Positions 1 to 64,000 of a stretch of DNA of 64,000 bases are shown here, one piece after another. Source of the DNA: a virus. The notes under the pieces were generated by a model. It saw only the letters and a program-made list of their open reading frames with translations, made no database searches and was not told where the DNA came from. Position numbers and translations under genes: made by a program. Where the stretch lies: the IMG/VR virus record IMGVR_UViG_3300035490_000050, positions 1-64,000 of that record; one strand, 5' to 3'. The stretch's first letter is position 1; each line of letters opens with the position of its first letter.

Positions 1-197
1 GCTAGAAATTGCTTTCGCTGTTTGTCCACTTCTTTGTAATACTGGCGCGAACATAACATGCGCCCGTCAAGCATACCGAAGCGGTCAATCTTCGGTCCAT
101 GTTGTCTCTTGCATCCGTCACAGAAGAATGGTTTCTCCCACCAATTGTGAACGTGATGCGCTCCTCGCAGGAATCCATGTTTGCGATTGCCGCCCAT
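1..197 (-). CDS. partial hypothetical protein, possible zinc site
   Basis: The gene runs off the left edge; 65 codons are visible from an ATG at 197. The stop codon of the gene before it (209) overlaps the ribosome binding site TAGGAG, so the two are translationally coupled. The visible part is basic and His/Trp-rich around residues 13-20, with FCDGC at 25-29 and another Cys at 49, which could form part of a zinc site. No family was recognised. Confidence 0.6.
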   Translation of the reverse strand, partial: MGGNRKHGFLRGAHHVHNWWEKPFFCDGCKRQHGPKIDRFGMLDGRMLCSRQYYKEVDKQRKQFL

Positions 198-208
198 TTG
201 TTCTCCTA

Positions 209-1219
209 TCAAGCAGCGATCTGTTCCTGAGTGGTTTCCTCATCTTCCGGTGGAGTCAAAGCCCGTATGTCAGCCCGTGCGTTCTTGAGCCGCCATGCCA
301 GCAATTTGATTCCAGTCAGATACACTTCGCCATTTTCATCAACTTGCTCCGGCTCTGGAATGTAACAATTGCGCCAGGAACGCGATACGGTGTATGTTTG
401 TTCCTTTGGGTGTTTGGTAATCCAAGAATCGCGCCAGTAGCCTTTTCTCTCGCCGTCTTCACATTGCCAGGAATAACTAACCCACTCGCGGAGCGAAAGA
501 CTCTCATATTGCTTTTCGAGTTCCCCGATCTGGTAGATGAGAGCCGCATACTTCACCGCGTTCTTTGGGTTGCGGAGTACGAGTTTCTTGCTCTTGAGAT
601 GCTTGCGGCGGCGACCATAGCCGTAAGTTACTTCGTACTCGCATTGGTTCTTGACCATCGCGGCTTTCTCTTTCCTCAGCTTTGCCAGTGTCCAGCGAAT
701 CACAGAGGCGCGTTTCCTGATGTCACGTTGACGCCTAAAGGCCGCATAGAATTCGATGATGTCTTGACGCCTTTCCGGGTTTACAGGCGTTAGGACGGGG
801 CAGACGGTTGCTCTGGACAGGATTTCAGCCTCAACTTTCCGCGCCTCTATCAATTCAGCGATACCGGCTTGCTCCGCTTGTTTTAACTTGAGCGCCCGTT
901 GCTCTGCGGCGGATAGGACACCCTTCAAAGCGATAACCTTCCGCTTCTGCCGTTCGCGGTAGGACCACTCACTGATAGCTTTCAGCGCGTCATAGCGAGA
1001 GATAGGAGTGAGAGAGCAAGATGTGTGGACGTTTCCCGCATGGCCTTTGATTTTAAGCCAACGAGTCTCTGTCAACTCCACAGAATCAATCGTGACGCCC
1101 TTCAATGCGCCCTTGAGCAGTTTTGCTCGGATACAGACGGGCGCATGACCGGGCACAGGAATTGCGACTACAGGGGCGGAGCCTCTCAGCGCCGCCCGCA
1201 CAGAGTTCAAGTGTTCCAT
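209..1219 (-). CDS. hypothetical protein, 336 aa, basic
   Basis: Long open frame with a good ribosome binding site (GGGAGAGGG) before the ATG. It lies 14 bases after the ParB-like gene and shares its orientation, so the two are probably co-transcribed. Residues 85-190 are rich in Arg, Lys, Glu and Ala and probably helical. A strongly basic patch, GRRRKHLKSKK, lies near residue 210, which would suit nucleic-acid contact. No domain was recognised. The position beside a ParB-like gene suggests replication, partition or recombination, but that is only inference. Confidence 0.7.
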   Translation of the reverse strand: MEHLNSVRAALRGSAPVVAIPVPGHAPVCIRAKLLKGALKGVTIDSVELTETRWLKIKGHAGNVHTSCSLTPISRYDALKAISEWSYRERQKRKVIALKGVLSAAEQRALKLKQAEQAGIAELIEARKVEAEILSRATVCPVLTPVNPERRQDIIEFYAAFRRQRDIRKRASVIRWTLAKLRKEKAAMVKNQCEYEVTYGYGRRRKHLKSKKLVLRNPKNAVKYAALIYQIGELEKQYESLSLREWVSYSWQCEDGERKGYWRDSWITKHPKEQTYTVSRSWRNCYIPEPEQVDENGEVYLTGIKLLAWRLKNARADIRALTPPEDEETTQEQIAA

Positions 1220-1233
1220 GACAGCCCTCTCCC

Positions 1234-2184
1234 TTAGAACTTGACATCCCCGTTATTCGCGCTGGTTGCCTTGTTGACAAGATGTGAGAGCGCCAGGAGT
1301 TTCAGAGCGGACACGGACACCCATTCCACATCGGGATTGGTAAGGTCCGCAGGCTCAACATCCTTGAGCAAATCGTTCAGGCTCAAAGAAAATGTCCGCA
1401 GCTTGTGGGCATCGGAATCCTTGTCAACGTGCTTTCCGTTGCCCTTGCCGTTGGCGGGTTGCGGAGCAGGAGCCGGAGCAGGAGCGGTTTCAATCGGAGC
1501 CGGAGCCTCAGCGGGTTGCGGCTTTGCCTTTGACTTCTTCGCCACGTCACTGACCTTGACCCGTCCAGGTCTGGACACCTTTTCCCTCTGCTGATCCTTG
1601 GTGAGTTTGGCAAGACCCACAGCGGCGGTGAGCTTAACGCGCCCTTCCCTTACGGCATCGGCGGCTTCGGGAGCGAGTTCCACAAGTGAGGCACGCTGTT
1701 TGACGTAACGCAGAGCCTCAGCCTTTTCCTCATCCGTCTTTGCTTCGGGAAAATAGATGGTCGCAATGTCTTCATCGGTGAACTGGAAACGCTTGCGCAG
1801 GGTGATAATGTTGGCGCAATCGTCAATCGGGGAAACGTCTTTCCGGTTGCGGTTTTCCCGGATTGCCATGCTGAAAGCCTCAACCTCAGTGACAGCCGCG
1901 TATTCAAACTTCACGCGCATAGGCTGTTCGGGGTTGCGCTCGTTCAACAGGCATATAGCCCTGTAGCGGCGATGTCCAGCTACGAGGACCGGCAAGCCTT
2001 GATCGTTTTTCCGGCAGATAACCGGGACAAGCTGCCCGTTCTTGGCAATGTCGGCTGCCAGTGTTTCCACATCCGTATGCTCATGCCGACCATTCAGTTC
2101 CGGCACGATAAGGATGTTCTCAGGCCAATCGCTGTAGAGCGCACAGGCCCGCTTCGTTGTTTCGTTTGCAAATTCAACTGCCAT
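1234..2184 (-). CDS. ParB/Spo0J-like nuclease-fold protein
   Basis: 316 aa. The N-terminal part matches the ParB family: residues 24-85 hold a ParB-type strand-helix unit ending in GHRRYRA (70-76, the box II motif, usually GERRxRA), and residues 110-122 (ENRNRKDVSPIDD) match box III. Residues 125-205 are helical and could be the helix-turn-helix DNA-binding part. A Pro/Ala-rich linker (about 215-245) leads to a C-terminal segment that may dimerise. ParB proteins bind DNA sites and CTP and act in partition; phage versions also act as regulators. A ribosome binding site GGGAGAGGG precedes the ATG, and promoter A at 2310 probably drives it. No ParA is visible, so a plain partition role is not certain. 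Confidence 0.85.
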   Translation of the reverse strand: MAVEFANETTKRACALYSDWPENILIVPELNGRHEHTDVETLAADIAKNGQLVPVICRKNDQGLPVLVAGHRRYRAICLLNERNPEQPMRVKFEYAAVTEVEAFSMAIRENRNRKDVSPIDDCANIITLRKRFQFTDEDIATIYFPEAKTDEEKAEALRYVKQRASLVELAPEAADAVREGRVKLTAAVGLAKLTKDQQREKVSRPGRVKVSDVAKKSKAKPQPAEAPAPIETAPAPAPAPQPANGKGNGKHVDKDSDAHKLRTFSLSLNDLLKDVEPADLTNPDVEWVSVSALKLLALSHLVNKATSANNGDVKF

Positions 2185-2283
2185 GATCTTTCCCTCTCCC
2201 TTTTCGCTACGCTCTCCGATCCTCTGGAGATTTGTAGAATTCTCTGAGTTCGGTTTAACGCTCTCCCAAGCGTTGATACAACA

Positions 2284-2310
2284 CTTTCACATCTCACAAA
2301 TGATTGTCAA
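2284..2310 (-). promoter_or_regulatory. candidate promoter A (leftward), for the ParB-like gene
   Basis: On the minus strand a perfect TTGACA lies at 2310-2305, followed 14 bases later by GTGAAAG. The same arrangement, with CATTTT a few bases upstream of TTGACA, recurs at 4806 and 9548. It lies between two genes and points at the ParB-like gene. The -10 element is not a standard TATAAT. Confidence 0.45.
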
Positions 2311-2331
2311 GAGGAAAATGATAAATCTTTT

Positions 2332-2517
2332 TCATTCGCCTCTTGGTTGAATGTGCCAGCCAGTAATGCTGAGTATCGGTTGGCCAGATTCACTCCGAAC
2401 GGTTTTGTCGATAATACACAAACACGGCACGGCCTCAGTACCGGAATCCAAACGCGGTAGGACATTCAGTTTAAAATCATCCTCTTCCGATCTTTGCCAG
2501 TCACGATTGATGAACAT
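2332..2517 (-). CDS. hypothetical protein, 61 aa
   Basis: Start set at the ATG at 2517 because AAGGAG lies seven bases upstream. It overlaps the end of the upstream zinc-finger gene by 17 bases. The sequence is acidic near the N-terminus, with one CLC pair around residue 35. No family was recognised. It is the last gene before promoter A. Confidence 0.55.
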   Translation of the reverse strand: MFINRDWQRSEEDDFKLNVLPRLDSGTEAVPCLCIIDKTVRSESGQPILSITGWHIQPRGE

Positions 2518-2686
2518 TGGTAAACTCCTTTTCGAGTGTTGCAAATAGGTTGCCTGAGTCCGGTACTTTTCCTGTCGCTTTGCATTTTGGGCAGGGCTTA
2601 GTCACGGTCACCATACAGCCCTTGACGCCAGGATGAGGCTGCAAGCGCCGTAGGAATGTATCTCCATTGCACAGTGGACACGTCAT
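2501..2686 (-). CDS. small DnaJ-type zinc-finger protein
   Basis: 61 aa from the ATG at 2686, which has AGAGGG upstream and overlaps the stop of the previous gene as ATGA. Two cysteine pairs, CPLCNGD near residue 3 and CPKCKATG near residue 32, resemble the CxxCxGxG zinc-binding repeats of DnaJ. Proteins of this sort are common in phage early regions and usually have no assigned role. Confidence 0.65.
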   Translation of the reverse strand: MTCPLCNGDTFLRRLQPHPGVKGCMVTVTKPCPKCKATGKVPDSGNLFATLEKEFTNVHQS

Positions 2687-2868
2687 ATCGCCCTCTTGAG
2701 TTTCCGCGCTCCCCATAGCATCAGGTCGCGCATTCTGGTAGTGCGTTGCCTCTTACGGTCGGGATGCTTCACTTCCCGGCTGAAGAAAATCGGGTTTAGC
2801 AGTTGCCTCATATTGAGGTTGCCGCCAAGGAAAGGACGATGAAACTCTCGTACTATAAACACTTTCAT
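2683..2868 (-). CDS. hypothetical basic protein, 61 aa
   Basis: Start chosen at the ATG at 2868, eight bases after the stop of the 217-aa gene and preceded by GTGAGGATC. The product is strongly basic, with KHPDRKRQRTTRMRD in the middle and RKLKRAI at the end. It overlaps the next gene by ATGA. No domain was recognised. Confidence 0.5.
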   Translation of the reverse strand: MKVFIVREFHRPFLGGNLNMRQLLNPIFFSREVKHPDRKRQRTTRMRDLMLWGARKLKRAI

Positions 2869-2876
2869 TGCGATCC

Positions 2877-3530
2877 TCACGCGGGAGTGATAGAGTTGCG
2901 AACGTGTTCCGGCAGTTGTGCGATCCGTGACGCGGTAATCGCCTTGTAGTCGTAGCCCTCTTCTTTGGTGTCCATGTAGTGCAAGAGCCACAGGAAAGGC
3001 CGATTCTCCCATACTGGCAGGAATGTTCCGGTCTCTCTCATTTTCCCAAGGTAGTACCGGATAGCCTCACGGCAATCGAGGGACTCATAGACTCCACCGC
3101 CGCCGCTCAGCGGAATATTCAACGTGCAAAACTGTTTCCAGTCGTTCGGCTTGAAATTGAAGTAGATGTGTCCGCCGTTCACGGAATCGCCAAAGTAGGA
3201 ATCAAACGAGAGCAGCAGACCGTCAGGATGCCAGTAAATGAAATACTTATCCTGATAATCCTTTTCGTGTGTTGGGTCGTTCGGAATCTCCATCTCGAAA
3301 ACCTTCGAGAATCCTTCAGCCGCTAGGACTCTCTCGTAATAATCGAGTTTGCTAGAAAACGTGCTGTCGAGTTGAGCGGTCAAGAGTTCTGACTTGCGTT
3401 TGCCGTTTGCCTGCATCATTCCTATGGCGAGCCATACGGGAAGGTCTGTTTTATGCGAGTCAAGCCCAGTCAAGTCTTCGGCGGCTTGAATAGCATCAAA
3501 TTGCAAGCGCCCTTCGAGTTCGCTTTTCAT
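2877..3530 (-). CDS. hypothetical protein, 217 aa
   Basis: Starts at an ATG with TAGGAG upstream. It is a soluble, mildly acidic protein. Aromatic-rich stretches (YFIYWHPDGLLLSFDSYFG, around residues 96-114) and a GGGG turn near 143 suggest a mixed alpha/beta fold. No catalytic motif or family was recognised. It lies in a chain of small overlapping unknown genes. Confidence 0.65.
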   Translation of the reverse strand: MKSELEGRLQFDAIQAAEDLTGLDSHKTDLPVWLAIGMMQANGKRKSELLTAQLDSTFSSKLDYYERVLAAEGFSKVFEMEIPNDPTHEKDYQDKYFIYWHPDGLLLSFDSYFGDSVNGGHIYFNFKPNDWKQFCTLNIPLSGGGGVYESLDCREAIRYYLGKMRETGTFLPVWENRPFLWLLHYMDTKEEGYDYKAITASRIAQLPEHVRNSITPA

Positions 3531-3545
3531 TTCGTTTGTCTCCTA

Positions 3546-3818
3546 TCAAATGGTTTCAGTGTGTTCCCGGTGAGTGCAAGGGAATTCCCAGAATCCATTA
3601 AAGTCGAGGCTTCCGGTCCCGTAGTTAATCTCATCTGCGATATTCGTACTAGCCGAACAGCGGCAAGGATTAAAGAAATAAGACTCAAGTTCTTGCGGAG
3701 TCCAATTTTCCATTTCCAACAAAGCATGAGCAGCGTGAGCCAGTTGCGGCGTGTATCCTGTGCGCTTGACGGCCTCTCGCCATTCGTTCCAGTGGTCGTT
3801 ATCGGGATGGTGGAGCAT
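3546..3818 (-). CDS. hypothetical protein, 90 aa, Cys/His-containing
   Basis: Start set at the ATG at 3818, which has AGGAG five bases upstream. The C-terminal half has CRCS and a late CTH motif, so a metal site is possible but not clear. It lies two bases after the upstream stop. No family was recognised. Confidence 0.55.
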   Translation of the reverse strand: MLHHPDNDHWNEWREAVKRTGYTPQLAHAAHALLEMENWTPQELESYFFNPCRCSASTNIADEINYGTGSLDFNGFWEFPCTHREHTETI

Positions 3819-3820
3819 TG

Positions 3821-4084
3821 TTACTCCTGTACAAGAGTTTCGCCAGCGTGAATGATCTGTGACCATCCTTCAGCCCTTGCGCTCCACATACAGCAAGCGC
3901 TGCCCAGGTTATGCCTGTACTCGCCATGCGGCCCGTGGAATTCATAGGTGTGCCGTACTCCCCCGCTTGTTTCCCAGGCCCATGCTGCCTTGATCTCTTC
4001 GGGCGTGTACTTCTTTCGCACATCCGCCATGACTTGAGCGAGCAGGATACGGCAATAATCGTGTGTGGAGTAATGCTTGCCCAT
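3821..4084 (-). CDS. hypothetical protein, 87 aa
   Basis: The ATG at 4084 overlaps the previous stop as TGATG, with GAGGTGG upstream; a GTG at 4087 is an alternative start. The centre carries an aromatic and His-rich stretch (HTYEFHGPHGEYRHN) followed by CCMW. No family was recognised. Its 3' end carries the GTACAGGAG/GTACAAGAG-type sequence that recurs near the ends of neighbouring units. Confidence 0.55.
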   Translation of the reverse strand: MGKHYSTHDYCRILLAQVMADVRKKYTPEEIKAAWAWETSGGVRHTYEFHGPHGEYRHNLGSACCMWSARAEGWSQIIHAGETLVQE

Positions 4085-4350
4085 CACGCATCCACCTCAT
4101 GTAAAGCGGTTACTGAGAACGGCAGGTTAACTGTATTTGCGATTGCATCTCCCGCCCGCCCGATAATCACCGTAGCTGTGCCGTTAGTCGGATGTACCTC
4201 ATGGACGCGCATCATACGGGTTTCAATGCCGCCCTTGACGGTCACGCGGCCCGGTTGCACGTCTAGCTTCAAATTCGTGTGAGCGTACAGGTTGCCGTCG
4301 ATCTGGCGAACCACAGCGCCCGCAGGAATAGTAGAAACGTAGGTAATCAT
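4084..4350 (-). CDS. hypothetical beta-rich protein, 88 aa
   Basis: The ATG at 4350 overlaps the stop of the previous gene as ATGA; GAGGTGG is upstream. The product has alternating Val/Ile/Thr and Gly residues typical of a small beta barrel (for example GRVTVKGGIETRMMRVHEV). No family was recognised. Confidence 0.55.
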   Translation of the reverse strand: MITYVSTIPAGAVVRQIDGNLYAHTNLKLDVQPGRVTVKGGIETRMMRVHEVHPTNGTATVIIGRAGDAIANTVNLPFSVTALHEVDA

Positions 4351-4736
4351 GCCGCCACCTCATCCGTGCGATAGAATCTGCTGTACATCGGGATACCGCT
4401 CTGCCTGATAACCTCTTTGGCAATGCTGTGAATCTCGGAACACTTCATGCCGTGGATGCCCAGCGCCTTTTCCGTGTGCTCACACGTAGAGTACATATAC
4501 CGTATGCCCTGCTCTGTCTTATGCGCGGTCACGAAAAAGCATGTGCCGGTCTGCGAGTCGATCACGGCATAGGCGAACGGTTCACGGTCCCTGTCAAGCA
4601 ATAGGACCCCGTTCGTATGCGTCCGGTAGAATCCGCCGTGAGTGTGAGTTGCTAGAAAAGCCTCTCCACCCTCTCGTACAAGCCTCTTGGACTCTGCCAG
4701 ATTCTTTGAGTAATGCTTGCCGTTCAATTCGATCAT
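4347..4736 (-). CDS. hypothetical protein, 129 aa
   Basis: ATG start with GGGAGG upstream. Promoter B (4806) lies just upstream, so this is probably the first gene of a leftward unit covering 4736 down to about 2332. His/Thr-rich THTHGGFYRTHTNG lies near residue 30 and two Cys lie further on. No known domain was recognised. Confidence 0.6.
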   Translation of the reverse strand: MIELNGKHYSKNLAESKRLVREGGEAFLATHTHGGFYRTHTNGVLLLDRDREPFAYAVIDSQTGTCFFVTAHKTEQGIRYMYSTCEHTEKALGIHGMKCSEIHSIAKEVIRQSGIPMYSRFYRTDEVAA

Positions 4737-4779
4737 TGCTTACATCCTCCCGGTGTTGCTTGCTTGATGCTTGCTAATC

Positions 4780-4806
4780 CTTGCACGTCTATCAAACGCT
4801 TGTCAA
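4780..4806 (-). promoter_or_regulatory. candidate promoter B (leftward)
   Basis: On the minus strand TTGACA lies at 4806-4801, preceded by CATTTTCCAC and followed after 14 bases by GTGCAAG. It aligns base for base with candidate promoters A (2310) and C (9548). It faces the operon that starts with the gene at 4736. Confidence 0.45.
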
Positions 4807-4882
4807 GTGGAAAATGTAACGCGCAAGGATTATTTTGATCCCCTATCAATTAGTACAAGAGTTGGACCGCTATCAAAGCCGG

Positions 4883-5293
4883 TTAGTTGCTTTCCTTGCC
4901 CGCTTTGAATCCCGTGCTCACTCCAGCTTTCCATGCAGCCTCTAGCGCCGTCTTCAGGTTCCACACGGCGATACTGTAGAAGTCGAGCGAGTCTGAATTC
5001 CGCATGTCAAGCGTTTTGATTCCCAGGTAATCCCGTGCGATCTGGTGAAGCAGCGCGTCCGGTGGAGTTTGCACGTTCGGCTTACTTGCGCCTTCACAGC
5101 CATACTCCGCCGCGTACCGTTCCACGTTTAGGAGTAGTTGCTCCCGTGTCGGATAGGACGCGCCGATACAGTGCATGTTATCTTTGTTTCCATCCTGCGC
5201 GTCGGACAGGTCAACGAATCGCCAGTCTCCAGGCGAATTCAACGTGAAACCTATTTCAGTGAATCGTGTTTTGTACAGCTTGCCGTGAATCAT
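4883..5293 (-). CDS. DUF6900-like domain protein, 136 aa
   Basis: The C-terminal half (about residues 85-130) has the pattern LGIKTLDMRNSDSLDFYSIA followed by VWNLKTALEAAWKAG. I recall this as the small domain named DUF6900, found on plasmids and phages near transfer or replication genes, with unknown function. The N-terminal half resembles other small unknown phage proteins. The 3' flank (4821-4863) holds no gene but shares GCGCAAGGATTA and TTAGTACAAGAGTT with the region near 5714-5736. Confidence 0.65.
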   Translation of the reverse strand: MIHGKLYKTRFTEIGFTLNSPGDWRFVDLSDAQDGNKDNMHCIGASYPTREQLLLNVERYAAEYGCEGASKPNVQTPPDALLHQIARDYLGIKTLDMRNSDSLDFYSIAVWNLKTALEAAWKAGVSTGFKAGKESN

Positions 5294-5327
5294 TTTCCGT
5301 TTCTCCTCTCAATTCGTTATACCGCTA

Positions 5328-5666
5328 TCAATGCAAGAATTCTGACAGGCCCATGCGCGTGAATGCTTCGATAATTTCCGGTTCACACATCCCATCTATC
5401 CCGATGAAATAACCGGCCTCACTATGCCAGCGGATGCACTCGCGCACAGTGGCGATAAAATCGGCTTCGTCTGTGCAATCGGTCAAGGTTGTATCGCCTT
5501 CGCAATAACTCATTAGCTTGAGCGTGAGCGGGTTAATCCAGTTGCCAAAGTAAGACGCATCCTGCCGCGTGTCCAGTTGCGCCCATCCATCCCTAGACGT
5601 GCATTTTCGGAAGTCGTATCTGTACCGATCTCCCATAACGTCAAATCCGCGTGTCATTGTCGCCAT
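5328..5666 (-). CDS. hypothetical protein, 112 aa
   Basis: Start set at the ATG at 5666 because GGGAG lies about eight bases upstream; a TTG at 5672 is the alternative. It is an acidic protein with several Cys (KCTSRDGW, SYCEGD, DCTDEAD) and no spaced zinc motif. No family was recognised. It lies between two copies of a short intergenic repeat. Confidence 0.55.
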   Translation of the reverse strand: MATMTRGFDVMGDRYRYDFRKCTSRDGWAQLDTRQDASYFGNWINPLTLKLMSYCEGDTTLTDCTDEADFIATVRECIRWHSEAGYFIGIDGMCEPEIIEAFTRMGLSEFLH

Positions 5667-5695
5667 TTTCAATCTCCCATAAACGTGTTTGGTTG

Positions 5696-5970
5696 CCTAT
5701 CAATTGCCGGTGAGCGCAAGGATTAGTACAAGAGTTCTCTGCGCGTGTAATAGCCCCATTCCCCGCGCCGGACAATGACAAAGCGATCAGGAGCTAAGCA
5801 GTCAGAATCGGGACCGTGTACCGTGTAATTCTGTGCGATCTCTTTCGCTTCGGCCACAGAGTCAACGGGACCGATAATCTGGTACTCGCCGGACTCGCTC
5901 TCAACTACCAAAATTCCGTATTCCATAAAGCTATTCCTCCGTGTTTGGTTTGGGTTCCTATCAATTGCCG
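5696..5970. repeat. repeated intergenic spacer (two copies)
   Basis: The 14-mer CCTATCAATTGCCG occurs at 5696-5709 and 5957-5970, each preceded a few bases earlier by GTGTTTGGTT. They flank the gene at 5723-5926, in the spacers before neighbouring leftward genes. CCTATCAATT alone recurs at 4842-4851. In the leftward sense these give ATTGATAGG, part of some ribosome binding sites. Confidence 0.6.
5723..5926 (-). CDS. hypothetical protein, 67 aa
   Basis: ATG start with GGAGG nine bases upstream. The protein reads as a small alpha/beta domain (MEYGILVVESESGEYQIIG, then helix VAEAKEIAQNY, then strand RFVIVRRG). The pattern resembles small sandwich domains in phage proteins of unknown role. It is flanked on both sides by the repeated spacer described at 5696. 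Confidence 0.55.
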   Translation of the reverse strand: MEYGILVVESESGEYQIIGPVDSVAEAKEIAQNYTVHGPDSDCLAPDRFVIVRRGEWGYYTRRELLY

Positions 5971-5972
5971 CG

Positions 5973-6221
5973 TCAAGACTTCGATAACAGTTTTAGTGCG
6001 TAGTGTGCGGCTAATCGAACACGCGGTTTAACTGTTGCACCGATTGCCTCATCCGATACCCTGCGCGTAGCATGGACAGCATTGTCAATCGAAGAAAGCA
6101 TGATACGCACGCAGCGGTTGAGTCTTTCTGTAGTGCAATCGCGGCAGATGCAGGTTAGTGTGTGGCCGTATTTCATACTCCCGCCTTCCATGCTTGCGTA
6201 TGCTTGCGTTAAATCGCTCAT
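5973..6221 (-). CDS. hypothetical protein, 82 aa, CxxC-containing
   Basis: The open frame starts at the ATG at 6221 with only a weak GGGGCAGG upstream; an internal ATG after GGCGGGAG (15 codons later) may be the true start. A CICRDC cluster lies near residue 24, with another Cys at about 37, suggesting metal binding. The C-terminal part is basic and helical. No family was recognised. Confidence 0.5.
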   Translation of the reverse strand: MSDLTQAYASMEGGSMKYGHTLTCICRDCTTERLNRCVRIMLSSIDNAVHATRRVSDEAIGATVKPRVRLAAHYALKLLSKS

Positions 6222-6290
6222 TCCTGCCCCGTAGGATGCCCCAGGAACGATTGTTAAGGGGGATGTGATACCTAACCATCCCCCGAAGTG

Positions 6291-7442
6291 TCATCGGTCA
6301 ACGTAAACCACCTCACCAAACGGGGCAGTTGCGTCTTCAACAGTTGAAAGCCATAGAACAGGAATAGACGGGGGAATATCGGGGAAAGTACCGTCAAGGT
6401 CACTGATACAGACCGCGCAGACCGCTTGCCCGTCTAACTCTATCGCCTCAAGAGCGGGGATAAAAGACGTTCCACCTCCGCCTTGAGGTTTCCACGTCAA
6501 AGAATCCCCGCGCTCAAATCGGTCAATACTTGCAATCTCGGAATCAAAGTAATAGACCGTGACCGCAGCGGGATTGCACTCATCGATTACCGATTCAACG
6601 ATAGACCGCGCATAGGATAAACTTACCTCATCCACACTGCCCGAAGTGTCTACCATGATTGCGATCTCGCCCAGGGCTTTAGATTCCAGCGCGGGAAGAT
6701 AGAGACCTTGTGAAAGATACCGCGAGTTTGGGCGAGTCCATGAATAATCGCCCGTGCTACGCTCGGAGAAAAATCGGAGTAACAGAGACCTAACGTCCAA
6801 CTTAGGCCGTAATGCTTGCGACACTTGACGCGCAAGGCCAGCGGGCAATGTGCCTTGCATCTTTGCCTGCTGTAAAGCGCTGGCTGCTCTTTGTTTCCAT
6901 TCCTGCTCAGTTGGAGCGGGTTCCCCGTCACTATCGGGACCCGTAGGGGCATCCCGAACTTCCCCTAATGGGTCCGGGACACTTGGACCTTGACCCGCTG
7001 TATTCCCTTGCCCATTGCCCTGCCCGTTCGGGTCCGGGTTATCATCCTGTTGCGCGTGCGAGTAATGCCATTCCGCAGACTTGCCCTTTTCAGAGTCCGA
7101 AGGATACAAAGCACCTTCGGGCAAAGTGAAGCCGGATTCTCTCAGTTCTGAATTGATAGCCTTATCGCAGGCAACGTTCCACGGTTTAGGCTCACGTCCA
7201 TCACGTCTAAACGGATGACCCATTGCGCAATGCATCACCTCATGCGCAACTAGAGCGGTAATCTGCTCATGCGGCAAGGATTCAATGAATGTAGGATTGT
7301 ACCCCAGTGTACGGCCATTGACCCATGCGGTCTCGCAAGTGTCATCCGCTTGCATTTTAAGCGATAAGGCGAGCGTACCAAAAAATGGCTGCTCTAGTAC
7401 TAGGCTAGTGCGCGCTGCGGTCATTTTGCTCTGTGCATTCAT
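6291..7442 (-). CDS. VWA-like protein with metallopeptidase domain (DUF2201 type)
   Basis: 383 aa from the ATG at 7442, chosen because GGAAGGGGATTAC lies just upstream, nearly identical to the leader of the MoxR gene at 9479. The N-terminal third contains a zinc-peptidase motif HEVMHCAMGH (67-76) followed by CDKAINSEL (92-100). A Gly/Pro/Asn-rich linker (about 134-180) follows. The C-terminal part is a VWA-type domain with a MIDAS motif DTSGS at 265-269, GGGGTSF near 321-327 and SDLDG at 347-351. This pairing is the DUF2201 metallopeptidase/VWA architecture, which usually works with a MoxR AAA ATPase. Here the ATPase lies two genes upstream. The substrate is unknown. Confidence 0.85.
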   Translation of the reverse strand: MNAQSKMTAARTSLVLEQPFFGTLALSLKMQADDTCETAWVNGRTLGYNPTFIESLPHEQITALVAHEVMHCAMGHPFRRDGREPKPWNVACDKAINSELRESGFTLPEGALYPSDSEKGKSAEWHYSHAQQDDNPDPNGQGNGQGNTAGQGPSVPDPLGEVRDAPTGPDSDGEPAPTEQEWKQRAASALQQAKMQGTLPAGLARQVSQALRPKLDVRSLLLRFFSERSTGDYSWTRPNSRYLSQGLYLPALESKALGEIAIMVDTSGSVDEVSLSYARSIVESVIDECNPAAVTVYYFDSEIASIDRFERGDSLTWKPQGGGGTSFIPALEAIELDGQAVCAVCISDLDGTFPDIPPSIPVLWLSTVEDATAPFGEVVYVDR

Positions 7443-7524
7443 GTAATCCCCTTCCGGTATCTCGCCAGCACGATTAGTGCCTGATACCCTTCCCCGTTTG
7501 CCCATGAGCCCATGGGCAGGGTTA

Positions 7525-8391
7525 CTAGGCAAAAATGCCCTTGCCATAAGTGGCCGTCATCGCGTCAAGAATTGCCTGCGCCTCATTCGCCGTGCTAACG
7601 CGCACATCGGGATTATCGCGCAACGTTTGAGGATCACTTGCCGCAAGTATCTCAGTCTGCCTGCGCAAGGATTCAAGTGTCGAGTCATCCGTGAGATTCA
7701 AGCGGGTCAACACATCGCACAATTCCCGTGCGTTACCTATTAGCGAATCACGGAAGATAGCTTCTGGCTGCGCCAAACGTTCGTGAATCCGTGAGAGACA
7801 ATCGGCCAAACGTCTGACGGCATCCTGCTGAGCGTCTTTGAATGCTTCCGTGACCCGCTGTTCAGTCCGTGCCGCGATAGCGTTAATCTCCTCCGCCGCA
7901 ATAGTCACTCGAAAGTCGGTCCCTGCGGGAACGGGATTGTATTCCACTCCCCAAGAGTAACGTCCAGCGATGTCTGAGGGATAATCGGTCTCTTGAAACA
8001 TGCCATTCAAGACTTCCCTTGCTTGCTCACGATAAGCCGGGTAATCGGCGATAAAATCGGCGAGCAAAGAATCGGCATCATGGAACATTTTGCGCACCAT
8101 ATCGGTATATGCCTGATAATTCTTGACGGGGAGTAATCTCCATCCGTCATCGGACCATGCAAGAGTTTGCGCGTAATGCTTGACTCTCAAATCCGCAATG
8201 TGACCCGTTAACGCCTTGTACGCTGGACAATCACCCGGCAATAGGTGTTTATTGTAGCGTCCAGCGTCAAGAGTGGTATTGTGTGCCGCAGCGGTCTCTT
8301 GTGAAACCTTGCGGTCATACTTGCGAGCACTCCATGCGCTGATTCTCAGAGAGACTAGCATTGCCCTTGTATGCAAATCTGAAGCGGTCAT
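7525..8391 (-). CDS. DUF3150-like protein
   Basis: 288 aa from the ATG at 8391, preceded by GGGAGAG; another Met ten codons upstream lacks such a site. The protein is mostly helical and charged, with a conserved-looking central part (FRVTIAAEEINAIAARTEQR) and an Arg/Glu-rich C-terminal half. It lies between a MoxR AAA ATPase and a VWA metallopeptidase. That gene order (AAA, DUF3150, VWA) is one I know from plasmids and phages, so the assignment rests partly on context. It probably acts as an adaptor between ATPase and VWA protein. Confidence 0.6.
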   Translation of the reverse strand: MTASDLHTRAMLVSLRISAWSARKYDRKVSQETAAAHNTTLDAGRYNKHLLPGDCPAYKALTGHIADLRVKHYAQTLAWSDDGWRLLPVKNYQAYTDMVRKMFHDADSLLADFIADYPAYREQAREVLNGMFQETDYPSDIAGRYSWGVEYNPVPAGTDFRVTIAAEEINAIAARTEQRVTEAFKDAQQDAVRRLADCLSRIHERLAQPEAIFRDSLIGNARELCDVLTRLNLTDDSTLESLRRQTEILAASDPQTLRDNPDVRVSTANEAQAILDAMTATYGKGIFA

Positions 8392-8444
8392 TTTCTCACT
8401 CTCCCAAGTGAATTCCGGCATACGGTCCGGTAACGGCGATAGGA

Positions 8445-9479
8445 CTATGAACGGCCTGAAATAAGCTGGCCCAAGGGACCAGAATTCAAGCGAACAAAGG
8501 AATCAGTGTATTGAATCTTTTCGTCACGGCGAATTGCGTCACGGATGAGGAGAACGGCGAATTCGCCCTTGCCCGCTTCAGTGTAGAGCCTATTCGCATA
8601 GGTCACAATGCGGGCAAAATTCTGATCGTTAGCGCGGGCAGCGAGTCCAACTGAGACCGCGTACAATTCACTGGGCTTGCTCGGAATTGTAGCCTTATCG
8701 GGATTCATGAGAATGGCGTCAAGGTTTACCAGACTCTTCACCATTGACCGGAAAGCAAGGTATTCAAGCGCTGCTCCTTCCCCTACACTCCCCGCCATCA
8801 CGGCGGATTCAATCACAGCGGGCAAGGAAAGAGACTCAATCTTAGCAAGATGCGCCCATGTACGGGGAACTGGAGAGTTTGTAAGGTCTGCCGTCGCTTC
8901 AAACTTGCAAAGCAATTCCGGCCTGAAACGTAGGAAAGCTATCAGGGTAGCGGGGATACCGTGCGAGAATGCCCAGTTGCACCACGAGTCAATATCGGGT
9001 TCCAATTCGACAATGGACACGAAACGGGATTTTACCGGCTCTAGAATGCCCGATACTCCCGCGCGGTCAATGCGCCGATTAGTGGCCGCAAGGAAAGTAA
9101 CGCAGTCCGGGAGTACATGGCCGTTGACCCGGCGGGCAAGGAATAGTTGCATACATGCGGCCTGCACAGACGGGGGAGCTTGCCCCAAGTCATCGAAAAA
9201 CCAGACAGTGGGTTTGGTTGCTTTCAATGCACGGGCAAAGTTCCCGAACGGCAGGAAAGTTGCTTCCGTTGCACCTTGATTACCCCATGGGAGACCTTTA
9301 AAGTCTGTAGGGTCACCCACTGCCGGGTGTTCCAAGATGAGGTCATTGGACAGTGACGCGGTGACGGATTCAACGGTATCAGTCTTGCCGATACCGGGCA
9401 TCCCTGTAATGAGTAAAGGCAAACGGGCAGGAATAGCTGCGGTGAGAATGGCTTGCAATTGTGACGGGTTAACGCTCAT
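8445..9479 (-). CDS. MoxR-type AAA+ ATPase
   Basis: 344 aa. Walker A is GMPGIGKT (26-33), Walker B is FFDD in VWFFDDLGQA (92-101), and sensor 1 is AATN (131-134). SRF near 152 probably carries the arginine finger. These fit the MoxR/CobS/CbbQ group, which remodel or load metal into partner proteins together with VWA-domain proteins. It is the first leftward gene, starts after GAAAGGGGATTAC, and has candidate promoter C 40-70 bases upstream. A DUF3150-like and a VWA metallopeptidase protein follow, forming a three-gene cassette. Confidence 0.9.
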   Translation of the reverse strand: MSVNPSQLQAILTAAIPARLPLLITGMPGIGKTDTVESVTASLSNDLILEHPAVGDPTDFKGLPWGNQGATEATFLPFGNFARALKATKPTVWFFDDLGQAPPSVQAACMQLFLARRVNGHVLPDCVTFLAATNRRIDRAGVSGILEPVKSRFVSIVELEPDIDSWCNWAFSHGIPATLIAFLRFRPELLCKFEATADLTNSPVPRTWAHLAKIESLSLPAVIESAVMAGSVGEGAALEYLAFRSMVKSLVNLDAILMNPDKATIPSKPSELYAVSVGLAARANDQNFARIVTYANRLYTEAGKGEFAVLLIRDAIRRDEKIQYTDSFVRLNSGPLGQLISGRS

Positions 9480-9520
9480 GTAATCCCCTTTCGTATTGAA
9501 TTCAATCTTACATATACACG

Positions 9521-9548
9521 TTTACACCCGTTACTATTCCATTGTCAA
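9521..9548 (-). promoter_or_regulatory. candidate promoter C (leftward), for the MoxR cassette
   Basis: On the minus strand TTGACA lies at 9548-9543, and TGTAAA lies at 9526-9521 after a 16-base spacer. CATTTTATTC lies upstream of TTGACA, as in promoters A and B. It faces the MoxR gene whose ATG is at 9479. Confidence 0.6.
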
Positions 9549-9726
9549 GAATAAAATGAATGGAATAGGATTATTTATCTACATCTTTAGTATCATACGT
9601 TTAGATGCACGCTGTACACTTGCCACACTCGCCTATATCGCGCAAGGATTAAAGACAATCAAGAGTGACGCATCATTATATATAGCGGAGTATCAGCGGG
9701 GACTATCCCGCGATACGCGGGGGACC

Positions 9727-9917
9727 GTTACCATATAGGCAACAGGAATCAAAGCGAATATTACTCATTAGTCAATAGGGGAGTTGAAAAGGCGAAAATT
9801 GCACATTTGCCCTAGAGCGAACGTTTAACGCCCGGATGATAGGGGAGTGTCACTTTTCACGCCGAACGCCTTAAAACGGCAGCAAATCGCAGCGCGGGGT
9901 ATGTACTATATGGTAAC
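9727..9917. repeat. inverted 11-mer pair GTTACCATATA
   Basis: GTTACCATATA at 9727-9737 has its exact reverse complement, TATATGGTAAC, at 9907-9917. Related GGTTACCAT and GGTAACCA words occur near 9994 and 10527. Separated inverted sites like these may bind a dimeric regulator or initiator. Confidence 0.5.
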
Positions 9918-10040
9918 AATGACACTTGAAAACAGGTATCTAAAGGCAATAAATACAGTAACTTACAGGATATTTGTTTGGAATCTTAAAAGGTTACCAT
10001 TTAAGCAATAGGAGTATTGATTCTAAACGGTTTAACTATG

Positions 10041-10076
10041 CCATAGGGGGCGGGGGTATCGGTTTATACCCTATGG
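10041..10076. repeat. nested hairpin
   Basis: CCATAGGG (10041-10048) pairs with CCCTATGG (10069-10076). Inside it GGGTAT (10054-10059) can pair with ATACCC (10066-10071). The two stems share bases, so they are alternatives. There is no T-run after them, so this does not look like a simple terminator. Confidence 0.5.
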
Positions 10077-10153
10077 GGGTATCCCTGAAAACCCATAACG
10101 CGCAAGGATAATACAGACTCTCAGATTAGTACACGGTACACGGTGGAGCACGG

Positions 10154-10168
10154 CAGGGGATACCCCTG
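10154..10168. repeat. short palindrome CAGGGG-ATA-CCCCTG
   Basis: Perfect six-base arms with a three-base centre in the noncoding divergence region. It could be a protein-binding site or a hairpin. Confidence 0.45.
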
Positions 10169-10420
10169 CGCTTTGCGGGGTACGCTCACCCCTTGCTCAC
10201 CGCTCACAGCGTCAAGGGACCGGCAAAGCAAATAATCATTACCGCTCGCCTTGACGTTTGTACGCAGTTCCACCGTTCGATTATTCCCGATGGAGTGACG
10301 CCTTTTAGCTCGCTCGCCATTCGTCTAAGCGCTATCAAAGAATCAAGGCGCATATAAACGGACGTACACGCGGCAATGGACGCGCAGGGACCGATAGACG
10401 GCCTACAGGGACCGTAAACG

Positions 10421-10571
10421 GGGGATAATGGGCAAATACAGGCATTTATAGGGGATTATGGGCAGGATGGAGATATAGCGCCGATCTAGCGCCTTGCTTA
10501 ATCTACGCAATGGGGATTATAGGCAGGTAACCACTGCCGGTAATGGCATTATTCGCGGGATAATAGGCTAG
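10421..10571. repeat. iteron-like direct repeats (four copies)
   Basis: Copies begin at 10421 (GGGGATAATGGGCAAA), 10451 (GGGGATTATGGGCAGG), 10512 (GGGGATTATAGGCAGG) and 10556 (CGGGATAATAGGCTAG). Spacing is 30, 61 and 44 bases. Direct repeats of about 16 bases in a noncoding region are typical of initiator or partition-protein sites; the binding protein is unknown, and the ParB-like protein is one candidate. Confidence 0.55.
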
Positions 10572-10764
10572 TTGTACCTGTATGGCAGTCCACTTGCTAG
10601 GCTAGGAGTTGTCCACGATAGCGCACGGCTCGAAGACGACTTACGGCTTGGAGGGTTGTGGTTAAAACAAGGAAAATCGGTAGGCGCAGGAAAATGAAAT
10701 AAAAAAATAGGAAATTTGGAAAAAGAAAAAAGGGGAGCGCAAGAAAATAATTTTGGTTTTGCTA

Positions 10765-10794
10765 TTGACAACGGAAATGCGGTGTGAGTATAGT
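10765..10794 (+). promoter_or_regulatory. strong rightward sigma70-type promoter
   Basis: TTGACA at 10765-10770 and TATAGT at 10789-10794 with an 18-base spacer. Transcription should start near 10801, only a few bases before the ATG at 10804. This is the best consensus promoter in the window and probably drives the early rightward operon. Confidence 0.75.
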
Positions 10795-10803
10795 TGCATC
10801 ATT

Positions 10804-11427
10804 ATGAGTGTAGTTGAACGGAAATCGTGGCATTGCGATGTTTGCGGATTTGAGTGGCTGAGGACGGAGGGAATAAATCCGGTTCAGTGCGCGTCGAGTA
10901 AATGTCGGAGTCGGAAGTGGAATTTAATGGGAGGGGAAATAAATGGCAAACCGGGAATTGAAAGTATATCAGGAGCAAATGGCGGCGTTGAAGCTGGAAA
11001 TTCGGCGGGACGGGTGGAACCGGGGAATTCGGGCGGCGGCAAGGTTGGCGGGGAATTGCTGGGTGGTAGGGACGGAGCACCGAGAGCAGGCAGAGGAAAC
11101 GGGAAAGGCGATATTAAAGCTGATAAAGCCGCCCTTGAAAGAGGGAAGATACGGGATGCTGGCGGTGAAGCGGTAGAGTTTGTTCGCGCACCGGAATTGA
11201 CGGAAGAGCGTAAAGCGCAAGGATGGGAATTAAACAAGCGGGTTCCTGCGCGGCCTTTGGAGAATCCGATAGAGACGGACGCGGTAGGAACTACGGGGTG
11301 CAAGGTGACGGTTTCTAGGCCGATGGCGGGGCATCCTGCGCCGGAGTGGAGATGCGTGTGCGGGTCTACGGGGAAGCGGATGAAGGGGAAGGAATTGGTC
11401 TGCTTTAGTTGTGGGAGAGGGGTATAG
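10804..11427 (+). CDS. double zinc-ribbon protein with Gly-rich centre
   Basis: 207 aa from the ATG at 10804. Upstream in-frame starts are ruled out because they fall inside the promoter. The N-terminus has CDVCGFEW and a later C-x5-C (CASSKC), a typical zinc ribbon. The C-terminus has CVCGS and CFSCGRG, a second one. The middle (about residues 45-120) is a low-complexity Gly/Asn/Arg linker that coincides exactly with a different gene read in another frame (10943-11176). The mRNA would be almost leaderless. No function is known. Confidence 0.6.
   Translation: MSVVERKSWHCDVCGFEWLRTEGINPVQCASSKCRSRKWNLMGGEINGKPGIESISGANGGVEAGNSAGRVEPGNSGGGKVGGELLGGRDGAPRAGRGNGKGDIKADKAALERGKIRDAGGEAVEFVRAPELTEERKAQGWELNKRVPARPLENPIETDAVGTTGCKVTVSRPMAGHPAPEWRCVCGSTGKRMKGKELVCFSCGRGV
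10943..11176 (+). CDS. nested small basic protein, 77 aa
   Basis: Read in a different frame inside the 10804 gene. The ATG at 10943 has an excellent ribosome binding site (GGGAGGGG, six bases upstream), stronger than that of the host gene. The product has normal amino-acid composition and a helical, charged character (ELKVYQEQMAALKLEIRRDG), unlike the low-complexity overlap in the other frame. Both are probably translated, which makes this a gene-within-gene case. The function is unknown. Confidence 0.55.
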   Translation: MANRELKVYQEQMAALKLEIRRDGWNRGIRAAARLAGNCWVVGTEHREQAEETGKAILKLIKPPLKEGRYGMLAVKR

Positions 11428-11429
11428 AG

Positions 11430-11606
11430 ATGAAATTCTTTGCGTTAATAGCAGTCTTGGCTATAATCTTGGCTGCTTGTGGGGTGTTTGGGGAGTTGGC
11501 GCAAGCAATAATAGTAGCCGCAGGAGTGATCGTGCTTTGCGCAGTTGGAGTGCTTTTCGTTATTTTCTGGTTTGTTATGTTTTTCATGTCGCTAAATTCA
11601 CTTTGA
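11430..11606 (+). CDS. small membrane protein, possible lipoprotein, 58 aa
   Basis: ATG at 11430 after GGGAGAGGGG. The first 20 residues are hydrophobic and end in LAAC-G, which fits a lipobox, followed by a second hydrophobic stretch (AIIVAAGVIVLCAVGVLFVI). It is either a two-pass membrane protein or a lipoprotein with a membrane anchor. No family was recognised. Confidence 0.55.
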   Translation: MKFFALIAVLAIILAACGVFGELAQAIIVAAGVIVLCAVGVLFVIFWFVMFFMSLNSL

Positions 11607-11617
11607 AGGGAGATGAA

Positions 11618-11875
11618 ATGAGCGTCGCTAATCAATATATCACCGCAAATATCTGGCGCGGCGAACTGGATTATTGTTCTGTTGGCGATGTGCTGTACTG
11701 GGTGGAACCACTGGAAGATTACATAGTGAGTACAAAGCTGCGAAGCCAGTCTTTAGCGTCTGTAGCTGGCGTATTTGTGGATCAAGAGATAGTGCGTAGA
11801 GTGCTTGGCGAGTGCGGAACTATTAAAGCTATGGATGGGTATGAAGGGATTTTCGTTCTACAGAGGAATATATGA
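11618..11875 (+). CDS. hypothetical protein, 85 aa
   Basis: ATG at 11618 preceded by AAGGGAG. A soluble protein with alternating hydrophobic strands (YCSVGDVLYWVEPLEDYIVS) and two Cys. Its stop overlaps the next ATG. No family was recognised. Confidence 0.5.
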   Translation: MSVANQYITANIWRGELDYCSVGDVLYWVEPLEDYIVSTKLRSQSLASVAGVFVDQEIVRRVLGECGTIKAMDGYEGIFVLQRNI

Positions 11876-12195
11876 TTTCACGGCGCGGATTTTTCGGATT
11901 ATTGGGCGGCGCTTTGGCGGCTGAGGCTGCGCGGAAGATTTACGTCCTGCCGCCTTTGGGTGGGTGGAGATGTGCGGGCGGGGTTATTACGCCGGGGGAG
12001 ACGCTGTTTTATTTGTCGCCGGAAAATTGGTCGTACCGCAATACAATCACAGGCCACGTTTCGGAGGCGATTCCTGAAATTGTGAGGTTAATTCACACCT
12101 TCGCCTACCCGGAAATGGATGTGATGGATATTTACCGGCAACTGGATAAAGTTGATATTCATTATTGTCAGACGATTTTAGGAGTCAAGGGATGA
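11872..12195 (+). CDS. protein with Tat-like signal, 107 aa
   Basis: Starts at 11872, overlapping the upstream stop, with AGAGGA upstream. The N-terminus MISRRGFFGLLGGALAAEA has a twin-arginine followed by a hydrophobic stretch, as in Tat signals (usual pattern S-R-R-x-F-L-K). I have a general impression that phage genomes contain proteins starting this way. The rest is soluble with no clear motif. Export is predicted, not shown. Confidence 0.55.
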   Translation: MISRRGFFGLLGGALAAEAARKIYVLPPLGGWRCAGGVITPGETLFYLSPENWSYRNTITGHVSEAIPEIVRLIHTFAYPEMDVMDIYRQLDKVDIHYCQTILGVKG

Positions 12196-12443
12196 GCACA
12201 GTGAAGTGCGAGAGTTGCGATGGGACTGGGCAAGTAACGATTGTGCTCAAGGCTCGTTCGGTGGGAATTTCGACATTAGCATTAGGTGGCATGGGAAAGG
12301 TTCATTGCCATAGGTGCGGCGGTACAGGGCAGTTCAACGAGCATGACTTCGTGGACACCGGAAATAGAGATCGCCAATGCCGTGCATGTGGGGCGATAGA
12401 TTGCAGCACGATGGGTGAGTGGTGGTGCGGCGGGAGAAAATAA
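12192..12443 (+). CDS. small DnaJ-type zinc-finger protein, 83 aa
   Basis: ATG overlaps the upstream stop (ATGA) with GGAG upstream. CESCDGTG near residue 6 and CHRCGGTG near residue 39 are classic DnaJ zinc repeats, and CRACGAIDC follows near 63. A role as a zinc-binding adaptor is possible; no enzyme domain is present. Confidence 0.65.
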   Translation: MSTVKCESCDGTGQVTIVLKARSVGISTLALGGMGKVHCHRCGGTGQFNEHDFVDTGNRDRQCRACGAIDCSTMGEWWCGGRK

Positions 12444-12634
12444 TGCGCGGAACTATTTTTGAATACGATGGCCTTAGATTCAAGGCGCAGGACGATGAAA
12501 TATGTTCATTGCTTTCTGATGCTGCGATTTTCGAGAAAGCGGGAACTTGCAGCCTTAAAACGGCTATGAGAGTTGCCTTGGAATGTCAGAGGATAACGTT
12601 GGCTGATTTGCCGGTTCCCGTGGGGTGCGTATGA
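12443..12634 (+). CDS. hypothetical protein, 63 aa
   Basis: ATG at 12443 overlaps the upstream stop as TAATG, with CGGGAG upstream. Short acidic and helical protein with three Cys and no spaced metal motif. It is one link in a chain of coupled genes. Confidence 0.5.
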   Translation: MRGTIFEYDGLRFKAQDDEICSLLSDAAIFEKAGTCSLKTAMRVALECQRITLADLPVPVGCV

Positions 12635-12861
12635 TGGATAGGATAATTTTTCCACCAGACTTTCCGGGGAACGAAATCAATATACAGCGCCGACAGCTAT
12701 TGCGCGATGGGGTGCCTTGTAGCCATCCGGGGTGCCTGAAGCACGTTACGCATCCATGCGAGGGCTGTGGGCGCGTAGGAGGGCGTAGGGAGTGCCAGCA
12801 TGAGCGATTAAACGAAGATGGCATCTGCCGCGTCTGTGGGAAAGATAGGAGAGGAATCTGA
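12631..12861 (+). CDS. small multi-cysteine zinc-ribbon protein, 76 aa
   Basis: The ATG at 12631 overlaps the stop of the previous gene; an ATG at 12634 is an equal alternative. Cysteine pairs CSHPGC, CEGCG, CQH and CRVCG fill the second half and could bind two zinc ions. No family was recognised. Confidence 0.55.
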   Translation: MMDRIIFPPDFPGNEINIQRRQLLRDGVPCSHPGCLKHVTHPCEGCGRVGGRRECQHERLNEDGICRVCGKDRRGI

Positions 12862-13097
12862 TGCGAGTGATATTCGTTTCAAAAGATGCACAGGAAAAAG
12901 ATAATGCTGACAACGAACGCTATCGTCAACAGGAAGATCGTCAGCGAGTGGAGCAATTTCGCCGTGACGACTTGGACCAAGAGAGAGGCGTTTGGAATGA
13001 GACACTGCAAGCCAGAATCGGGCAGGAGTGGTCTCTGTCGAAGGCTTTGGAAGATGCTGATAAGGCGCTTGCAGCCTATCGAGAGAGGTTCCAATGA
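12861..13097 (+). CDS. hypothetical charged helical protein, 78 aa
   Basis: ATG with GGAGAGG upstream, overlapping the previous stop. Nearly all charged and Gln residues between 10 and 50, then a helical C-terminus (SKALEDADKALAAYRER). It looks like a small coiled-coil protein. The function is unknown. Confidence 0.5.
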   Translation: MRVIFVSKDAQEKDNADNERYRQQEDRQRVEQFRRDDLDQERGVWNETLQARIGQEWSLSKALEDADKALAAYRERFQ

Positions 13098-13462
13098 TGG
13101 GCGCTGACGAGAAGTTTGTTCGGGAGAATTGGGAGCATGTGAGGTCGTGGGTACGCGACCTTGATTCCTATGGGACTGACCAATTTAATGTCGCCTTATT
13201 CCTCAACGAAAAAGATGCGAAGTGGTGCGACAATCCTTTCAAGAGATGGCAAATGGATTTTGGGAAAGAGAAGGTAGTATGGAAATTAGCGGCGGAATTT
13301 ACGCGGGGGAGGATTGAAGAAATTCGGCTTCTTGAAGAAGAGATTTCGACGCAAGGAGAATTTTGTCAGCATGGCGACGAATGTGGACTTTGCGCTGTCG
13401 TAGCTCGCACGGTTGGACGTTTACAGGCGGCGCTGGCGGAATTAAAGAGGGGTATGAAATGA
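13094..13462 (+). CDS. hypothetical protein, 122 aa
   Basis: ATG at 13094, overlapping the previous stop as ATGA. Trp-rich N-terminal half (NWEHVRSWVRDLDSYG) and a CQHGDECGLC cluster around residue 90, which could be a metal site. The C-terminus is helical. No family was recognised. Confidence 0.55.
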   Translation: MMGADEKFVRENWEHVRSWVRDLDSYGTDQFNVALFLNEKDAKWCDNPFKRWQMDFGKEKVVWKLAAEFTRGRIEEIRLLEEEISTQGEFCQHGDECGLCAVVARTVGRLQAALAELKRGMK

Positions 13463-13866
13463 ATCCTAAAACGCTAGAGGATATGATTGCTCACGTCAAA
13501 AAGTATCCGGGATGGACGATGTATCCGCCCGATATTGACGCTATCGGGAATCGTGTGGAAGTGGCGAAAAAGATTGCGAAAGAAACAGGGACTATTCTTG
13601 AATGGGATGTTTTCGGGAGTCCGCGATTTATGCCTACTGATTATAGGCAGCGGATGGACATCAAAGCGGGTTGGGAAAGGTGCGATTTGGACAGCAAGGA
13701 TTATGGAGCGCCGAAGGAGCCTGAATACAATCCTGAGACGGGCGAGGAATTAGAAGAGGGATGCTATATGATGGCTCACAATACTCCTGACGGCTTATGC
13801 GATCCGATTACTGGCTGTCCGGGTTGCGCTCAGGAGCGGAGACGAAGGGCGAGGGAGGGGAAATGA
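13459..13866 (+). CDS. hypothetical protein, 135 aa, C-terminal Cys cluster
   Basis: ATG at 13459, coupled by ATGA to the gene before it and preceded by AAAGAGGGG. The last 30 residues contain CDPITGCPGC, followed by a basic tail (QERRRRAREGK). The N-terminal part is helical with Trp and Tyr. No family was recognised. Confidence 0.5.
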   Translation: MNPKTLEDMIAHVKKYPGWTMYPPDIDAIGNRVEVAKKIAKETGTILEWDVFGSPRFMPTDYRQRMDIKAGWERCDLDSKDYGAPKEPEYNPETGEELEEGCYMMAHNTPDGLCDPITGCPGCAQERRRRAREGK

Positions 13867-14258
13867 GCAAATCTATCTGGATTATTGAAGCAAGACGAAG
13901 AAATCCAAATGATCCTTGGGGGCCGTGGGAAGAGATGCGAACAGGACAGACCACTACCGCCTATCCATCGAAGCCTTTCACCGCAACTAACGACGAATCT
14001 GCATACCAGCGCCGCCCCGTAGAGTATAAGCGCATGGAACCAGAACCACCTAACCTTGTATTGCAAGAGACGCCGATGATATTCACTGTTCCAAAAGCAG
14101 GTCGCTATTGCATAGGAGCGGACTACGGACAGGCATCGGATGAGACAGTAGCGGCTTTGATGAGAATAGGAGAAGATGGGGAACCTGATGAATTGATTTC
14201 CATCCTTCGGCGCGATAAGGAAACTGGTAAATGGGAGCAGGAATGCCAGACGAAGTAA
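13863..14258 (+). CDS. hypothetical protein, 131 aa
   Basis: ATG at 13863 after GGGAGGGG. The second half contains YCIGADYGQASDETVAALMR, which has the look of the Asp-containing strand of RNase H-like nucleases seen in terminase nuclease domains (DxG followed by an alcohol residue). There is no second acidic motif, so I do not assign activity. It is coupled to both neighbours. Confidence 0.5.
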   Translation: MSKSIWIIEARRRNPNDPWGPWEEMRTGQTTTAYPSKPFTATNDESAYQRRPVEYKRMEPEPPNLVLQETPMIFTVPKAGRYCIGADYGQASDETVAALMRIGEDGEPDELISILRRDKETGKWEQECQTK

Positions 14259-14536
14259 CATGGCGTGTCAGTCCACAGGTATTCCACGATCTACACACGA
14301 TCATCGGCAATCATCTTACTGAAATGGCTTGGGATGAGGCTAGGACGCAACTAGACGGTATTCCTCGCACTGACGGTGCTGATGCAGCGGCGATGGAGAT
14401 TCGTGAGAAATATAATCTTAGTTACCTTCCTATCGGAACTCAGGTAAAGGTGATTGTGGACTACAAGATGGATGGGTACGACAAACCGGAGTATGGCAAG
14501 CAGTGCCAGCCGGGACCGGGGGAAAAGGGGGAGTGA
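14243..14536 (+). CDS. hypothetical protein, 97 aa
   Basis: The ATG at 14243 is preferred over that at 14231 because GGGAG lies at the right distance. It ends QPGPGEKGE; the next gene ends LGAGEKGE from a nearly identical 3' end (GGGGGAGTG), which suggests short duplication. The function is unknown. Confidence 0.5.
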   Translation: MPDEVTWRVSPQVFHDLHTIIGNHLTEMAWDEARTQLDGIPRTDGADAAAMEIREKYNLSYLPIGTQVKVIVDYKMDGYDKPEYGKQCQPGPGEKGE

Positions 14537-14970
14537 TGCTTCTTAATTACACAACCAAGGTAGCAAGCGCCAAAACAGTCTCGCAGATTCAAGAGATTCT
14601 TGGGGCTAAAGGTGCTTGCCATGTTTCAGTTGATTATCAGAGCGGCAAGGCGACAGCGGTCATATTCGGCCTGAATATCGGCAAGAACACCGTCCACTTC
14701 CGGCTTCCCTGCAACGTGCAGGGTGTGAGCGCCGCACTCAAGAAAGGCAGTCAGAGAAGCGGAATCTGGCGGGATATTCCTCAATGCGAACGTATTGCAT
14801 GGCGCATCGTCAAGGACTGGGTAGAGGCGCAGATGGCCCTTGTGGAAGCTCAACAGGCCGAGATCGCCGAAGTGTTCCTGCCGTATGCGGTTGCGCCGAA
14901 TGGAGAGACATTTTTCCAGCATTTCAAGAGCAATCAATTGGCGCTAGGGGCAGGAGAAAAGGGGGAGTGA
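14536..14970 (+). CDS. conserved-type phage protein, 144 aa
   Basis: ATG overlaps the previous stop as TGATG. The C-terminal half (ERIAWRIVKDWVEAQMALVE, then EVFLPYAVAPNGETFFQHF) resembles a family of unknown phage proteins that I have seen in early regions, but I cannot name its function. It is soluble with no catalytic motif. Confidence 0.6.
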   Translation: MLLNYTTKVASAKTVSQIQEILGAKGACHVSVDYQSGKATAVIFGLNIGKNTVHFRLPCNVQGVSAALKKGSQRSGIWRDIPQCERIAWRIVKDWVEAQMALVEAQQAEIAEVFLPYAVAPNGETFFQHFKSNQLALGAGEKGE

Positions 14971-15407
14971 TGGCAGTTAAGAAAACGAAAGCGAAGGATG
15001 GGGCAATAATCCCTAAAGTAGCAGAGAAGGTGAGCGCGGAACCTCTCTTCAAAAAAGGGGATTTCTGTTTCCACGGAGATATGCTGGTATGTGTCGAAGA
15101 GGGCATCTGGGTAGAGGAATTGACCTGCTTCCGATACCACATCTATTACACGGGCGGAACAAAGATGGAGCCATGCGCTGAGCCGTTTCATCTTGGCGGC
15201 GGCGGTTCTTTTTGGTGGTCAGAGAAAGAACTGACAGCGATTACCGATCCCGTCCTTCTGCTCCGCGCATCCTTAACCAAAGAATTAAAGCGCGTGGCAG
15301 ACGCGGAACAAGATATTCGTTACGCCAACCGCAAGATCGAATCGCTTCGGATTGCGCTTGAAACAGTAGTTCCCGCGCAAAAGAAACCGGAGGCGCCCCA
15401 TGCCTGA
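14970..15407 (+). CDS. hypothetical protein, 145 aa
   Basis: ATG overlaps the previous stop as TGATG. Lys-rich N-terminus, a central beta-rich part with GDFCFHGDMLVCVEEG and a Gly run, then a helical C-terminus with heptad-like spacing. No family was recognised. Confidence 0.5.
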   Translation: MAVKKTKAKDGAIIPKVAEKVSAEPLFKKGDFCFHGDMLVCVEEGIWVEELTCFRYHIYYTGGTKMEPCAEPFHLGGGGSFWWSEKELTAITDPVLLLRASLTKELKRVADAEQDIRYANRKIESLRIALETVVPAQKKPEAPHA

Positions 15408-15609
15408 GTTGACAGCGCAGGAAGCAATCGAATTGGCGCAGGAAAAGTTTGGTGCGGGAACCTATGCGCTCGAAAAGGCGAACCGCTTTCCCCGCTATGT
15501 GATTGAGGATTGGCGTGGATGTGTCATTGGGCAAGGCTTATCCTACGAAAGCGCAATCGCAAACGCGGAGCAGTATGTAGAAATGAAATCGGAGGCACCC
15601 CATGAGTGA
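15400..15609 (+). CDS. hypothetical protein, 69 aa
   Basis: ATG after GGAGGCGCCCC. It starts MPELTAQEAIELAQEKFGAG; the following gene starts MSELTAAQEREYVESK after the near-identical leader GGAGGCACCCC. The rest resembles a small domain with RYVIEDWRGCVIGQGLSYE. The function is unknown. Confidence 0.55.
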   Translation: MPELTAQEAIELAQEKFGAGTYALEKANRFPRYVIEDWRGCVIGQGLSYESAIANAEQYVEMKSEAPHE

Positions 15610-16102
15610 ACTGACAGCAGCGCAGGAGCGGGAGTACGTCGAGAGCAAGTGGATGGGTGTGACCATCGAGTATAACAACTGCGGGATGGCGAACAGCTAT
15701 TGGTCGGTTACTACGCAAGATTGTTCCCGCTGGCGCGGCGCATCGAGGCCGAGAAGAAAGGGCAAGGCAATGAGAACTAAGTGCCAAAGATGTGGAGATG
15801 AATGCGAGGCATCTGATAGCACTAAGCTCTCCGCTCGCCCATTCAAACGTGCGCGTCAGGGCTTCTGCGCTCCCTGTGTAGTCTGCAACTTCTTCCAAGC
15901 GGACGGCGACCAAGGAATAGTTTTTTCTTTGCCACTCAATTTCGACCCTCAAGGGTTGAGGTTGGCGCATATTCAGAGACAGTTCGCTCGCATACTAGAG
16001 ATCGGCTGCTCAGAGTTGAGAGCGGAGCAGATCGACTGGGACAAGGTAATTGAGAAATGGCAAATCGCAGCGAAGAAAGGGAGCCATGAGCAAAAAGCCT
16101 AA
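15602..16102 (+). CDS. hypothetical two-part protein with zinc motifs, 166 aa
   Basis: The first 50 residues are a short domain whose start duplicates that of the preceding gene. From residue 56 the sequence reads MRTKCQRCGDECEAS, with CAPCVVC further on, like an independent zinc-ribbon protein that would begin at this internal Met. It may be a fusion of two small genes. The last 17 bases overlap the next gene. The function is unknown. Confidence 0.5.
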   Translation: MSELTAAQEREYVESKWMGVTIEYNNCGMANSYWSVTTQDCSRWRGASRPRRKGKAMRTKCQRCGDECEASDSTKLSARPFKRARQGFCAPCVVCNFFQADGDQGIVFSLPLNFDPQGLRLAHIQRQFARILEIGCSELRAEQIDWDKVIEKWQIAAKKGSHEQKA

Positions 16103-16262
16103 AGTAGAGATTTGCGCTTACTGCGATCAGAAGATCACTCGCCAGAGGACACCACAGGGATTTCCCCGCTTTGCGTGGAAGGCCGAATCTCCCGGCGGAT
16201 GGTACTGCCCTCAAGCGGGCGGCGATTGCTGGCATAGCCCGAAACAAGAAAGGGAGCCATGA
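16086..16262 (+). CDS. small zinc-binding protein, 58 aa
   Basis: ATG at 16086 with AAAGGGAG upstream, starting before the previous gene ends. CAYCDQK near residue 10, then WYCPQAGGDCWH near residue 42, gives a plausible four-ligand zinc site. It is coupled by ATGA to the next gene. Confidence 0.55.
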   Translation: MSKKPKVEICAYCDQKITRQRTPQGFPRFAWKAESPGGWYCPQAGGDCWHSPKQEREP

Positions 16263-16627
16263 AAAGTAGCAGACTCAAAGGGCACGCGCTGAAATATGAC
16301 TGGGTTCCCAGTGGCGATTCGTTCTACCCTTATACTGCCCGCTATGGTTGCCGCTGCGGTCAGAATATGGATGAACCAGCAACAGCGAAAGAAGCCCGCG
16401 CATGGCACCGTGCGCACAAGGCCGAGGTGCTGGCCAAGATGGACAAAGTACTGGACTCTCTGACAGACCTGATGCAGGAGGTCGCAGACGAAGACCCTGA
16501 CTTCTGCGACCGGCTTGCGGCAGACAATGACCGCATGATGAAGGCCGCAGTCCTGCCCAGCGCGGCTAACCTGGACGCGGTAGCAGCCGAGCAGCGGGCT
16601 GCGGAGGCAAAGGAAAGCGCAGAATAA
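16259..16627 (+). CDS. hypothetical protein, 122 aa
   Basis: ATG at 16259 overlaps the previous stop, with the same GAAAGGGAGCC leader as the gene before it. The first 30 residues hold CRCG and a run of aromatic residues; the rest is helical and Ala-rich, probably coiled coil. No family was recognised. Confidence 0.5.
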   Translation: MKSSRLKGHALKYDWVPSGDSFYPYTARYGCRCGQNMDEPATAKEARAWHRAHKAEVLAKMDKVLDSLTDLMQEVADEDPDFCDRLAADNDRMMKAAVLPSAANLDAVAAEQRAAEAKESAE

Positions 16628-16665
16628 ACTTGACATATTCCTGCGCCGTATGAGAGAGTCTCTGT

Positions 16666-17310
16666 GTGAAGCCATACTACAGCGAAAAGGGAATTTTAAT
16701 ATATCACGCGGATTGGAGAGATGTTCCAATTGAACTACTGAAAGCGGATTTGCTTTTAACCGATTGCCCGTACGGGATCGGAGAGGCGAAGGGAAAGAAC
16801 AAGAGCCGAACAAAACTAGCGGTCGCCAAGGATTACGGAACGAGTGATTGGGATGATGAACCACCATCGGACTTTGATCTGATTCGCTTGAGGGACTTGA
16901 CGAAGTACCAAATCATCTTTGGCGGTAACTATTTTGTCCTTCCGCCTTCAAAGTGCTGGCTGGTTTGGGATAAGGTGAACGGGGCAAATGATTTTGCAGA
17001 CTGTGAGTTGGCATGGACGAATCTGGACAAAGCGGTGAGGATTTTCCACTACATGTGGAACGGAATGCTGAAAGAGAATCCAGAGTATCGAATGCATCCG
17101 ACTCAGAAGCCGCGAAATTTGTTTTCATGGTGTCTCACGCAAGTTCCCAGTGACGTTAGGAGCGTTCTTGATCCTTACGCTGGAGTTGGTACTACAGCGG
17201 TGTGCTGCAAGGCTGTAGGACTTAGTTGTATTTGCGTGGAGCGCGAAGAGAAGTATTGCGCCGATGCGGTTCACAGGTTGCAACAGGAATGCTTTGATTG
17301 GGAGGCGTGA
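16666..17310 (+). CDS. DNA methyltransferase (beta-type amino-MTase)
   Basis: 214 aa from a GTG at 16666. The catalytic motif IV is TDCPYG (32-37), a variant of DPPY with Cys for the first Pro. Motif I, DPYAGVGTT (169-177), lies near the C-terminus, and HPTQKP (144-149) is the usual strand just before it. The IV-before-I order is that of beta-class N6-adenine or N4-cytosine methyltransferases. It probably modifies phage DNA to avoid host restriction. TTGACA at 16630 upstream may mark a promoter, but no good -10 follows at the right distance. No restriction endonuclease is adjacent. Confidence 0.85.
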   Translation: MKPYYSEKGILIYHADWRDVPIELLKADLLLTDCPYGIGEAKGKNKSRTKLAVAKDYGTSDWDDEPPSDFDLIRLRDLTKYQIIFGGNYFVLPPSKCWLVWDKVNGANDFADCELAWTNLDKAVRIFHYMWNGMLKENPEYRMHPTQKPRNLFSWCLTQVPSDVRSVLDPYAGVGTTAVCCKAVGLSCICVEREEKYCADAVHRLQQECFDWEA

Positions 17311-17507
17311 TGTACGGAACAGAAGATTTTCAAATGATGGTAATCAGGCGCTTGGAGGCCATTGAAGCTCGTCTTAATATCCCGACACGTTTAGGTTTGC
17401 ACCCTGAAACAGAAGAAGAGCGCATAGAACGAGAGCGGCAAGTGGATGAACTGGTAGAGGCCGCAGGAAGAAAGTTCAAGGAGTCAAACAATGTACCTAC
17501 ACTGTAA
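17310..17507 (+). CDS. hypothetical protein, 65 aa
   Basis: ATG at 17310 overlaps the methyltransferase stop as TGATG after GGGAGG. Charged and helical (TEEERIERERQVDELVEAAG), probably a short coiled coil. It overlaps the next gene by 17 bases. The function is unknown. Confidence 0.5.
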   Translation: MYGTEDFQMMVIRRLEAIEARLNIPTRLGLHPETEEERIERERQVDELVEAAGRKFKESNNVPTL

Positions 17508-18051
17508 GAAATGCCTCACCAGTCGTTCAGAGGACGTGCTAGGAGCGCCCTGTAGGACCGAAGGATGCGATGGCATCATAGAAGAACAGCCAGCCTTCCA
17601 TACGCTCGTAGACACGCTTCCTGAGCCATTCTACTGCCGTCGCCGTGATGAGAGTTTTGTCGGTGCTTCCTTTCCCGGACCAGATCACTGGAATAAATTC
17701 AAATCAAACGGGGATCGCGTTTGCTCTTATTGCGGGTCGCTGCATTGGGAAGACATGCTTCGACTCGTCCATGAGTCCGCTGAAGCGCCAGAGGATGCGG
17801 ATTACAGTTCTACCGTGGAGATTGAGCCTAGCGACAAGAGTTACAAGGTTTATGTTCATCAACCTGGAGTTAGAAACGCGCACGAGGGAGGAACAAAATT
17901 CTATATGCAACATGTGCCTCGCGGTAACGATGGAAAAATTATGGTCACACAGGATCAACAAGAAGAATACGCAAAAGCAGTCAAAATGTCAAGGAAACGA
18001 TTCAATCAATACTTGGCAAAAACCTATCCACCGGGAAGGATAGGAAACTGA
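17491..18051 (+). CDS. zinc-ribbon protein, 186 aa
   Basis: AAGGAG lies seven bases before the ATG. The N-terminus has CKKC at 5-8 and CRTEGCDG near 21, a probable zinc ribbon; CSYCGSLHWEDML near residue 78 is a second cysteine motif. The C-terminal half is soluble with no motif. No enzymatic domain is visible. A phage regulatory or adaptor role is possible. Confidence 0.55.
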   Translation: MYLHCKKCLTSRSEDVLGAPCRTEGCDGIIEEQPAFHTLVDTLPEPFYCRRRDESFVGASFPGPDHWNKFKSNGDRVCSYCGSLHWEDMLRLVHESAEAPEDADYSSTVEIEPSDKSYKVYVHQPGVRNAHEGGTKFYMQHVPRGNDGKIMVTQDQQEEYAKAVKMSRKRFNQYLAKTYPPGRIGN

Positions 18052-18070
18052 AACACAGGGAGAGGGAAAT

Positions 18071-18913
18071 ATGTACACCAAACACACGACAGTAACACCA
18101 GAAGAAGCGCGTCTATGGCTAGACACCAAGCGCAGTAAGAATCGTCCAATTTCTGAAAATGCTGTGCTTAAATACAGCCAAATGATGCGGGACGGGAAAT
18201 GGGTGGACAACGGAAAAGGGTTAGTGTTCGGGAAGAGTGGACAGCTTTTGGATGGTCAACACCGTTTGACCGCATGTGTCCGCTCTAATAAGTCATTTGA
18301 GACAACGATCACATGGGGTGTACCTGACGAGTATTTCGACACCATTGATGATTGTAACACCCGCTCAATGGCCGATGTACTGCACATCAGGGGAGAAGCC
18401 AACCCTAATCTTCTTTCGGCAGGATTGCGATTCCTCTGGCTCTATGTTAGGGGCGAGATCGAGCATAAGGACTTGAGAAGAGGACAGGTATGCACGAAAC
18501 AACTCTTGCAGGCAACTCTTGATAAGAATCCTAAAATCAGGAGTTCGGTCAAGTTCTACGGTTTACTTAAGAATCGTCCTGGCGGCTTATTGATTAGCGC
18601 AGGTATGGCGATTGGATTGCATTATCTTTTCTCTCTTGTAGACGAAAAGAAAGCGGATGAGTTTTTCAATCGGTTTCAATCTGGACTAGAGTTGACAGAG
18701 GATAATCCAGTCTATATTCTTCGCAATAGGCTTATTGCTGCACAAAAGGAAGTATCGACACGATTGACCAACTCTGCGACTTACTATTACACAGTCATGT
18801 CGTGGAACGCCTACGTCAAAGGAACATATGTGAAGCGTCTTGTGTTTGCTCCAGACGTTCCACAGATTGAGATTGACGATCTTCCGAAAAAGGTGATGAA
18901 GGATTTGCTGTAG
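18071..18913 (+). CDS. ParB/sulfiredoxin-fold-like DGQHR protein
   Basis: 280 aa with GGGAGAGGG before the ATG. LLDGQHRLTACV (59-70) is the DGQHR motif of a ParB/sulfiredoxin-like fold found in many phage and mobile-element proteins. It corresponds to the GHRRYRA box of the ParB-like protein at 1234. The rest is helical. Proteins of this group have been linked to DNA binding or modification, but their biochemical role is not settled. It may cooperate with the early zinc proteins around it. Confidence 0.7.
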   Translation: MYTKHTTVTPEEARLWLDTKRSKNRPISENAVLKYSQMMRDGKWVDNGKGLVFGKSGQLLDGQHRLTACVRSNKSFETTITWGVPDEYFDTIDDCNTRSMADVLHIRGEANPNLLSAGLRFLWLYVRGEIEHKDLRRGQVCTKQLLQATLDKNPKIRSSVKFYGLLKNRPGGLLISAGMAIGLHYLFSLVDEKKADEFFNRFQSGLELTEDNPVYILRNRLIAAQKEVSTRLTNSATYYYTVMSWNAYVKGTYVKRLVFAPDVPQIEIDDLPKKVMKDLL

Positions 18914-18921
18914 GAGGCAGA

Positions 18922-19350
18922 ATGGCGTACCCTGTAACCAACGATGCGTTTAACCCAAACAAAGCTATTCTTGAGCAGCTACAACTTGCTTTTTGGACCA
19001 CAATCAAGCAGAATTACCCGCCGATAGGAGAGAACGCAAAGTTACGCATCCAAGAGCTATCGTACTCTGTCGATGAAGTTGCGATGACGGTGAATACGTG
19101 GATTCTTGACGGCCATAAGATAGACAGAATTGAGCCTGAGTCGATTGACTTTCCTGCAACGCCATGGGATTTTGTGAAACAGGAATATGCTCCGAAATGG
19201 TTCCTTGAACGGTACCCAGTGAAGTATAAGACGACAGTAGTCAACAGGAACATTCACAAGCATTTCGTCTGCCCACACATCAACATCAAAGAAGATCGGT
19301 ATCCTCACATCGTATGGATGTACGAGCATAGCGGACAAAAAAAGGATTAA
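18922..19350 (+). CDS. hypothetical protein, 142 aa
   Basis: ATG after TAGGAGG, eight bases after the DGQHR gene. Contains a Trp-rich N-terminal half and a late HKHFVCPHINI element with paired His and Cys. No family was recognised. Confidence 0.55.
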   Translation: MAYPVTNDAFNPNKAILEQLQLAFWTTIKQNYPPIGENAKLRIQELSYSVDEVAMTVNTWILDGHKIDRIEPESIDFPATPWDFVKQEYAPKWFLERYPVKYKTTVVNRNIHKHFVCPHINIKEDRYPHIVWMYEHSGQKKD

Positions 19351-19353
19351 CCA

Positions 19354-19557
19354 ATGGACGCGGACGAACTGAAAGATTACGTGTGGACGCGAGAGCCTAT
19401 ATGCTGCTGCACAGGCAACGGAAAACCTGTCTTACTTGAGGGCCAGATGGTTATATTCCGTAGTCTAGGATGCCGAGTCCATAAATCTTCAATAAGTGTA
19501 ACAAGCAAACCTCTGAGTGCGGAGACGATAGTTGGGAATTGGAAAGAGAGGGAGTAA
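19354..19557 (+). CDS. hypothetical protein, 67 aa
   Basis: ATG four bases after the previous stop. It has a CCC triplet near residue 18 and an otherwise beta-rich sequence. The function is unknown. Confidence 0.45.
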   Translation: MDADELKDYVWTREPICCCTGNGKPVLLEGQMVIFRSLGCRVHKSSISVTSKPLSAETIVGNWKERE

Positions 19558-19668
19558 ATGGAAAAGATTTGTTTGCATAAGTACGAGTATGATCCTGTTC
19601 GCAAAGGATTTTATTGCGTATACTGCGGGAATCCGATGCCGGAAAAGGTGCTTGAGGTGCCGTTCTAA
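19558..19668 (+). CDS. 36-aa zinc-ribbon-like microprotein
   Basis: Found by eye: the ATG at 19558 directly follows the stop of the previous gene and has GAGAGGGAG in front. The product reads MEKICLHKYEYD, then YCVYCGNPMPEKV. Single CL-H and CVYCG elements could form one zinc site. The stop overlaps the next ATG as TAATG, which supports real translation. Confidence 0.6.
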   Translation: MEKICLHKYEYDPVRKGFYCVYCGNPMPEKVLEVPF

Positions 19669-20054
19669 TGACTCCAGAGCAACTAAGTATCCTCCAGCAC
19701 TCGCTAGGCGTGGATAAATATGGCCTTGGTGAGCAGTATCGCAATCACTACGTTGGCGGCGCTGAGGAATGTCGTCCATTAGTAGAGATGGGCTACATGA
19801 CAGAGCACAAAACCAGTGAGATAACAGGCGGCGATCCTCTGTTTACCGTCACGATAATAGGAAAGCAAGCTATGCGTTTAGAGAGTCCTAAGCCGCCGAA
19901 GATAACGCGGAGCCAGCAGAGAATGATTGACTATAGAGCCTTTGCCGATGCATGGGACTGCACGTTCAAAGAGTTCCTTCAAGTGCAAAAGACGGAGTGG
20001 TATAAGCGTATGAAGGATGGCAAGCCACTTCCTTCAATCTTTGATGGTATATGA
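19668..20054 (+). CDS. conserved-type phage protein, 128 aa
   Basis: Starts at the ATG overlapping the previous stop. The N-terminal pattern MTPEQLSILQHSLGVDKYG, then YRNHYVGG, then LVEMGYMTEH resembles a widespread unknown family of phage proteins. A second half with KITRSQQRMIDYRAFADAWD follows. The function is unknown. Confidence 0.6.
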   Translation: MTPEQLSILQHSLGVDKYGLGEQYRNHYVGGAEECRPLVEMGYMTEHKTSEITGGDPLFTVTIIGKQAMRLESPKPPKITRSQQRMIDYRAFADAWDCTFKEFLQVQKTEWYKRMKDGKPLPSIFDGI

Positions 20055-20230
20055 TGCCTCCTATTTGGATACTAGAGGAGTCTCTTGACGGCGGGAAGAC
20101 GTGGCGAGTGAGTAGTCCTTACCAAGTCTACAAGCGCAAGGAATCAGGTGAAAAGCGTCTTGAAACCTACAAAGGTTGGCGATGGATGTACAGGATAACG
20201 GAATACAAAGCAGTAGTGGAGGAAAAATGA
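20051..20230 (+). CDS. hypothetical protein, 59 aa
   Basis: Found by eye. Starts at 20051 or 20054 (ATGATG), overlapping the previous stop, and ends overlapping the next ATG. The product begins MMPPIWILEESLDGGKTWRV and is rich in Trp, Lys and Tyr with beta-strand spacing. The coupling at both ends argues that it is real. Confidence 0.55.
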   Translation: MMPPIWILEESLDGGKTWRVSSPYQVYKRKESGEKRLETYKGWRWMYRITEYKAVVEEK

Positions 20231-20484
20231 GCGATCCATTCACAAGAGAGAAGTGCGGTATCTGCGGGGAAACGTTTGAGGTTCCGATGGAGCGTAGTCG
20301 TCGCGCAGGATGGATTCCAAAATCTGCAACTTTGTCATTTACCTATATGGAAGATGATGGGTATTATCAAGAAAACGTATGCGGCAATTGCTATGACGCG
20401 GTAAATGAGGCCGTAGAAAAGACTGTGGAGAATCTCAAGAAAGGGAGAGGACCAGATGACAGACGAAAAGATAGTGATGTATGA
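20227..20484 (+). CDS. small zinc-ribbon protein, 85 aa
   Basis: ATG at 20227 after GTGGAGG. CGICGETF near residue 10 and CGNCYDAV near residue 55 make a classic two-pair zinc ribbon. The next gene overlaps it by 29 bases. The role is unknown. Confidence 0.6.
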   Translation: MSDPFTREKCGICGETFEVPMERSRRAGWIPKSATLSFTYMEDDGYYQENVCGNCYDAVNEAVEKTVENLKKGRGPDDRRKDSDV

Positions 20485-21073
20485 CAGCCCTGAAGCGGCT
20501 ACTCGTGTAGATATGCCGGGGTGGTTATCGCGCTTGGGACACTTCTATCCTGGAAACCACGCAAGCAGCGAGCATGGCGCTAGGTGGTCAGGCTGTACGC
20601 ACCAAAAATGCGAGTGCGGGAACATATTTGAGCATGGTCGTGTGCGTTGCAATTCCTGCCAAGCGAAAATAGACTGCGATAAGTATTACGCGCTCCCTGT
20701 GGCCGATTGGGACGAAGTAACGCCAGTCTGTGACTACAAGAGCGACAATTACTTTTGGGATCGTGAGGACGTTCTTGAACATCTCTTCGACGTTTGGGAG
20801 GATGCACAAAAGAACGGCTATGAACCTGAATCACGTCTAGTCCTCTGCGAACCTCGTTACCTGCATCCTATTGATTGCGAAACATGGTCAGATGATCTTG
20901 CCGATGAAGGAGAACTTTCAGACGAAGTAGGAGCCGCTGTAGACGCTCTTAACGCCGTCCTCAAGGCGCAGGGACCATCGTGCTGGTATCCCGGCAAGCA
21001 GAGGATAAACATGGAGCCTTTGTGGGCCGAGTTGAAGGCGGATTTAGCGAAAGAAGCGGAAAATGCAAAGTGA
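20456..21073 (+). CDS. zinc-ribbon phage protein, 205 aa
   Basis: ATG after AAAGGGAGAGG. The N-terminal half holds CTHQKCECGNIFEHGRVRC, with NSCQ following, a multi-Cys zinc region. The second half is acidic (DDLADEGELSDEVGAAVDAL) and ends Lys-rich. A similar arrangement of Cys-rich start and acidic end occurs in unknown phage proteins that I have seen. No enzyme motif was found. Confidence 0.6.
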   Translation: MTDEKIVMYDSPEAATRVDMPGWLSRLGHFYPGNHASSEHGARWSGCTHQKCECGNIFEHGRVRCNSCQAKIDCDKYYALPVADWDEVTPVCDYKSDNYFWDREDVLEHLFDVWEDAQKNGYEPESRLVLCEPRYLHPIDCETWSDDLADEGELSDEVGAAVDALNAVLKAQGPSCWYPGKQRINMEPLWAELKADLAKEAENAK

Positions 21074-21299
21074 GAAGATCGAAAAGATCGTAGACCTCGC
21101 CGCAACTCTAGCCTCAAAAGCCGATGATATAGATCAAGTGCTGGTCATCTATCGGCTTAAGGAGGGAGTAGAGGATGCAACGCATGGCTCTCTCGACAAC
21201 GATCTTGAATTGAGGGATTCTCTGTGGTTGGTAGAGGCGTTCAAGTTCTGGCTGCAAGCTGGAGCATACGGTTTGCTTAAGGCTAAGGATAATGACTGA
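21063..21299 (+). CDS. hypothetical helical protein, 78 aa
   Basis: ATG at 21063, ten bases inside the end of the preceding gene. Helical with charged and Leu residues (EKIVDLAATLASKADDIDQV). No family was recognised. Confidence 0.5.
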   Translation: MQSEKIEKIVDLAATLASKADDIDQVLVIYRLKEGVEDATHGSLDNDLELRDSLWLVEAFKFWLQAGAYGLLKAKDND

Positions 21300-21612
21300 A
21301 AAATGGGGCGTGATCGACGTTCGTGACGAAGACGGAAGGTTCATCGCCTACCACGTAATGCCTGTAGTCCTGAGCAAAGGCGAGTGGATGATGACCGATT
21401 CCCATGAGTTGAGCGAGAACTGCCAGTGCAATCCGTTTCTATCTCACGGTAACGGCGGATGGCCGCTATGGAATCATTTCGATCCAAACTTTCCTGGCGC
21501 TCTGAGCGCAGAGGAATTTAACCAGAAGGCTCAGGAAGCGGAAAAGGAGTGGGAAGCGATGCAGAGGTTGGAGATTGAGGCAGAAAAAGCAGCGGGACAG
21601 GAGAAAATGTGA
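21292..21612 (+). CDS. hypothetical protein, 106 aa
   Basis: ATG at 21292, starting inside the previous gene's end. Beta-rich N-terminal half (GVIDVRDEDGRFIAYHVMPV) followed by CQCNPF and an acidic helix. No family was recognised. Confidence 0.5.
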   Translation: MTEKWGVIDVRDEDGRFIAYHVMPVVLSKGEWMMTDSHELSENCQCNPFLSHGNGGWPLWNHFDPNFPGALSAEEFNQKAQEAEKEWEAMQRLEIEAEKAAGQEKM

Positions 21613-22034
21613 AGAGTAAACCAAAGGAAACCATTCAACCAAAGACTCCAGAGCAGATCATGGAGCAACTACAGGCCGATCTCAAGCACTGGCAGAGAGA
21701 GTTGCGCTTAGATGATGTTGATATTGAAATCCGTTGGCTTAACAGGGATGAGCGTCACGAGAAACTAGGATATTTTGACGATTTATCTTTAGCGCAGCTA
21801 TATTCTATCGGCATCAGACATCCAGAACACCGAACAATGGCAGGACTTCGGCATTTTAACGCAGATTACGAAGTTATACTTGTCCATGAACTTATACACG
21901 CCCGGAATAGCAGGTGGTACACCACCGAAATCGCCGAAATTATTGAAGAAGAGCTTGCTAATAGTCTCTATGAGGTATCTCTTGACGCTATTGCTGAGGC
22001 TCTGGTACGCGCTAGGAGGGGGATAACGAGATGA
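21609..22034 (+). CDS. HExxH metallopeptidase-like protein, 141 aa
   Basis: GTG start overlapping the previous stop, with GGAG upstream. The motif VHELIHARNS (92-101) carries HELIH, the zinc-peptidase signature, followed by EIIEEELAN (110-118) that could supply a third ligand. The upstream half (DVDIEIRWLNRDERHEKLGY) is like that of small phage-type zincins. A second, unrelated HExxH protein lies at 6291-7442. The substrate is unknown. Confidence 0.75.
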   Translation: MKSKPKETIQPKTPEQIMEQLQADLKHWQRELRLDDVDIEIRWLNRDERHEKLGYFDDLSLAQLYSIGIRHPEHRTMAGLRHFNADYEVILVHELIHARNSRWYTTEIAEIIEEELANSLYEVSLDAIAEALVRARRGITR

Positions 22035-22363
22035 GCAAAAAAATCGAAGTACCTGAAGGAATGTCGAATGCGGTTCGTGAGGCGACTCACGGATACGATG
22101 CTCAGACCGTAAATATAGGCGTCGAAGCGGCTCTTCGCTGGATGGATGAAGAACTTCAAAAACTCAAAGAAACCGTTTCCCACAAGCAAGCCAAACCGGA
22201 AGCGTATAAGGCGGCCATTCAAGATGTGCGCCGCATGTTTCTTGCGCCGGAGCCGGAAGTGCCAGAGGCGATCCAAGATTTGTGGGATGCAAGCCCTACC
22301 CCAGATACAAAGAGACGTACAATCGAAGCCTACCGGCGCGGTAAGGAATCCAGTAAAAAATGA
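22031..22363 (+). CDS. hypothetical protein, 110 aa
   Basis: ATG overlaps the metallopeptidase stop as ATGA; AGGAGGGGG lies upstream. Helical and charged, with no recognised motif. Confidence 0.5.
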   Translation: MSKKIEVPEGMSNAVREATHGYDAQTVNIGVEAALRWMDEELQKLKETVSHKQAKPEAYKAAIQDVRRMFLAPEPEVPEAIQDLWDASPTPDTKRRTIEAYRRGKESSKK

Positions 22364-22578
22364 AGACTCCAGATGAACGCCGAGCGACCGTAGCCGACTG
22401 TCTACGCCGCAGGAAAATAAGGCTAAAGAGCATAAACCTATGCCAAGACTGCGGTAATCGGCCCCCGTTTGAAGATAAAACGCTTTGCATAGACTGTTTG
22501 GAGTCGAGACGGAAACTGGGAAGAGAACACAGGGCGCATGAGAAAGAACTTGACAAAGCATCGAAAAGCGCATACTAA
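22360..22578 (+). CDS. small zinc-ribbon protein, 72 aa
   Basis: ATG overlaps the previous stop as ATGA. CQDCGNRPPF and CIDCLESRRK form a two-pair zinc site around residues 28 and 43; the termini are strongly basic. A DNA- or RNA-binding role is possible. It is a typical example of the many zinc microproteins here. Confidence 0.6.
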   Translation: MKTPDERRATVADCLRRRKIRLKSINLCQDCGNRPPFEDKTLCIDCLESRRKLGREHRAHEKELDKASKSAY

Positions 22579-22595
22579 AGAGAAAGGATGCAAGC

Positions 22596-22880
22596 ATGGG
22601 ACGGCATAAAAAAGACCCTACGCCTACAATCGAAATGAAGCAGAGAGCGGCGGAGTGGAGACGCTTTCGGACAGATAATCTGTTGAGTCAAAAGAGGTTA
22701 AGTGAGGTAATAGAAATCTCCAGACGAACAATTCAGAACATCGAGGCGGCGCAGGAGTGCTCACCGCATCAGAGGGTTTTGGATGCTTTTGCGGCTTTGC
22801 AAGCACGGTACGAGCGCGAAGGAAAGAAAACCGGCAAACGTAAAACGAAGAAAAATCACCATGACGAAGGAGAGTTCTAA
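22596..22880 (+). CDS. XRE-type helix-turn-helix regulator
   Basis: 94 aa. Residues 22-58 (RRFRTDNLLSQKRLSEVIEI, then SRRTIQNIEA) match the XRE/Cro-CI helix-turn-helix, with the recognition helix at SRRTIQN. A basic tail (KKTGKRKTKKNHHDEG) follows. It probably represses or activates early promoters. It lies 1.7 kb before the terminase region and may set the early-to-late switch, but no operator was identified. AGAAAGGATGC precedes the ATG. Confidence 0.75.
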   Translation: MGRHKKDPTPTIEMKQRAAEWRRFRTDNLLSQKRLSEVIEISRRTIQNIEAAQECSPHQRVLDAFAALQARYEREGKKTGKRKTKKNHHDEGEF

Positions 22881-23344
22881 TGGCAGATGTAATGATTGAG
22901 GGTTTGAGCGGCAGCGAAGTGATCGAAGACATTTTAGCGCAAATCAAGCGCAAACTACAGACTTCATGCGATTTGCGAGAGGCTGATTCGTATGGTCAAG
23001 GATACTCAGGCGAGATAAAAATCAGCCTGAAACTGTACGGAATGGATGCTCTTCCTGCCGAATTCACGGTCGATATTAAGCCGAAAGAGTTGCCGCCAGT
23101 CTCGACTGAGACGACCATCGTAACGCCGCTGGAAATCCAAGAAAGCATCACAATCGAGCAGGAATTGGACCTTGAGGCTGTTCGTGAGCGCCTCCATGAG
23201 CCTGCACCGCTGCCACCCGTAAGCGAAGAAGAGGAAAACAGGATGCCGCAAAGACTCAAGAGAAAGTACACCAAGCGCACAGGTGTTCCAAGCCTTGAGA
23301 TGACTGCTGCTGGCGGAGCGGTAAGCCTAGACGAAGCATTCTAG
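22880..23344 (+). CDS. hypothetical protein, 154 aa
   Basis: ATG with GAAGGAG upstream. The centre is beta-rich, then a Pro/Glu linker and a basic tail (PQRLKRKYTKRTG). A seven-base-arm hairpin (TTCTAGC...GCTAGAA, 23339-23359) overlaps its stop codon. The following stretch 23345-23468 holds no gene. Confidence 0.5.
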   Translation: MADVMIEGLSGSEVIEDILAQIKRKLQTSCDLREADSYGQGYSGEIKISLKLYGMDALPAEFTVDIKPKELPPVSTETTIVTPLEIQESITIEQELDLEAVRERLHEPAPLPPVSEEEENRMPQRLKRKYTKRTGVPSLEMTAAGGAVSLDEAF

Positions 23345-23468
23345 CGCAGGTAGCTAGAAACTCTGCCGCTCCGTTAAGGTGTAAGCTCGACTCCCAGTTT
23401 GCAAGCCTTCGGCGACTCGCTGGCGCAATCGGGCAAGCGGCAGGATAAAGATTCATCGGGAGGGAACA

Positions 23469-23645
23469 ATGGAAGCGTTGAATGTAGGCGTGAAGTATTT
23501 GGTTTTGGTTGACCAAGACGTAGTTGGTCCTGACGGTGTTGCGGAAAAACTCAAAGAGGCGGGAATTGAAGCGGTAGTTTTGGGTATTCCTACACTTCGT
23601 GAAGTCATTCAGTTCTACGCAATACTTGATGGAACCGCAAAGTAG
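23469..23645 (+). CDS. hypothetical protein, 58 aa
   Basis: Found by eye. ATG at 23469 follows GGGAGGG after the ATTCATCGGGAG leader, which is repeated before the next gene at 23673. The product (MEALNVGVKYLVLVDQDVVG, then a helix and a strand AVVLGIPTL) reads like a small alpha/beta domain. No family was recognised. Confidence 0.55.
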   Translation: MEALNVGVKYLVLVDQDVVGPDGVAEKLKEAGIEAVVLGIPTLREVIQFYAILDGTAK

Positions 23646-23672
23646 TGATTCATCGGGAGAGGGAACGGAAGT

Positions 23673-24431
23673 ATGAGTGAACCATCTGCACGAGGGTCAA
23701 ACGGCGGGGTTGCTAGAGCCGCAAAGCTGACGAAAGAGCAGCGCAGCGCGATAGCGGTAATGGCGGCAAAAAAGCGATGGGCAAAGCCAAGAGAAATAAC
23801 AGAGCAAGAGCTAAAGGTTGGCATTGCCCAAATCTCGGATGGATTGAAAGAAGTATTAGTTTCAGCAGCCGCTCAAATCGCCCCACAAGCCGCTCCAGTA
23901 CCTCAACCTACGCCTATCTACATTCCTCCCCCTCCAGACCCTCCCAAGGCCGTCCAGAAGCGCAGGAAGCCTATGGTAAAGGAGTTTGGGCAGGCATATT
24001 CTCGCGCTGAAAAGCTGCTAGAAGAGGCTCTCAAGAAACGCTCAGATGCCGTCAAGATAATCATTGCCTGCAATGAAGACATTCCGATGTACGTGAATGT
24101 AATCAAGTCGCTTGGAGGTACGGTAGACCCACAGGCTATGAGAGCGGTTGATATAAGATCTCTCGACGGTGCATCCACTGCACAGAACATGAATTTTTAC
24201 CAACCTCCCCAATATCAGCAGCCTCAAACTATTCCATCCCAAGACGTTAACCCTATTGACCCCGCGCTCTACGCAACAAACTCCAACCCGTTACCTGGAC
24301 TATCCCCTGCAATAGCGAATGCCCCTGTAGTTCTCAACAAGCCTTTAGGAGGGGCAATAGACCTTGGTTACACGCCTGTTGATGAGGACGCAGGTCCAGG
24401 TTTGCCGAACATGGGCGGCGGCTGGGCGTAA
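23673..24431 (+). CDS. ARW-motif protein with Pro-rich linker, 252 aa
   Basis: ATG after GGGAGAGGG. Residues 8-37 (ARGSNGGVARAAKLTKEQRS, then AAKKRW) match a motif of unknown function (GG-ARA-LT-EQRS-IA-AA-RW) common in phage and plasmid proteins. A Pro-rich run (about 70-95) follows, then helix, then a Gln/Pro-rich and Gly-rich tail. It lies just before the late region. A DNA-packaging or regulatory adaptor is possible. Confidence 0.55.
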   Translation: MSEPSARGSNGGVARAAKLTKEQRSAIAVMAAKKRWAKPREITEQELKVGIAQISDGLKEVLVSAAAQIAPQAAPVPQPTPIYIPPPPDPPKAVQKRRKPMVKEFGQAYSRAEKLLEEALKKRSDAVKIIIACNEDIPMYVNVIKSLGGTVDPQAMRAVDIRSLDGASTAQNMNFYQPPQYQQPQTIPSQDVNPIDPALYATNSNPLPGLSPAIANAPVVLNKPLGGAIDLGYTPVDEDAGPGLPNMGGGWA

Positions 24432-24502
24432 GGAATAAATATTGTTTCTTTTTGCTCACCACAGATTCACAGAACTGATGTAGACTTTGAATCGAGGCGC
24501 TC

Positions 24503-25030
24503 ATGAGCCACGAAGAAAAAGAGATTTTGAAACGCCTGTTGCGGGAGTCCAAAGAGAACTCTGAGGAGATTGCCCGTATTCTCGAAATCATTAGAAAGAT
24601 TGAGCGCGAAGTGCGCCCACACCCTCAACCCCTCACCGCTTCCATCGCAGTCCAATTCTCAGGAGAATCTTCCATGCCGAACAATGCATTGACTTTGAAC
24701 GTAGGACAAACTTCTCAGGCGTCCATCTTGCCGCTTTTGGCCGATGGCGTTACTCCTTCGGGCGGCACACTCTCTGCTGTCTCGTATGTGTTTGCCGATC
24801 CTTCGGCAACGGTAGTTCTAAACGCGGATGGCTTGACCGCTACCGTGACCGGCGTAGCTCCATCCGTGGGCGCAGTGACCGGCACGGCGACTGCCACGGT
24901 GACGGATACCGATCAGGCAGTCTTCACGTTCTCTCAGGCTTTCACAGTGACCACGCTTGCGGTGACGCCTCCGCCTCCAGCGCAGTTGACGCAGAGCATC
25001 GCTGTCCAGTTCACAACTCCAACCCCATAA
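24503..25030 (+). CDS. coiled-coil plus Ig-like virion-type protein
   Basis: 175 aa. A charged N-terminal coiled coil (KEILKRLLRESKENSEEIAR, about 6-25) is followed by a beta-rich bacterial Ig-like region (ADGVTPSGGTLSAVSYVFAD and ATVTGVAPSVGAVTGTATAT). The family is typical of surface-exposed phage or secreted proteins. It ends with a Pro-rich linker and a short strand that repeats the QSIAVQF motif from earlier in the chain. A strong hairpin terminator follows at 25050. It could be a minor capsid or decoration protein. Confidence 0.6.
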   Translation: MSHEEKEILKRLLRESKENSEEIARILEIIRKIEREVRPHPQPLTASIAVQFSGESSMPNNALTLNVGQTSQASILPLLADGVTPSGGTLSAVSYVFADPSATVVLNADGLTATVTGVAPSVGAVTGTATATVTDTDQAVFTFSQAFTVTTLAVTPPPPAQLTQSIAVQFTTPTP

Positions 25031-25049
25031 CCTGTTTCTCGCATGACGA

Positions 25050-25080
25050 CCGCCCTTGACAATTTACCTGTTGAGGGCGG
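25050..25080 (+). terminator. hairpin, likely terminator
   Basis: A 12-base stem (CCGCCCTTGACA / TGTTGAGGGCGG, two wobble pairs, seven-base loop) lies 20 bases after the stop of the Ig-like gene, followed by a T-rich GTGTGTTTGTGG. The TTGACA in its left arm could also act as a -35 box, but no good -10 follows. Confidence 0.6.
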
Positions 25081-25115
25081 GTGTGTTTGTGGTATATCTG
25101 TTGAGGAGAGGGAAC

Positions 25116-25286
25116 ATGACGCCAGAGGACAAGAAAAAAGAATGTGATCGCATCTGCGGACCTTATTTTAGCGAGAAATCACGCAAAGAGGGGCTACATG
25201 AGACAAAATCTCTGGACTTGGACGCTGCCGATACCTGTCCGATTCTGAGGGATTTATGGCTAACGAAGAAAAGGGTCTATGTATGA
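25116..25286 (+). CDS. hypothetical protein, 56 aa
   Basis: ATG after GAGAGGG. Charged N-terminal half with two Cys pairs spaced CDRICGPY and CPILRD. It overlaps the next gene as ATGA. The function is unknown. Confidence 0.5.
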   Translation: MTPEDKKKECDRICGPYFSEKSRKEGLHETKSLDLDAADTCPILRDLWLTKKRVYV

Positions 25287-25666
25287 CCAAAGAGCAAAAC
25301 GACCGTCTTGTGGTAGCATGGGAGTTGATTGCAAAGTCTTTAGAGGGTCTGCATGAAGAAGTCAGAAAAGCAGGAAAACGATATTGGCCCGAACCAGGAC
25401 AGCAAAGAGAGTCCGTCCTCACGCGGGTTGAAACCGAAGAGGATAGAGCAAAGAAAAACCTTGGACTCGCAGACGAGTCAATCTCAATTAACGAGTGGCT
25501 CGACATTGGAGACCCCGAATCCGAATCCTATATTGGAGAGCGCACAGCACAATGGTTGCGAGATCACCCCAAAGAAAGCAAGGAAGTCAAAGTCGTTGAT
25601 GCCGGTGCCGAAGAATCTGGAAAGCAGGACTCTCCAAGCCCTAAAAAGACTAAAAGTAAAGCCTGA
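25283..25666 (+). CDS. hypothetical protein, 127 aa
   Basis: ATG at 25283 overlaps the previous stop and has AAAAGGG upstream. Helical, charged, ending with a Lys/Ser-rich tail (SPSPKKTKSK). From 25353 a second frame is also open over the same bases (the small terminase-like gene), so a long overlap is possible. The function is unknown. Confidence 0.5.
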   Translation: MTKEQNDRLVVAWELIAKSLEGLHEEVRKAGKRYWPEPGQQRESVLTRVETEEDRAKKNLGLADESISINEWLDIGDPESESYIGERTAQWLRDHPKESKEVKVVDAGAEESGKQDSPSPKKTKSKA

Positions 25667-26246
25667 ATCTCTCATAGCGTCTCCCCCACTCACTCCGATG
25701 TTGAAAACGACCGTCAAGGGTGGCTTAAAGGCTGCTCTTGACGCGATGCGTTTTGCGACGGATGATACAGAGATTAAGGCGTTCTTAAAGGTTTACGATA
25801 AGGTTCCTATAGGCGACAGGGAATGTTTGTCATGGGAAGCGATGTCCATAGCCGCAAAGGTAAACATAAAGCATCTTCTAGGAGCAATCCAGTTGGCTGT
25901 ACAGACCCACTGCTGGAACCGGAGCAGGTTTATTGCGGTATCCAACCATCCCGACGTAACGAAATCAAGAGTAAAATATGCGAAGATGGCTGGAGGGGAG
26001 AAGGACAGGACAGCGTTGGATATTGCGCTAGGAATCATGCAATCTCCGAAGGGACCGACATTCATTGGCACGCAGCAGGTAGCCGTGTTTCGTGGTGGTG
26101 GGCAAGGTAAAGCTAAAGATGAGGACGATGGGAAGACAGTCGATGCGGAGTATACAACCAACAATGATTTTGACGACCTCTTCCCACCTCCAACCGATAT
26201 TCAAGATAAGCTAATTCCGATCAGACAGAGACTATTGGAGGGGTAA
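25353..26246 (+). CDS. small terminase-subunit-like protein
   Basis: The conserved part, residues about 105-250 in this frame (KTTVKGGLKAALDAMRFATD, LSWEAMSIAAKVNIKHLLGA, GEKDRTALDIALGIMQSPKG), resembles phage proteins found directly before large terminase genes, so it is probably the DNA-recognition subunit. Two starts are possible. ATG 25353 has AGAGGG upstream but forces a 314-base overlap with the previous gene. ATG 25599 has only a distant AAGGAAG and gives 215 aa. The extra N-terminus is low in complexity and rich in Ser/Thr/Gln/Lys, like a by-product of the overlap. Confidence 0.6.
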   Translation: MKKSEKQENDIGPNQDSKESPSSRGLKPKRIEQRKTLDSQTSQSQLTSGSTLETPNPNPILESAQHNGCEITPKKARKSKSLMPVPKNLESRTLQALKRLKVKPESLIASPPLTPMLKTTVKGGLKAALDAMRFATDDTEIKAFLKVYDKVPIGDRECLSWEAMSIAAKVNIKHLLGAIQLAVQTHCWNRSRFIAVSNHPDVTKSRVKYAKMAGGEKDRTALDIALGIMQSPKGPTFIGTQQVAVFRGGGQGKAKDEDDGKTVDAEYTTNNDFDDLFPPPTDIQDKLIPIRQRLLEG

Positions 26247-26492
26247 TTGATCCGATTTATAGACCTTGGCAAACAGATAGCGCAGGACAAGGACGATCCT
26301 GACTGGCCGCGAGAGTTCGCGTTATATGACACACTACAGGCTTCATTCCTATGCTTTGGTGGTCAACAGGTCTTTGATAGCCAAAAAGATTTACTCGAAA
26401 ATATGGACGACAACGACCAATCTTACATGAAAAAGGTCTTGAGCGTTCTTCCTGAGTGGGTTCCGAAGGCTAACGGGACGATGGTTAGGTAG
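26247..26492 (+). CDS. conserved-type phage protein, TTG start, 81 aa
   Basis: A TTG at 26247 directly after the stop of the terminase-like gene has GGAGGGG in front, which decides the start. The product begins MIRFIDLGKQIAQDKDDPDW and continues REFALYDTL, like unknown phage proteins that I recall from terminase regions. No domain is assigned. Confidence 0.55.
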   Translation: MIRFIDLGKQIAQDKDDPDWPREFALYDTLQASFLCFGGQQVFDSQKDLLENMDDNDQSYMKKVLSVLPEWVPKANGTMVR

Positions 26493-26496
26493 ACTT

Positions 26497-28647
26497 ATGT
26501 ATAGCCCAAAGATCATCGAACAAAATCTAAACTTTTTTGCCGCAAAAGAAGGGTGGATGCCGACCCATCACACCTTCAATGAAGTTGTAGAGTTCACGAA
26601 TTACATTAAGTCTATAACCACCCTAGCAAGCAATTCCAAAGGCGCATGGATCGATAAGGTAGCTCCCCTCACCGACAAGAGACGTGCGGAGATACGACGC
26701 TGGATATTGAATGAGCAGGTACTCTGCTCTCTCTCTTACCACTACTGGCGTGATAATTACGCTTATTGCGTTGACGAAGGTGGGCAGATTAAGAAGTTCA
26801 AAAATAGGAGATCGCAAGACGTTTTCGATTCGATTGTTGCTGAGTTAGAAGAGAAACAGGCGGGTATACAGATTTTATGTCTGAAAGCCCGCCAAATCGG
26901 GATCACGTCTCTCGTAGCTTTGTACTTCATGCACAGGATGCTTTTTGTACCTAACGTCTTAGCTGTTATGGCGTCCGTACAAAAGGAAAAGTCAGAAGAG
27001 ATTGAGGTAAAACTAAACACAGCATACGACATGTGTCCGTTTTGGTTGATTCCTCCAAGGACTCCGAAGAGAGGATTTTCAAACGGATCACGTCTCAATA
27101 TTGAATCCGGTATGCAGCCGAAAGGTATTGCACAAGGAAAGAGTCCTACCTTAATCCACATCTCAGAGCTTTCTCTTATCCCTAATCCTCACAACACTAT
27201 TGAGGAAGGATTGCTACCTGCTACTCACCCGACGAAAAACCTATTTATGGTATTCGAGAGTACAGGATCGGGAAACGTTGGATGGTTTGCTGATTTCTGG
27301 AGATCGCAGAAAGAAAAGTGGCCTCTAAATACAGGAAGAATGTGCCCTATATTCCTATCGTGGCCTCTAGCAACCGATCTTTATCCTGAAGCTGATTGGA
27401 TGAGGCAGCACCCTGTCCCGGCAGGATTCTATGAGAGACGCCTAGACGCAACGAAGGCTCATATAACACGCTGCGAGTCGTACATTAGAAACACCCCATA
27501 TCTAGCCAAAGTTGTAGGTTCGGATTATCGTGTTCCAATCGAACAGCAGTATTGGTGGGAAATTGAGTATGCTCAGGCAAAGGAAAGACATTCATTACAG
27601 CAGCACGCTGCACGTTTACCTGCCGATGACTTTGAGGCTTTAACCGGAGTACATGATAGTGTCTTTGACCAAGAGACAATCATGGAACTGGAAGACGATA
27701 TTTACGAGATTAAGAGTGATGGGAAAAAGGTCCGCAAAGAACCATTCCACGCCTATGCGATCACAGGACATTCCATTTTAGAAGAGTTCGATCCAAGTGA
27801 ATCTCAAATAGACTACAGCAAAGAAGTCATTCACTTAACCCATAAATCAAATCGAGATGAACGATACGATTGGGAACTTGTTCCTTTGCTTCCGATAGAC
27901 GAAGAAACCGAAAGCTATACATTCGACAGGCTTCTTGTTTATGAGCCTCCGCAAAGAGGAGCTTTGTATAGCTGTGGAGTCGATACTGCGCACGGTCTAG
28001 GTCACGAGGATGAGGATAGATTCTGCGCATCCATGACAAGAGTTTCAAGCGGATCGGGTTGCGATTTTCAAGCCGCAGAGCTTACATCTTTGAGATTCAG
28101 CCCCGCGCAAGCAGTTCCTTTCCTAGCGGCTATGGCGACGTGGTACGGACAAGTATCTGGACATTATAGGGGAGTGAAGTTCTCAATCGAACAGGTCGAA
28201 GGACCAGGAGATACCTGCCAGAACCAATTAAAGATTATGGGTTTCAACTGGCACCATACTCCAGGAAGGCTAGATGGTAAGAAAGTAAAGGACGAAAACA
28301 AGCATCGGGAAGGATGGTATTCCAACAAAGTCACTGTACCTATTTTGATGGATCGATTTATTGAGGCTGTAAATGGAGGTTGGTACGTTCCTTACTCCAA
28401 GTGGCTGATAGAGGAGTTGAAGACTCTTGAGCGCCATACGAAAGACGGCGGAAGAGACGTTATGACGCACCAAAAGAACAAGCATGACGACAGGATACGT
28501 GCTGCTGCACAGAGCTATTTGAACTGCCATACTTACGATGATCTATCCGCACGGTCGCAAAAGAGGTACAATGTTCCAAGCAAGAAGAAAACAGACCCCA
28601 ATAAGGGTAGGTGTATGTCGAACACATTCTCAGTTGGAGATTGGTAG
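26497..28647 (+). CDS. terminase large subunit
   Basis: 716 aa, longer than many. The packaging ATPase has a variant Walker A, KARQIGIT (130-137), a Walker B-like strand LIHISE (219-224), and the coupling motif ESTGSG (254-259). The C-terminal nuclease begins with CGVDTAHG (493-500, first catalytic Asp), then SIEQVEG (563-569), and HDDR (663-666) near the end, giving three acidic clusters of the RNase H-like fold. It cuts phage DNA and drives packaging into the head together with the portal (31499). The ending (SKKKTDPNKG) is basic. Confidence 0.9.
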   Translation: MYSPKIIEQNLNFFAAKEGWMPTHHTFNEVVEFTNYIKSITTLASNSKGAWIDKVAPLTDKRRAEIRRWILNEQVLCSLSYHYWRDNYAYCVDEGGQIKKFKNRRSQDVFDSIVAELEEKQAGIQILCLKARQIGITSLVALYFMHRMLFVPNVLAVMASVQKEKSEEIEVKLNTAYDMCPFWLIPPRTPKRGFSNGSRLNIESGMQPKGIAQGKSPTLIHISELSLIPNPHNTIEEGLLPATHPTKNLFMVFESTGSGNVGWFADFWRSQKEKWPLNTGRMCPIFLSWPLATDLYPEADWMRQHPVPAGFYERRLDATKAHITRCESYIRNTPYLAKVVGSDYRVPIEQQYWWEIEYAQAKERHSLQQHAARLPADDFEALTGVHDSVFDQETIMELEDDIYEIKSDGKKVRKEPFHAYAITGHSILEEFDPSESQIDYSKEVIHLTHKSNRDERYDWELVPLLPIDEETESYTFDRLLVYEPPQRGALYSCGVDTAHGLGHEDEDRFCASMTRVSSGSGCDFQAAELTSLRFSPAQAVPFLAAMATWYGQVSGHYRGVKFSIEQVEGPGDTCQNQLKIMGFNWHHTPGRLDGKKVKDENKHREGWYSNKVTVPILMDRFIEAVNGGWYVPYSKWLIEELKTLERHTKDGGRDVMTHQKNKHDDRIRAAAQSYLNCHTYDDLSARSQKRYNVPSKKKTDPNKGRCMSNTFSVGDW

Positions 28648-28660
28648 ACGGGAGAGGGCA

Positions 28661-28927
28661 ATGAACCACGACGTATTGATGGCCGTTTTTATGCTTGTTA
28701 CGATCCCACCTTTGTTAGTTATCATGTGGTGGAGTAGAAAAGGACTACAGGGAATAGATTGGGAGCATCGGTTTGAGGTCAGGGAAAGGTTGCTTATGGC
28801 AAGACTTCCTCATGCTATCACCCTATGGCGTAACTTATTGGAGGCGTTTCGTGACAATAAGCCGGAAGAAGAAAAGAAGAAGTGTGCAAAACAGGTTTAC
28901 GACTACATCGAACTCATGACAAAATAA
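28661..28927 (+). CDS. small membrane-anchored protein, 88 aa
   Basis: ATG after GGGAGAGGG. The N-terminal 25 residues (VLMAVFMLVTIPPLLVIMWW) form one hydrophobic helix, followed by a charged, helical, Lys-rich part. It could be a membrane-tethered packaging or injection accessory. No family was recognised. Confidence 0.5.
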   Translation: MNHDVLMAVFMLVTIPPLLVIMWWSRKGLQGIDWEHRFEVRERLLMARLPHAITLWRNLLEAFRDNKPEEEKKKCAKQVYDYIELMTK

Positions 28928-28939
28928 CGGGAGGGGAAA

Positions 28940-29209
28940 ATGGGCATAATCAAGTGGTTTAACGACAGGTGGAACAAGCCAGAGGAAGCGGCGCAGGAGG
29001 CTCCAAAGGTTGAACCTGAGCCTGTTTTGAGCGACTTTGACCGCGTAAAGAACTACTTTGCATCTGGCGGCAAAATTGTAGACCTAACGAACAGGCCGCG
29101 CATCGAAGGAGACGGTTTTGCTCCAGATCACGAACTCCTGACGCCTTTTAATCGGGCGCATGAAGGAACGAAGGCTGGACTGAACTCTCTGGTGAGAGGT
29201 AAGAGATGA
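28940..29209 (+). CDS. hypothetical protein, 89 aa
   Basis: ATG after GGGAGGGG. The first 15 residues are basic and aromatic (GIIKWFNDRWNK). A Glu/Pro-rich linker follows, then a mixed region. The function is unknown. Confidence 0.5.
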   Translation: MGIIKWFNDRWNKPEEAAQEAPKVEPEPVLSDFDRVKNYFASGGKIVDLTNRPRIEGDGFAPDHELLTPFNRAHEGTKAGLNSLVRGKR

Positions 29210-29415
29210 GTGATAGAGCAAAAGCCTTCATAGTCGTCTTAGATTCTGACCTAAGCGAAGAGGAATCTGAAACAACACGTCAAGCACTGCTTCATTTTCG
29301 CGGTGTTATAAACGTTAAACCTCACATTCACGATATTGCCGATGTGATCGCACAGGACCGAGCGAAATACAAACTTTCCACCGCGATATACGAATTTCTA
29401 AGGGACTGGAAATGA
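29206..29415 (+). CDS. conserved-type phage protein, 69 aa
   Basis: ATG overlaps the previous stop as ATGA. The pattern FIVVLDSDLSEEESETTRQA, then LLHFRGVINVKP, and a final helix resembles a very common small phage and plasmid protein of unknown role. A ferredoxin-like alpha/beta fold is plausible. Confidence 0.55.
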   Translation: MSDRAKAFIVVLDSDLSEEESETTRQALLHFRGVINVKPHIHDIADVIAQDRAKYKLSTAIYEFLRDWK

Positions 29416-30104
29416 AGTTTCTCAAACTTACCAAGCGCCTAAACGAGCACGAGAACTGCGTATGCTTATGGACTAGGTGGTTTACAGTTATTTGGGACCG
29501 TGGCTCTATCCAGTGCCGTGGAACTGATGAATTTGAGTTGGTGATAAAGTATCGCGCTTGGGGTCCGGTTCTGTACTGGGGCAATAGGGACATTGAGAAG
29601 CTAGGCGAACGTTCCAAGTTCGACAGGCTCCAGTGGACAAAGATTCAACCTCGTTACGCCGAACTCAGGAAGCGCAGGATAGATGAGAGAGATTATTATG
29701 AGCGCAAGGAACAGGATGTAAGGCTAGGAAAAAGGAAGAATCCTGCGGACATGGATTACAAAGAACGGCATGAGGCCACAATGGAAGCCGTCAGGAAAAT
29801 GAAATTTACGGACAACTTTATGCATTTAATGACCACTCCTGTCGCTAAACTGGCATTGGAGCGTGGGGAAGTAGTCGAGGATATTGACTTCGACGGTACG
29901 CATACAGGAAAGTTTTTGACGCAGGAATGGTTTGATAAAGACAAACAGAAATACGTTCCTGTCGGCCTTCCGAATGGTGGTATTCTAGGGTTCAAGCGTT
30001 CGGAGACGGGCGAAGGATACGGGACAATAAACGTTCCCGGAGCGGAGTTGAGGCAGGTTTCTAGCGGTCAAATGGACAGGATGAAATTGGAGGATGGGAA
30101 ATGA
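29412..30104 (+). CDS. hypothetical protein, 230 aa
   Basis: ATG at 29412 overlaps the previous stop. The N-terminal domain (residues 15-60) is Trp and Cys-rich (CVCLWTRWFTVIWDRGSIQC), then strongly charged helices (RKRRIDERDYYERKEQDVRL) up to 120. It may be a scaffold or assembly factor in the packaging region. No family was recognised. Confidence 0.55.
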   Translation: MKFLKLTKRLNEHENCVCLWTRWFTVIWDRGSIQCRGTDEFELVIKYRAWGPVLYWGNRDIEKLGERSKFDRLQWTKIQPRYAELRKRRIDERDYYERKEQDVRLGKRKNPADMDYKERHEATMEAVRKMKFTDNFMHLMTTPVAKLALERGEVVEDIDFDGTHTGKFLTQEWFDKDKQKYVPVGLPNGGILGFKRSETGEGYGTINVPGAELRQVSSGQMDRMKLEDGK

Positions 30105-30589
30105 TTACCAAAGACACTGAATTGATGACACCGGAGCAACGCGACGCGGTAGAACGCGCCAGAAAAAACGCACCGCCAATCGAGATTTTCGTGGAGATAG
30201 CGAAATCTATTCATCAAACCATTCCAAATGTAGATGATAGACCGGGATGGAGACATGGCGCAACGAGGATGATCACACGTATCGGGGGAGTAAATGCTTA
30301 TGAAATCGAAGACGGCTTAGCTCCTTCCGATCTTAACCTTTCCAAGATTGACTACATTGTGTTCTATCGCCAAGCAGTAAAGAATAAACACACTGGAGAG
30401 GTAAAATACTTTGCCACTTGGGTTCCTTTTGGATCAGTGTCAGAGGTTCACCACGGTCAAACGATTGAAATAAAAGGTGACGGAATCTCTATTGAGTGGG
30501 ACCGTGAGGACGTGGAAGAAAAAGCGAGAGAATCGTTTCTTAAGCTGCAAGAGATGTGCGAGGAGTTCTACAACCGGGAGGATGTGTGA
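30101..30589 (+). CDS. hypothetical protein, 162 aa
   Basis: ATG overlaps the previous stop. Beta-rich centre (SKIDYIVFYRQAVKNKHTGE, then VKYFATWVPFG) and charged ends. No family was recognised. Confidence 0.5.
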   Translation: MITKDTELMTPEQRDAVERARKNAPPIEIFVEIAKSIHQTIPNVDDRPGWRHGATRMITRIGGVNAYEIEDGLAPSDLNLSKIDYIVFYRQAVKNKHTGEVKYFATWVPFGSVSEVHHGQTIEIKGDGISIEWDREDVEEKARESFLKLQEMCEEFYNREDV

Positions 30590-31419
30590 GCGCACAGGAA
30601 AATAGAATAGAGGTATTGCAAACTGAACTTGCCGCTCTTAAGCAGCAGCGCAAGGAAAAGGCTATTGCCGCCAAGAGATCGAAAAAGTGGGTGAGCGTCA
30701 AAAAGAGAATGCCAGGGGATGATGATCCATGGGACTGGATTGACAGCATAAAGGCGGCTGTTCTCATCTGGAGGAATGGTCACGTAGAGCATGGATGTTA
30801 CGATAAAGAAAATAAAAGATGGTACGAGGATGATGGAACGTATTGTTATATTTGGGCAAAAGAGACAACTGAAGGAATCACACATTGGATGGATCAACAT
30901 TGGCGTACCGCAGATTGCTGGTATCCCCCATACGGACCAGGAATAGTCAACCGTATCGTATATATATGGAGAAGGTTTACCCAAGGAGTATCAGATACGG
31001 CGCACGACATGAGGCCGAAATCGTGGAGCATGGGAAAAGCTCAACTAGATAAAAAAGTGGTATTTTACAAGGACGCATCAGGAAAGATTATGAGCGGTAT
31101 GCCTGAGAATCTTCCTGCGCCGCGAGGATACGAAAAGATTATCTGCAATTCCGCACATGAAGCGGAGAGGTTGTCGGAACTTCAAAGGCGACAGGAAAGG
31201 GTTGAGCATCGACGCCAGCAGGAACAAAGAGGGGCGATTGAAGCCGAGTTCATCGGCCAGATCAGGAGCGACCGTAGGACTTTGATGGCAAATGCCAGAG
31301 ATAACAAAAACAGGGATTTCCTGCGCAGGGCTGAGGAAATGAGCGAGGGTAGGAAAAACCCAACAGCGTATGAGAGGGAAAGCTACCTCCACGCAGAAGC
31401 CTACGAAAAAGGGCACTAG
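30586..31419 (+). CDS. DUF551-like domain protein, 277 aa
   Basis: GTG at 30586 overlaps the previous stop (GTGA), with GGGAGG upstream. An N-terminal coiled coil (ENRIEVLQTELAALKQQRKE) is followed by WVSVKKRMP near 35, then ITHWM near 100. The first and last of these are the hallmarks of the small DUF551 domain found in phage proteins. A helical, Arg-rich C-terminal half follows. The function is unknown; it may be involved in assembly. A possible promoter and the portal leader lie right after it. Confidence 0.6.
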   Translation: MSAQENRIEVLQTELAALKQQRKEKAIAAKRSKKWVSVKKRMPGDDDPWDWIDSIKAAVLIWRNGHVEHGCYDKENKRWYEDDGTYCYIWAKETTEGITHWMDQHWRTADCWYPPYGPGIVNRIVYIWRRFTQGVSDTAHDMRPKSWSMGKAQLDKKVVFYKDASGKIMSGMPENLPAPRGYEKIICNSAHEAERLSELQRRQERVEHRRQQEQRGAIEAEFIGQIRSDRRTLMANARDNKNRDFLRRAEEMSEGRKNPTAYERESYLHAEAYEKGH

Positions 31420-31423
31420 ACGG

Positions 31424-31513
31424 TTGACAAGATTTGGTTTACTATGCGTTTAGCCACGTCTGAGGATGCGGCATGTACCGGGAGGAAAGTGACCATGAGT
31501 GACGTACCTTAGA
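31424..31513 (+). promoter_or_regulatory. portal leader: -35-like box and five-codon ORF
   Basis: TTGACA at 31424 lies 71 bases before the first ATG. No convincing -10 follows at normal spacing, so a promoter is uncertain. GGGAGG lies nine bases before ATG 31495, which begins a five-codon frame MSDVP ending in TAG at 31510-31512. The portal GTG at 31499 is inside this frame in another phase. The short frame is either a leader peptide or the zero-phase part of a +1 frameshift product. Confidence 0.4.
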
Positions 31514-33619
31514 CTAGAAACTCCGTCTCCTCAGCAGACAGAGACAATTCGTTGGCGTGTTCCTAATTGGGAAGCCTCTGACTCTGAGAAGATCGCTTGG
31601 GTTGATGAGCAGGTTTCCGAAAGCGAGGGTTGGCTTGAGGGTCAGCCGTCCTATAAAAATCTAAATCAGAATCTACGTGTCTTTGATGGGATTTTCAAAG
31701 ACAAAACTCGGTCAAGTCTCGTCACAAACGAATTACGATATTCCGTCAATAAATTTTGCACGACGATGGCGGAAGTTCGTGAAATCGCGGGATTTAGCTC
31801 CGATGTACCCAATTACAAAAAAATGGCTGAGATGCTCACTGGAGTATCGAAGGCTGTTTATTTAGAGTCTGACTTTCCCCTTCAAATTCTCAAGGCTCTG
31901 CAATACGCGACGGTCATGGGTGTCGGATACCTCTGGGCGAAGGTCCGTGGCTCTCAATATAATTTCGGTCCAAGAGAATTAGTATTTGACGCGCTAGGAC
32001 TATTGGACGTAATGCCTACGCAGGTGCCGTCAAAGACAAATGATGTTCAGGATGCCTATTCGGTAACGATTTACGACTATATGCCGATTGCGGAGGCGTG
32101 TGCAAGATTTCCTCTATTCGCAGGCAAATTTCAAACAGTCGGGCGCAATAACTACAAATCTCTGATTCAGGCGCAGCGGCAGGACTTTGCTGCAACGTGG
32201 CGTTACGGGCAAGTGGGGGAGACGCAGAGCAGGAGCTTCGGAAACCTCTACACAGAGATAAGATACACATTTGTAAGGGACATACGAATCAACACATCTG
32301 GTTTAGAAATGAAGATGGGAGACGAGGGAACGTCCTGGTTTTATAAAGTACCGGCGCTAGGACAGGAAATCTTTGGAGGGATGAAGAATGGCCAACCTTA
32401 CTATCGCCCTGCAATGGTGGAGGACTGCCGCATCTACCCTAACCTTCGGCTCATCATTACGTCTTCAGGACTCGACCAAGTTATGTACGACGGTACTTCT
32501 TTCGACTGGGACCCGGAAATTCCAATAATCCAATACACAGTAGACGATGTAGCGTGGGAGCCTTCAGGAAGATCGTTAGTAGGGGATGTAGCGTCAATCC
32601 AGACAACGATTAGGAAGCATGAGCGCAAGGTCGATCAGACCATGACGGCCAAAAAGAATCCTCCAATGGGCTACGATCTGGATACCAATGGAGGAGCGAA
32701 GATTGAGCACTTCGATATATTTGAGGAAGATGTTCGTCTAGGACTAGCAGGCGGTCAGGAGCCAACAAAGGCATTTCAATCCCTGCTTCCTGATACGGTT
32801 ACAGTCGATAATATAGACTTCACTTGGCTGAAATACCTTTCTGAAAAACTCCTAGCGCAATTAGGATTGAACGATGTTGGCAACTTGGCCAATATGAAGT
32901 TGAATATCGCCAACGACACAGCAGATAAGGAAGTAGGGGCTATCGGTCCTATCGCCAGAGGGATTGCGATGAGGATTGAGAAGGCGAATAAGAAGTTGGG
33001 CGAGAGGATGAAGTACCTTATTCCTCAATGGTTTGACGCTGCTAGGCTTATTGAGTATGTTGGACCTGACGGAATTGCAAAGGAGATGTTCGACCTCAAT
33101 CCTGATGACATGGTTCCAAGCCATTTGCCTGATGAATTCATAAACGGAAATATGTACCCCACCACGCCGTCGATGTACGACAGACTGACGAGGGCAAAGT
33201 ATTTCGTTCGGAAACTAAGGTTGATTTCCGTGCCGAGTACACTGTTGAAGATCACACAAATCCAGGAGCAAATGAAGTGGCTTCAACTAAAGCGCCAGCC
33301 TGATTGCCCGGTAAGCTGGGAAACGACAATGGAGAAGTTGGACATTGCCAACCCAAAAGACGAGATGAAGAAATACTTCAAGGAGCAACAGGAACTCACC
33401 AAAGCCAAACTGATTGGTATGGCAATGGCGCAGGAGGAAATGAAGAAGCTCGGTATCCAACCGCCAGAGGAAGGTGGAGGTAAGGGCGGCGGTGGAGGCA
33501 AGGGTGGAGGCGGAGGATTACACGCAGGTGGACGGCCCCCTTCGGGAAGCAAGCCGCCTCGCATATCGCAAAAAGGTGCGGCAGGTGGAACGCCCAGAAC
33601 CGTGGTGAAGGAATCCTGA
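31499..33619 (+). CDS. portal protein
   Basis: 706 aa, directly downstream of the terminase region and upstream of scaffold and coat. The fold fits large podovirus-type portals: long N-terminal domain, a central wing and stem with KLNIANDTADKEVGAIGP near 460-480, and a helical C-terminal part. The C-terminus is Gly/Pro-rich (about 655-700). The portal forms the dodecameric channel through which DNA is packaged and ejected. The start is uncertain: GTG 31499 lies 13 bases from its Shine-Dalgarno, and ATG 31495 is better placed but ends after five codons unless a +1 frameshift occurs. Confidence 0.8.
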   Translation: MTYLRLETPSPQQTETIRWRVPNWEASDSEKIAWVDEQVSESEGWLEGQPSYKNLNQNLRVFDGIFKDKTRSSLVTNELRYSVNKFCTTMAEVREIAGFSSDVPNYKKMAEMLTGVSKAVYLESDFPLQILKALQYATVMGVGYLWAKVRGSQYNFGPRELVFDALGLLDVMPTQVPSKTNDVQDAYSVTIYDYMPIAEACARFPLFAGKFQTVGRNNYKSLIQAQRQDFAATWRYGQVGETQSRSFGNLYTEIRYTFVRDIRINTSGLEMKMGDEGTSWFYKVPALGQEIFGGMKNGQPYYRPAMVEDCRIYPNLRLIITSSGLDQVMYDGTSFDWDPEIPIIQYTVDDVAWEPSGRSLVGDVASIQTTIRKHERKVDQTMTAKKNPPMGYDLDTNGGAKIEHFDIFEEDVRLGLAGGQEPTKAFQSLLPDTVTVDNIDFTWLKYLSEKLLAQLGLNDVGNLANMKLNIANDTADKEVGAIGPIARGIAMRIEKANKKLGERMKYLIPQWFDAARLIEYVGPDGIAKEMFDLNPDDMVPSHLPDEFINGNMYPTTPSMYDRLTRAKYFVRKLRLISVPSTLLKITQIQEQMKWLQLKRQPDCPVSWETTMEKLDIANPKDEMKKYFKEQQELTKAKLIGMAMAQEEMKKLGIQPPEEGGGKGGGGGKGGGGGLHAGGRPPSGSKPPRISQKGAAGGTPRTVVKES

Positions 33620-33654
33620 TAACTGTAAGAAAACAAACAACATAAGGAGAAGGA

Positions 33655-33897
33655 ATGGCAATCAAGGTCAAGACACAGAAATCATATTACGTCACGGAAT
33701 TTAATCTGGAATTACCTGCTCACGCTGGTGAACTCGACGACACATTGAAGGCAATCCAAACCACAGGAAAAAGCGTCACTCTGTATAATGATGGGAGCGT
33801 GCTTGGAATTAACGTAGAGCAGAAAGAAAAGATTCCATCTGAGGTGATTGACCAGAAAATTCGTGATCTTTTAGGTTTGGATACAAAATTTCTGTAA
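33655..33897 (+). CDS. hypothetical protein, 80 aa
   Basis: ATG after AAGGAGAAGG. A small beta-rich domain (KSYYVTEFNLELPAHAGEL, then SVTLYNDGSVLGINVEQKEK). It may be a minor virion or capsid-assembly protein because of its place after the portal. No family was recognised. Confidence 0.5.
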   Translation: MAIKVKTQKSYYVTEFNLELPAHAGELDDTLKAIQTTGKSVTLYNDGSVLGINVEQKEKIPSEVIDQKIRDLLGLDTKFL

Positions 33898-33904
33898 AAA
33901 GTGC

Positions 33905-34037
33905 TTGACAAACAGGTACGAATTGCTGTAGGTTTTTGAAAGAGATTCATCGAGATACATGCGCCCCTCGCGCAGAAGTTTAGAGGGAATACGCAATGGC
34001 TCATTAGGCGAAGTGGCCTGATGGGCCATTTCCTTTT
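33905..34037 (+). promoter_or_regulatory. attenuator-like leader (promoter box, MAH peptide, hairpin)
   Basis: TTGACA at 33905 (16-base spacer to TGTAGG) precedes a leader with ribosome site TAGAGGG and a three-codon frame MAH (33996-34007). A nine-base stem (GAAGTGGCC / GGCCATTTC, one wobble pair, 34010-34032) and CTTTT follow at once. The order promoter, short ORF, intrinsic terminator, gene is that of a transcription attenuator. It is inferred from sequence layout only. Confidence 0.4.
34010..34037 (+). terminator. candidate intrinsic terminator in leader
   Basis: Nine-pair stem with a five-base loop (TGATG), followed by CTTTT. It lies 40 bases before the ribosome binding site of the 34-aa gene at 34072. 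Confidence 0.5.
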
Positions 34038-34071
34038 GCAGTCAACCTCAAACAAAAAAGGAGTATTCCCA

Positions 34072-34176
34072 ATGGCAAAGCATCGTGTAGGCGGAAAAAA
34101 GGCGCACGTGAAGAAAGTCGGCAAGAAGCGCAGAGGCGGCAAGCGTCACAGCAAGAAGAGCGCAATCAAGGCGTAG
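34072..34176 (+). CDS. 34-aa basic microprotein, KKR-rich
   Basis: Found by eye. ATG after AAAGGAG. The product is MAKHRVGGKKAHVKKVGKKR then RGGKRHSKKSAIKA, with almost half its residues Lys or Arg and many Gly and His. Several similar proteins are scattered through the virion module (38325-38814, 48523-49636, 60455). Such proteins could bind packaged DNA or RNA in the particle. Confidence 0.6.
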   Translation: MAKHRVGGKKAHVKKVGKKRRGGKRHSKKSAIKA

Positions 34177-34208
34177 TTGGTAGCCACTAACCGTTAGACG
34201 GAGACGAA

Positions 34209-34514
34209 ATGGCTACACCAGCAATGCCACCAACGCCAGATCAAGGAGGATCGCCCCCTTCGGGAGCAGGTGGTCCTCCTTCTCCACCTCAAAGTGGACC
34301 ACAAGGAGGCGCACAGCCTCCATCGCAAGGTCCAGCCAATCAAATCCAACAATTGCTCGGCCAATGGTCGCAGGTAGCGCAGCAAATCGCATCTGCGTAC
34401 CCTCAGATTGCTTCACAGATGAACAAGGTCGTACAGGCGATAGGAGAGGCACAGACGGCAATGGTTACGCCTTCTCAGCCGACTCCAATTTCGCAGCAAC
34501 CTCAAGTAAGCTAA
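34209..34514 (+). CDS. Pro-rich virion-assembly protein, 101 aa
   Basis: ATG after GACGGAG. The first 45 residues are Pro/Gly/Gln-rich; the rest is a helix (NQIQQLLGQWSQVAQQIASA). Small proteins with this layout lie beside portal and scaffold genes in related phages I recall. No catalytic role is seen. Confidence 0.5.
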   Translation: MATPAMPPTPDQGGSPPSGAGGPPSPPQSGPQGGAQPPSQGPANQIQQLLGQWSQVAQQIASAYPQIASQMNKVVQAIGEAQTAMVTPSQPTPISQQPQVS

Positions 34515-34542
34515 CGAACACAAATCCGGGAGAATAGTGCAA

Positions 34543-35532
34543 ATGACATTAGCCGAAGTTTTGAAGAATTCGGGCTGGAGCCAGGAGCAGATTGATGCTC
34601 TTGACGCGAAAGCCATGAGTGGGCTTACCAGCTACGTTTCCAATATCGAACAGACAGCGGCACAGAAAGAACAGGCGGCAAAAGATTTAGCAGCAAAGGC
34701 GGAAGCGGATCGTAAAGCACAGGAAGCAGCCGCCGAAGCTGCCAGAGTTGCACGGGAAGCAGCAGAAGCATCCGAAAGAGGATGGGCTGATTGGCGGGAT
34801 AATGTTTATAATCCTGGCATCGCCGCATGGGAAACCGAAAGACAAAAGTTGGCGAAGGCAGCATCAGATGCCGCAGCGGAAGCAGCGTTCTACAAGGCGC
34901 AGAGAGAAAGTTATTTGGGGACGCTCAACATCAACCCGGAAGACGCTCCGGTATTCACTCCTCCAGCCGCAGTTGTAGTTCCTCCCGCTCCAAAGACTCC
35001 CGGAACTCCCACATTTACGATTGATGAAGTTCGCAACGAACTAGGAAATTCTCTTGGAACGGTAGCCAATATCCAATGGGAGTACCAAACGCTTTACGGA
35101 AAGCCAATGCCGATCTCTCCTACCGAACTTCTACGGCAGGCTGAGGCGAACAAGTTCAAAGACCCTGCAACCTACGCCTCTCAGATTTTCAAGTTCTCGG
35201 AGAAGAAAGAAGAGATGCGTCTAGCAGCAGCGAAGGCCCATGACGATGCCGTAGCCGCCGCTGCTGTAGCTGAGAGGGAAGCAAAGTACAAGGAAGAGAC
35301 CGACAAGCTCAAGGCTGAATTTGCGGCTAAGGAACGTTTAAGAGCGGAGCAGGCCGGTAGCAATCCTGATACGAAGTTGCCTCCAGGATCATCGAAGTTC
35401 TCCGATTTACAGAGAGCAACGAAGGCGGGTGAGCGCAAAGACCCGACAAAGATGACTCAAGCCGAACGCAGACAGACTTCTCTCGACAATATTCACAAGG
35501 CTCTGGAAGAAAGACAAGCAGTTGTAGCGTAA
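34543..35532 (+). CDS. scaffold-like protein
   Basis: 329 aa from ATG 34543; a GTG at 34537 is an alternative. Long Ala/Glu/Lys-rich helices run from about 35 to 120 (KDLAAKAEADRKAQEAAAEA) and again from about 215 to 275. A Pro-rich linker (about 135-160) and a charged C-terminus follow. Its place between portal and coat genes and its composition fit a scaffolding protein that guides procapsid assembly. Confidence 0.65.
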   Translation: MTLAEVLKNSGWSQEQIDALDAKAMSGLTSYVSNIEQTAAQKEQAAKDLAAKAEADRKAQEAAAEAARVAREAAEASERGWADWRDNVYNPGIAAWETERQKLAKAASDAAAEAAFYKAQRESYLGTLNINPEDAPVFTPPAAVVVPPAPKTPGTPTFTIDEVRNELGNSLGTVANIQWEYQTLYGKPMPISPTELLRQAEANKFKDPATYASQIFKFSEKKEEMRLAAAKAHDDAVAAAAVAEREAKYKEETDKLKAEFAAKERLRAEQAGSNPDTKLPPGSSKFSDLQRATKAGERKDPTKMTQAERRQTSLDNIHKALEERQAVVA

Positions 35533-35578
35533 GCGGAAGATTCAGAAAAACAGCGTAAATCGCTGAAAGGAAACGAAA

Positions 35579-36856
35579 ATGCCAATTACACCGACCGATC
35601 CAACCTTCGGCGAAATTGATTCCACAAACCTAGAGAGCGTCCGCAAAGAGGTGGTCTGGAATAACTTCTTCGTCGGGACTCCTTTCTTGGAAGAGTTACG
35701 CCGTGCCGGTGTAGCTGACCCGTATCTTGGCGGCGCAGGTATGACGGAAGTCTTCCTGTACGGTCGTCCGCAGGGCGCTGGCGTGAATCCAGGTCAGACG
35801 ATCACTGTGACCCGTCAGCAAATTACCGACAAGCTGAAGTTCTATGAGAAGGGCTACGCTTCATGGTTCCCGATGGACGATTGGCAGATGGATGACGGCT
35901 CTGGACAGGGTGGTGTGATTAACTCCGGTCCTGCGCGGATTTGCGACATCTACGCGATCTTTATGGAAGCGTTGGTGATGCAGATCAACACGATGCTGGA
36001 AATGGACTCGTTCCGTCACGGTCAGCAATCATCTTCAACCGTGCAGGACAACCGTTACAAAGTATCGAACGGCTTGGACGAAGCGTTGAATAACGGCATT
36101 GATCCTTCGCTCTATGGCAATATCTACAAGAGCTACGGACAGCAAGCCAGAAACGGCGCGGTAGGTGCTGCAATCAACGTGACACCGCTTTACCTTGGAC
36201 AACAGGTAACGACCGGAACCGTGGCCGCACCTGCAACGTCAGGACCGGGACAAATCAACTTTGGTTCTCTGATGCAACTCTGGTCGCAGTGCAAGGCGGT
36301 GGGTGGAAAACCGAAGCTGGGCATCACAAATGTGTTCGGATTCAAGGCAATTGCGATTGCTCTTGACGCTTATCGGCGTGACATCTCGAACACGAAGCAC
36401 GACATCATGTGGGATGCTCTGGACTTCAACGGTACGCAGATTTATTCCGATCCTCTGGCTCCTTCGGCAGTTGCGCAGTATTACATTCCGCTTGCAACAG
36501 GTGGAGCATCTGGAAACACGAGCTTGGTGGACGGCGTTGGATCGAACACGACAACCATTACCTATACGACTCCTCAGTTTGTCAACTCGTCAGGCGCATC
36601 GGTTACGACTTCGCCAACGAACTCCGGTTTGCCATCGAACGCGAACATTCAGCCTTCGGAAGCGATTTACTTCCTGACGCCTGAGACGTTCAAGTTGCGT
36701 ACAACGGACAAGCCTGGATGGAACTTCGGAGTGCGCAGGACGAGCCAATGGAACAACGTTAGCGTGGACACGATCTTCATGCGCTTGGCAACGAACCTGT
36801 ACTGTGTGCAGCCTCGTCAAAACGCATACGCTTTCGGCTTTACGTCAATCGGTTAA
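35579..36856 (+). CDS. major capsid (coat) protein
   Basis: 425 aa, expected length for a coat protein. It begins PITPTDPTFGEIDSTNLESV and has an HK97-like mix of strands and helices. The late segment VSVDTIFMRLATNLYCVQPR is a typical closing strand. The gene sits in the standard place after scaffold. It should assemble into the icosahedral shell around the portal. No processing protease is obvious. Codon use is normal for the module. Confidence 0.75.
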   Translation: MPITPTDPTFGEIDSTNLESVRKEVVWNNFFVGTPFLEELRRAGVADPYLGGAGMTEVFLYGRPQGAGVNPGQTITVTRQQITDKLKFYEKGYASWFPMDDWQMDDGSGQGGVINSGPARICDIYAIFMEALVMQINTMLEMDSFRHGQQSSSTVQDNRYKVSNGLDEALNNGIDPSLYGNIYKSYGQQARNGAVGAAINVTPLYLGQQVTTGTVAAPATSGPGQINFGSLMQLWSQCKAVGGKPKLGITNVFGFKAIAIALDAYRRDISNTKHDIMWDALDFNGTQIYSDPLAPSAVAQYYIPLATGGASGNTSLVDGVGSNTTTITYTTPQFVNSSGASVTTSPTNSGLPSNANIQPSEAIYFLTPETFKLRTTDKPGWNFGVRRTSQWNNVSVDTIFMRLATNLYCVQPRQNAYAFGFTSIG

Positions 36857-36912
36857 TCCGTACTAGGGTGACGGAACAGGAAAAAACGAAGTAGTTTTAA
36901 GGAGATTTAATC

Positions 36913-37776
36913 ATGCCACAGCAACAGGCACTTCCTACCTGGCTTTGCATCAACGACGTAAACTCCCCGTACCAGTCGGGGCAGGGGGATAGCAATACCG
37001 GCTTCCCGTACAACGCTGGCGGGTTGAATCAGGGCGACTACTTCGACTTGACGAATGACGAAGCTGCTGGTGCGTCCTATCCGACCAACGGCCTTCTGTA
37101 TAGCGGTCGTTACCGTTATGTGCAGGTTGATTCAGGCGCGACGGCGGCGAACGTGAAGACGGGAACCGTTGGCTTTATCCGCTCAGGATCATCGGTAAAG
37201 AGTGTGGTGGTTTTGACCCAGGGTAGCGGTCAGACTATCGGCACCTATACTGTTGCGGCAAATGTAGGCAGCGGCGGAGGATCGGGCGCAATCATTCAGG
37301 TTATCGTAACGGCTGCGAACGCGATAACAGCTACTGTGGTCAATGGTGGGCAGGGATACGTTTCGCCTCCAACATTCACATTAGCAACTGGCGGAACTCC
37401 AGGCACGGTTGTGGCGCAGTTGGGAATCAGCCAGAATATTTTCACCAGCGCAGACGTTGCCTTGAGCAGTTCTGCCACGGCAGCGGCAGTAGGACCAGTC
37501 CATCCGGTAGTGTTCTTGAATTCTATCACTCCTGGAAACTATGGCTTTGTTCAGGAATCTGGTGTGGCGACTGTGATAGTACAAAACACAAGCGCCACTC
37601 AAACGGCACAGCAGTTTGCTATCGTGCAGAGTTCATCGCCAAACGGAACGATGGCTCCATCGAGCGCAACTTATGGACCGTTCGCAATCGGCAACGTTCT
37701 CGATCCACTGCCAACTACGCCGCCTGCTGGAACTCCGTTTAAGATTCAAATGGACTCGCCAATCTACCAAGACTAA
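36913..37776 (+). CDS. capsid decoration-type protein
   Basis: 287 aa, ATG after AAGGAGATTTAATC. Beta-rich throughout, with a Gly-Ser and Thr-rich repeat domain at about 100-170 (GSGQTIGTYTVAANV, then GGQGYVSPPTFTLATGGTPG). The same motif occurs in the adaptor (38825) and the fibre (40471), so it is probably a surface-exposed add-on. It likely decorates the capsid surface or binds host sugars. Confidence 0.55.
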   Translation: MPQQQALPTWLCINDVNSPYQSGQGDSNTGFPYNAGGLNQGDYFDLTNDEAAGASYPTNGLLYSGRYRYVQVDSGATAANVKTGTVGFIRSGSSVKSVVVLTQGSGQTIGTYTVAANVGSGGGSGAIIQVIVTAANAITATVVNGGQGYVSPPTFTLATGGTPGTVVAQLGISQNIFTSADVALSSSATAAAVGPVHPVVFLNSITPGNYGFVQESGVATVIVQNTSATQTAQQFAIVQSSSPNGTMAPSSATYGPFAIGNVLDPLPTTPPAGTPFKIQMDSPIYQD

Positions 37777-37785
37777 TCGCGCATT

Positions 37786-37811
37786 CGGGGTGGGTAGGAA
37801 TATCCACCCCG
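37786..37811 (+). repeat. hairpin after decoration gene
   Basis: CGGGGTGG (37786-37793) pairs perfectly with CCACCCCG (37804-37811) across a ten-base loop, nine bases after the stop at 37776. It is not followed by a T-run. It could stabilise the mRNA end or be a weak terminator. Confidence 0.45.
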
Positions 37812-37836
37812 CAGTTCTCGGAAATAAGGAGCGGAA

Positions 37837-38184
37837 ATGATTCTCAACACGCTAACCCCGGTGAAGTACCCGATCCATACTGGAAACCGTCAGGTTTTTG
37901 TGGGATACGGTAATCCTACTGCTTCTTATAACCAGACCACAGGCGATATTATTTCGGTAAGTTTTATTCCGTTTAATATTGATGCTGTGCTTGGACTTGC
38001 CGTGACGACAGACGGAACTTATATTGGCGTTCCTGTTCCGGTTGGTGGTGTTGCAACTGCGGCAACATGGGCGATTTTCTGGTACACGTTCTCTCTCACA
38101 AGCACTCCAGAATGGGTTCCATTAGGAAGCGGAGCCAGTATCGCAACGAAGTCGGTGCAGTTGACAGTGATTGGTGGGGCTTAA
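37837..38184 (+). CDS. virion-type protein, 115 aa
   Basis: ATG after AAGGAG. Beta-rich sequence (NRQVFVGYGNPTASYNQTTG, then SVSFIPFNIDAVLGLAVTT) typical of capsid or head-completion proteins. No family was recognised. A strong terminator follows at 38238. Confidence 0.55.
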   Translation: MILNTLTPVKYPIHTGNRQVFVGYGNPTASYNQTTGDIISVSFIPFNIDAVLGLAVTTDGTYIGVPVPVGGVATAATWAIFWYTFSLTSTPEWVPLGSGASIATKSVQLTVIGGA

Positions 38185-38237
38185 CGAGTTTCAACACAAG
38201 GTCTGTCTTTCCCTCTCCCGGTGATTGCAGACAATTG

Positions 38238-38281
38238 ACGCCCTCTGTAGCCCCGGAAGGGTAAACTATGGAGGGCGTTTT
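38238..38281 (+). terminator. intrinsic terminator
   Basis: ACGCCCTC (38238-38245) pairs with GAGGGCGT (38271-38278), enclosing a second small hairpin (CCC/GGG), and is followed by TTTT. It separates the head gene block from the basic microprotein block. Confidence 0.6.
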
Positions 38282-38324
38282 AAGTCAGGGGCGGTAGAAA
38301 AATCAGAAACAAAGGAGAACTGAA

Positions 38325-38498
38325 ATGCACAGAGGTTTAGGAAAAGCAAAAATTCACAAGGCTTCCGCACCAAGGAACGCTAAGCACACGGTAGCAGCAA
38401 ACCATCATGTCAAGGGTCACAGCACGATTCATGTTCACAAAGGTGGCAAGGGCAAGGGACGCGGGAAGAAAGCATCGCACAAGACGATCCTCAAGTAA
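38325..38498 (+). CDS. 57-aa basic His/Lys-rich microprotein
   Basis: Found by eye. ATG after AAAGGAG. Product begins MHRGLGKAKIHKASAPRNAK and ends GGKGKGRGKKASHKTILK. No acidic residues are seen in the quoted parts, and the protein carries a strong positive charge. First of three such genes in a row. Confidence 0.6.
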   Translation: MHRGLGKAKIHKASAPRNAKHTVAANHHVKGHSTIHVHKGGKGKGRGKKASHKTILK

Positions 38499-38543
38499 TG
38501 AGGTATGTCGAATCGAAAGTTCAACAGACGGAAGGGAACAGTC

Positions 38544-38645
38544 ATGGCTAAAAAGAAGGTAGCATCGAAAACAAATCCGTTGTTATCGGAAAAGATACCG
38601 TCCAACAAGAAGAAGGGCGGCAGGAAGCGCGTAGCTGGAAAGTAG
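38544..38645 (+). CDS. 33-aa basic microprotein ending KRVAGK
   Basis: Found by eye. ATG at 38544 after GGAAGGG; an in-frame ATG at 38505 is less likely. Product MAKKKVASKTNPLLSEKIPS then NKKKGGRKRVAGK. The KRVAGK tail recurs in other microproteins here. Confidence 0.55.
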   Translation: MAKKKVASKTNPLLSEKIPSNKKKGGRKRVAGK

Positions 38646-38652
38646 GTAGCTG

Positions 38653-38814
38653 ATGGCAAAGCCAAAGGCAGGCTCTAGGAAACACCTAGTCGGAGCGGGA
38701 AGCAAAAGCAACGGCAGACCGGATGTTGTGTACCCTATGGGCCACATGACGAAGGTCAGCGGGAGCGGACGGACTGGCGGCAAGCGAGTGGCGCGGAAAC
38801 GGGCGGGGAAGTGA
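38653..38814 (+). CDS. 53-aa basic microprotein
   Basis: Found by eye. ATG eight bases after the previous stop. Begins MAKPKAGSRKHLVGAGSKSN and ends GGKRVARKRAGK, the same tail theme. The adaptor gene follows ten bases later. Confidence 0.55.
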   Translation: MAKPKAGSRKHLVGAGSKSNGRPDVVYPMGHMTKVSGSGRTGGKRVARKRAGK

Positions 38815-38824
38815 GTGTTCATAC

Positions 38825-40060
38825 GTGGCACTGCAAAACATGATTCAGGATGTGCTCGGCATTCCTGGCATGAACCGGGGACTTGCGGTATCGCGCATAA
38901 ACGAGGCATTCCAAAAGATTCAGAATGAGAATGTATTTAGTTTTCAGTGCGTGACTGGAGGGTGGTTAACACCCTCTCTGCTTGGTGGTCCTAATACTTC
39001 ATTCCTTAGCCCCGGAACGATCACTGTAGTACCCTACACAAACACGATCACAGGTGATGCTATAGCGACGGCTGCATGGACGGCTGCCGTTCCTTATCCC
39101 CCTCTGTTGACCCAGCAGCAGATTCGTGTACCCTCATACGGTCTATATTCTATTATCGCGTTAGGAAATAACGGAACAGTTGCTTATGCTACCTTGTTGA
39201 CTTCTGGTTCTGGTCAGACCCCAGGACAATATACGGTTCCAGTTCTTGATCCGGCGACAGGCGCAGGTGGAACCGTGTCCATCACGGTAAATGCAAATGG
39301 CACCGTAACTCTTCCACCTGTGCTAGTGACGGCAGGAAATAATTATACCGCTCCATACATCGCTTTTGCAGAGGGTGGCACTCCAGCGACATTTTCGGTG
39401 ACACTAATTGCTACAATCACCATAGATAGACTTTGGACGGAGCCGCCGCAGGTTGCGTCTAGCTACATGATTTATCAGGCTTACTACCCTGCACCTGCTA
39501 ACTTCAAGAGGTGGTACAACGTCCGCGACACACAAAACAATCAAGCAATGAAGTTCTCGGATATGACACAGATCGACTTAGCCGAAGAAGACCCGCAGCG
39601 CGAGATATTCGACCAACCTGAGTATGTGGTTCCTTTCGGACCAGATACAAGACAAGGAAGCGCGACCTATGGGCAATGGCTAGTAGAATTATGGCCACAT
39701 CCAATTAGCCAACTAAGCTATACATTCATGTGCCAGTGTAACTGGCCAGCACTTATGAACCCTACCGACACGCTTCCTTTCCCTCTGACAGATGAGATTG
39801 TTAGAGAGAGAACTTATGAGGTAATAAGTTTATGGAAAGAGGGACAGAAGGGCAATGATATGGAACGAGGATCGGGCGCAAATTGGCAGTTTCTCGCAAA
39901 AGCTCATCACGAAGAGTACAAAGACTTGCTCCGTCAAGCAAGGATTATGGACCGTCATCTTGTTGACCTATACTTCACAAAGGCGAAGATGAACGCACCA
40001 TTTAACGGAGGCGAACCATTTACAAACACTAACGGAACTGCCAACGTAGGCAGTTGGTAA
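38825..40060 (+). CDS. head-tail adaptor-like protein
   Basis: 411 aa from a GTG (38825); ATG 38840 is the alternative. The N-terminal 45 residues and the C-terminal helices (RERTYEVISLWKEGQKGND, EYKDLLRQARIMDRHLVDLY) fit the gp4-like adaptor that attaches the tail below the portal. A Thr/Gly/Val-rich domain is inserted at about 120-195 (GSGQTPGQYTVPVLD, then GGTPATF) and matches the domain in 36913 and 40471. The insert makes it longer than usual. Confidence 0.6.
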   Translation: MALQNMIQDVLGIPGMNRGLAVSRINEAFQKIQNENVFSFQCVTGGWLTPSLLGGPNTSFLSPGTITVVPYTNTITGDAIATAAWTAAVPYPPLLTQQQIRVPSYGLYSIIALGNNGTVAYATLLTSGSGQTPGQYTVPVLDPATGAGGTVSITVNANGTVTLPPVLVTAGNNYTAPYIAFAEGGTPATFSVTLIATITIDRLWTEPPQVASSYMIYQAYYPAPANFKRWYNVRDTQNNQAMKFSDMTQIDLAEEDPQREIFDQPEYVVPFGPDTRQGSATYGQWLVELWPHPISQLSYTFMCQCNWPALMNPTDTLPFPLTDEIVRERTYEVISLWKEGQKGNDMERGSGANWQFLAKAHHEEYKDLLRQARIMDRHLVDLYFTKAKMNAPFNGGEPFTNTNGTANVGSW

Positions 40061-40070
40061 GGAGAATAAC

Positions 40071-40466
40071 ATGCCGAGCTATCCGGGACCGGGACTAGCA
40101 GCACCTTTGGCTTACACGAAGCAAGGAATCTTTTGGGCAGGGGAGACAGTAGGAACGACCTTCCCACAATCGTTAAGCACCGCGTTTCAGTTGCAGCGGG
40201 TGGATGGCAATTATTATCCGTGGGGATTTGCTGTGGAGGTACAGTTTACAGGGAATCCTGGCACGACTAAGGTTGACATTATGGGAGCGGAGACGGACAA
40301 CCCTGCCAATTACATCAGTATCGGGTCAATCCAAACATTTACCGCCCCAGTTGCGGGACAGTATGTAGGGCGTTTTGAATCGTTAGCATTATATCCGAGA
40401 TACGTTGCTTTGAACATGACCACGCTAGGAAACTCAGTTCCAGTGACGGCGAAGATTTCGAGGTAA
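40071..40466 (+). CDS. virion-type protein, 131 aa
   Basis: ATG ten bases after the adaptor stop. A small beta-rich protein (VDGNYYPWGFAVEVQFTGNP, then GQYVGRFESLALYPRYVAL). It may be a head-tail joining or minor tail protein. No family was recognised. Confidence 0.5.
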   Translation: MPSYPGPGLAAPLAYTKQGIFWAGETVGTTFPQSLSTAFQLQRVDGNYYPWGFAVEVQFTGNPGTTKVDIMGAETDNPANYISIGSIQTFTAPVAGQYVGRFESLALYPRYVALNMTTLGNSVPVTAKISR

Positions 40467-40470
40467 AAGG

Positions 40471-43400
40471 ATGAAAAGATTTCTCTTACTTTTGGCGCTT
40501 TTGTTTCCTATCGCGGCTCATACACAGACCGCTGCGTATTCGGGATTTTGCGACCAAGGGGCAACTTCGGCTACAACTTCAGGATTGAATAGCACGAATA
40601 AGCTACAGGGGATTATTCCGTACTGTACTGTGACAGTGTACTTAGACGGTGTGGGTCAGGTTTCCAGTGCATCCTATACGAGCGGAGGAACAATTACCGG
40701 AAATATTGGTCAGACTTGCAATGCAACATTTCTTGGAGGCGGTCCTAGCGGATCGGGAGTGATTGCGTTGACTGGAATAAATACAATAGCTGGAGGGACA
40801 GCATTTTCTATTACACCTCCCGGAGTAGGGATATATCCGACAGCACCAACCACAGCTACACTTACGAGCGGAACTGCCACTTGCTCAGGAACAGCTACGG
40901 TTGTTACTTCGTTAATTCCAATCAAGGCTACGATATACAAAGACGCAGCCAACACGCCGCTGACAAACCCTTACCAAACAACTGTAAACGGGCAGATTAC
41001 TTTCTTTGCAGCGACAGGAGTAGGGTACGACATTGTTAAGTCGGGTGGTATTTATCCGCTTGTTTACACAACTCCACTAACTGTTACGGATTGGATAGCG
41101 GGCGGTGGCGGCATGATCTATCCCGGAGCTAATACTATAGGTGTGGGAAATAGTGGGAATAACGCATGGCGGACTCCGACTTACGGTGACATTCTGGCTC
41201 TGTGGAGCGGGATCAAGGACGCGGAGTATTGTCTTGCTGGGGATGGGACCATGCAGCTTTGCGGCAATCTCATCTCCCTTACCACCACAGGCAACCCCGG
41301 TCCGGCAACGCTCTCTCCTACTGGTGCGCTCAATATCCCTACTGGGGTGAACTGGTTTGGATCGGGGAATGCAAATGTCGGTGGGTCGCTGCCGACAGCA
41401 TCGACAGGAAATTATAATACCGCAAGTGGACAATCCGCTCTAATTGCAGATACGACCGGCAGTTATAACACCGCCCTCGGCTATCAGTCTCTCAACGCTA
41501 ATACGACGGGTGTCACTAACACTGGAATTGGATACGAAGCCTTGCAAAATATGGTGACTGGCCAGGAAGATACTGCCGCTGGCGCTTTCACTCTGACTTT
41601 TGACACAGGCGTCGGGTTTAACACTGCCGTGGGTGAAGGAGCACTGTACAGGAATACGACTGGAGGCTACAACGTCGCCATAGGTGACAGTGCGCTTACA
41701 AACCCAACCACAGCATCGGGAAACACGGCAGTTGGGTACAACTCACTCAATGGTGTGTATGGCGGGTCGAGCGTCGGTGGTGAAAATACGGCGGTAGGTA
41801 ACGGCGCTCTCGTGGCTAACACTACAGGAACCTATAACGTCGCCATCGGAGCGATTGCCGGAAATGGAACACCTGCGCTACAAACGGGAACTTACAACAC
41901 GTACCTCGGTTCCGCCGCTACGGCTAATGCGGACGGCTATACAAACAGCACAGCCGTGGGTCACGGTGCTACAATCACCGCCAACAATCAAGTGACCTTG
42001 GGCAATAGCGCCGTTACCAGCATTACAGCACCAGGCATTGCTCCTTCCAGCGGCGGTCCTGATTGTTTGCAGATCAGTAACGCATCTACGGGCGGGCAAG
42101 TTACAACTGGCGGAACAGGCTGTGCAGTCTACTACAACGTGGTCAACTACGGGGCAGTAGCCGACAAGCAGCCGCTATCCGGGTATCTGGTAGCGAGCTT
42201 GACCGCCAGTAGCACGACACTGACTTGCTCGACCTGCGCGTTTACTACGGCAGCGGTGGGGAAGTACGTCACTTTCCAGCCTTACTTCGATGCTTTTACG
42301 CCGTTTGCTACGACGCCAGCCGTAGCTGAGATCACGGCTTATATCTCAGCCACGCAAGTGACACTTAGTAAGACAGCCGCAAACACGGGTAACTTTAGCA
42401 TTGAGTGGGGCACGGACAATGTACCGGCCTTCAATGCCTGTGCAGCCGACGCAATAGCGAAGACTCTTGGGGGAACCTGCATCATCCCGGCCGGAAACTA
42501 CCTGCTGGCGACCTATCCGTACTACATGCTTAACGACGTAAGCGACGATGGTAGTTACTCAGCCAATCCTGGTGGCTCAGGCGGAACGGTCACTTGTACG
42601 CCGTCTTCTGGATCGCTGACTAGTGGTGGCTGTGTAGTGAGCGGAGGAACGCTTTACAAGCACAGCGCGACTTTGCAAACGAGCTATGCAAGCGGCGGCG
42701 GATGCCCTGGAGTTGGGTGGGGTTATGGTCCGTGCGGGTCGGATGTAGTGGTAACAGTGACAACCAATTCCAGTGGCATCCCCACAACCGCAACGGTGGT
42801 GTATGGTGGCTTCAACATCAACTCCCCGGTAACATTCAATGTGGTTCCTCTCGGTGGCGACGGCGCTACGCTGACCGCTACGGAGACAGGCGGCACAATG
42901 AACACGCCCACCTTGACGGCTGGCGGGGATGGCTATACCGCATCCTCAACAGTGCCCTGGTACGCGATTGGCGGAGGCTGCACGGCCTATGAAGGTGTTG
43001 CGGGCGGCCCTAACCCAGTGGCTTACGGAACCGTGCCAACGAACTCCAACGGCTTTGCTTCCGGTGCAGTGACGGTGACACAGAATGCTACCGGCTGCAC
43101 ATCCAATCCGACTATTGTCACAGGACCGGCGGCTTGCAATACAGGTACACTTGGCAGTCCTGTGTGGGGACAGTGTTCCAACATAGCTCCATTGAATTTA
43201 GTTGCGCTGCCGGTTCAGGTGTTGCTGACTGCGGACGTGAATTTTAACGGAGCTTCGGGAGCGGGAGGTCCAGGAGGCGGCGTCAATCTCTATTCCGTAT
43301 GGGATGGAGTGACCGTGGACAATAACCAGCCCATCATGTTCGGCGGCACGATGCAGTACGAGGATATTGGGCAATTCTCGCTAAACAATGGATTTATGGG

Positions 43401-45216
43401 AATTGCGGCAGTCAACAATGCGAACTACACAAAGATTCACGACATCAACTTCAACACCGCTATCGGAATGTGGACAGCCGCGACCGATATTGGGTTCGTT
43501 GCGGATAACTTTGTATTCAATGGGTATGCGTCATGGATCAATGGCGGCGTCTGGTCACACCGTCTCGATTTCCCGGAAGCTAACGGGGGGTTCTTCGATG
43601 CTTTCGCAGTCAGTAACATTCTAGTCCGGGTTGCAGCCTATGGTGGGCCTGGTTCTATTTCGCAGCAACTCGACGACTGGTTCAACAACAACTTCTGGCA
43701 CGCGGAGTTTAGTGGAGCGAGCACAGACTTTCCCGAGACGTGCAAATTTCCGCAAACTGTGAATCAGCGGCAAACAAGCGCGACTTTTAACATCCCTCAA
43801 AGAGCAAACGATATGTGCTATCGTGGCATCTCTTCTCTAGGCATGGCAATTCTCACAAGGGATGCCAGGAGCACCGGCGCGGCTGAGTTCAACAATCTGC
43901 AAGTAAAGGGCGGCAGCAGATATATCTTCTATGGCAGTATCGGCGCAATGCGTATGACAAACCTCGGCGGCGAGGGTCTGACCCCCATTACGGGGACAAG
44001 TGACCCATACCGCAGCGCCACAACGCAGGAAGGTTGGCTGGTTTATACAGGGGATGGCTCCTCTGCGCCTAGCGAGGGGCCACAAATCAACGGGATAGCA
44101 GCTACCGCAAATTCCAACGTCACGCAGACGTTGTGGGATATTAGCGGTCTACTTGTAGTCGGCACTGCGGGACTGCCGTTCGGCACCAAGTGGTACAACC
44201 TTTCCAATAGCAACACGAATACGAGTCAGACGAGCCAGAATCCCGACTTCAACGATCTTATCTCTTTCTACGGAGGGGCTGAGATGGGAGGGCCGACGCC
44301 GGTTAACTCAACCTCTCCCCCGCTCTACTTCGACGCCTATTACACTAACGCTCTACACAGAGTGGGAGCAGTCGTTGGGGAGATGGGTGGTATGGAGTTC
44401 ATGGACCCGACACTCACAACAGACTGGCTGGATGTGCTAGGCACAGGAGTAACGTTCCACGTTCCTGTGAGTGGCATTACGAGTGTCAACGGTCTGCCGA
44501 TGGGTGTTTATAACACGTACACTTACAACATCGGTGGAGCTATTCCGGGGACTTCCACCGGCCAGTACAATACTGCGAGCGGCTACGGTTCCTTAGTGGC
44601 GCTGACTTCGGGAACCAATAACGTCGCATATGGCGCAGAGACGCTAACAACCAACACTACTACCGGCAGTTATAACGCCGCTTTTGGCACGGGAGCTTTG
44701 CAGTTCACAAACGGAAACTACAATACGGGCATCGGTCAGACCGCCTTGGAGTACAACACCAGCGGCACGAACAACACAGCGGTCGGCGCGCTGGCGAGCG
44801 ATTCCAGGAGTTACCTGTCCGGCTGCTCGTTCTTTGGATACAACTCGCAAGCCTCCGCCGACAGCTTATCTGACTGTATGGCGCTCGGAGCGAACTCGAC
44901 TGTAGGAGCAAGCCATCAAGTAGTAATAGGAGCAAGCACGATTACAAGCACGATACTGCAAGGAGCCGTGCAGATTAACGGCACAATCAATGTGGCAACG
45001 GCGCGAAAGGGAACTTTTGTCTGCACTAGCGGGGGCAGCATCGTAGTTTCAAACGCAAACTATTTGGCAACCTCGGATGTAGTGATTACAAACAATTCTC
45101 CTGGGGGAACTGTGTCTTGGGCCCCAAACATCAAAGCATCCACTCCTGGCACCAGCTTTACTGTCATTTGTGCGACTAGCGACACTAGTACGTACAACTA
45201 TGACATTTTGAATTGA
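40471..45216 (+). CDS. giant tail fibre/tailspike with signal peptide
   Basis: 1581 aa. The N-terminus MKRFLLLLALLFPIAAHTQT is a clear Sec signal peptide, unusual for a tail protein. Next comes a beta domain with the GGxGVxPxxP theme shared with the capsid and adaptor proteins. Residues about 313-510 hold NTAxGxxAL-type repeats (YadA-head-like trimeric beta-roll). From about 557 (VVNYGAVADKQPLSGYL) to 1300 there is a pectate-lyase-like beta-helix with a Gly/Thr-rich insertion. A second NTAxGxxAL block lies at about 1364-1480, then a C-terminal cap. It probably binds or cuts host polysaccharide. It looks like a secreted host adhesin recruited by a phage. Confidence 0.7.
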   Translation: MKRFLLLLALLFPIAAHTQTAAYSGFCDQGATSATTSGLNSTNKLQGIIPYCTVTVYLDGVGQVSSASYTSGGTITGNIGQTCNATFLGGGPSGSGVIALTGINTIAGGTAFSITPPGVGIYPTAPTTATLTSGTATCSGTATVVTSLIPIKATIYKDAANTPLTNPYQTTVNGQITFFAATGVGYDIVKSGGIYPLVYTTPLTVTDWIAGGGGMIYPGANTIGVGNSGNNAWRTPTYGDILALWSGIKDAEYCLAGDGTMQLCGNLISLTTTGNPGPATLSPTGALNIPTGVNWFGSGNANVGGSLPTASTGNYNTASGQSALIADTTGSYNTALGYQSLNANTTGVTNTGIGYEALQNMVTGQEDTAAGAFTLTFDTGVGFNTAVGEGALYRNTTGGYNVAIGDSALTNPTTASGNTAVGYNSLNGVYGGSSVGGENTAVGNGALVANTTGTYNVAIGAIAGNGTPALQTGTYNTYLGSAATANADGYTNSTAVGHGATITANNQVTLGNSAVTSITAPGIAPSSGGPDCLQISNASTGGQVTTGGTGCAVYYNVVNYGAVADKQPLSGYLVASLTASSTTLTCSTCAFTTAAVGKYVTFQPYFDAFTPFATTPAVAEITAYISATQVTLSKTAANTGNFSIEWGTDNVPAFNACAADAIAKTLGGTCIIPAGNYLLATYPYYMLNDVSDDGSYSANPGGSGGTVTCTPSSGSLTSGGCVVSGGTLYKHSATLQTSYASGGGCPGVGWGYGPCGSDVVVTVTTNSSGIPTTATVVYGGFNINSPVTFNVVPLGGDGATLTATETGGTMNTPTLTAGGDGYTASSTVPWYAIGGGCTAYEGVAGGPNPVAYGTVPTNSNGFASGAVTVTQNATGCTSNPTIVTGPAACNTGTLGSPVWGQCSNIAPLNLVALPVQVLLTADVNFNGASGAGGPGGGVNLYSVWDGVTVDNNQPIMFGGTMQYEDIGQFSLNNGFMGIAAVNNANYTKIHDINFNTAIGMWTAATDIGFVADNFVFNGYASWINGGVWSHRLDFPEANGGFFDAFAVSNILVRVAAYGGPGSISQQLDDWFNNNFWHAEFSGASTDFPETCKFPQTVNQRQTSATFNIPQRANDMCYRGISSLGMAILTRDARSTGAAEFNNLQVKGGSRYIFYGSIGAMRMTNLGGEGLTPITGTSDPYRSATTQEGWLVYTGDGSSAPSEGPQINGIAATANSNVTQTLWDISGLLVVGTAGLPFGTKWYNLSNSNTNTSQTSQNPDFNDLISFYGGAEMGGPTPVNSTSPPLYFDAYYTNALHRVGAVVGEMGGMEFMDPTLTTDWLDVLGTGVTFHVPVSGITSVNGLPMGVYNTYTYNIGGAIPGTSTGQYNTASGYGSLVALTSGTNNVAYGAETLTTNTTTGSYNAAFGTGALQFTNGNYNTGIGQTALEYNTSGTNNTAVGALASDSRSYLSGCSFFGYNSQASADSLSDCMALGANSTVGASHQVVIGASTITSTILQGAVQINGTINVATARKGTFVCTSGGSIVVSNANYLATSDVVITNNSPGGTVSWAPNIKASTPGTSFTVICATSDTSTYNYDILN

Positions 45217-45303
45217 GCATAACCGCAGCGCCGCGCATCGCTGGCTTCCCAGTAATCGGAAGGGCCGGGACGAGCAAGGCAAACTGAAAACTGGGGTGAA
45301 GGA

Positions 45304-45810
45304 ATGGAGTCACACGCTGACACCGAAACACAGCGCCAGCATGTTAACCGAATTGAGCGCATGGAGGAGCATGTTGGCACATTGGAGACGAAGATGGAAC
45401 GGGTGATTGAGCGTCAGAATACTGTCTGGTCTGATCTATACGGAGGGGCAGGAGAAACGGGGATAGTAGATACCGTAAAAGCCTCTTTTATTAAATCAGC
45501 AACGATTGCCGAAGTGTCAGAGGCATCGGCAAAAAGGCGGCATAATACAATCCTCATTTTGCTTGCCATTCTCTCGTTGCTTGTTGCGATCGCCGCACTT
45601 CCTCAAGTCGTCAAACTCTTTCATGCCATCACCGACAATGCTCCACAATTATTCACCCCGCAAGGTTTTCACAAAGTGATTGACGCGGCAACGATACCCC
45701 CTGAAGGGCTTACGCGCCGGAAGGATGAACCAGTGTACGCAACCAAGCAATCTACGCAGGACGCCGGAGGATTCAACGCCACTACAATGTGGCAGAAGGA
45801 GAACCAATGA
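45304..45810 (+). CDS. XhlA-like coiled-coil membrane protein
   Basis: 168 aa. A coiled coil (RIERMEEHVGTLETKMERVI, about 16-35) precedes one hydrophobic helix near 80-100 (HNTILILLAILSLLVAIAAL). The layout resembles the phage/hemolysin XhlA family that acts with holins. The tail after the membrane segment is soluble. It stands first in a cluster of lysis and membrane genes. Confidence 0.55.
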   Translation: MESHADTETQRQHVNRIERMEEHVGTLETKMERVIERQNTVWSDLYGGAGETGIVDTVKASFIKSATIAEVSEASAKRRHNTILILLAILSLLVAIAALPQVVKLFHAITDNAPQLFTPQGFHKVIDAATIPPEGLTRRKDEPVYATKQSTQDAGGFNATTMWQKENQ

Positions 45811-46073
45811 CAGAGCCTATCGTACCGCCGCGCCCGTGGGACCCGCCAGGGCCGATACAGTGCGTCCATTGCGGCGCGAAGCTCAAGGGTACAAAGGTTT
45901 GCCCGAAGTGCGGTAAGAAGCAGGTTCCCGTGGCCGACTTCTCTGTGCAGCAAATCGCGGCAGGGCTGGAGATTCCGAACAACCCCAGCCGTCTGAGCAT
46001 GGTTGCGGAGATTGGCGACCGGGCGCTGGCGAAGGCAGTCGAGGCCAAGCGCGGGCTGAAACCGATCATCTAG
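45807..46073 (+). CDS. zinc-ribbon protein, 88 aa
   Basis: ATG at 45807 overlaps the previous stop and has AAGGAG upstream. CVHCGAKLKGTKVCPKCGKK near residue 19 is a classic zinc ribbon, followed by a helical domain. The role in a lysis neighbourhood is unclear. Confidence 0.6.
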   Translation: MTEPIVPPRPWDPPGPIQCVHCGAKLKGTKVCPKCGKKQVPVADFSVQQIAAGLEIPNNPSRLSMVAEIGDRALAKAVEAKRGLKPII

Positions 46074-46101
46074 GCGCGCGCAGAAATAGTTTCGCAACCC
46101 C

Positions 46102-46136
46102 TTGACAAGGCGCTGACGTAGGGTACATTATGTACC
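46102..46136 (+). promoter_or_regulatory. promoter with palindromic operator
   Basis: TTGACA at 46102-46107 and TACATT at 46124-46129 (16-base spacer). A perfect palindrome GGTACAT-T-ATGTACC (46122-46136) covers the -10 and ends two bases before the ATG at 46138. This layout fits autoregulation by the small ribbon-helix-helix protein that follows. Confidence 0.6.
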
Positions 46137-46137
46137 T

Positions 46138-46272
46138 ATGAGTACCAAGGTTGTCAGATTCGAGCCGGAACTTCACGCCAGAATGAAGGCGCGGGCGGCT
46201 GTCTGCCAGATGACCATCAAGGGCTGGTTGAAGGCGCTGATCGAGGTCGAACTCAAGCGGGAGCCGAAATGA
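46138..46272 (+). CDS. ribbon-helix-helix (CopG/Arc-type) regulator, 44 aa
   Basis: Found by eye. The product MSTKVVRFEPELHARMKARA continues as AVCQMTIKGWLKALIEVELK. A beta strand (VVRFEP) and two helices fit the CopG/Arc fold, in which strand dimers bind DNA. The mRNA starts almost at the ATG, so it would be leaderless. A palindromic operator overlaps its promoter. It ends LKREPK, overlapping the next gene as ATGA. Confidence 0.7.
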   Translation: MSTKVVRFEPELHARMKARAAVCQMTIKGWLKALIEVELKREPK

Positions 46273-46487
46273 GCGTCTGTTACATTGCCGCCCCGTTCAT
46301 TCCTTGGTGGGATGAGGCTGAAACAGGACCAGCCCCATTATGTGAAAGATGCGGGGCCGCGATGGTGCGTTTCCCAACACCTACAGACGCACTTCCAGAG
46401 AACACGCCTCCATTGGGTTGGCGTCCTGGCTGGAAATGCCTCTCTTGCGATAATTACCGCGGCGACGAACTCACGGAGCCGCGATGA
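46269..46487 (+). CDS. zinc-ribbon protein, 72 aa
   Basis: ATG overlaps the previous stop and has GGGAG upstream. CERCG near residue 25 and CLSCD near residue 57 form a two-pair zinc site with a Pro-rich stretch between. The role is unknown. Confidence 0.6.
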   Translation: MSVCYIAAPFIPWWDEAETGPAPLCERCGAAMVRFPTPTDALPENTPPLGWRPGWKCLSCDNYRGDELTEPR

Positions 46488-46519
46488 TGCCTGTCGAGCG
46501 CGGGAAGGAGCCGAAATGA
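46484..46519 (+). CDS. 11-codon ORF between coupled genes
   Basis: A tiny frame MMPVERGKEPK overlaps both neighbours by ATGA. Its end (GGGAAGGAGCCGAAATGAGC) closely matches the 3' end of the ribbon-helix-helix gene, so it may be a leftover of a duplication that supplies the ribosome binding site for the next gene. Confidence 0.3.
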   Translation: MMPVERGKEPK

Positions 46520-46644
46520 GCCTGACCTTTTGCATTGTCGGTATCGCGCTGGGCTTTGCGCTTATCATAGCGGGCCTATTTGCAGCCTTTATAGGCGTGG
46601 GAATGCTCCTGGCATGGGCGGAGCGGAAGGAGAACGGAAGATGA
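46516..46644 (+). CDS. 42-aa single-pass membrane protein
   Basis: ATG at 46516 after AAGGAG. The product MSLTFCIVGIALGFALIIAG then LFAAFIGVGMLLAWAERKEN has one long hydrophobic helix and a charged end. It could be an antiholin or a small lysis accessory. Confidence 0.55.
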   Translation: MSLTFCIVGIALGFALIIAGLFAAFIGVGMLLAWAERKENGR

Positions 46645-46934
46645 ACTATCTGAGCGCGTGGTTTAAGGCGCACAACTGGAGTACGCACAGCATCGCCGTG
46701 GTGCTGGCCGGACTTGCAACTTTGATTGTTACGGACCCTCAGGCAAAGGCATTCGTGCTGCAATTCTTCAAAAACAACCCTGACCTGGGTACGGCCATCG
46801 TGACGCTGGCGGGCATCTATGTGACCTACAAGACTTCGCACAGCCCCGCCGGAATCGTGGCAGCATCGAAGGCTATCATGTCCAACGGCAACGCCCCCAC
46901 CGCCGCGCAGATAGACGCGGCCACAACGAAGTAA
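46641..46934 (+). CDS. holin-like protein, 97 aa
   Basis: ATG overlaps the previous stop; AAGGAG lies upstream. Two hydrophobic helices (HSIAVVLAGLATLIVT and LGTAIVTLAGIYVTY) separated by a charged turn suit a class II holin. A polar tail follows. It lies upstream of the endolysin at 47935. The family is not certain. Confidence 0.6.
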   Translation: MNYLSAWFKAHNWSTHSIAVVLAGLATLIVTDPQAKAFVLQFFKNNPDLGTAIVTLAGIYVTYKTSHSPAGIVAASKAIMSNGNAPTAAQIDAATTK

Positions 46935-46961
46935 CCCGCGCTCCGGCGCAAGGAGAACACC

Positions 46962-47561
46962 ATGAAGTATTATGTCTACGCACCGATCATCGCAGTGTTA
47001 TGTGCGCTGATGATCGTTCCCATAACCGCGTGTTCGCCGTCGCAAGCGAATATCAACAAAGCCGTCACTGACATTGGAAACGTGATGGGGATTGTCAACA
47101 CTTCCCTGACCGCTCTCCAGGCTGACATCGCTCTGTTCCCCGCAAACGACCAAACGGTGATTGGGCCTTACGTCTCCAAGGGAATCACGGACAGTGCAGC
47201 GGTCAAGTCTTTGTGTGCAACCTACCTAGCGGCTCCGAGTGCGAGCGTGTTGAGTCAAATCTCTGCCACGTTCTCATCTTTAGCGGCTGATGGAGCATCG
47301 GCAACATTGAGCATTCTGCAAATCAAAGACCCCAATTCGCAGCAGATCGCCAGGGGCATCATAGCCGCTATCGCTACCGCATTAGCTATTGCCAGCGTTT
47401 ATCTGGCTAATACGGGCGTAGCAACTCCGGCCTCGACCACAGCTTCGATTGAGACTATGAAGCCATTTGTAGACCGCGCACAGTTGGCAAATGAACTCCA
47501 GAGAGCGAAGAATCAGGGACTCGCGCCACAGAGCTACACGCTGGCACAGGCTGGATTTTAA
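46962..47561 (+). CDS. phage lipoprotein, 199 aa
   Basis: The N-terminus ends in VPITAC-SPS, a good lipobox, so the mature protein should be lipid-anchored. The middle is Ala/Ser-rich with helices. It ends in QGLAPQSYTLAQAGF. It may act as an outer-membrane spanin or a superinfection-exclusion protein. Its position among holin-like and endolysin genes favours a lysis role. Confidence 0.55.
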   Translation: MKYYVYAPIIAVLCALMIVPITACSPSQANINKAVTDIGNVMGIVNTSLTALQADIALFPANDQTVIGPYVSKGITDSAAVKSLCATYLAAPSASVLSQISATFSSLAADGASATLSILQIKDPNSQQIARGIIAAIATALAIASVYLANTGVATPASTTASIETMKPFVDRAQLANELQRAKNQGLAPQSYTLAQAGF

Positions 47562-47835
47562 TGGCGAACGCCGTCATCAAGTAGGGCGGCGGCAAGGTTG
47601 CGCGGCGGCGTGGATAGGACACGCGGTGAAGACCAGACCGAGGCGCATTGGAACTGCCCACGTGGTGAGCTTTCATACAATGCGCAGCGGCGTAATCTAG
47701 GCCAAAAGCCAAAGGCTGGAGCCGGTATCAAACCCGGCCCGCGCAATAAGTATTTGCTTTATGTGGGAATGTTTCACACTATCCCACACAGGTTGCGCCG
47801 GTCGCGGGATGCGGAGAAACGGCGTAAGGAGACGC
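47562..47835 (+). other. gap without a clear gene
   Basis: After the lipoprotein stop a seven-codon frame (MANAVIK, 47562) ends at once. A 126-codon frame opens from a TTG at 47598 without a ribosome site and runs through the next gene. The product contains CPRGELSYNAQRRNLGQKPK but matches nothing I recognise. I regard the stretch as uncertain. Confidence 0.3.
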
Positions 47836-47934
47836 ATGACCTACAACGCGCAGTGCGCCGCGTTCGTGCTCGTGGTCGCTGGTCTGTGCTGGGCGCTCCT
47901 GCGAGCGGGCATTCAGAGAGGATGGTGGGAGTGA
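47836..47934 (+). CDS. 32-aa membrane microprotein
   Basis: Found by eye. ATG at 47836 after TAAGGAG. Product MTYNAQCAAFVLVVAGLCWA then LLRAGIQRGWWE has one hydrophobic helix and an aromatic end. The stop directly precedes the endolysin ATG. It may be a pinholin-like or spanin-like helper. Confidence 0.55.
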   Translation: MTYNAQCAAFVLVVAGLCWALLRAGIQRGWWE

Positions 47935-48447
47935 ATGGCAGATTTTTCTACTTGTTTAGCTTGGACGTTGACTTTTGAAGACCCATTGCACAAGTACGCT
48001 ACAACTCCTGATTCTCCACTCGGTTCCTATGCTATTGCCGGAATCAACTCTGCCGCATGGCCGAAGGATTTTGCTACAATTAACGCGCTAGGACCAGACT
48101 ATCGACCAGCGGCGGTGGCACAGTTCTATCAAGAAGAATTTTGGAATCAATGGTTTGAGCAATTGACATCAGATGATGTTGCTAAACGTGTCTTTGATGA
48201 AGGAGTAAACGACGGGACTGGACCAGATGTAAAGATTTTCCAGAGAGCGATAAATTCTCTTAGAGGTACGCTTGTTGTCGATGGTCAATTAGGACCGGCT
48301 ACGATGGCGGCTGCAAATAATCTTCCTTCGGATGCTCTTGTAGCCGCGTTTAAGGCAGGGCGAGTGGCTCACTACCAAGCCATTGTTGCCGCCAACCCTG
48401 CGGATGAAAAATATTTAACAGGGTGGCTTGCACGAGCTAATATGTAG
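47935..48447 (+). CDS. endolysin, GH108-type muramidase
   Basis: 170 aa. The N-terminal part (LAWTLTFEDPLHKY, catalytic-type Glu at 15) and the segment FYQEEFWNQWFEQL suit the GH108 muramidase fold. A second domain with VFDEGVNDG, then QRAINSLRG, VVDGQLGPATMAAANNLP, resembles the putative peptidoglycan-binding domain PG_binding_3. It cuts the cell wall at the end of infection. It starts right after the 32-aa membrane gene and ends before a strong terminator. Confidence 0.75.
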   Translation: MADFSTCLAWTLTFEDPLHKYATTPDSPLGSYAIAGINSAAWPKDFATINALGPDYRPAAVAQFYQEEFWNQWFEQLTSDDVAKRVFDEGVNDGTGPDVKIFQRAINSLRGTLVVDGQLGPATMAAANNLPSDALVAAFKAGRVAHYQAIVAANPADEKYLTGWLARANM

Positions 48448-48478
48448 GTTAGAATGTAGACAACGGTCCACCGGGAGA

Positions 48479-48505
48479 GGGGCAGGCTTCGGCTTGCCCC
48501 TTTTT
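48479..48505 (+). terminator. strong intrinsic terminator
   Basis: GGGGCAGGC (48479-48487) and GCTTGCCCC (48492-48500) close over a TTCG loop, followed by TTTTT (48501-48505). It ends the lysis transcription unit. Confidence 0.85.
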
Positions 48506-48522
48506 GCGTGTAGGATGATGAT

Positions 48523-48693
48523 GTGCCGACAGAACACTTCAAAGACGAGGAATCGTACCGGAAATCAAGAGCATACACTCATATTCACGGAATCAAAACA
48601 AACGCAAAGTACGTCGTAGTTGGCGGCAAGAAGCACAAGGTTAAGCACAGCAAAAAGAAGTCGGCGCACAAGAAAGTTTCCGCAAAGCGATAA
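48523..48693 (+). CDS. 56-aa basic microprotein
   Basis: Found by eye. GTG at 48523 after TAGGA; product starts MPTEHFKDEESYRKSRAYTH and ends VKHSKKKSAHKKVSAKR. An out-of-frame ATG at 48521 gives no sensible product. Like its relatives it ends in Lys-rich sequence. Confidence 0.55.
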   Translation: MPTEHFKDEESYRKSRAYTHIHGIKTNAKYVVVGGKKHKVKHSKKKSAHKKVSAKR

Positions 48694-48703
48694 GGAGAAA
48701 CCA

Positions 48704-48994
48704 ATGGCAGACGCGACAGACGATTTGATTGACGCAGCATCATTAGGACCGCTGCGTAGGAAGCTAACTGAGTACAACGATAAGATCGACAACGCTTCCG
48801 ACAAGGTTCGGGACGCTTGGAGAGGCAGTCCGTTGAAGAGAGCCATCGATTCCGCTTCCGATGCTTATACGAAGTACACAAGCGGAAACAAGAAAAAAGT
48901 TGCGGGTGGAGATCAGTCGTCAGGATACACCGCGAAGAGTACTCCTCCCAAAAAGAAGACTCCGCAACGCAAGAGGGTGGCGACTAAGAGGTGA
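48704..48994 (+). CDS. 96-aa protein with basic tail KRVATKR
   Basis: ATG after AAGGAG. The N-terminal 70 residues are a helical, charged domain (DLIDAASLGPLRRKLTEYND). The tail is Lys/Pro-rich and ends PQRKRVATKR. It appears to be a larger relative of the basic microproteins. Confidence 0.55.
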   Translation: MADATDDLIDAASLGPLRRKLTEYNDKIDNASDKVRDAWRGSPLKRAIDSASDAYTKYTSGNKKKVAGGDQSSGYTAKSTPPKKKTPQRKRVATKR

Positions 48995-48997
48995 GCG

Positions 48998-49231
48998 ATG
49001 AAAAAGAAGGCTAATAAGTGGATTCAGTCTGCGGTGAAGCATGAAGGTTCTCTAACCGCTGCTTCTAAACGTCACGGCGTCTCTGTTCTCTCTGAAGCAA
49101 AGAAAGAGGCACATTCTCCCAATAAAAAGATTGCTGCTAGAGGACGTTTAGCATTGCGCTTCAAGGGTAAAGCCAAGCACGGAAACATCAAAAAGCATCA
49201 CACTAAGAAAAGAGTGGCTGGCAAGGCATGA
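48998..49231 (+). CDS. 77-aa basic protein, KRVAGKA tail
   Basis: ATG four bases after the previous stop. Sequence MKKKANKWIQSAVKHEGSLT resembles small phage basic proteins (W-IQ-A-K-GSL/GAL) that I recall from tail regions. It ends KHHTKKRVAGKA. The role is unknown. Confidence 0.55.
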   Translation: MKKKANKWIQSAVKHEGSLTAASKRHGVSVLSEAKKEAHSPNKKIAARGRLALRFKGKAKHGNIKKHHTKKRVAGKA

Positions 49232-49377
49232 GTGAAGTAGACAGTGCGAATCTTGAATTCGTCAGGAAACGCAATGGAGGGAAAAAGGTTGCGTGTGCTG
49301 GAGTACCGAAGTCGGTAGGAAGGAAAACAGGGAGAGGAAAATCCAAGCGGAGGAAGATTTCAAATGGCAAAACGTAA
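49228..49377 (+). CDS. 49-aa basic microprotein
   Basis: Found by eye. ATG overlaps the previous stop as ATGA. Product MSEVDSANLEFVRKRNGGKK continues with GRGKSKRRKISNGKT. It overlaps the next gene by 14 bases. Confidence 0.5.
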   Translation: MSEVDSANLEFVRKRNGGKKVACAGVPKSVGRKTGRGKSKRRKISNGKT

Positions 49378-49636
49378 AAAGAATCGCGGAGAAAACCCAT
49401 CACCTGCTCCCTCGTCTGGAGGTAGCAATATGCACTTAGGAATTGACTCGGCTGAGAACGGATTCACAATCCGTATTAGCGGTAATAAAGATGGGAACTA
49501 CCATGAGAAGACTTTTATTGCCACGTCTCCACGTCAAGCCTTCCGCGTAGCAGCCGCGCACATGACGACGATGGGAAAGAAAAAGGCCGGTAAAAAGTCG
49601 AGAGGAAAGAAGTACACGGCTGGCAAAAAGGTTTAG
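49364..49636 (+). CDS. 90-aa basic protein
   Basis: ATG at 49364 after GGAGGA. Basic start (MAKRKKNRGENPSPAPSSGG), a short beta/alpha domain (GFTIRISGNKDGNYHEKTFI, then PRQAFRVAAAHM), and a Lys-rich tail ending YTAGKKV. The role is unknown. Confidence 0.5.
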   Translation: MAKRKKNRGENPSPAPSSGGSNMHLGIDSAENGFTIRISGNKDGNYHEKTFIATSPRQAFRVAAAHMTTMGKKKAGKKSRGKKYTAGKKV

Positions 49637-49645
49637 AATGGACGC

Positions 49646-50968
49646 ATGGGAAACGGCGTTTATACTTGGTTGCCCGTATCGACCGCTGTGCAGCAACTTG
49701 CGCAAAGGCTGAATGACCCCACTTACCAGTTTTGGGTCTACGATGAACTTTTGACGTACATCTCGCAGAGCCTTCGTCAATTCAACTCACTTACCTGGAC
49801 TTGGAGACAGGACTTCACTTATAACGATCCTCTCAACATCTGGAATTCGTTGGGTTCTCTTCCCAGTAGCCCACGACTGAGGACGATTACAGATGTAGAA
49901 GTATACGCCGAATTAGAGTATATGTTGCTTGAGCCAAGCAACTTAACAGGAACATGGACCGGCACAAACCAATTCAATCTCAGTGTAATCTCTCAGGCTC
50001 TCCAGCGCCGCAGGGACGAGATGATTCAGATCGGTAATCTGAATCAGTCGTTGATGACGGGTATACCGATTGTTCCGAACACAATCCGCACAGAACTTCC
50101 TGATAATATAATCGACGTAGAGCGCGTCAGGTACATACCAGCTACAGGAAGCCCAAACACCCTCTACCGAGACGATACAGTGGCTTCCGAGTGGTACGAA
50201 GCCCCTCTTTACCAGTTGAACCCAGGAACGCCACAGACGTTTTCACTATCGTCTGAGCCGCCTTTATCGTGGCAGGTGGATATTGCTCCTAACCAGCCGG
50301 GAACCTATGAGGCTATCGTATTGCAATCAGGAGCACCGTTTAATCCTCCTACGCCGACACTGGTAGGGATACCCGACGATCTTATATGGGTGTTGGAATA
50401 TGGCGCACTTGCAGACCTTCTAGGACAGGAAAGTGAAGCGACTGACAGAGAACGCAGTGCCTACGCTCTCAAGAGGTATCAGGACGGCTTACAGTTGATG
50501 ATGAAGAGTCCGTGGATCGAATTGGGGAAGATAAACGGGGTGGCGGTGAGTTTGGATTCAATCGTGAGCATGGATCGTTATTCTCCGGAATTCGACTCGA
50601 ATCCTACCGGCTTTGGGCCTGTGATCGTGGTAGGAGGCCAAGACTTCATCGGCGCTCCAGTGGGAAGCGGCGTGGGGGTCACGGTGCTTGGATCAGCCCC
50701 TATTCTCGATAGCACAAATACGTATATCCAAGTGTCAAGATCGGATGCTGACATCATGTTCGATCTTGCCCAGGCGAGAGCGGCGTTCAAGCAAGGTGGG
50801 GCAGAATTCATGGCCGCATTGGAGATTGAGAAGCGTGCGTTGCTTGCTTGTGCCGCAGAAAACACAAGGTTGAAGTCGCTCGGAGCCTTCAGTGATGTGA
50901 TCGACCAGCGCGGGAATCAACAAGAGCGCGACATGCAACGCTTCAATAACGCCAACAAAAGAAAATGA
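49646..50968 (+). CDS. tail/neck-type virion protein, 440 aa
   Basis: ATG at 49646; a second ATG eight bases earlier is out of frame. The start (TAVQQLAQRLNDPTYQFWVY, then LTYISQSLRQFNSLTWTWR) looks like phage neck or adaptor proteins. The middle is beta-rich and Pro-rich. The C-terminus (RSDADIMFDLAQARAAFKQG) is helical. It lies between basic microproteins and a tail-hub gene. Confidence 0.55.
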   Translation: MGNGVYTWLPVSTAVQQLAQRLNDPTYQFWVYDELLTYISQSLRQFNSLTWTWRQDFTYNDPLNIWNSLGSLPSSPRLRTITDVEVYAELEYMLLEPSNLTGTWTGTNQFNLSVISQALQRRRDEMIQIGNLNQSLMTGIPIVPNTIRTELPDNIIDVERVRYIPATGSPNTLYRDDTVASEWYEAPLYQLNPGTPQTFSLSSEPPLSWQVDIAPNQPGTYEAIVLQSGAPFNPPTPTLVGIPDDLIWVLEYGALADLLGQESEATDRERSAYALKRYQDGLQLMMKSPWIELGKINGVAVSLDSIVSMDRYSPEFDSNPTGFGPVIVVGGQDFIGAPVGSGVGVTVLGSAPILDSTNTYIQVSRSDADIMFDLAQARAAFKQGGAEFMAALEIEKRALLACAAENTRLKSLGAFSDVIDQRGNQQERDMQRFNNANKRK

Positions 50969-51025
50969 TGTAAACTAGGTTCATCCGCGCTTTCCGGGAG
51001 AGGCGTGAGGATGAAAAGGTGATTT

Positions 51026-51256
51026 ATGCCGTTTCCTGCTCCCGATCCCCGCTGGTTGCCATTCCTTAAACTTGGATTTGGTTTCATTCTCCTTATCGTC
51101 CTAGCGATATTGGCGGCTGTGATTGCCTTGGGAAAGGTGGAGCAACAGACCTCATACGGCCTTAATATAATCCTTGGCGGCTTGCTTACGCTTGCTGGAG
51201 GGTTTACACAGTGGGCTTACGGCAGCACTAAAGGCGTGGACGGTGAGGAGAAGTGA
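51026..51256 (+). CDS. two-pass membrane microprotein, 76 aa
   Basis: ATG after GAGGATGAAAAGG. Two hydrophobic helices (GFILLIVLAILAAVIAL and LNIILGGLLTLAGGFTQWAY) joined by a charged turn. It could be a second holin or an injection accessory. It is not close to the main lysis cluster. Confidence 0.5.
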   Translation: MPFPAPDPRWLPFLKLGFGFILLIVLAILAAVIALGKVEQQTSYGLNIILGGLLTLAGGFTQWAYGSTKGVDGEEK

Positions 51257-54200
51257 TGGCAGAGTTTAATAGGAACAAGGGCGGCGAACGTCTCGACTTT
51301 CACGGCATGAGCGTTGCTAGTCCCATAGACATGCTCCCCTCTGGAAAATTTGTCTTTGCACAGAATCTCAGAAGATATATTAAAGGTGCAATAAAAGGCC
51401 GCAACCTTCTCACGGCGGAGCTCTATGTATTATCTGCTGCGGTGCATAGTCTAAAGCGGCTTAATGACTCTACTCCTAACAGCCCAGTTTCCGGCTACTC
51501 GATCATCAATGGTGCGAACACTGTTCTTTCTATTTGGAACTCAACGTTAGGGGTTGAGTCTGTTGCGACAGGATTGAGCGGAAACCCTGTTTCAATGGTT
51601 CCTTTCCGGCCAAATACATCAGTACAACCATGGATGTATGTGGCTGATTCAGCGCCGCAAGGAAACGTCACGATCACAACTGAGTATCTGATTAACGGGA
51701 CAGGAACGACATTCCAGACTGACGGAATGGTAAAAGTTAGGTCGGATGGCATTATTTACAAGATGGGCATAGAAGAGCCTCAGACTGCTCCTGTGGTTTC
51801 TACATCCAATTCGGCAGTGACCGTAACAGGATCATTGTTAGCAACATCTATCCCATGGACAAACTATACAGGGGCGAACTCCTCTTACAATTATGGTGAG
51901 ACGAATGGTTATCCTCATCCGCTAGTAGGAAGAGATGGAACGGCACCGTTTGTTGTCAATTGCGCCAATGCCTCAACAATCACAGTAGCACTTAGTGGCT
52001 CCGCAACCATTAACGGAGGTGCGGCAAGCCCTACAACAAACGGACCATCGACAGGATCGTCTACAAATCCCGGTCACTATGTGATGGTGCAGGGAACAGG
52101 AATGACGCCGCCAGTCACGGCATCGGTAGTCATCGGAGCGTTTACGGATGGTTCTGGAAATGTTATTCCTGTTGGCGTAGCGCCCCTTTATATTCCATCG
52201 GTTGTAGACGTTGGAGGGGCATTAGGTGGGCCTATAACAGTTCCTTACGGCGCACAGGCATTTCAAATAGGCATAAACTCGACAGGAAACACATTCTCTT
52301 CCAACTCTGGATCGTTCTCAATGACGGTTACGGTAACGACAAATGCTCTTCCTTCCGTGACTTCGACTCTCGGTACGATGACGGCGTATTACTGGGGAGA
52401 CAGTCCTACATCTGGTCCAGTAGCGGGGTATATATTCAAGAATCCTGACGATCCGGGTGGATCGGGTCCAACACGTTCAACCTCAGATGCGATAGGAAAC
52501 ACAACCGGAAACTCATTCATCTTTGATGCTACTTTTACTGGAGGAATTCCTGCACTTCCCGGAATAGGTTCGCCTACTGTTCCGATGTTGTGGGCAGATT
52601 TGAATCCAGACAGTGTGGTTGTTGGGTCTAATCCAGTATTTGCGGCTCCGATAACAAACCCCTATACTACAAATACTCAATTTCAGAACTTCAATTTTTG
52701 CCTAACAGGTAGCATCTACTTTCCTTCCGGTGGAAACTACACATTCGTCTTAACTAATCATGATGACGTTATTTGGGGTATCGGCGGTGGAGTAACGTTA
52801 GTTTCAGCAACCGTATCAGGAAGCGGCGAAGGAGCAAGCGCTTCAATCTCAGGTTACGGTCAGACCATTACAGTTGTAGGAGGATACCCTCTACTTCCAA
52901 GACAGAATTATACGTCTGGAAGCGGTGGAAACTACGCTAAGACGACGGTCGTAGTCAGTGTTCCTGCGGCTGGAATTTACCCGATTGAACTTGACTATGA
53001 TTATTGGTATCATTCAGGACGTATTTTGCTCTTGATGGCCTCTGCGACCGCTGGAGGCGCTGCAACGATCATCCCACCTTTGACCGCAGGAGTTCGTCAA
53101 CAGGTACAATATCGCTACGTGTACCGCTCAAGCGCGACAGGAGCAATGTCGAATCCATCTCCTGAATCGACGGCTGAATCCGTTCCAGTCACAGCAAACA
53201 CGATTACGTCTATTTGGTCTCCTGACCCTCAAGTGGACGTTGTTGACTACTACCGAATTGACTCCGTGACTTCTGAGTTTACCTATGTGAACACAGGACC
53301 AAATGATAATCTCGGCGTAGGAGGGACAAACACTCCGGTTACGGATTCTCTGCTCGATACGGAACTTGGAACACAGTTGCTTCAATACGATAACTATGAG
53401 CCTTTTCCATCCATCGATCTTCCGCAGAAAGGAACTTGCACAGTAAGCGGTGGAGTAATTACATGGGTTTCCGGTGGGGCGATAGGAGGATCGGCAACTG
53501 GATTCAATAACCGTTGGCTGGCAGGAACCGAAATTCTTATTGGTTCTCCTACATCTCTGGCTTACACATTCATTGCCCGTCCTGTTTCTAACACGATCAC
53601 GATACCCGGAGTTCCTGATGGAACAGGACTAGCGTATGAGATTCCTGAGCCGATTTTGGCTGCACAGCCATTGCCGTACATGTGGGGTCCGACAGATAAC
53701 ATCAATTATGTCTTTGCCGTAGGTGACCTGTTTAGGCCAGGAACACTGTATTGGTGCAAGGGATCAAACCTGGATGCTGCTCCCGACACAAACCAAATGG
53801 ATGTCACTGATCCTGGAGAACCGCTGGTCAATGGTGCAATTGCCGGTGGGCTAGGAGTGCTATTCTCGATTAAGCGTGCATGGCTGATTGTTCCCAGTTC
53901 CGGTAGTGCTGTTGCCGCCGCCACAGGAACTGTAGGATCGATATGGAATTTGCAGGAATCCTCAATTACGAGGGGACTGTATATTCCTCGTTGCGTTTGC
54001 GTTTCAGGGGGTGGATTGATTTATTTCAGAGTAGATGATGGGATTCACGTTTCTTCTTACGGATCGGCAAGTAAGTCAATTACAGACCAAGATTTGTACC
54101 CGTTATTTACCCATGAATCCTCTGCGCCTGCTGCTGCGGTAACAATTGCAGGGTATACTATCTATCCGCCAGATGATACGCAGCCTAATCTCCAACGCTT

Positions 54201-54513
54201 CTCAATACAAGGTGCTTACATGTACTGGGACTATCGAGGAATCGATGGAAACCCTCACACACTCGTGTTCGACGAAGCGGCGATGGGGTGGGTTTATGAC
54301 GTTTACACGCCAGCAGCTACCATTCACGCTCCAGACGAAGGGCAGAGTATAGGAGAAACGCTTGTAGGATGCTCTGACGGAAGCGTAAGATTGATGAGCA
54401 GCGCAGGAACAGAATCGGCTACGGCGGTATTGTTGACGCCAGCGTTCGATAAAGGCGATACGAGATCGATTGCTCAGTGGGGCGATCTCTATATCGAAAG
54501 CACTAATCCATAG
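51256..54513 (+). CDS. tail-hub/receptor-type protein with PA14-like domain, 1085 aa
   Basis: ATG at 51256 overlaps the previous stop as TGATG after GAGGAG. The N-terminus (FHGMSVASPIDMLPSGKFVF, AQNLRRYIKGAIKGRN) is shared with large phage tail proteins of the sort I have seen in environmental phages. The middle, about 480-600, contains SGGNYTFVLTNHDDVIW and IYPIELDYDYWYHSGRILLL, characteristic of a PA14/GLEYA sugar-binding domain. The C-terminal third is beta-rich. It may form the tail hub that meets the receptor. Confidence 0.6.
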   Translation: MAEFNRNKGGERLDFHGMSVASPIDMLPSGKFVFAQNLRRYIKGAIKGRNLLTAELYVLSAAVHSLKRLNDSTPNSPVSGYSIINGANTVLSIWNSTLGVESVATGLSGNPVSMVPFRPNTSVQPWMYVADSAPQGNVTITTEYLINGTGTTFQTDGMVKVRSDGIIYKMGIEEPQTAPVVSTSNSAVTVTGSLLATSIPWTNYTGANSSYNYGETNGYPHPLVGRDGTAPFVVNCANASTITVALSGSATINGGAASPTTNGPSTGSSTNPGHYVMVQGTGMTPPVTASVVIGAFTDGSGNVIPVGVAPLYIPSVVDVGGALGGPITVPYGAQAFQIGINSTGNTFSSNSGSFSMTVTVTTNALPSVTSTLGTMTAYYWGDSPTSGPVAGYIFKNPDDPGGSGPTRSTSDAIGNTTGNSFIFDATFTGGIPALPGIGSPTVPMLWADLNPDSVVVGSNPVFAAPITNPYTTNTQFQNFNFCLTGSIYFPSGGNYTFVLTNHDDVIWGIGGGVTLVSATVSGSGEGASASISGYGQTITVVGGYPLLPRQNYTSGSGGNYAKTTVVVSVPAAGIYPIELDYDYWYHSGRILLLMASATAGGAATIIPPLTAGVRQQVQYRYVYRSSATGAMSNPSPESTAESVPVTANTITSIWSPDPQVDVVDYYRIDSVTSEFTYVNTGPNDNLGVGGTNTPVTDSLLDTELGTQLLQYDNYEPFPSIDLPQKGTCTVSGGVITWVSGGAIGGSATGFNNRWLAGTEILIGSPTSLAYTFIARPVSNTITIPGVPDGTGLAYEIPEPILAAQPLPYMWGPTDNINYVFAVGDLFRPGTLYWCKGSNLDAAPDTNQMDVTDPGEPLVNGAIAGGLGVLFSIKRAWLIVPSSGSAVAAATGTVGSIWNLQESSITRGLYIPRCVCVSGGGLIYFRVDDGIHVSSYGSASKSITDQDLYPLFTHESSAPAAAVTIAGYTIYPPDDTQPNLQRFSIQGAYMYWDYRGIDGNPHTLVFDEAAMGWVYDVYTPAATIHAPDEGQSIGETLVGCSDGSVRLMSSAGTESATAVLLTPAFDKGDTRSIAQWGDLYIESTNP

Positions 54514-54521
54514 GAAACATC

Positions 54522-56012
54522 ATGGCGCTTGTAGGAATAAGTCTGACGGTCGACTGCTACACGGCACTCTATACGTCACAGGTGTCTAACGCCAATATTA
54601 CCGTCTCAAGTTCTGTATCTCAGGGACGCACAGAAACAGTCCTAGATTTTAACAATGGAGATGGAGTATACGCCCGTGACCTTGAGACCTCCTTCTCATG
54701 GCCTATCTCAGCAGGAACTATTCTCTACACATGGCAACCGACGCTAATTGAAAAACCGGAAAACACTTATAATCGCGCGACAGATTGGGATAATGCTGGC
54801 GTGCCGGGGAATAAACTTATCCGTGGATTTATCCTTGAACTTGACACGCTAGGAAATGCAAAAGAGGTAATAGTACAGCGCGTAGAAGACAATGGATTTT
54901 TTACTCCTAGCGAGTCACCGGCTACAACAAACTCGCAAGTTCTAAAGGCATTCAGTTTCAATCCACCGTTTGTATCACATAATGTTCGCATAACCAGCAC
55001 TGATAGTGTGGCATGGAGAAACTTTGGAGTAAAATGGATTGCCGATCCGTGGGTAGAATACGCAACATTAAGGAGCGCATGGTCTAATTTGGGAATGCAG
55101 GGAGCCAAGTATATTCGCGGATTAGTTATTCCTATGGATACGCAAGGGATAGCCGCAAACATAAACATACTTACGTCGGATGGAGGAAGTGTAGGATTTA
55201 CGGCGACGACTCCAACGGCTGTTAAAACTCCTGTATCTTTCGCATTTGATCCTCCAATAGTTGCACATGACGTGCAGATTGAAATGCTTACTGCTACAGC
55301 AGGAGCATGGGTTGAAGAGGCACGATGGGACTTCGATCCTTACCCTGAAATAATTCCAGAATATACGCCGATTATGGAGATCGGTGGTCCTGACAATAAG
55401 TTTGTACAGGGAGTGAAGCTAATAGCGGATACGGCGAACACTTCCGTAACATTTCAAGTATTGTACGATGGAGGGCAGATAGGTCCGACATTTACTGGAA
55501 CATTCAACGGTAAACAGACGTTGATATTCTCATGGATACCATTCCTAGCGCACGATATTCAGTTGGTTCCACAAGCAAACGCAAGAGTTTGGTACGGAGG
55601 GGTTGGACAAGGTCAATCGGAATGGGTTTACCAGCCATTCCCAGAGTCATCTACGTTATGGCAAACGGAAATGACATCTCTCGGAGGAGTTGGTTTCCAT
55701 CATTTGAGGCTTATCAACATTGAGTACATATCCACTGCGGCTGCAACGCTGTCGTTTGTTGTGGATACAGGTAATGGAAGTTATGCTCCGCTAAACATAA
55801 CGATTCCATCTTCGGGAGGAACGCAGACTAAATGGTTCACACAGGTGTCTCCGAATAAGTGGAAATTGATTTCTTTCAAAGTAGTATCATCGGCTCCAAT
55901 CACAATTTTCCAAGAGGGTTTTGAGGTCTGGACTAAAAGTTGGGGAAGCACAGGCGAGTACAACAAACAAAAGCCATTTGCAGGACCGTCAAATTCAGGA
56001 GCAATTGTTTGA
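54522..56012 (+). CDS. beta-repeat tail protein, 496 aa
   Basis: Contains three to four copies of a unit of about 110 residues with the pattern DW-NxG-xGxKxIRGxxLxxDTxGxxxxV, then FxPPxVAHxVxI (for example PGNKLIRGFILELDTLGNA and FNPPFVSHNVRI). It is a repetitive beta-sandwich, as in tail fibres and baseplate proteins. It immediately precedes a zinc-ribbon microprotein whose TTG start overlaps its stop. Confidence 0.55.
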   Translation: MALVGISLTVDCYTALYTSQVSNANITVSSSVSQGRTETVLDFNNGDGVYARDLETSFSWPISAGTILYTWQPTLIEKPENTYNRATDWDNAGVPGNKLIRGFILELDTLGNAKEVIVQRVEDNGFFTPSESPATTNSQVLKAFSFNPPFVSHNVRITSTDSVAWRNFGVKWIADPWVEYATLRSAWSNLGMQGAKYIRGLVIPMDTQGIAANINILTSDGGSVGFTATTPTAVKTPVSFAFDPPIVAHDVQIEMLTATAGAWVEEARWDFDPYPEIIPEYTPIMEIGGPDNKFVQGVKLIADTANTSVTFQVLYDGGQIGPTFTGTFNGKQTLIFSWIPFLAHDIQLVPQANARVWYGGVGQGQSEWVYQPFPESSTLWQTEMTSLGGVGFHHLRLINIEYISTAAATLSFVVDTGNGSYAPLNITIPSSGGTQTKWFTQVSPNKWKLISFKVVSSAPITIFQEGFEVWTKSWGSTGEYNKQKPFAGPSNSGAIV

Positions 56013-56122
56013 AGAATCCGGTGACTCCAAGGCGATGCAAGCGTTGCGGGGCGATAGGTCATGTGCCTCACGCTGGAGGATTATGCCCTTCATGCACTAA
56101 GTGGCAGGAGAATAAGAAGTGA
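56009..56122 (+). CDS. 37-aa zinc-ribbon microprotein, TTG start
   Basis: Found by eye. TTG at 56009 overlaps the previous stop; AGGAG lies six bases upstream and decides the start. Product MKNPVTPRRCKRCGAIGHVP then HAGGLCPSCTKWQENKK has a clear CxxC pair on each side. Confidence 0.6.
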   Translation: MKNPVTPRRCKRCGAIGHVPHAGGLCPSCTKWQENKK

Positions 56123-56967
56123 GTACAACTCCTACGATCACGCCGAAATTCCCGTTTGAACCGCATATTGCATCGCTTTCAAGCGAGCATCAGTACGTTC
56201 TTAGAAATTTATGGTACTCGATAAATGATGCACAAAATGCTGTTCCAATATTAAAGGCTCAAATTGACGCACTTACGAAAACAACGGCAGCGAATACAAC
56301 AGCCATAAACACAATTTCATCCAGCGAAACAGTTACTCCATCGTCCTCTTCTTCTATAGGATTTGTTAACAATCAGACTGGAAATACAACTTACGCGACA
56401 ACGCAGGCAGATGCGGGAGCATTTATCATCTTAGACGATGCTTCTCCGATTGCGGTTACATTAACGAGCGATCCTTCTATTCAATTGCCGTGGGAGACAA
56501 ACTTTCTCAATTTAGGGGTAGGAATAGCGACGTTAACGCCAGCGACAGGAACAATCAACGGACTTGCTTCGCTGACTTTACCTCAAAATGGGTATGTCAC
56601 GGTGTCGTTCGATGGAACAAATTTCTGGCTTGGACCGCCTCCACAAATCATTACAAAGGGCGGAACGGTTCTTAATCCTACGGCTCCAATCAACGTCATT
56701 GTGTGGTTTGCGCCATATTCTTTCACGATCACAAACGTTTTGGGGTACACTTCAGGGACGACAGGATCGGTGATAAACGCGCAGAGGAACGGTTCTTTAC
56801 CTCTTTTGGTGAGCAATTTGACCCTTGGAAGCGCAAATACTTGGACGGATGGAGGGGCAGTACAGAACACGGCGGTTTCAATCGGTGATAAACTGGAAAT
56901 CGTGATAGTAAGCGTTTCAGGGACGCCGACAGAGATTGCTATAGAAATTCAGGGTACGAGGCCATAG
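56119..56967 (+). CDS. tail-type protein with coiled coil, 282 aa
   Basis: GTG at 56119 overlaps the previous stop (GTGA). A short coiled coil (VPILKAQIDALTKTTAANTT) near residue 50 precedes a beta-rich domain. It may trimerise, as fibre proteins do. No family was recognised. Confidence 0.5.
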   Translation: MSTTPTITPKFPFEPHIASLSSEHQYVLRNLWYSINDAQNAVPILKAQIDALTKTTAANTTAINTISSSETVTPSSSSSIGFVNNQTGNTTYATTQADAGAFIILDDASPIAVTLTSDPSIQLPWETNFLNLGVGIATLTPATGTINGLASLTLPQNGYVTVSFDGTNFWLGPPPQIITKGGTVLNPTAPINVIVWFAPYSFTITNVLGYTSGTTGSVINAQRNGSLPLLVSNLTLGSANTWTDGGAVQNTAVSIGDKLEIVIVSVSGTPTEIAIEIQGTRP

Positions 56968-57312
56968 ATGGAGATTCTCCCCGATTCCCGATGCAAGAAC
57001 GCGACAGGAGTAGTGCAGATAAATGGGGTGAATCATGTTCCTATTTTCTGTATGAATTGTGGAACACCGGGAGGATTGGTTACCGAGAGAGGGATAAACT
57101 TTGTTGGGTGGATGTGTGACTCTTGTCAGGAGAAGTATCCTTTGCCGCCAGGAACCTATGCATTACCGGATGACGAGCATAATCGTAAAGTGGCAGAGGA
57201 ATTGGCAAAGGTTGGGCCTCTGAATCTCAACAGGATAGCGGAACTTTTGAAGGATGACCGTAGTACTTTGGCGCGGCTTGCCAGAGACAATCCAATTTTC
57301 GGTAGCAACTAA
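56968..57312 (+). CDS. zinc-ribbon protein, 114 aa
   Basis: ATG directly after the previous stop. CMNCGTPGG and CDSCQEKY around residues 28 and 50 form a two-pair zinc site. The rest is helical (NRKVAEELAKVGPLNLNRIA). It is unusual inside a tail module. Confidence 0.55.
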   Translation: MEILPDSRCKNATGVVQINGVNHVPIFCMNCGTPGGLVTERGINFVGWMCDSCQEKYPLPPGTYALPDDEHNRKVAEELAKVGPLNLNRIAELLKDDRSTLARLARDNPIFGSN

Positions 57313-57323
57313 GGAGAATCACA

Positions 57324-57809
57324 ATGGCACAAATGGTCTATGTTGACGGGTTAGCAACCCCCGGAAACTTCACAACGAGCGGTTCGGCAAACACGGAAGT
57401 CGGTGCTATTGACTTCTTAGCGGCAGCAACAGGGCAGAGCGTAAACATGCTTGCGCTAAGTTGCGGCGGAAAAAGCTCAGGCTTGACAACTCTGACTGCA
57501 ATCGCACTCCGTGTGCGCAAGTATGGAACCGCTTCAACGGGTGGAACTGGCTCATCTATTGTCGCGGTGGACCCAGCAATGCAGGCGGCTACGCACACGT
57601 CGAATACAGGCCAAACTTTAGGGTCTACACCAACCTATTTGATGAGCGTGATCTTTGGTGCAGCGGGTCCGGGTGGATGGGTAGCTCCTAACCCTGATGC
57701 CATGCCACGTTTGAAGGCTGCGTCTACTACAGCTTCTTTGGATATTGTTTCAACCACAGGCGGAACGTCATTGCCGTTTGAACTCACGGCTCAGATTGTA
57801 GAACTGTAA
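57324..57809 (+). CDS. virion-type protein, 161 aa
   Basis: ATG after AAGGAG. Gly/Thr/Ala-rich, beta-type composition with the final strand LPFELTAQIVEL. It may be a minor tail or fibre-cap protein. No family was recognised. Confidence 0.5.
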   Translation: MAQMVYVDGLATPGNFTTSGSANTEVGAIDFLAAATGQSVNMLALSCGGKSSGLTTLTAIALRVRKYGTASTGGTGSSIVAVDPAMQAATHTSNTGQTLGSTPTYLMSVIFGAAGPGGWVAPNPDAMPRLKAASTTASLDIVSTTGGTSLPFELTAQIVEL

Positions 57810-57818
57810 GGAGCGGCG

Positions 57819-58403
57819 ATGGCAAGGCAGTATTTCAACACTCTTCTCGCGGATTCTCTTGTTGCGGCGCTTGCTACTACGCCGACGACCACTCAGACTG
57901 CTCTCTTCACTCAAGCACAAGCGAATCTCTATCTGCCTGTACCGTATGGAGCGAACGCCCCATCGGTCGGGCAGGTATTCCGGTTCGTGGTCGGTGGGAT
58001 TATCACCACGCCAGCCACAGGCACCCTCATCATAACCCCGTACTACGGGTCGAACACCGCAACGACTACGTTCGGCACGAGCATGGGTGCCAGCGCCGCG
58101 CAGACCGTGACAGCCAGCCTTTCAAGCGCGCCATGGAGGCTGGAAGGGTCGTTGGTATTCCGCTCGATCTCCGCGACCGCTTCTTCCTCCACGGCATGGC
58201 TCACCGGAACTTTCTGTTCACAGGGAACTCTTGCGACGGCTGGTGGCGGATGGACTATCGTTTTTGGCTCAACTGCCGCAGTGACCGTGGACACGACAGG
58301 AACGGTGACAACGAATTCGCAAAATTTGAATTTCTCAGTGACCTTCTCCGTGACCGGGGCAACGGTCACCGTCGAATACACAGCGATGCAATCGCTGAAC
58401 TAA
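57819..58403 (+). CDS. virion-type beta-rich protein, 194 aa
   Basis: ATG after AAGGAG, ten bases after the previous stop. Thr-rich beta sequence throughout (QNLNFSVTFSVTGATVTVEY at the end). Probably a minor structural protein. No family was recognised. Confidence 0.5.
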   Translation: MARQYFNTLLADSLVAALATTPTTTQTALFTQAQANLYLPVPYGANAPSVGQVFRFVVGGIITTPATGTLIITPYYGSNTATTTFGTSMGASAAQTVTASLSSAPWRLEGSLVFRSISATASSSTAWLTGTFCSQGTLATAGGGWTIVFGSTAAVTVDTTGTVTTNSQNLNFSVTFSVTGATVTVEYTAMQSLN

Positions 58404-58404
58404 T

Positions 58405-59733
58405 ATGCCGCATGTAACCGGCACAGTCGGCGCGCACGGCCCGATCAAGCCGTTCGAGTTCTTCACTGAATCACCCGCCAATCCGCCCGCCCAAACGGCG
58501 ATTGACGACGGCTCCGATGGGTGGGACGGATTAGCTAGTACCTTCGGTCAGACAGCGGTAGCAATCGCCGCATCTCTTGCGTTAACCGTCTCCATGACGG
58601 CGGCGGCGCAACAACCGTATATCCAAGATGAGCTTCCGCAACAGGCTACTGTAGTCGATGATATTCAGTGGCAGAATCCTACTTTCCCCATTGCTCCGTC
58701 ATGGAACATTCAACAGTTCCTTGTTGACACGGATTACATCCCACAGATTTCGGTTGATGAACAGTACAGGGTCGAGCCGGTACAGCCTGTCGCTTTTGAG
58801 TCCGACTGGACAACCCCACTCATCTTCACGGACCCGGATTATCCTCCGCAAATAGGAGTAGATGAGAGTCCTTGGCAGAACCCTGTCCAACCTTTCTCTC
58901 CAGCATGGAACCAGCAAGTAACATTCTACGATTCCGATCCTCTTCCTTCGCTGGTTGATGAGGTTTACTGGTTTTATTCTACTCCGTTTAATCAGCCTTC
59001 ATGGAATATTCAACTATCTCAACCCGACATCGACTACGTACCGCCCATAGCCGCAACAGTTGTAGATGAAATCTATGCTCTTCCTCTGCCGTCAAGCGTT
59101 CCTGGTGCGGATTGGTTTACTCAGCCTGTTACGGTAGATGGAGACTACACACCTCAAATCTCAATAGAGGAGCAATTCTGGCAGAACCCTGTAATTCCTG
59201 TCCCGCCACAGGCGAATCTACAGTCTCCAGTACCACTCGATGCAGATTATCTTCCACAGATCACAGTGGATGAGCAGTACTGGATAAACCCTGTTAAGCC
59301 GCAGGTTCCTGGCGCGGATTGGACCTACCAGCCACCGCCTGTTGAGGATGACTACTTACCATCTCTTTCGATAGACGACACGCCGTGGGTCAATCCTGTA
59401 GCGCCGGTAGCGCCTCAGTGGAACGCTCAACCCCCTACGGCTCCAGACGCAGATTACATTCCTCAGATAGCCGTTTCTGATGACGTTTGGCAGAATCCTA
59501 TTGCGCCGCCAGGACCAGGAGCGGATTGGAATAAACCGCTGGTCACAGTTGATGAGCAGCGGGTTACCTACGTTGCGCCGCCGTTAGTTCCTGAAGAAAT
59601 TTACTGGATAAACCACGTCAAGCCGACAGGAATAGAGAACATTCCTTTACAGCAGTGGACGTTTGATGAGTGGGGATTACCGATTGCGCCGTCAGTGACG
59701 ACATCGTTTGTGGTCTGGCTAAATGATGATTAG
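58405..59733 (+). CDS. tandem-repeat virion protein, 442 aa
   Basis: About nine to ten tandem repeats of 33-37 residues fill residues 90-420. The unit reads roughly DxDYxPQIxVDEQYWxNPVxP followed by PGADWxxQ (for example DADYLPQITVDEQYW and DADYIPQIAVSDDVW). The N-terminus has an Ala-rich hydrophobic stretch (TAVAIAASLALTVSMTAAAQ). A flexible Pro/Tyr-rich spike or tail-fibre arm is plausible. Confidence 0.6.
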   Translation: MPHVTGTVGAHGPIKPFEFFTESPANPPAQTAIDDGSDGWDGLASTFGQTAVAIAASLALTVSMTAAAQQPYIQDELPQQATVVDDIQWQNPTFPIAPSWNIQQFLVDTDYIPQISVDEQYRVEPVQPVAFESDWTTPLIFTDPDYPPQIGVDESPWQNPVQPFSPAWNQQVTFYDSDPLPSLVDEVYWFYSTPFNQPSWNIQLSQPDIDYVPPIAATVVDEIYALPLPSSVPGADWFTQPVTVDGDYTPQISIEEQFWQNPVIPVPPQANLQSPVPLDADYLPQITVDEQYWINPVKPQVPGADWTYQPPPVEDDYLPSLSIDDTPWVNPVAPVAPQWNAQPPTAPDADYIPQIAVSDDVWQNPIAPPGPGADWNKPLVTVDEQRVTYVAPPLVPEEIYWINHVKPTGIENIPLQQWTFDEWGLPIAPSVTTSFVVWLNDD

Positions 59734-59744
59734 TAAGAGAACTG

Positions 59745-59772
59745 TTGCGCTATCTGTGTTTTGGGGTACAAT
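59745..59772 (+). promoter_or_regulatory. candidate promoter
   Basis: TTGCGC at 59745-59750 and TACAAT at 59767-59772 with a 16-base spacer. It lies just before a short leader ORF and hairpin that precede the gene at 59852. Confidence 0.5.
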
Positions 59773-59786
59773 AGGGACGTTGAGCA

Positions 59787-59840
59787 ATGGCGACCGGGAG
59801 CCAGCCGTTCTCTAAGGAACAACTTGATGTAAGTTGTTGA
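59787..59840 (+). promoter_or_regulatory. leader ORF (17 codons) overlapping a hairpin
   Basis: An ATG at 59787, after AGGGA, opens a 17-codon frame MATGSQPFSKEQLDVSC. Its last codons form an eight-base hairpin, AACAACTT / AAGTTGTT (59818-59838), just upstream of GGAGGG and the TTG start at 59852. Ribosome movement through the leader could open or close the hairpin and so control translation. This is inferred from layout. Confidence 0.35.
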
Positions 59841-59851
59841 TAGGAGGGAAC

Positions 59852-60412
59852 TTGGGAGGCTTTTTCAGCGCACTCTTCGGCGGCCAAAATTCCGTTTTGA
59901 ATTCCGACATCGGTAAAATGGGGCAAATTGGTGGATTTGCCACTGATACAGGAGAGAAGAATATCTCTGCTGGCAGCGATTTTATGCGTGCCTTGACCAG
60001 CGGGGATGCTTCAAAGATAAGCCAAGTTCTTGCGCCAGCTATTTCTGCTGCGAAAACATCGAATCAGCAGACCCAAAAGACAAATGCAGAGATGGGCACT
60101 CGTTCAGGCGGGACGGCTGCGACCAACGCGGCAAGTAGCGATAAACTCCATTCTGACATAACAAACCTCACTGGGAGTCTCACAGGAAACGCTGCGTCGA
60201 ATCTGTTGAGTTCGGGAACTAGCCTGTTAGGGCAAGGAGCGGCGGCAACACAAGGGGAGGCCGATCTATCTCAAATCAGATACCAGAACTGGATGGACAG
60301 CATCCTTGGGAAGGGGATTACAACAGCGGTATCGGCGGCAGAGACTTATGCCTTGGGAGGTATGGGGGGGGCTAAGAAACCAAAGGAAAATGACGACGAT
60401 GATGATTCGTAA
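59852..60412 (+). CDS. virion-type protein, 186 aa, TTG start
   Basis: TTG at 59852 with GGAGGGAAC upstream. Begins MGGFFSALFGGQNSVLNSDI and contains KISQVLAPAISAAKTSNQQT and an acidic end (NDDDDDS). I have a general memory of phage proteins of this layout (GGFFS-LFGG). It may be an ejection or minor tail protein. Confidence 0.55.
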   Translation: MGGFFSALFGGQNSVLNSDIGKMGQIGGFATDTGEKNISAGSDFMRALTSGDASKISQVLAPAISAAKTSNQQTQKTNAEMGTRSGGTAATNAASSDKLHSDITNLTGSLTGNAASNLLSSGTSLLGQGAAATQGEADLSQIRYQNWMDSILGKGITTAVSAAETYALGGMGGAKKPKENDDDDDS

Positions 60413-60454
60413 CATACGGGATGGGACAAGAAAAATCAAAGGAAGGAAAGCATC

Positions 60455-60766
60455 ATGGCAAACGACGCAGCATGGCAAGCAGGAGTGGATATTGCATCAA
60501 AGCACAAGGACGACAAGAAGAACAAAGGTTCATGGGGAAACTTTGGTCAGACTCAGCAACCGAAGGAAAGCGGCTGGAAGAAAGCCATGCACGTCCTGTT
60601 TCCTATTTCCAACTTCGACAAAGGCGGTAAGGTCAAAAAGACGGGCGTATACAAGTTGAAAAAGGGTGAGCGTGTATTGACCGTAGCGCAGCAAAAAGCG
60701 CATGGATTGAAAAAGGGCGGAAAGAAGAAGTCTACGTCTCGCAAGCGTGTTTCGTCGAAGGGATAA
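60455..60766 (+). CDS. basic protein, 103 aa, KRVSSKG tail
   Basis: ATG with AAGGAAAGC upstream. Contains FDKGGKVKKTGVYKLKKGER, a GGxVxxTGxYxLxxGE motif seen in several phage small proteins, and a Lys-rich tail ending KSTSRKRVSSKG. The N-terminus MANDAAWQAGVDIASKH parallels that of the next gene. Confidence 0.6.
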   Translation: MANDAAWQAGVDIASKHKDDKKNKGSWGNFGQTQQPKESGWKKAMHVLFPISNFDKGGKVKKTGVYKLKKGERVLTVAQQKAHGLKKGGKKKSTSRKRVSSKG

Positions 60767-60771
60767 TTTCA

Positions 60772-62496
60772 ATGGCAAATGCTGAGGCATGGGCAGAAGG
60801 CGCAAGGATAGGATCAGAACTTGCACAGGAGCGCCGCGCCCACAAGCAAGCACTGTATGACCAGCAATTTCAGGATAAGCACGATGAAATTCAGGGCATG
60901 ATCGACAATCTTGGAACGAAACTTGCGGCTTTTTCTGAAGACAAAAGGAATACCCGAGATTACCTCAAGATGCAGGACCAACTAGCACAAGCCATCCAAT
61001 CAAGAGACGCGCACTGGAAGAGTTTAGATCATCCTAACGCGATTCAGAAGTTTGGAAAGATGCTTGGCAAGGACTTGAGGTTTAAGAAGCAAGCAGCACC
61101 TATTCCTGTCGCGCCTCCGGTCTACGGACAGCCTACGATGGACGTAAACGGAGAAAAGGTACAAGGCCCACAGACGCCAGCACAGAGGAGAGCGGCGGCG
61201 GAGGCTAGTCAGCTAGTAGCGGCTGCACCGCTGTCTCCTGAGCAGCAAGCGACTACGACAGCTAATGCTGGAGCGGCAGGTAATTTGGCGTCAATTCAAG
61301 CCGCTTTGAAAAACTTCGATACGCTTAATCCTGATGCGACACAGGAGGAGCGGAATAGTTTCCGTAATACTTTGATACAGAGAGGGCTGCTTGGACAAGA
61401 GAAGCCAACTCTGAAACTATACACTCTGCCAGATGGAACAAAAGCATGGTTGGATGCTACCCGTCCAGACCTGATTCCTCCAGGTTCTACGGCAGCAGTT
61501 ACGGAGACGGAAGGTACTCGTAAACGTGCCGACTATGAAGAGTTCAAAAAGAAGAATCCTACATATAACGGTTCATTTGAAGAGTGGACGGCTTTAGAAG
61601 CAGCTAAAGGAAGAGCACAGGCTCCGAAACCTGAGACTTTCGATACACAGTATAAGGCAATTCTGGTCAAGGAAGCGTCTGGACAACCTTTAACAGCAGA
61701 TGAACAGGCACATAAGGCGGCATGGCAGATTTACAACAAAGAAACAAAAATTGATCCCGGTGTAGCAAGAGCGGCGGCGTTCGGTGCAATGCGTTATATC
61801 CCTATAATCGATCTCAACAATCCCGAAAAAGTTGTAATGATGCGTGCAGGAGATGCGGCTAAGGCAGGAGCAAGCACACCACAGAGTATTGGATTTAAGA
61901 CAGATGCGGCAATCACTCGTTATATGACGAGCGGTCAGGGTGCGACTAATATCAACTACTTCAACACAGCCACAGGCCACTTGGAACTTTTAAGGCAAGC
62001 TGGAGAAGCATTGAATAACGGTGATTATCCTGCATTCAATAGTTTTGCAAATCGTTTTGCAACTGCGACAGGTGATCCCGCACCAACAAACTTTGATACC
62101 GTAAAAAGCGCCGTAGCTGGTGAGCTATCCAAGACGTTTAAGGGCACAGGAGCAACAGATCAAGAAATCGCCGAGATTAGCACTACGCTCAATAATGCGC
62201 AATCTCCGCAACAGATTGTAGGATCAATAACGTATTACACGAAACTAATGGGAGAGAAATTAGATGCCTTGAAGGGTCAGTATGAGGCTGGAAAGACAGG
62301 AAAGCCGAACTTTCCAACGCCTCCACCAGGATTGGGAGACGGAACCACACCGCAAGGAGGAGGGAATACCACCCCTAAATCTAAAGGGAGGCGTAGTATC
62401 AAAGGTGCTATGAAGTTGCCAGAAAACAAAGGGAAGACGGAAGCAGAAGTCACAAAACATCTGACTGATTCTGGCTATACTCCGGTGAAACCATAA
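60772..62496 (+). CDS. internal virion/ejection-type protein, 574 aa
   Basis: ATG at 60772, five bases after the previous stop. It begins MANAEAWAEGARIGSELAQE, matching the N-terminal pattern of the preceding gene. Long helical and Ala/Gln-rich regions dominate; the C-terminus is Pro/Gly/Lys-rich. The position before a large ejection-type protein and the lack of catalytic motifs suggest an internal or ejection protein. Its stop overlaps the next ATG. Confidence 0.5.
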   Translation: MANAEAWAEGARIGSELAQERRAHKQALYDQQFQDKHDEIQGMIDNLGTKLAAFSEDKRNTRDYLKMQDQLAQAIQSRDAHWKSLDHPNAIQKFGKMLGKDLRFKKQAAPIPVAPPVYGQPTMDVNGEKVQGPQTPAQRRAAAEASQLVAAAPLSPEQQATTTANAGAAGNLASIQAALKNFDTLNPDATQEERNSFRNTLIQRGLLGQEKPTLKLYTLPDGTKAWLDATRPDLIPPGSTAAVTETEGTRKRADYEEFKKKNPTYNGSFEEWTALEAAKGRAQAPKPETFDTQYKAILVKEASGQPLTADEQAHKAAWQIYNKETKIDPGVARAAAFGAMRYIPIIDLNNPEKVVMMRAGDAAKAGASTPQSIGFKTDAAITRYMTSGQGATNINYFNTATGHLELLRQAGEALNNGDYPAFNSFANRFATATGDPAPTNFDTVKSAVAGELSKTFKGTGATDQEIAEISTTLNNAQSPQQIVGSITYYTKLMGEKLDALKGQYEAGKTGKPNFPTPPPGLGDGTTPQGGGNTTPKSKGRRSIKGAMKLPENKGKTEAEVTKHLTDSGYTPVKP

Positions 62497-64000
62497 TGCC
62501 ACCAAAGAAACAACCCGTCGCGGATATTTACGCGAATCTACCTGAAGCTCCAGAGCAACAGGACATTTACGCGAATATGCCTGATGCGTTTGCTGCGCCA
62601 GCAGACAACACAGAAGGTAAGTTTAGAATGCGCACCCCAGAAGGCACAGAAATTAGTGTCCCTTACAGCAGGGTTATGGATGCCTATAAGTACGGATACA
62701 AGATTCATCCTGACGACAGGAATAAGTTCGGCGATGCCAAAGTTGCCGAATTGAAAAGAAAAGGACTTAAAGGTACATTCAATCCCGATACAGACTTGCC
62801 AGAGGCGTTTGATGTAGTGAAAGCGTCTCCGCCTACAGGGTCGCTGGATTGGATTAAACAAAAAGGTAACGCTATACACGAGGGTATAGTAAATGCTCTT
62901 CCTACTATTGGAGGCATTGCTGGCGGTGTACTCGCTGGAGGGGCAGGACTAGAGACTGGACCGCTTGATGCCTACGTTATAGCTCCAGCGGGAGCGGCGG
63001 CGGGTGGTGGGTTAGGAGAAGATATTCGCCAATCCATAGAGGAGTTTGAACATCCTTACGACCACAGAATGACCGCCAAGGAAGCGGCAGGTCATATTGC
63101 CGGTCAAGCAGCAGTGCAAGCAGGAAACGAAATAACGGGACGTTTCGCAGGCAGGGTACTATCTCCGGCTGCGAAATTTTACGGTGAGACCGCTATAGAA
63201 TCAGACAAAGCTGGATTTAGGATGCTTCCTTCTGAGGCGAGAGGAACTAAGCCTAATGTATTTGAGACATATCCAAAGGGTTCTATTTTTACGTCTGGAA
63301 AAATGTCTGAATGGAGAATTGCACAAAATAAAGAAACTGAGCAAGCGGCAAAAGATTTAGCAGATTCTATATCGACTAAATCGTTAAGTAAAACCTCATC
63401 CAGAGAGGAGGCTGGAAAGGTTATTCGTAGCGGTATTGAAAAACACATGGAGAAGTTCCGAGCTATTCAAACCTCCATGTACAACAGGATCAATAAACTA
63501 GCTAGTGGAGTTAATCCTTCGCGCACTGATATGGTTGCGTTCGCCAAGCAAGAACTGCAAAGATTGAACGCCGCCCAAAAAGCGGGTGGTGCCACTCAAA
63601 TGACTCCATTCCGTCAAAGGCTTCAAAGTATTGTGGATAATAAGATGCCCACTGCCCCATTCAATGCAATGAAGGATTTGAGATCGGCTTTGCTTGCTGA
63701 GGCAAGAGATGATAATGATCTATTATCCGGTCCGGAAAAGGGATTCTTGAAGAAGATGGCTGGAATAATAGACAACTCAATAGAGGATAGTCTCAAAAAA
63801 TCTGGAGTTAAAGGACTGCCGGAATTATGGCGTTCCGCTAATTCCATGACCCGCGAAGAGCATGAGATGTTTGAAAAGAAACTCATTGAAAACCTAGCGG
63901 CCAAGAAAAATCCGGAAGATATAGCTCTTGTGTTAAGAGGGAACTCGCCGAACGCGATTTCTCAAATTGGAATACAAGAGACAAGAGACGCGATGAGCGT
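62496..64000 (+). CDS. partial large ejection-type protein
   Basis: ATG at 62496 overlaps the previous stop as TAATG; the frame is open to the right edge (501 codons seen). The N-terminus repeats DIYANLP (10-16) and DIYANMP (24-30), a pattern seen at the start of large internal virion proteins. A Gly-rich hydrophobic segment (LPTIGGIAGGVLAGGAGLET) near 135-155 could cross a membrane. Long helices follow. It is probably an ejectosome component. A host-membrane lytic domain may lie beyond the edge. Confidence 0.55.
   Translation, partial: MPPKKQPVADIYANLPEAPEQQDIYANMPDAFAAPADNTEGKFRMRTPEGTEISVPYSRVMDAYKYGYKIHPDDRNKFGDAKVAELKRKGLKGTFNPDTDLPEAFDVVKASPPTGSLDWIKQKGNAIHEGIVNALPTIGGIAGGVLAGGAGLETGPLDAYVIAPAGAAAGGGLGEDIRQSIEEFEHPYDHRMTAKEAAGHIAGQAAVQAGNEITGRFAGRVLSPAAKFYGETAIESDKAGFRMLPSEARGTKPNVFETYPKGSIFTSGKMSEWRIAQNKETEQAAKDLADSISTKSLSKTSSREEAGKVIRSGIEKHMEKFRAIQTSMYNRINKLASGVNPSRTDMVAFAKQELQRLNAAQKAGGATQMTPFRQRLQSIVDNKMPTAPFNAMKDLRSALLAEARDDNDLLSGPEKGFLKKMAGIIDNSIEDSLKKSGVKGLPELWRSANSMTREEHEMFEKKLIENLAAKKNPEDIALVLRGNSPNAISQIGIQETRDAMS

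Follow-up and report, generated by a model that had tools for sequence, protein, structure and literature searches.

A phage tailspike with a predicted Sec signal peptide and a possible extracytoplasmic step in virion assembly

Introduction

In the usual view, phages produce their tail fibres and attach them to the particle within the cytoplasm. Why, then, would a 1581-residue phage fibre begin with a Sec signal peptide (SP)? The question is raised by an open reading frame in a 136,454-base IMG/VR virus record, from which a 64,000-nucleotide stretch (the window) was analysed. The anomaly pointed out in the initial annotation is genuine, and it is larger in extent than was claimed there. The fibre appears to belong to a known kind of protein, the tailspike, with an SP in front of it.

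The Fibre Gene and Its Parts

The gene and the parts of its product are as follows (the slash marks the predicted cleavage site).

40460..40463, + strand: Shine-Dalgarno-like GAGG, with the ATG 7 nt downstream (sequence)
40471..45216, + strand: SP-bearing tailspike/fibre gene, 1581 aa, ATG start (PHROG tail spike; K1-lyase_C)
40471..40524, + strand: predicted Sec signal peptide, residues 1-18, MKRFLLLLALLFPIAAHT/Q (rule-based SP score 12.58; alignment with relatives)
40525..41109, + strand: putative virion-docking domain of the tailspike head-binding type, residues 19-213, with the conserved Cys27/Cys52 pair (AlphaFold2, Foldseek, hmmsearch, paired cysteines)
40645..40926, + strand: insertion of ~94 residues (59-152) inside the docking domain (alignment; L007 is the only sharer among the relatives read)
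41383..42060, + strand: first YadA-head-like NTAxG block, residues 305-530 (motif count; phrog_4636; tblastn to phage tail fibres)
42103..44550, + strand: central region, residues 545-1360, cysteine-rich, putative beta-helix (VVNYGAVAD...GGTCIIPAGNYLL motif only; exchange with contig L043)
44569..44850, + strand: second NTAxG block, residues 1367-1460 (motif count)
45028..45207, + strand: K1-lyase_C, a tailspike C-terminal domain, residues 1520-1579 (Pfam PF24146)

The NTAxG motifs, initially described as YadA-head-like repeats, are well beyond chance: the fibre has 11, grouped within residues 316-475 and 1367-1460, whereas shuffled sequences contain 0.39 on average and 4 at most. The first block corresponds to the tail spike family phrog_4636 (PHROGs, E 4e-29). 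These blocks do lie around a central region, as had been proposed, whereas the pectate-lyase-like beta helix placed there is not established, the motif listed above being its one indication; the region has no match in Pfam, even at E 5, and its AlphaFold2 model (816 aa, two sequences in the alignment) has a mean pLDDT of 27. Searches of the PDB by phmmer with the full fibre, its central part, and its C-terminal part gave no useful match. The K1-lyase_C domain, a feature absent from the initial annotation, reaches 29.8 bits (E 8.5e-7) against a gathering cut-off of 27 when the C-terminal part is scanned alone, and 26.2 against the same cut-off in a scan of the whole protein. The fibre contains 26 cysteines.

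The Signal Peptide and Its Conservation

Signal peptides were called with a home-made rule: a positive n-region, an uncharged hydrophobic core, and small residues at positions -3 and -1. The N-terminus encoded in the window, MKRFLLLLALLFPIAAHT/QT, combines a K/R n-region with a hydrophobic core of 13 residues, and the fibre is the only protein of more than 350 aa in the 136-kb record to score at least 10. None of 5000 random starts within the mature fibre reached that score; together with the score of 12.6 and the relatives described below, this confirms the SP noted initially. A mis-called start or a chance SP was rejected on the good ribosome site, the relatives, and the random starts. The features of a Sec and SPase I substrate (n-region charge, hydrophobic core, A-x-A site) are present in the family, the window copy having T at -1 (AHT/Q, where close relatives have AHA/Q), so that its cleavage site is less ideal than theirs.

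Relatives were sought with peptide patterns drawn from the mature domain, and the scan thus did not select for SPs. It returned 23 loci from ~19 non-redundant viruses, with an SP ahead of the domain in all of them. The signals diverge in sequence (MKKILLLLALLFPIAAHA/Q, MRRLIQLALFILAAPLLGVA/Q, MKHLYALCVFIFTASASA/Q, and MRKIALILGLFISLPLCA/Q), with the charge, the core, and the A-x-A/Q end kept. Among 35 SPs with sites set by the rule, which placed the cleavage too far downstream in two (L021 and Tunturi_4 gp114), the -1 residue is A in 26 and G or S in seven, and the +1 residue is Q in 33. Homologues without a signal, which the initial annotation had named as evidence against its reading, exist for the NTAxG block only: in phages of other hosts, none of eight such homologues has an SP, and most have few cysteines too. 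Every sequence found with the N-terminal module also has an SP.

These patterns bear on the possibility that the N-terminus merely looks like an SP, and is a hydrophobic segment retained in the cytoplasm, for trimerisation or insertion into the tail, of a spike that is assembled there in the ordinary way. All tailspikes known to us are assembled in the cytoplasm, the -1 residue of the window copy is poor, and the phage Tunturi_3 (see below) needs no SP, all of which would fit such a segment. It would be less expected to keep an A-x-A/Q processing site while the core sequence diverges, to recur in the same form on several unrelated downstream domains, or to be missing where phages of other hosts have homologous blocks; it also leaves the cysteine enrichment and even cysteine counts described below unexplained. 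We regard this explanation as improbable.

Two of the relatives have further features beside the fibre gene. In L009, this gene directly adjoins the end of an IS605-family element (6917-8001; TnpB; Pfam Cas12f1-like_TNB, E 2e-20), whose right-end hairpin borders on codon 2 of the SP. The usual ATG is ATC in this copy, and the start is likely an in-frame GTG within the IS end. In L007 (2916-7942), two more SP genes lie directly upstream of the SP fibre, encoding proteins of 1415 aa (34 mature cysteines) and 259 aa (six cysteines), which suggests several exported fibre-like proteins per phage.

The Domain Behind the Signal

The IMG/VR relatives have only their first ~120 residues in common, comprising the SP and one domain, and are divergent beyond. 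This domain was modelled with AlphaFold2 on the relative L008, which is without the insertion found in the window (18 sequences; pLDDT 82). The best Foldseek matches of the model in the PDB are 9vyg, the tail spike of cyanopodophage Pan3, and 7eeq_A, the "Tailspike head-binding domain" of Pam1 (probability 1.00, best E 0.004). In BFVD, the matches are tail spikes, depolymerases, and pectate-lyase-type phage proteins, down to E 7e-6, and a profile of the domain recovers the Pan3 spike (9vyg) by hmmsearch at E 0.0014. The domain that follows the SP looks like a virion-docking domain, by a similarity that is weak to moderate and on which two methods agree. Given this agreement, the protein appears to be built like an ordinary receptor-binding spike, with a conserved docking end and an exchangeable body, and with an SP in front. 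The length of the N-terminus may also be informative: ~31 residues precede the IP/VP motif without the SP and 49 with it, compared to 20 in Pan3. The form without the SP is closer to the length in Pan3, and this counts for a spike that is exported, cleaved, and then docked.

The exchange of the body is seen in contig L043, which represents another phage type and has DUF2612 and Gp53-like_C tail genes followed by a spike. The body of this spike is 95% identical to residues 215-1071 of the window fibre, with 99-100% DNA identity over residues 210-860. Its N-terminus is non-homologous to the docking end in the window, yet there is again an SP (MRSTSTVNLAVALALSILGGAVRVSA/QQQ); a scan for N-termini of the L043 type matched L043 itself only. 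Since the signal was kept when the docking module was exchanged, this suggests that the spike body is the part that needs export.

Genome Context and Cultured Relatives

The genes upstream of the fibre place it within the virion block.

26497..36856, + strand: genes for TerL, portal, and major capsid protein, collinear with their Tunturi_1 orthologues
38840..40060, + strand: tail protein homologous to Tunturi_1 gp11 (blastp E 2e-9)

By gene order and homology, the window's virus is distantly related to the podovirus Tunturi_1, the two sharing a syntenic set of TerL, portal, major capsid protein, gp11, SP fibre, gp30, and gp31. In Tunturi_1, gp11 lies directly upstream of the SP fibre gp12. We infer that the host of the window's virus is a soil bacterium, probably a member of the Acidobacteriota. 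In a search of 50,697 phage records, the N-terminal module matched Tunturi_1 and Tunturi_2 only, both of which are podoviruses of Tunturiibacter. A PHROG scan of ten downstream genes of the virion block in the window's virus found no other fibre-like protein. Downstream of the fibre, positions 46962-47561 encode a 199-aa protein with a lipobox-like signal (VPITAC), a candidate outer-membrane spanin, which sits between the fibre and an endolysin gene (47935-48447).

Among the cultured phages, SPs are present on gp12, gp13, gp14 (annotated as tail spike), gp16, and gp17 of Tunturi_1 (PP887698) and on gp12 of Tunturi_2 (PP885685). For Tunturi_1 gp12, cleavage is predicted to leave a mature protein that begins with QTAAYPNG. 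The siphovirus Tunturi_4, which is unrelated, has SPs on gp113 and gp114, and the tail fibre gp111 would gain one from an earlier start: an in-frame upstream TTG at 80076 (PP885687.1, 80076-80433) adds MNRISKAIGLCALALSVGSSYG/QTAAV (+119 codons), and the annotated start thus appears to be too late, cutting the signal off. In the jumbo myovirus Tunturi_5, for which 150 kb of the 309-kb genome were covered, they occur on the annotated tail fibres gp337, gp341, and gp342, as well as on gp338. The structural block of Tunturi_3, a phage isolated on the same host strain as Tunturi_1, has no SP fibres, and a rule extending to all Acidobacteriota phages was rejected for this reason. As judged from these genomes, phages of this host group often have the trait, which occurs in all three tail types and with several unrelated N-terminal domains and is not obligatory. 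The paper describing the Tunturi phages (PMC11924767) does not mention signal peptides, and neither "mass spectrometry" nor "SDS-PAGE" appears in its text. Tunturi_1 also encodes gp78 (PP887698.1, 53744-54946, - strand), an annotated tail protein whose lipoprotein-like N-terminus (SLLLTGCATG) is followed by eight cysteines.

The gene context is relevant to another explanation, in which the protein is exported and is not part of the virion, acting from the infected or lysed cell as a secreted or surface-bound depolymerase or adhesin, for example in exopolysaccharide stripping or in blocking receptors against superinfection. The SP and even number of cysteines point to export in this case as well, Acidobacteriota chromosomes have SP-bearing NTAxG proteins of their own, and bacteria do secrete tailspike-like enzymes, such as WceF of Pantoea, which has a Tat signal (PMC7949094). 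Such a role is nonetheless unlikely, given that the SP is followed by what resembles a virion-docking domain, that the gene lies just downstream of a gp11-type tail gene both here and in Tunturi_1, that annotated tail spikes or tail fibres bear SPs in Tunturi_1 and Tunturi_5, and that the PHROG scan of ten downstream genes offers no other fibre-like candidate in this virus.

Cysteines and the Oxidising Machinery

An even number of cysteines in the mature protein is found in 29 of 32 large SP proteins and in 38 of 79 controls (Fisher p 1.5e-5, an optimistic value because the counted proteins are partly related). The 32 comprise 28 proteins counted by script (25 even) and four from Tunturi_5, and the controls are SP-less proteins of the same contigs. 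Cysteine density is also higher, at 1.79 per 100 aa in the first 28 SP proteins vs. 0.77 in the controls. Of 19 relatives, 18 have both Cys27 and Cys52 in the docking domain, and one has neither. Even counts and the joint loss of two cysteines are typical of exported proteins with disulfide bonds. Signal peptidase I is encoded in all 60 of the Acidobacteriota genomes searched, VKOR in 20, and DsbB in six, so that oxidising machinery is not universal in the phylum by these models; the disulfide-forming enzyme VKOR is encoded in the Acidobacteriota metagenome-assembled genome (MAG) that holds a relative. Export from the infected cell, one of the options raised initially, gains support from SPs kept across divergent relatives, from the typical A-x-A/Q site, and from the even cysteine counts, and we consider export of the spike likely.

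Host Genomes

The initial annotation also raised the possibility that the phage had acquired the gene from a host, and proposed a search for bacterial homologues. When 396 Acidobacteriota genomes were searched with the profile of the docking domain, there was a single real match; it lies on a short phage-like contig of one MAG, where the neighbouring gene resembles those beside phage fibres. The fibre body has matches in 16 of 297 Acidobacteriota genomes, all of them to the NTAxG block only. The idea that the whole gene is a secreted host adhesin captured as cargo derives its appeal from three of these genomes (L062, L064, and L065), which have chromosomal, SP-bearing proteins with many NTAxG repeats that differ elsewhere. 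It is nevertheless very improbable, since the docking domain and K1-lyase_C are parts of phage tailspikes, the former is nearly absent from host genomes, the gene lies in the virion block, Pfam finds no YadA anchor, and the host NTAxG proteins that were read are cysteine-poor (0 to 6, compared to 26 in the fibre). On the docking domain, the synteny, and the scarcity of host matches, capture was set aside as the main reading, and a YadA autotransporter was rejected for want of the anchor; the Pfam models for YadA anchor, stalk, and head have no match in the fibre, where a scan at E 0.1 gave K1-lyase_C only. The host proteins could still be the source of the NTAxG block or of a signal, within a fibre architecture of the phage type. 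The highest number of NTAxG repeats, 32, is in a cysteine-free host protein of 2353 aa, and the same genome holds a relative of the phage module.

A Possible Route of Assembly

The reading that we favor, with a probability of roughly 0.57, is that this is a true, receptor-binding podovirus tailspike that leaves the cytoplasm through Sec, is oxidised in the periplasm, and attaches to virions when the cell lyses. The computational evidence for it consists of the SP and its conservation, the resemblance to docking domains, the location in the virion block, and the enrichment and parity of cysteines. The precursor would be recognised by Sec and cross the inner membrane unfolded, and cleavage near residue 18 would leave the mature N-terminus placed to dock. 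Its cysteines would then pair and the trimer fold in the periplasm, where the spike would wait. Capsids assemble in the cytoplasm, and the spikes would therefore meet virions only once the inner membrane opens: at lysis, the holin would open this membrane, finished particles would meet the spikes, and the docking domains would bind as the last assembly step, outside the cytoplasm. Phage P22 was reportedly completed in vitro from separate parts in 1967 by Israel and colleagues, in work on its in vitro morphogenesis that is cited in PMC2989905, which makes late docking physically reasonable. We know of no tailed phage that docks its spikes outside the cytoplasm. The T at -1 in the window copy and the ability of Tunturi_3 to manage without SPs count against export and late docking; a split assembly route is plausible. 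The wider proposal, that podo-, sipho-, and myovirus-like phages of Acidobacteriota from several unrelated groups have fibres that pass through Sec, undergo oxidation in the periplasm, and meet capsids assembled in the cytoplasm only at lysis, is tentative, and we place it slightly short of even odds.

If it holds, tailed-phage morphogenesis would include a second, extracytoplasmic assembly line. For fibres that go through Sec, virion assembly would be split between two compartments, disulfide bonds could stabilise the fibres in the extracellular environment, and secretion and oxidative folding would count among the host factors on which phage infectivity depends. We found no report of SP-bearing tail fibres in the searchable literature, a body of text that leaves out most subscription journals and preprints and whose silence is not proof of absence. 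Annotation would also be affected, as the lack of an SP has served as support for phage origin, for example for a protein in the Hankyphage paper (PMC6199706). The question can be tested directly in cultured phages of this kind (Tunturi_1, 2, 4, and 5), and Tunturi_3 provides a natural SP-less control on the host strain of Tunturi_1.

Comparison With Known Systems

Close structural counterparts are the P22-type spikes and those of Pam1 and Pan3, which, like the window spike, have a head-binding-like N-terminal domain, a swappable body, a tailspike C-terminal domain (here K1-lyase_C), and a gene in the virion block. P22-type spikes are not known to have an SP, and they fold in the reducing environment of the cytoplasm. 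The window spike differs from all of these in the Sec SP before its docking domain, its 26 cysteines, and the conserved cysteine pair within that domain. YadA-type trimeric autotransporter adhesins share the Sec signal and the NTAxG head-like repeats; the window spike, unlike these, ends in a tailspike domain and matches none of the YadA anchor, stalk, or head models.

Tat is a pathway for folded proteins. The exoglycan hydrolase WceF of Pantoea stewartii is a tailspike-like bacterial protein with a Tat export signal (PMC7949094), and so resembles the window spike in joining this type of protein to export; it is a host gene, whereas the spike has a Sec signal, a docking domain, and a place in a phage virion block. 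Passage of tailed-phage proteins through the host Sec system is itself known from the endolysin of Oenococcus phage fOg44, SAR endolysins, and the T4 antiholin RI (PMC6116005; PMC8385771), which differ from the window spike in being lysis proteins, and not virion fibres. The gp12 proteins of Tunturi_1 and Tunturi_2, hypothetical by annotation, have an SP, a homologous docking domain (~49% identity to the query module), and the same upstream tail gene. Their C-terminal body is unrelated to that of the window spike, and Tunturi_1 gp12, like the window spike, has an even number of cysteines (20).
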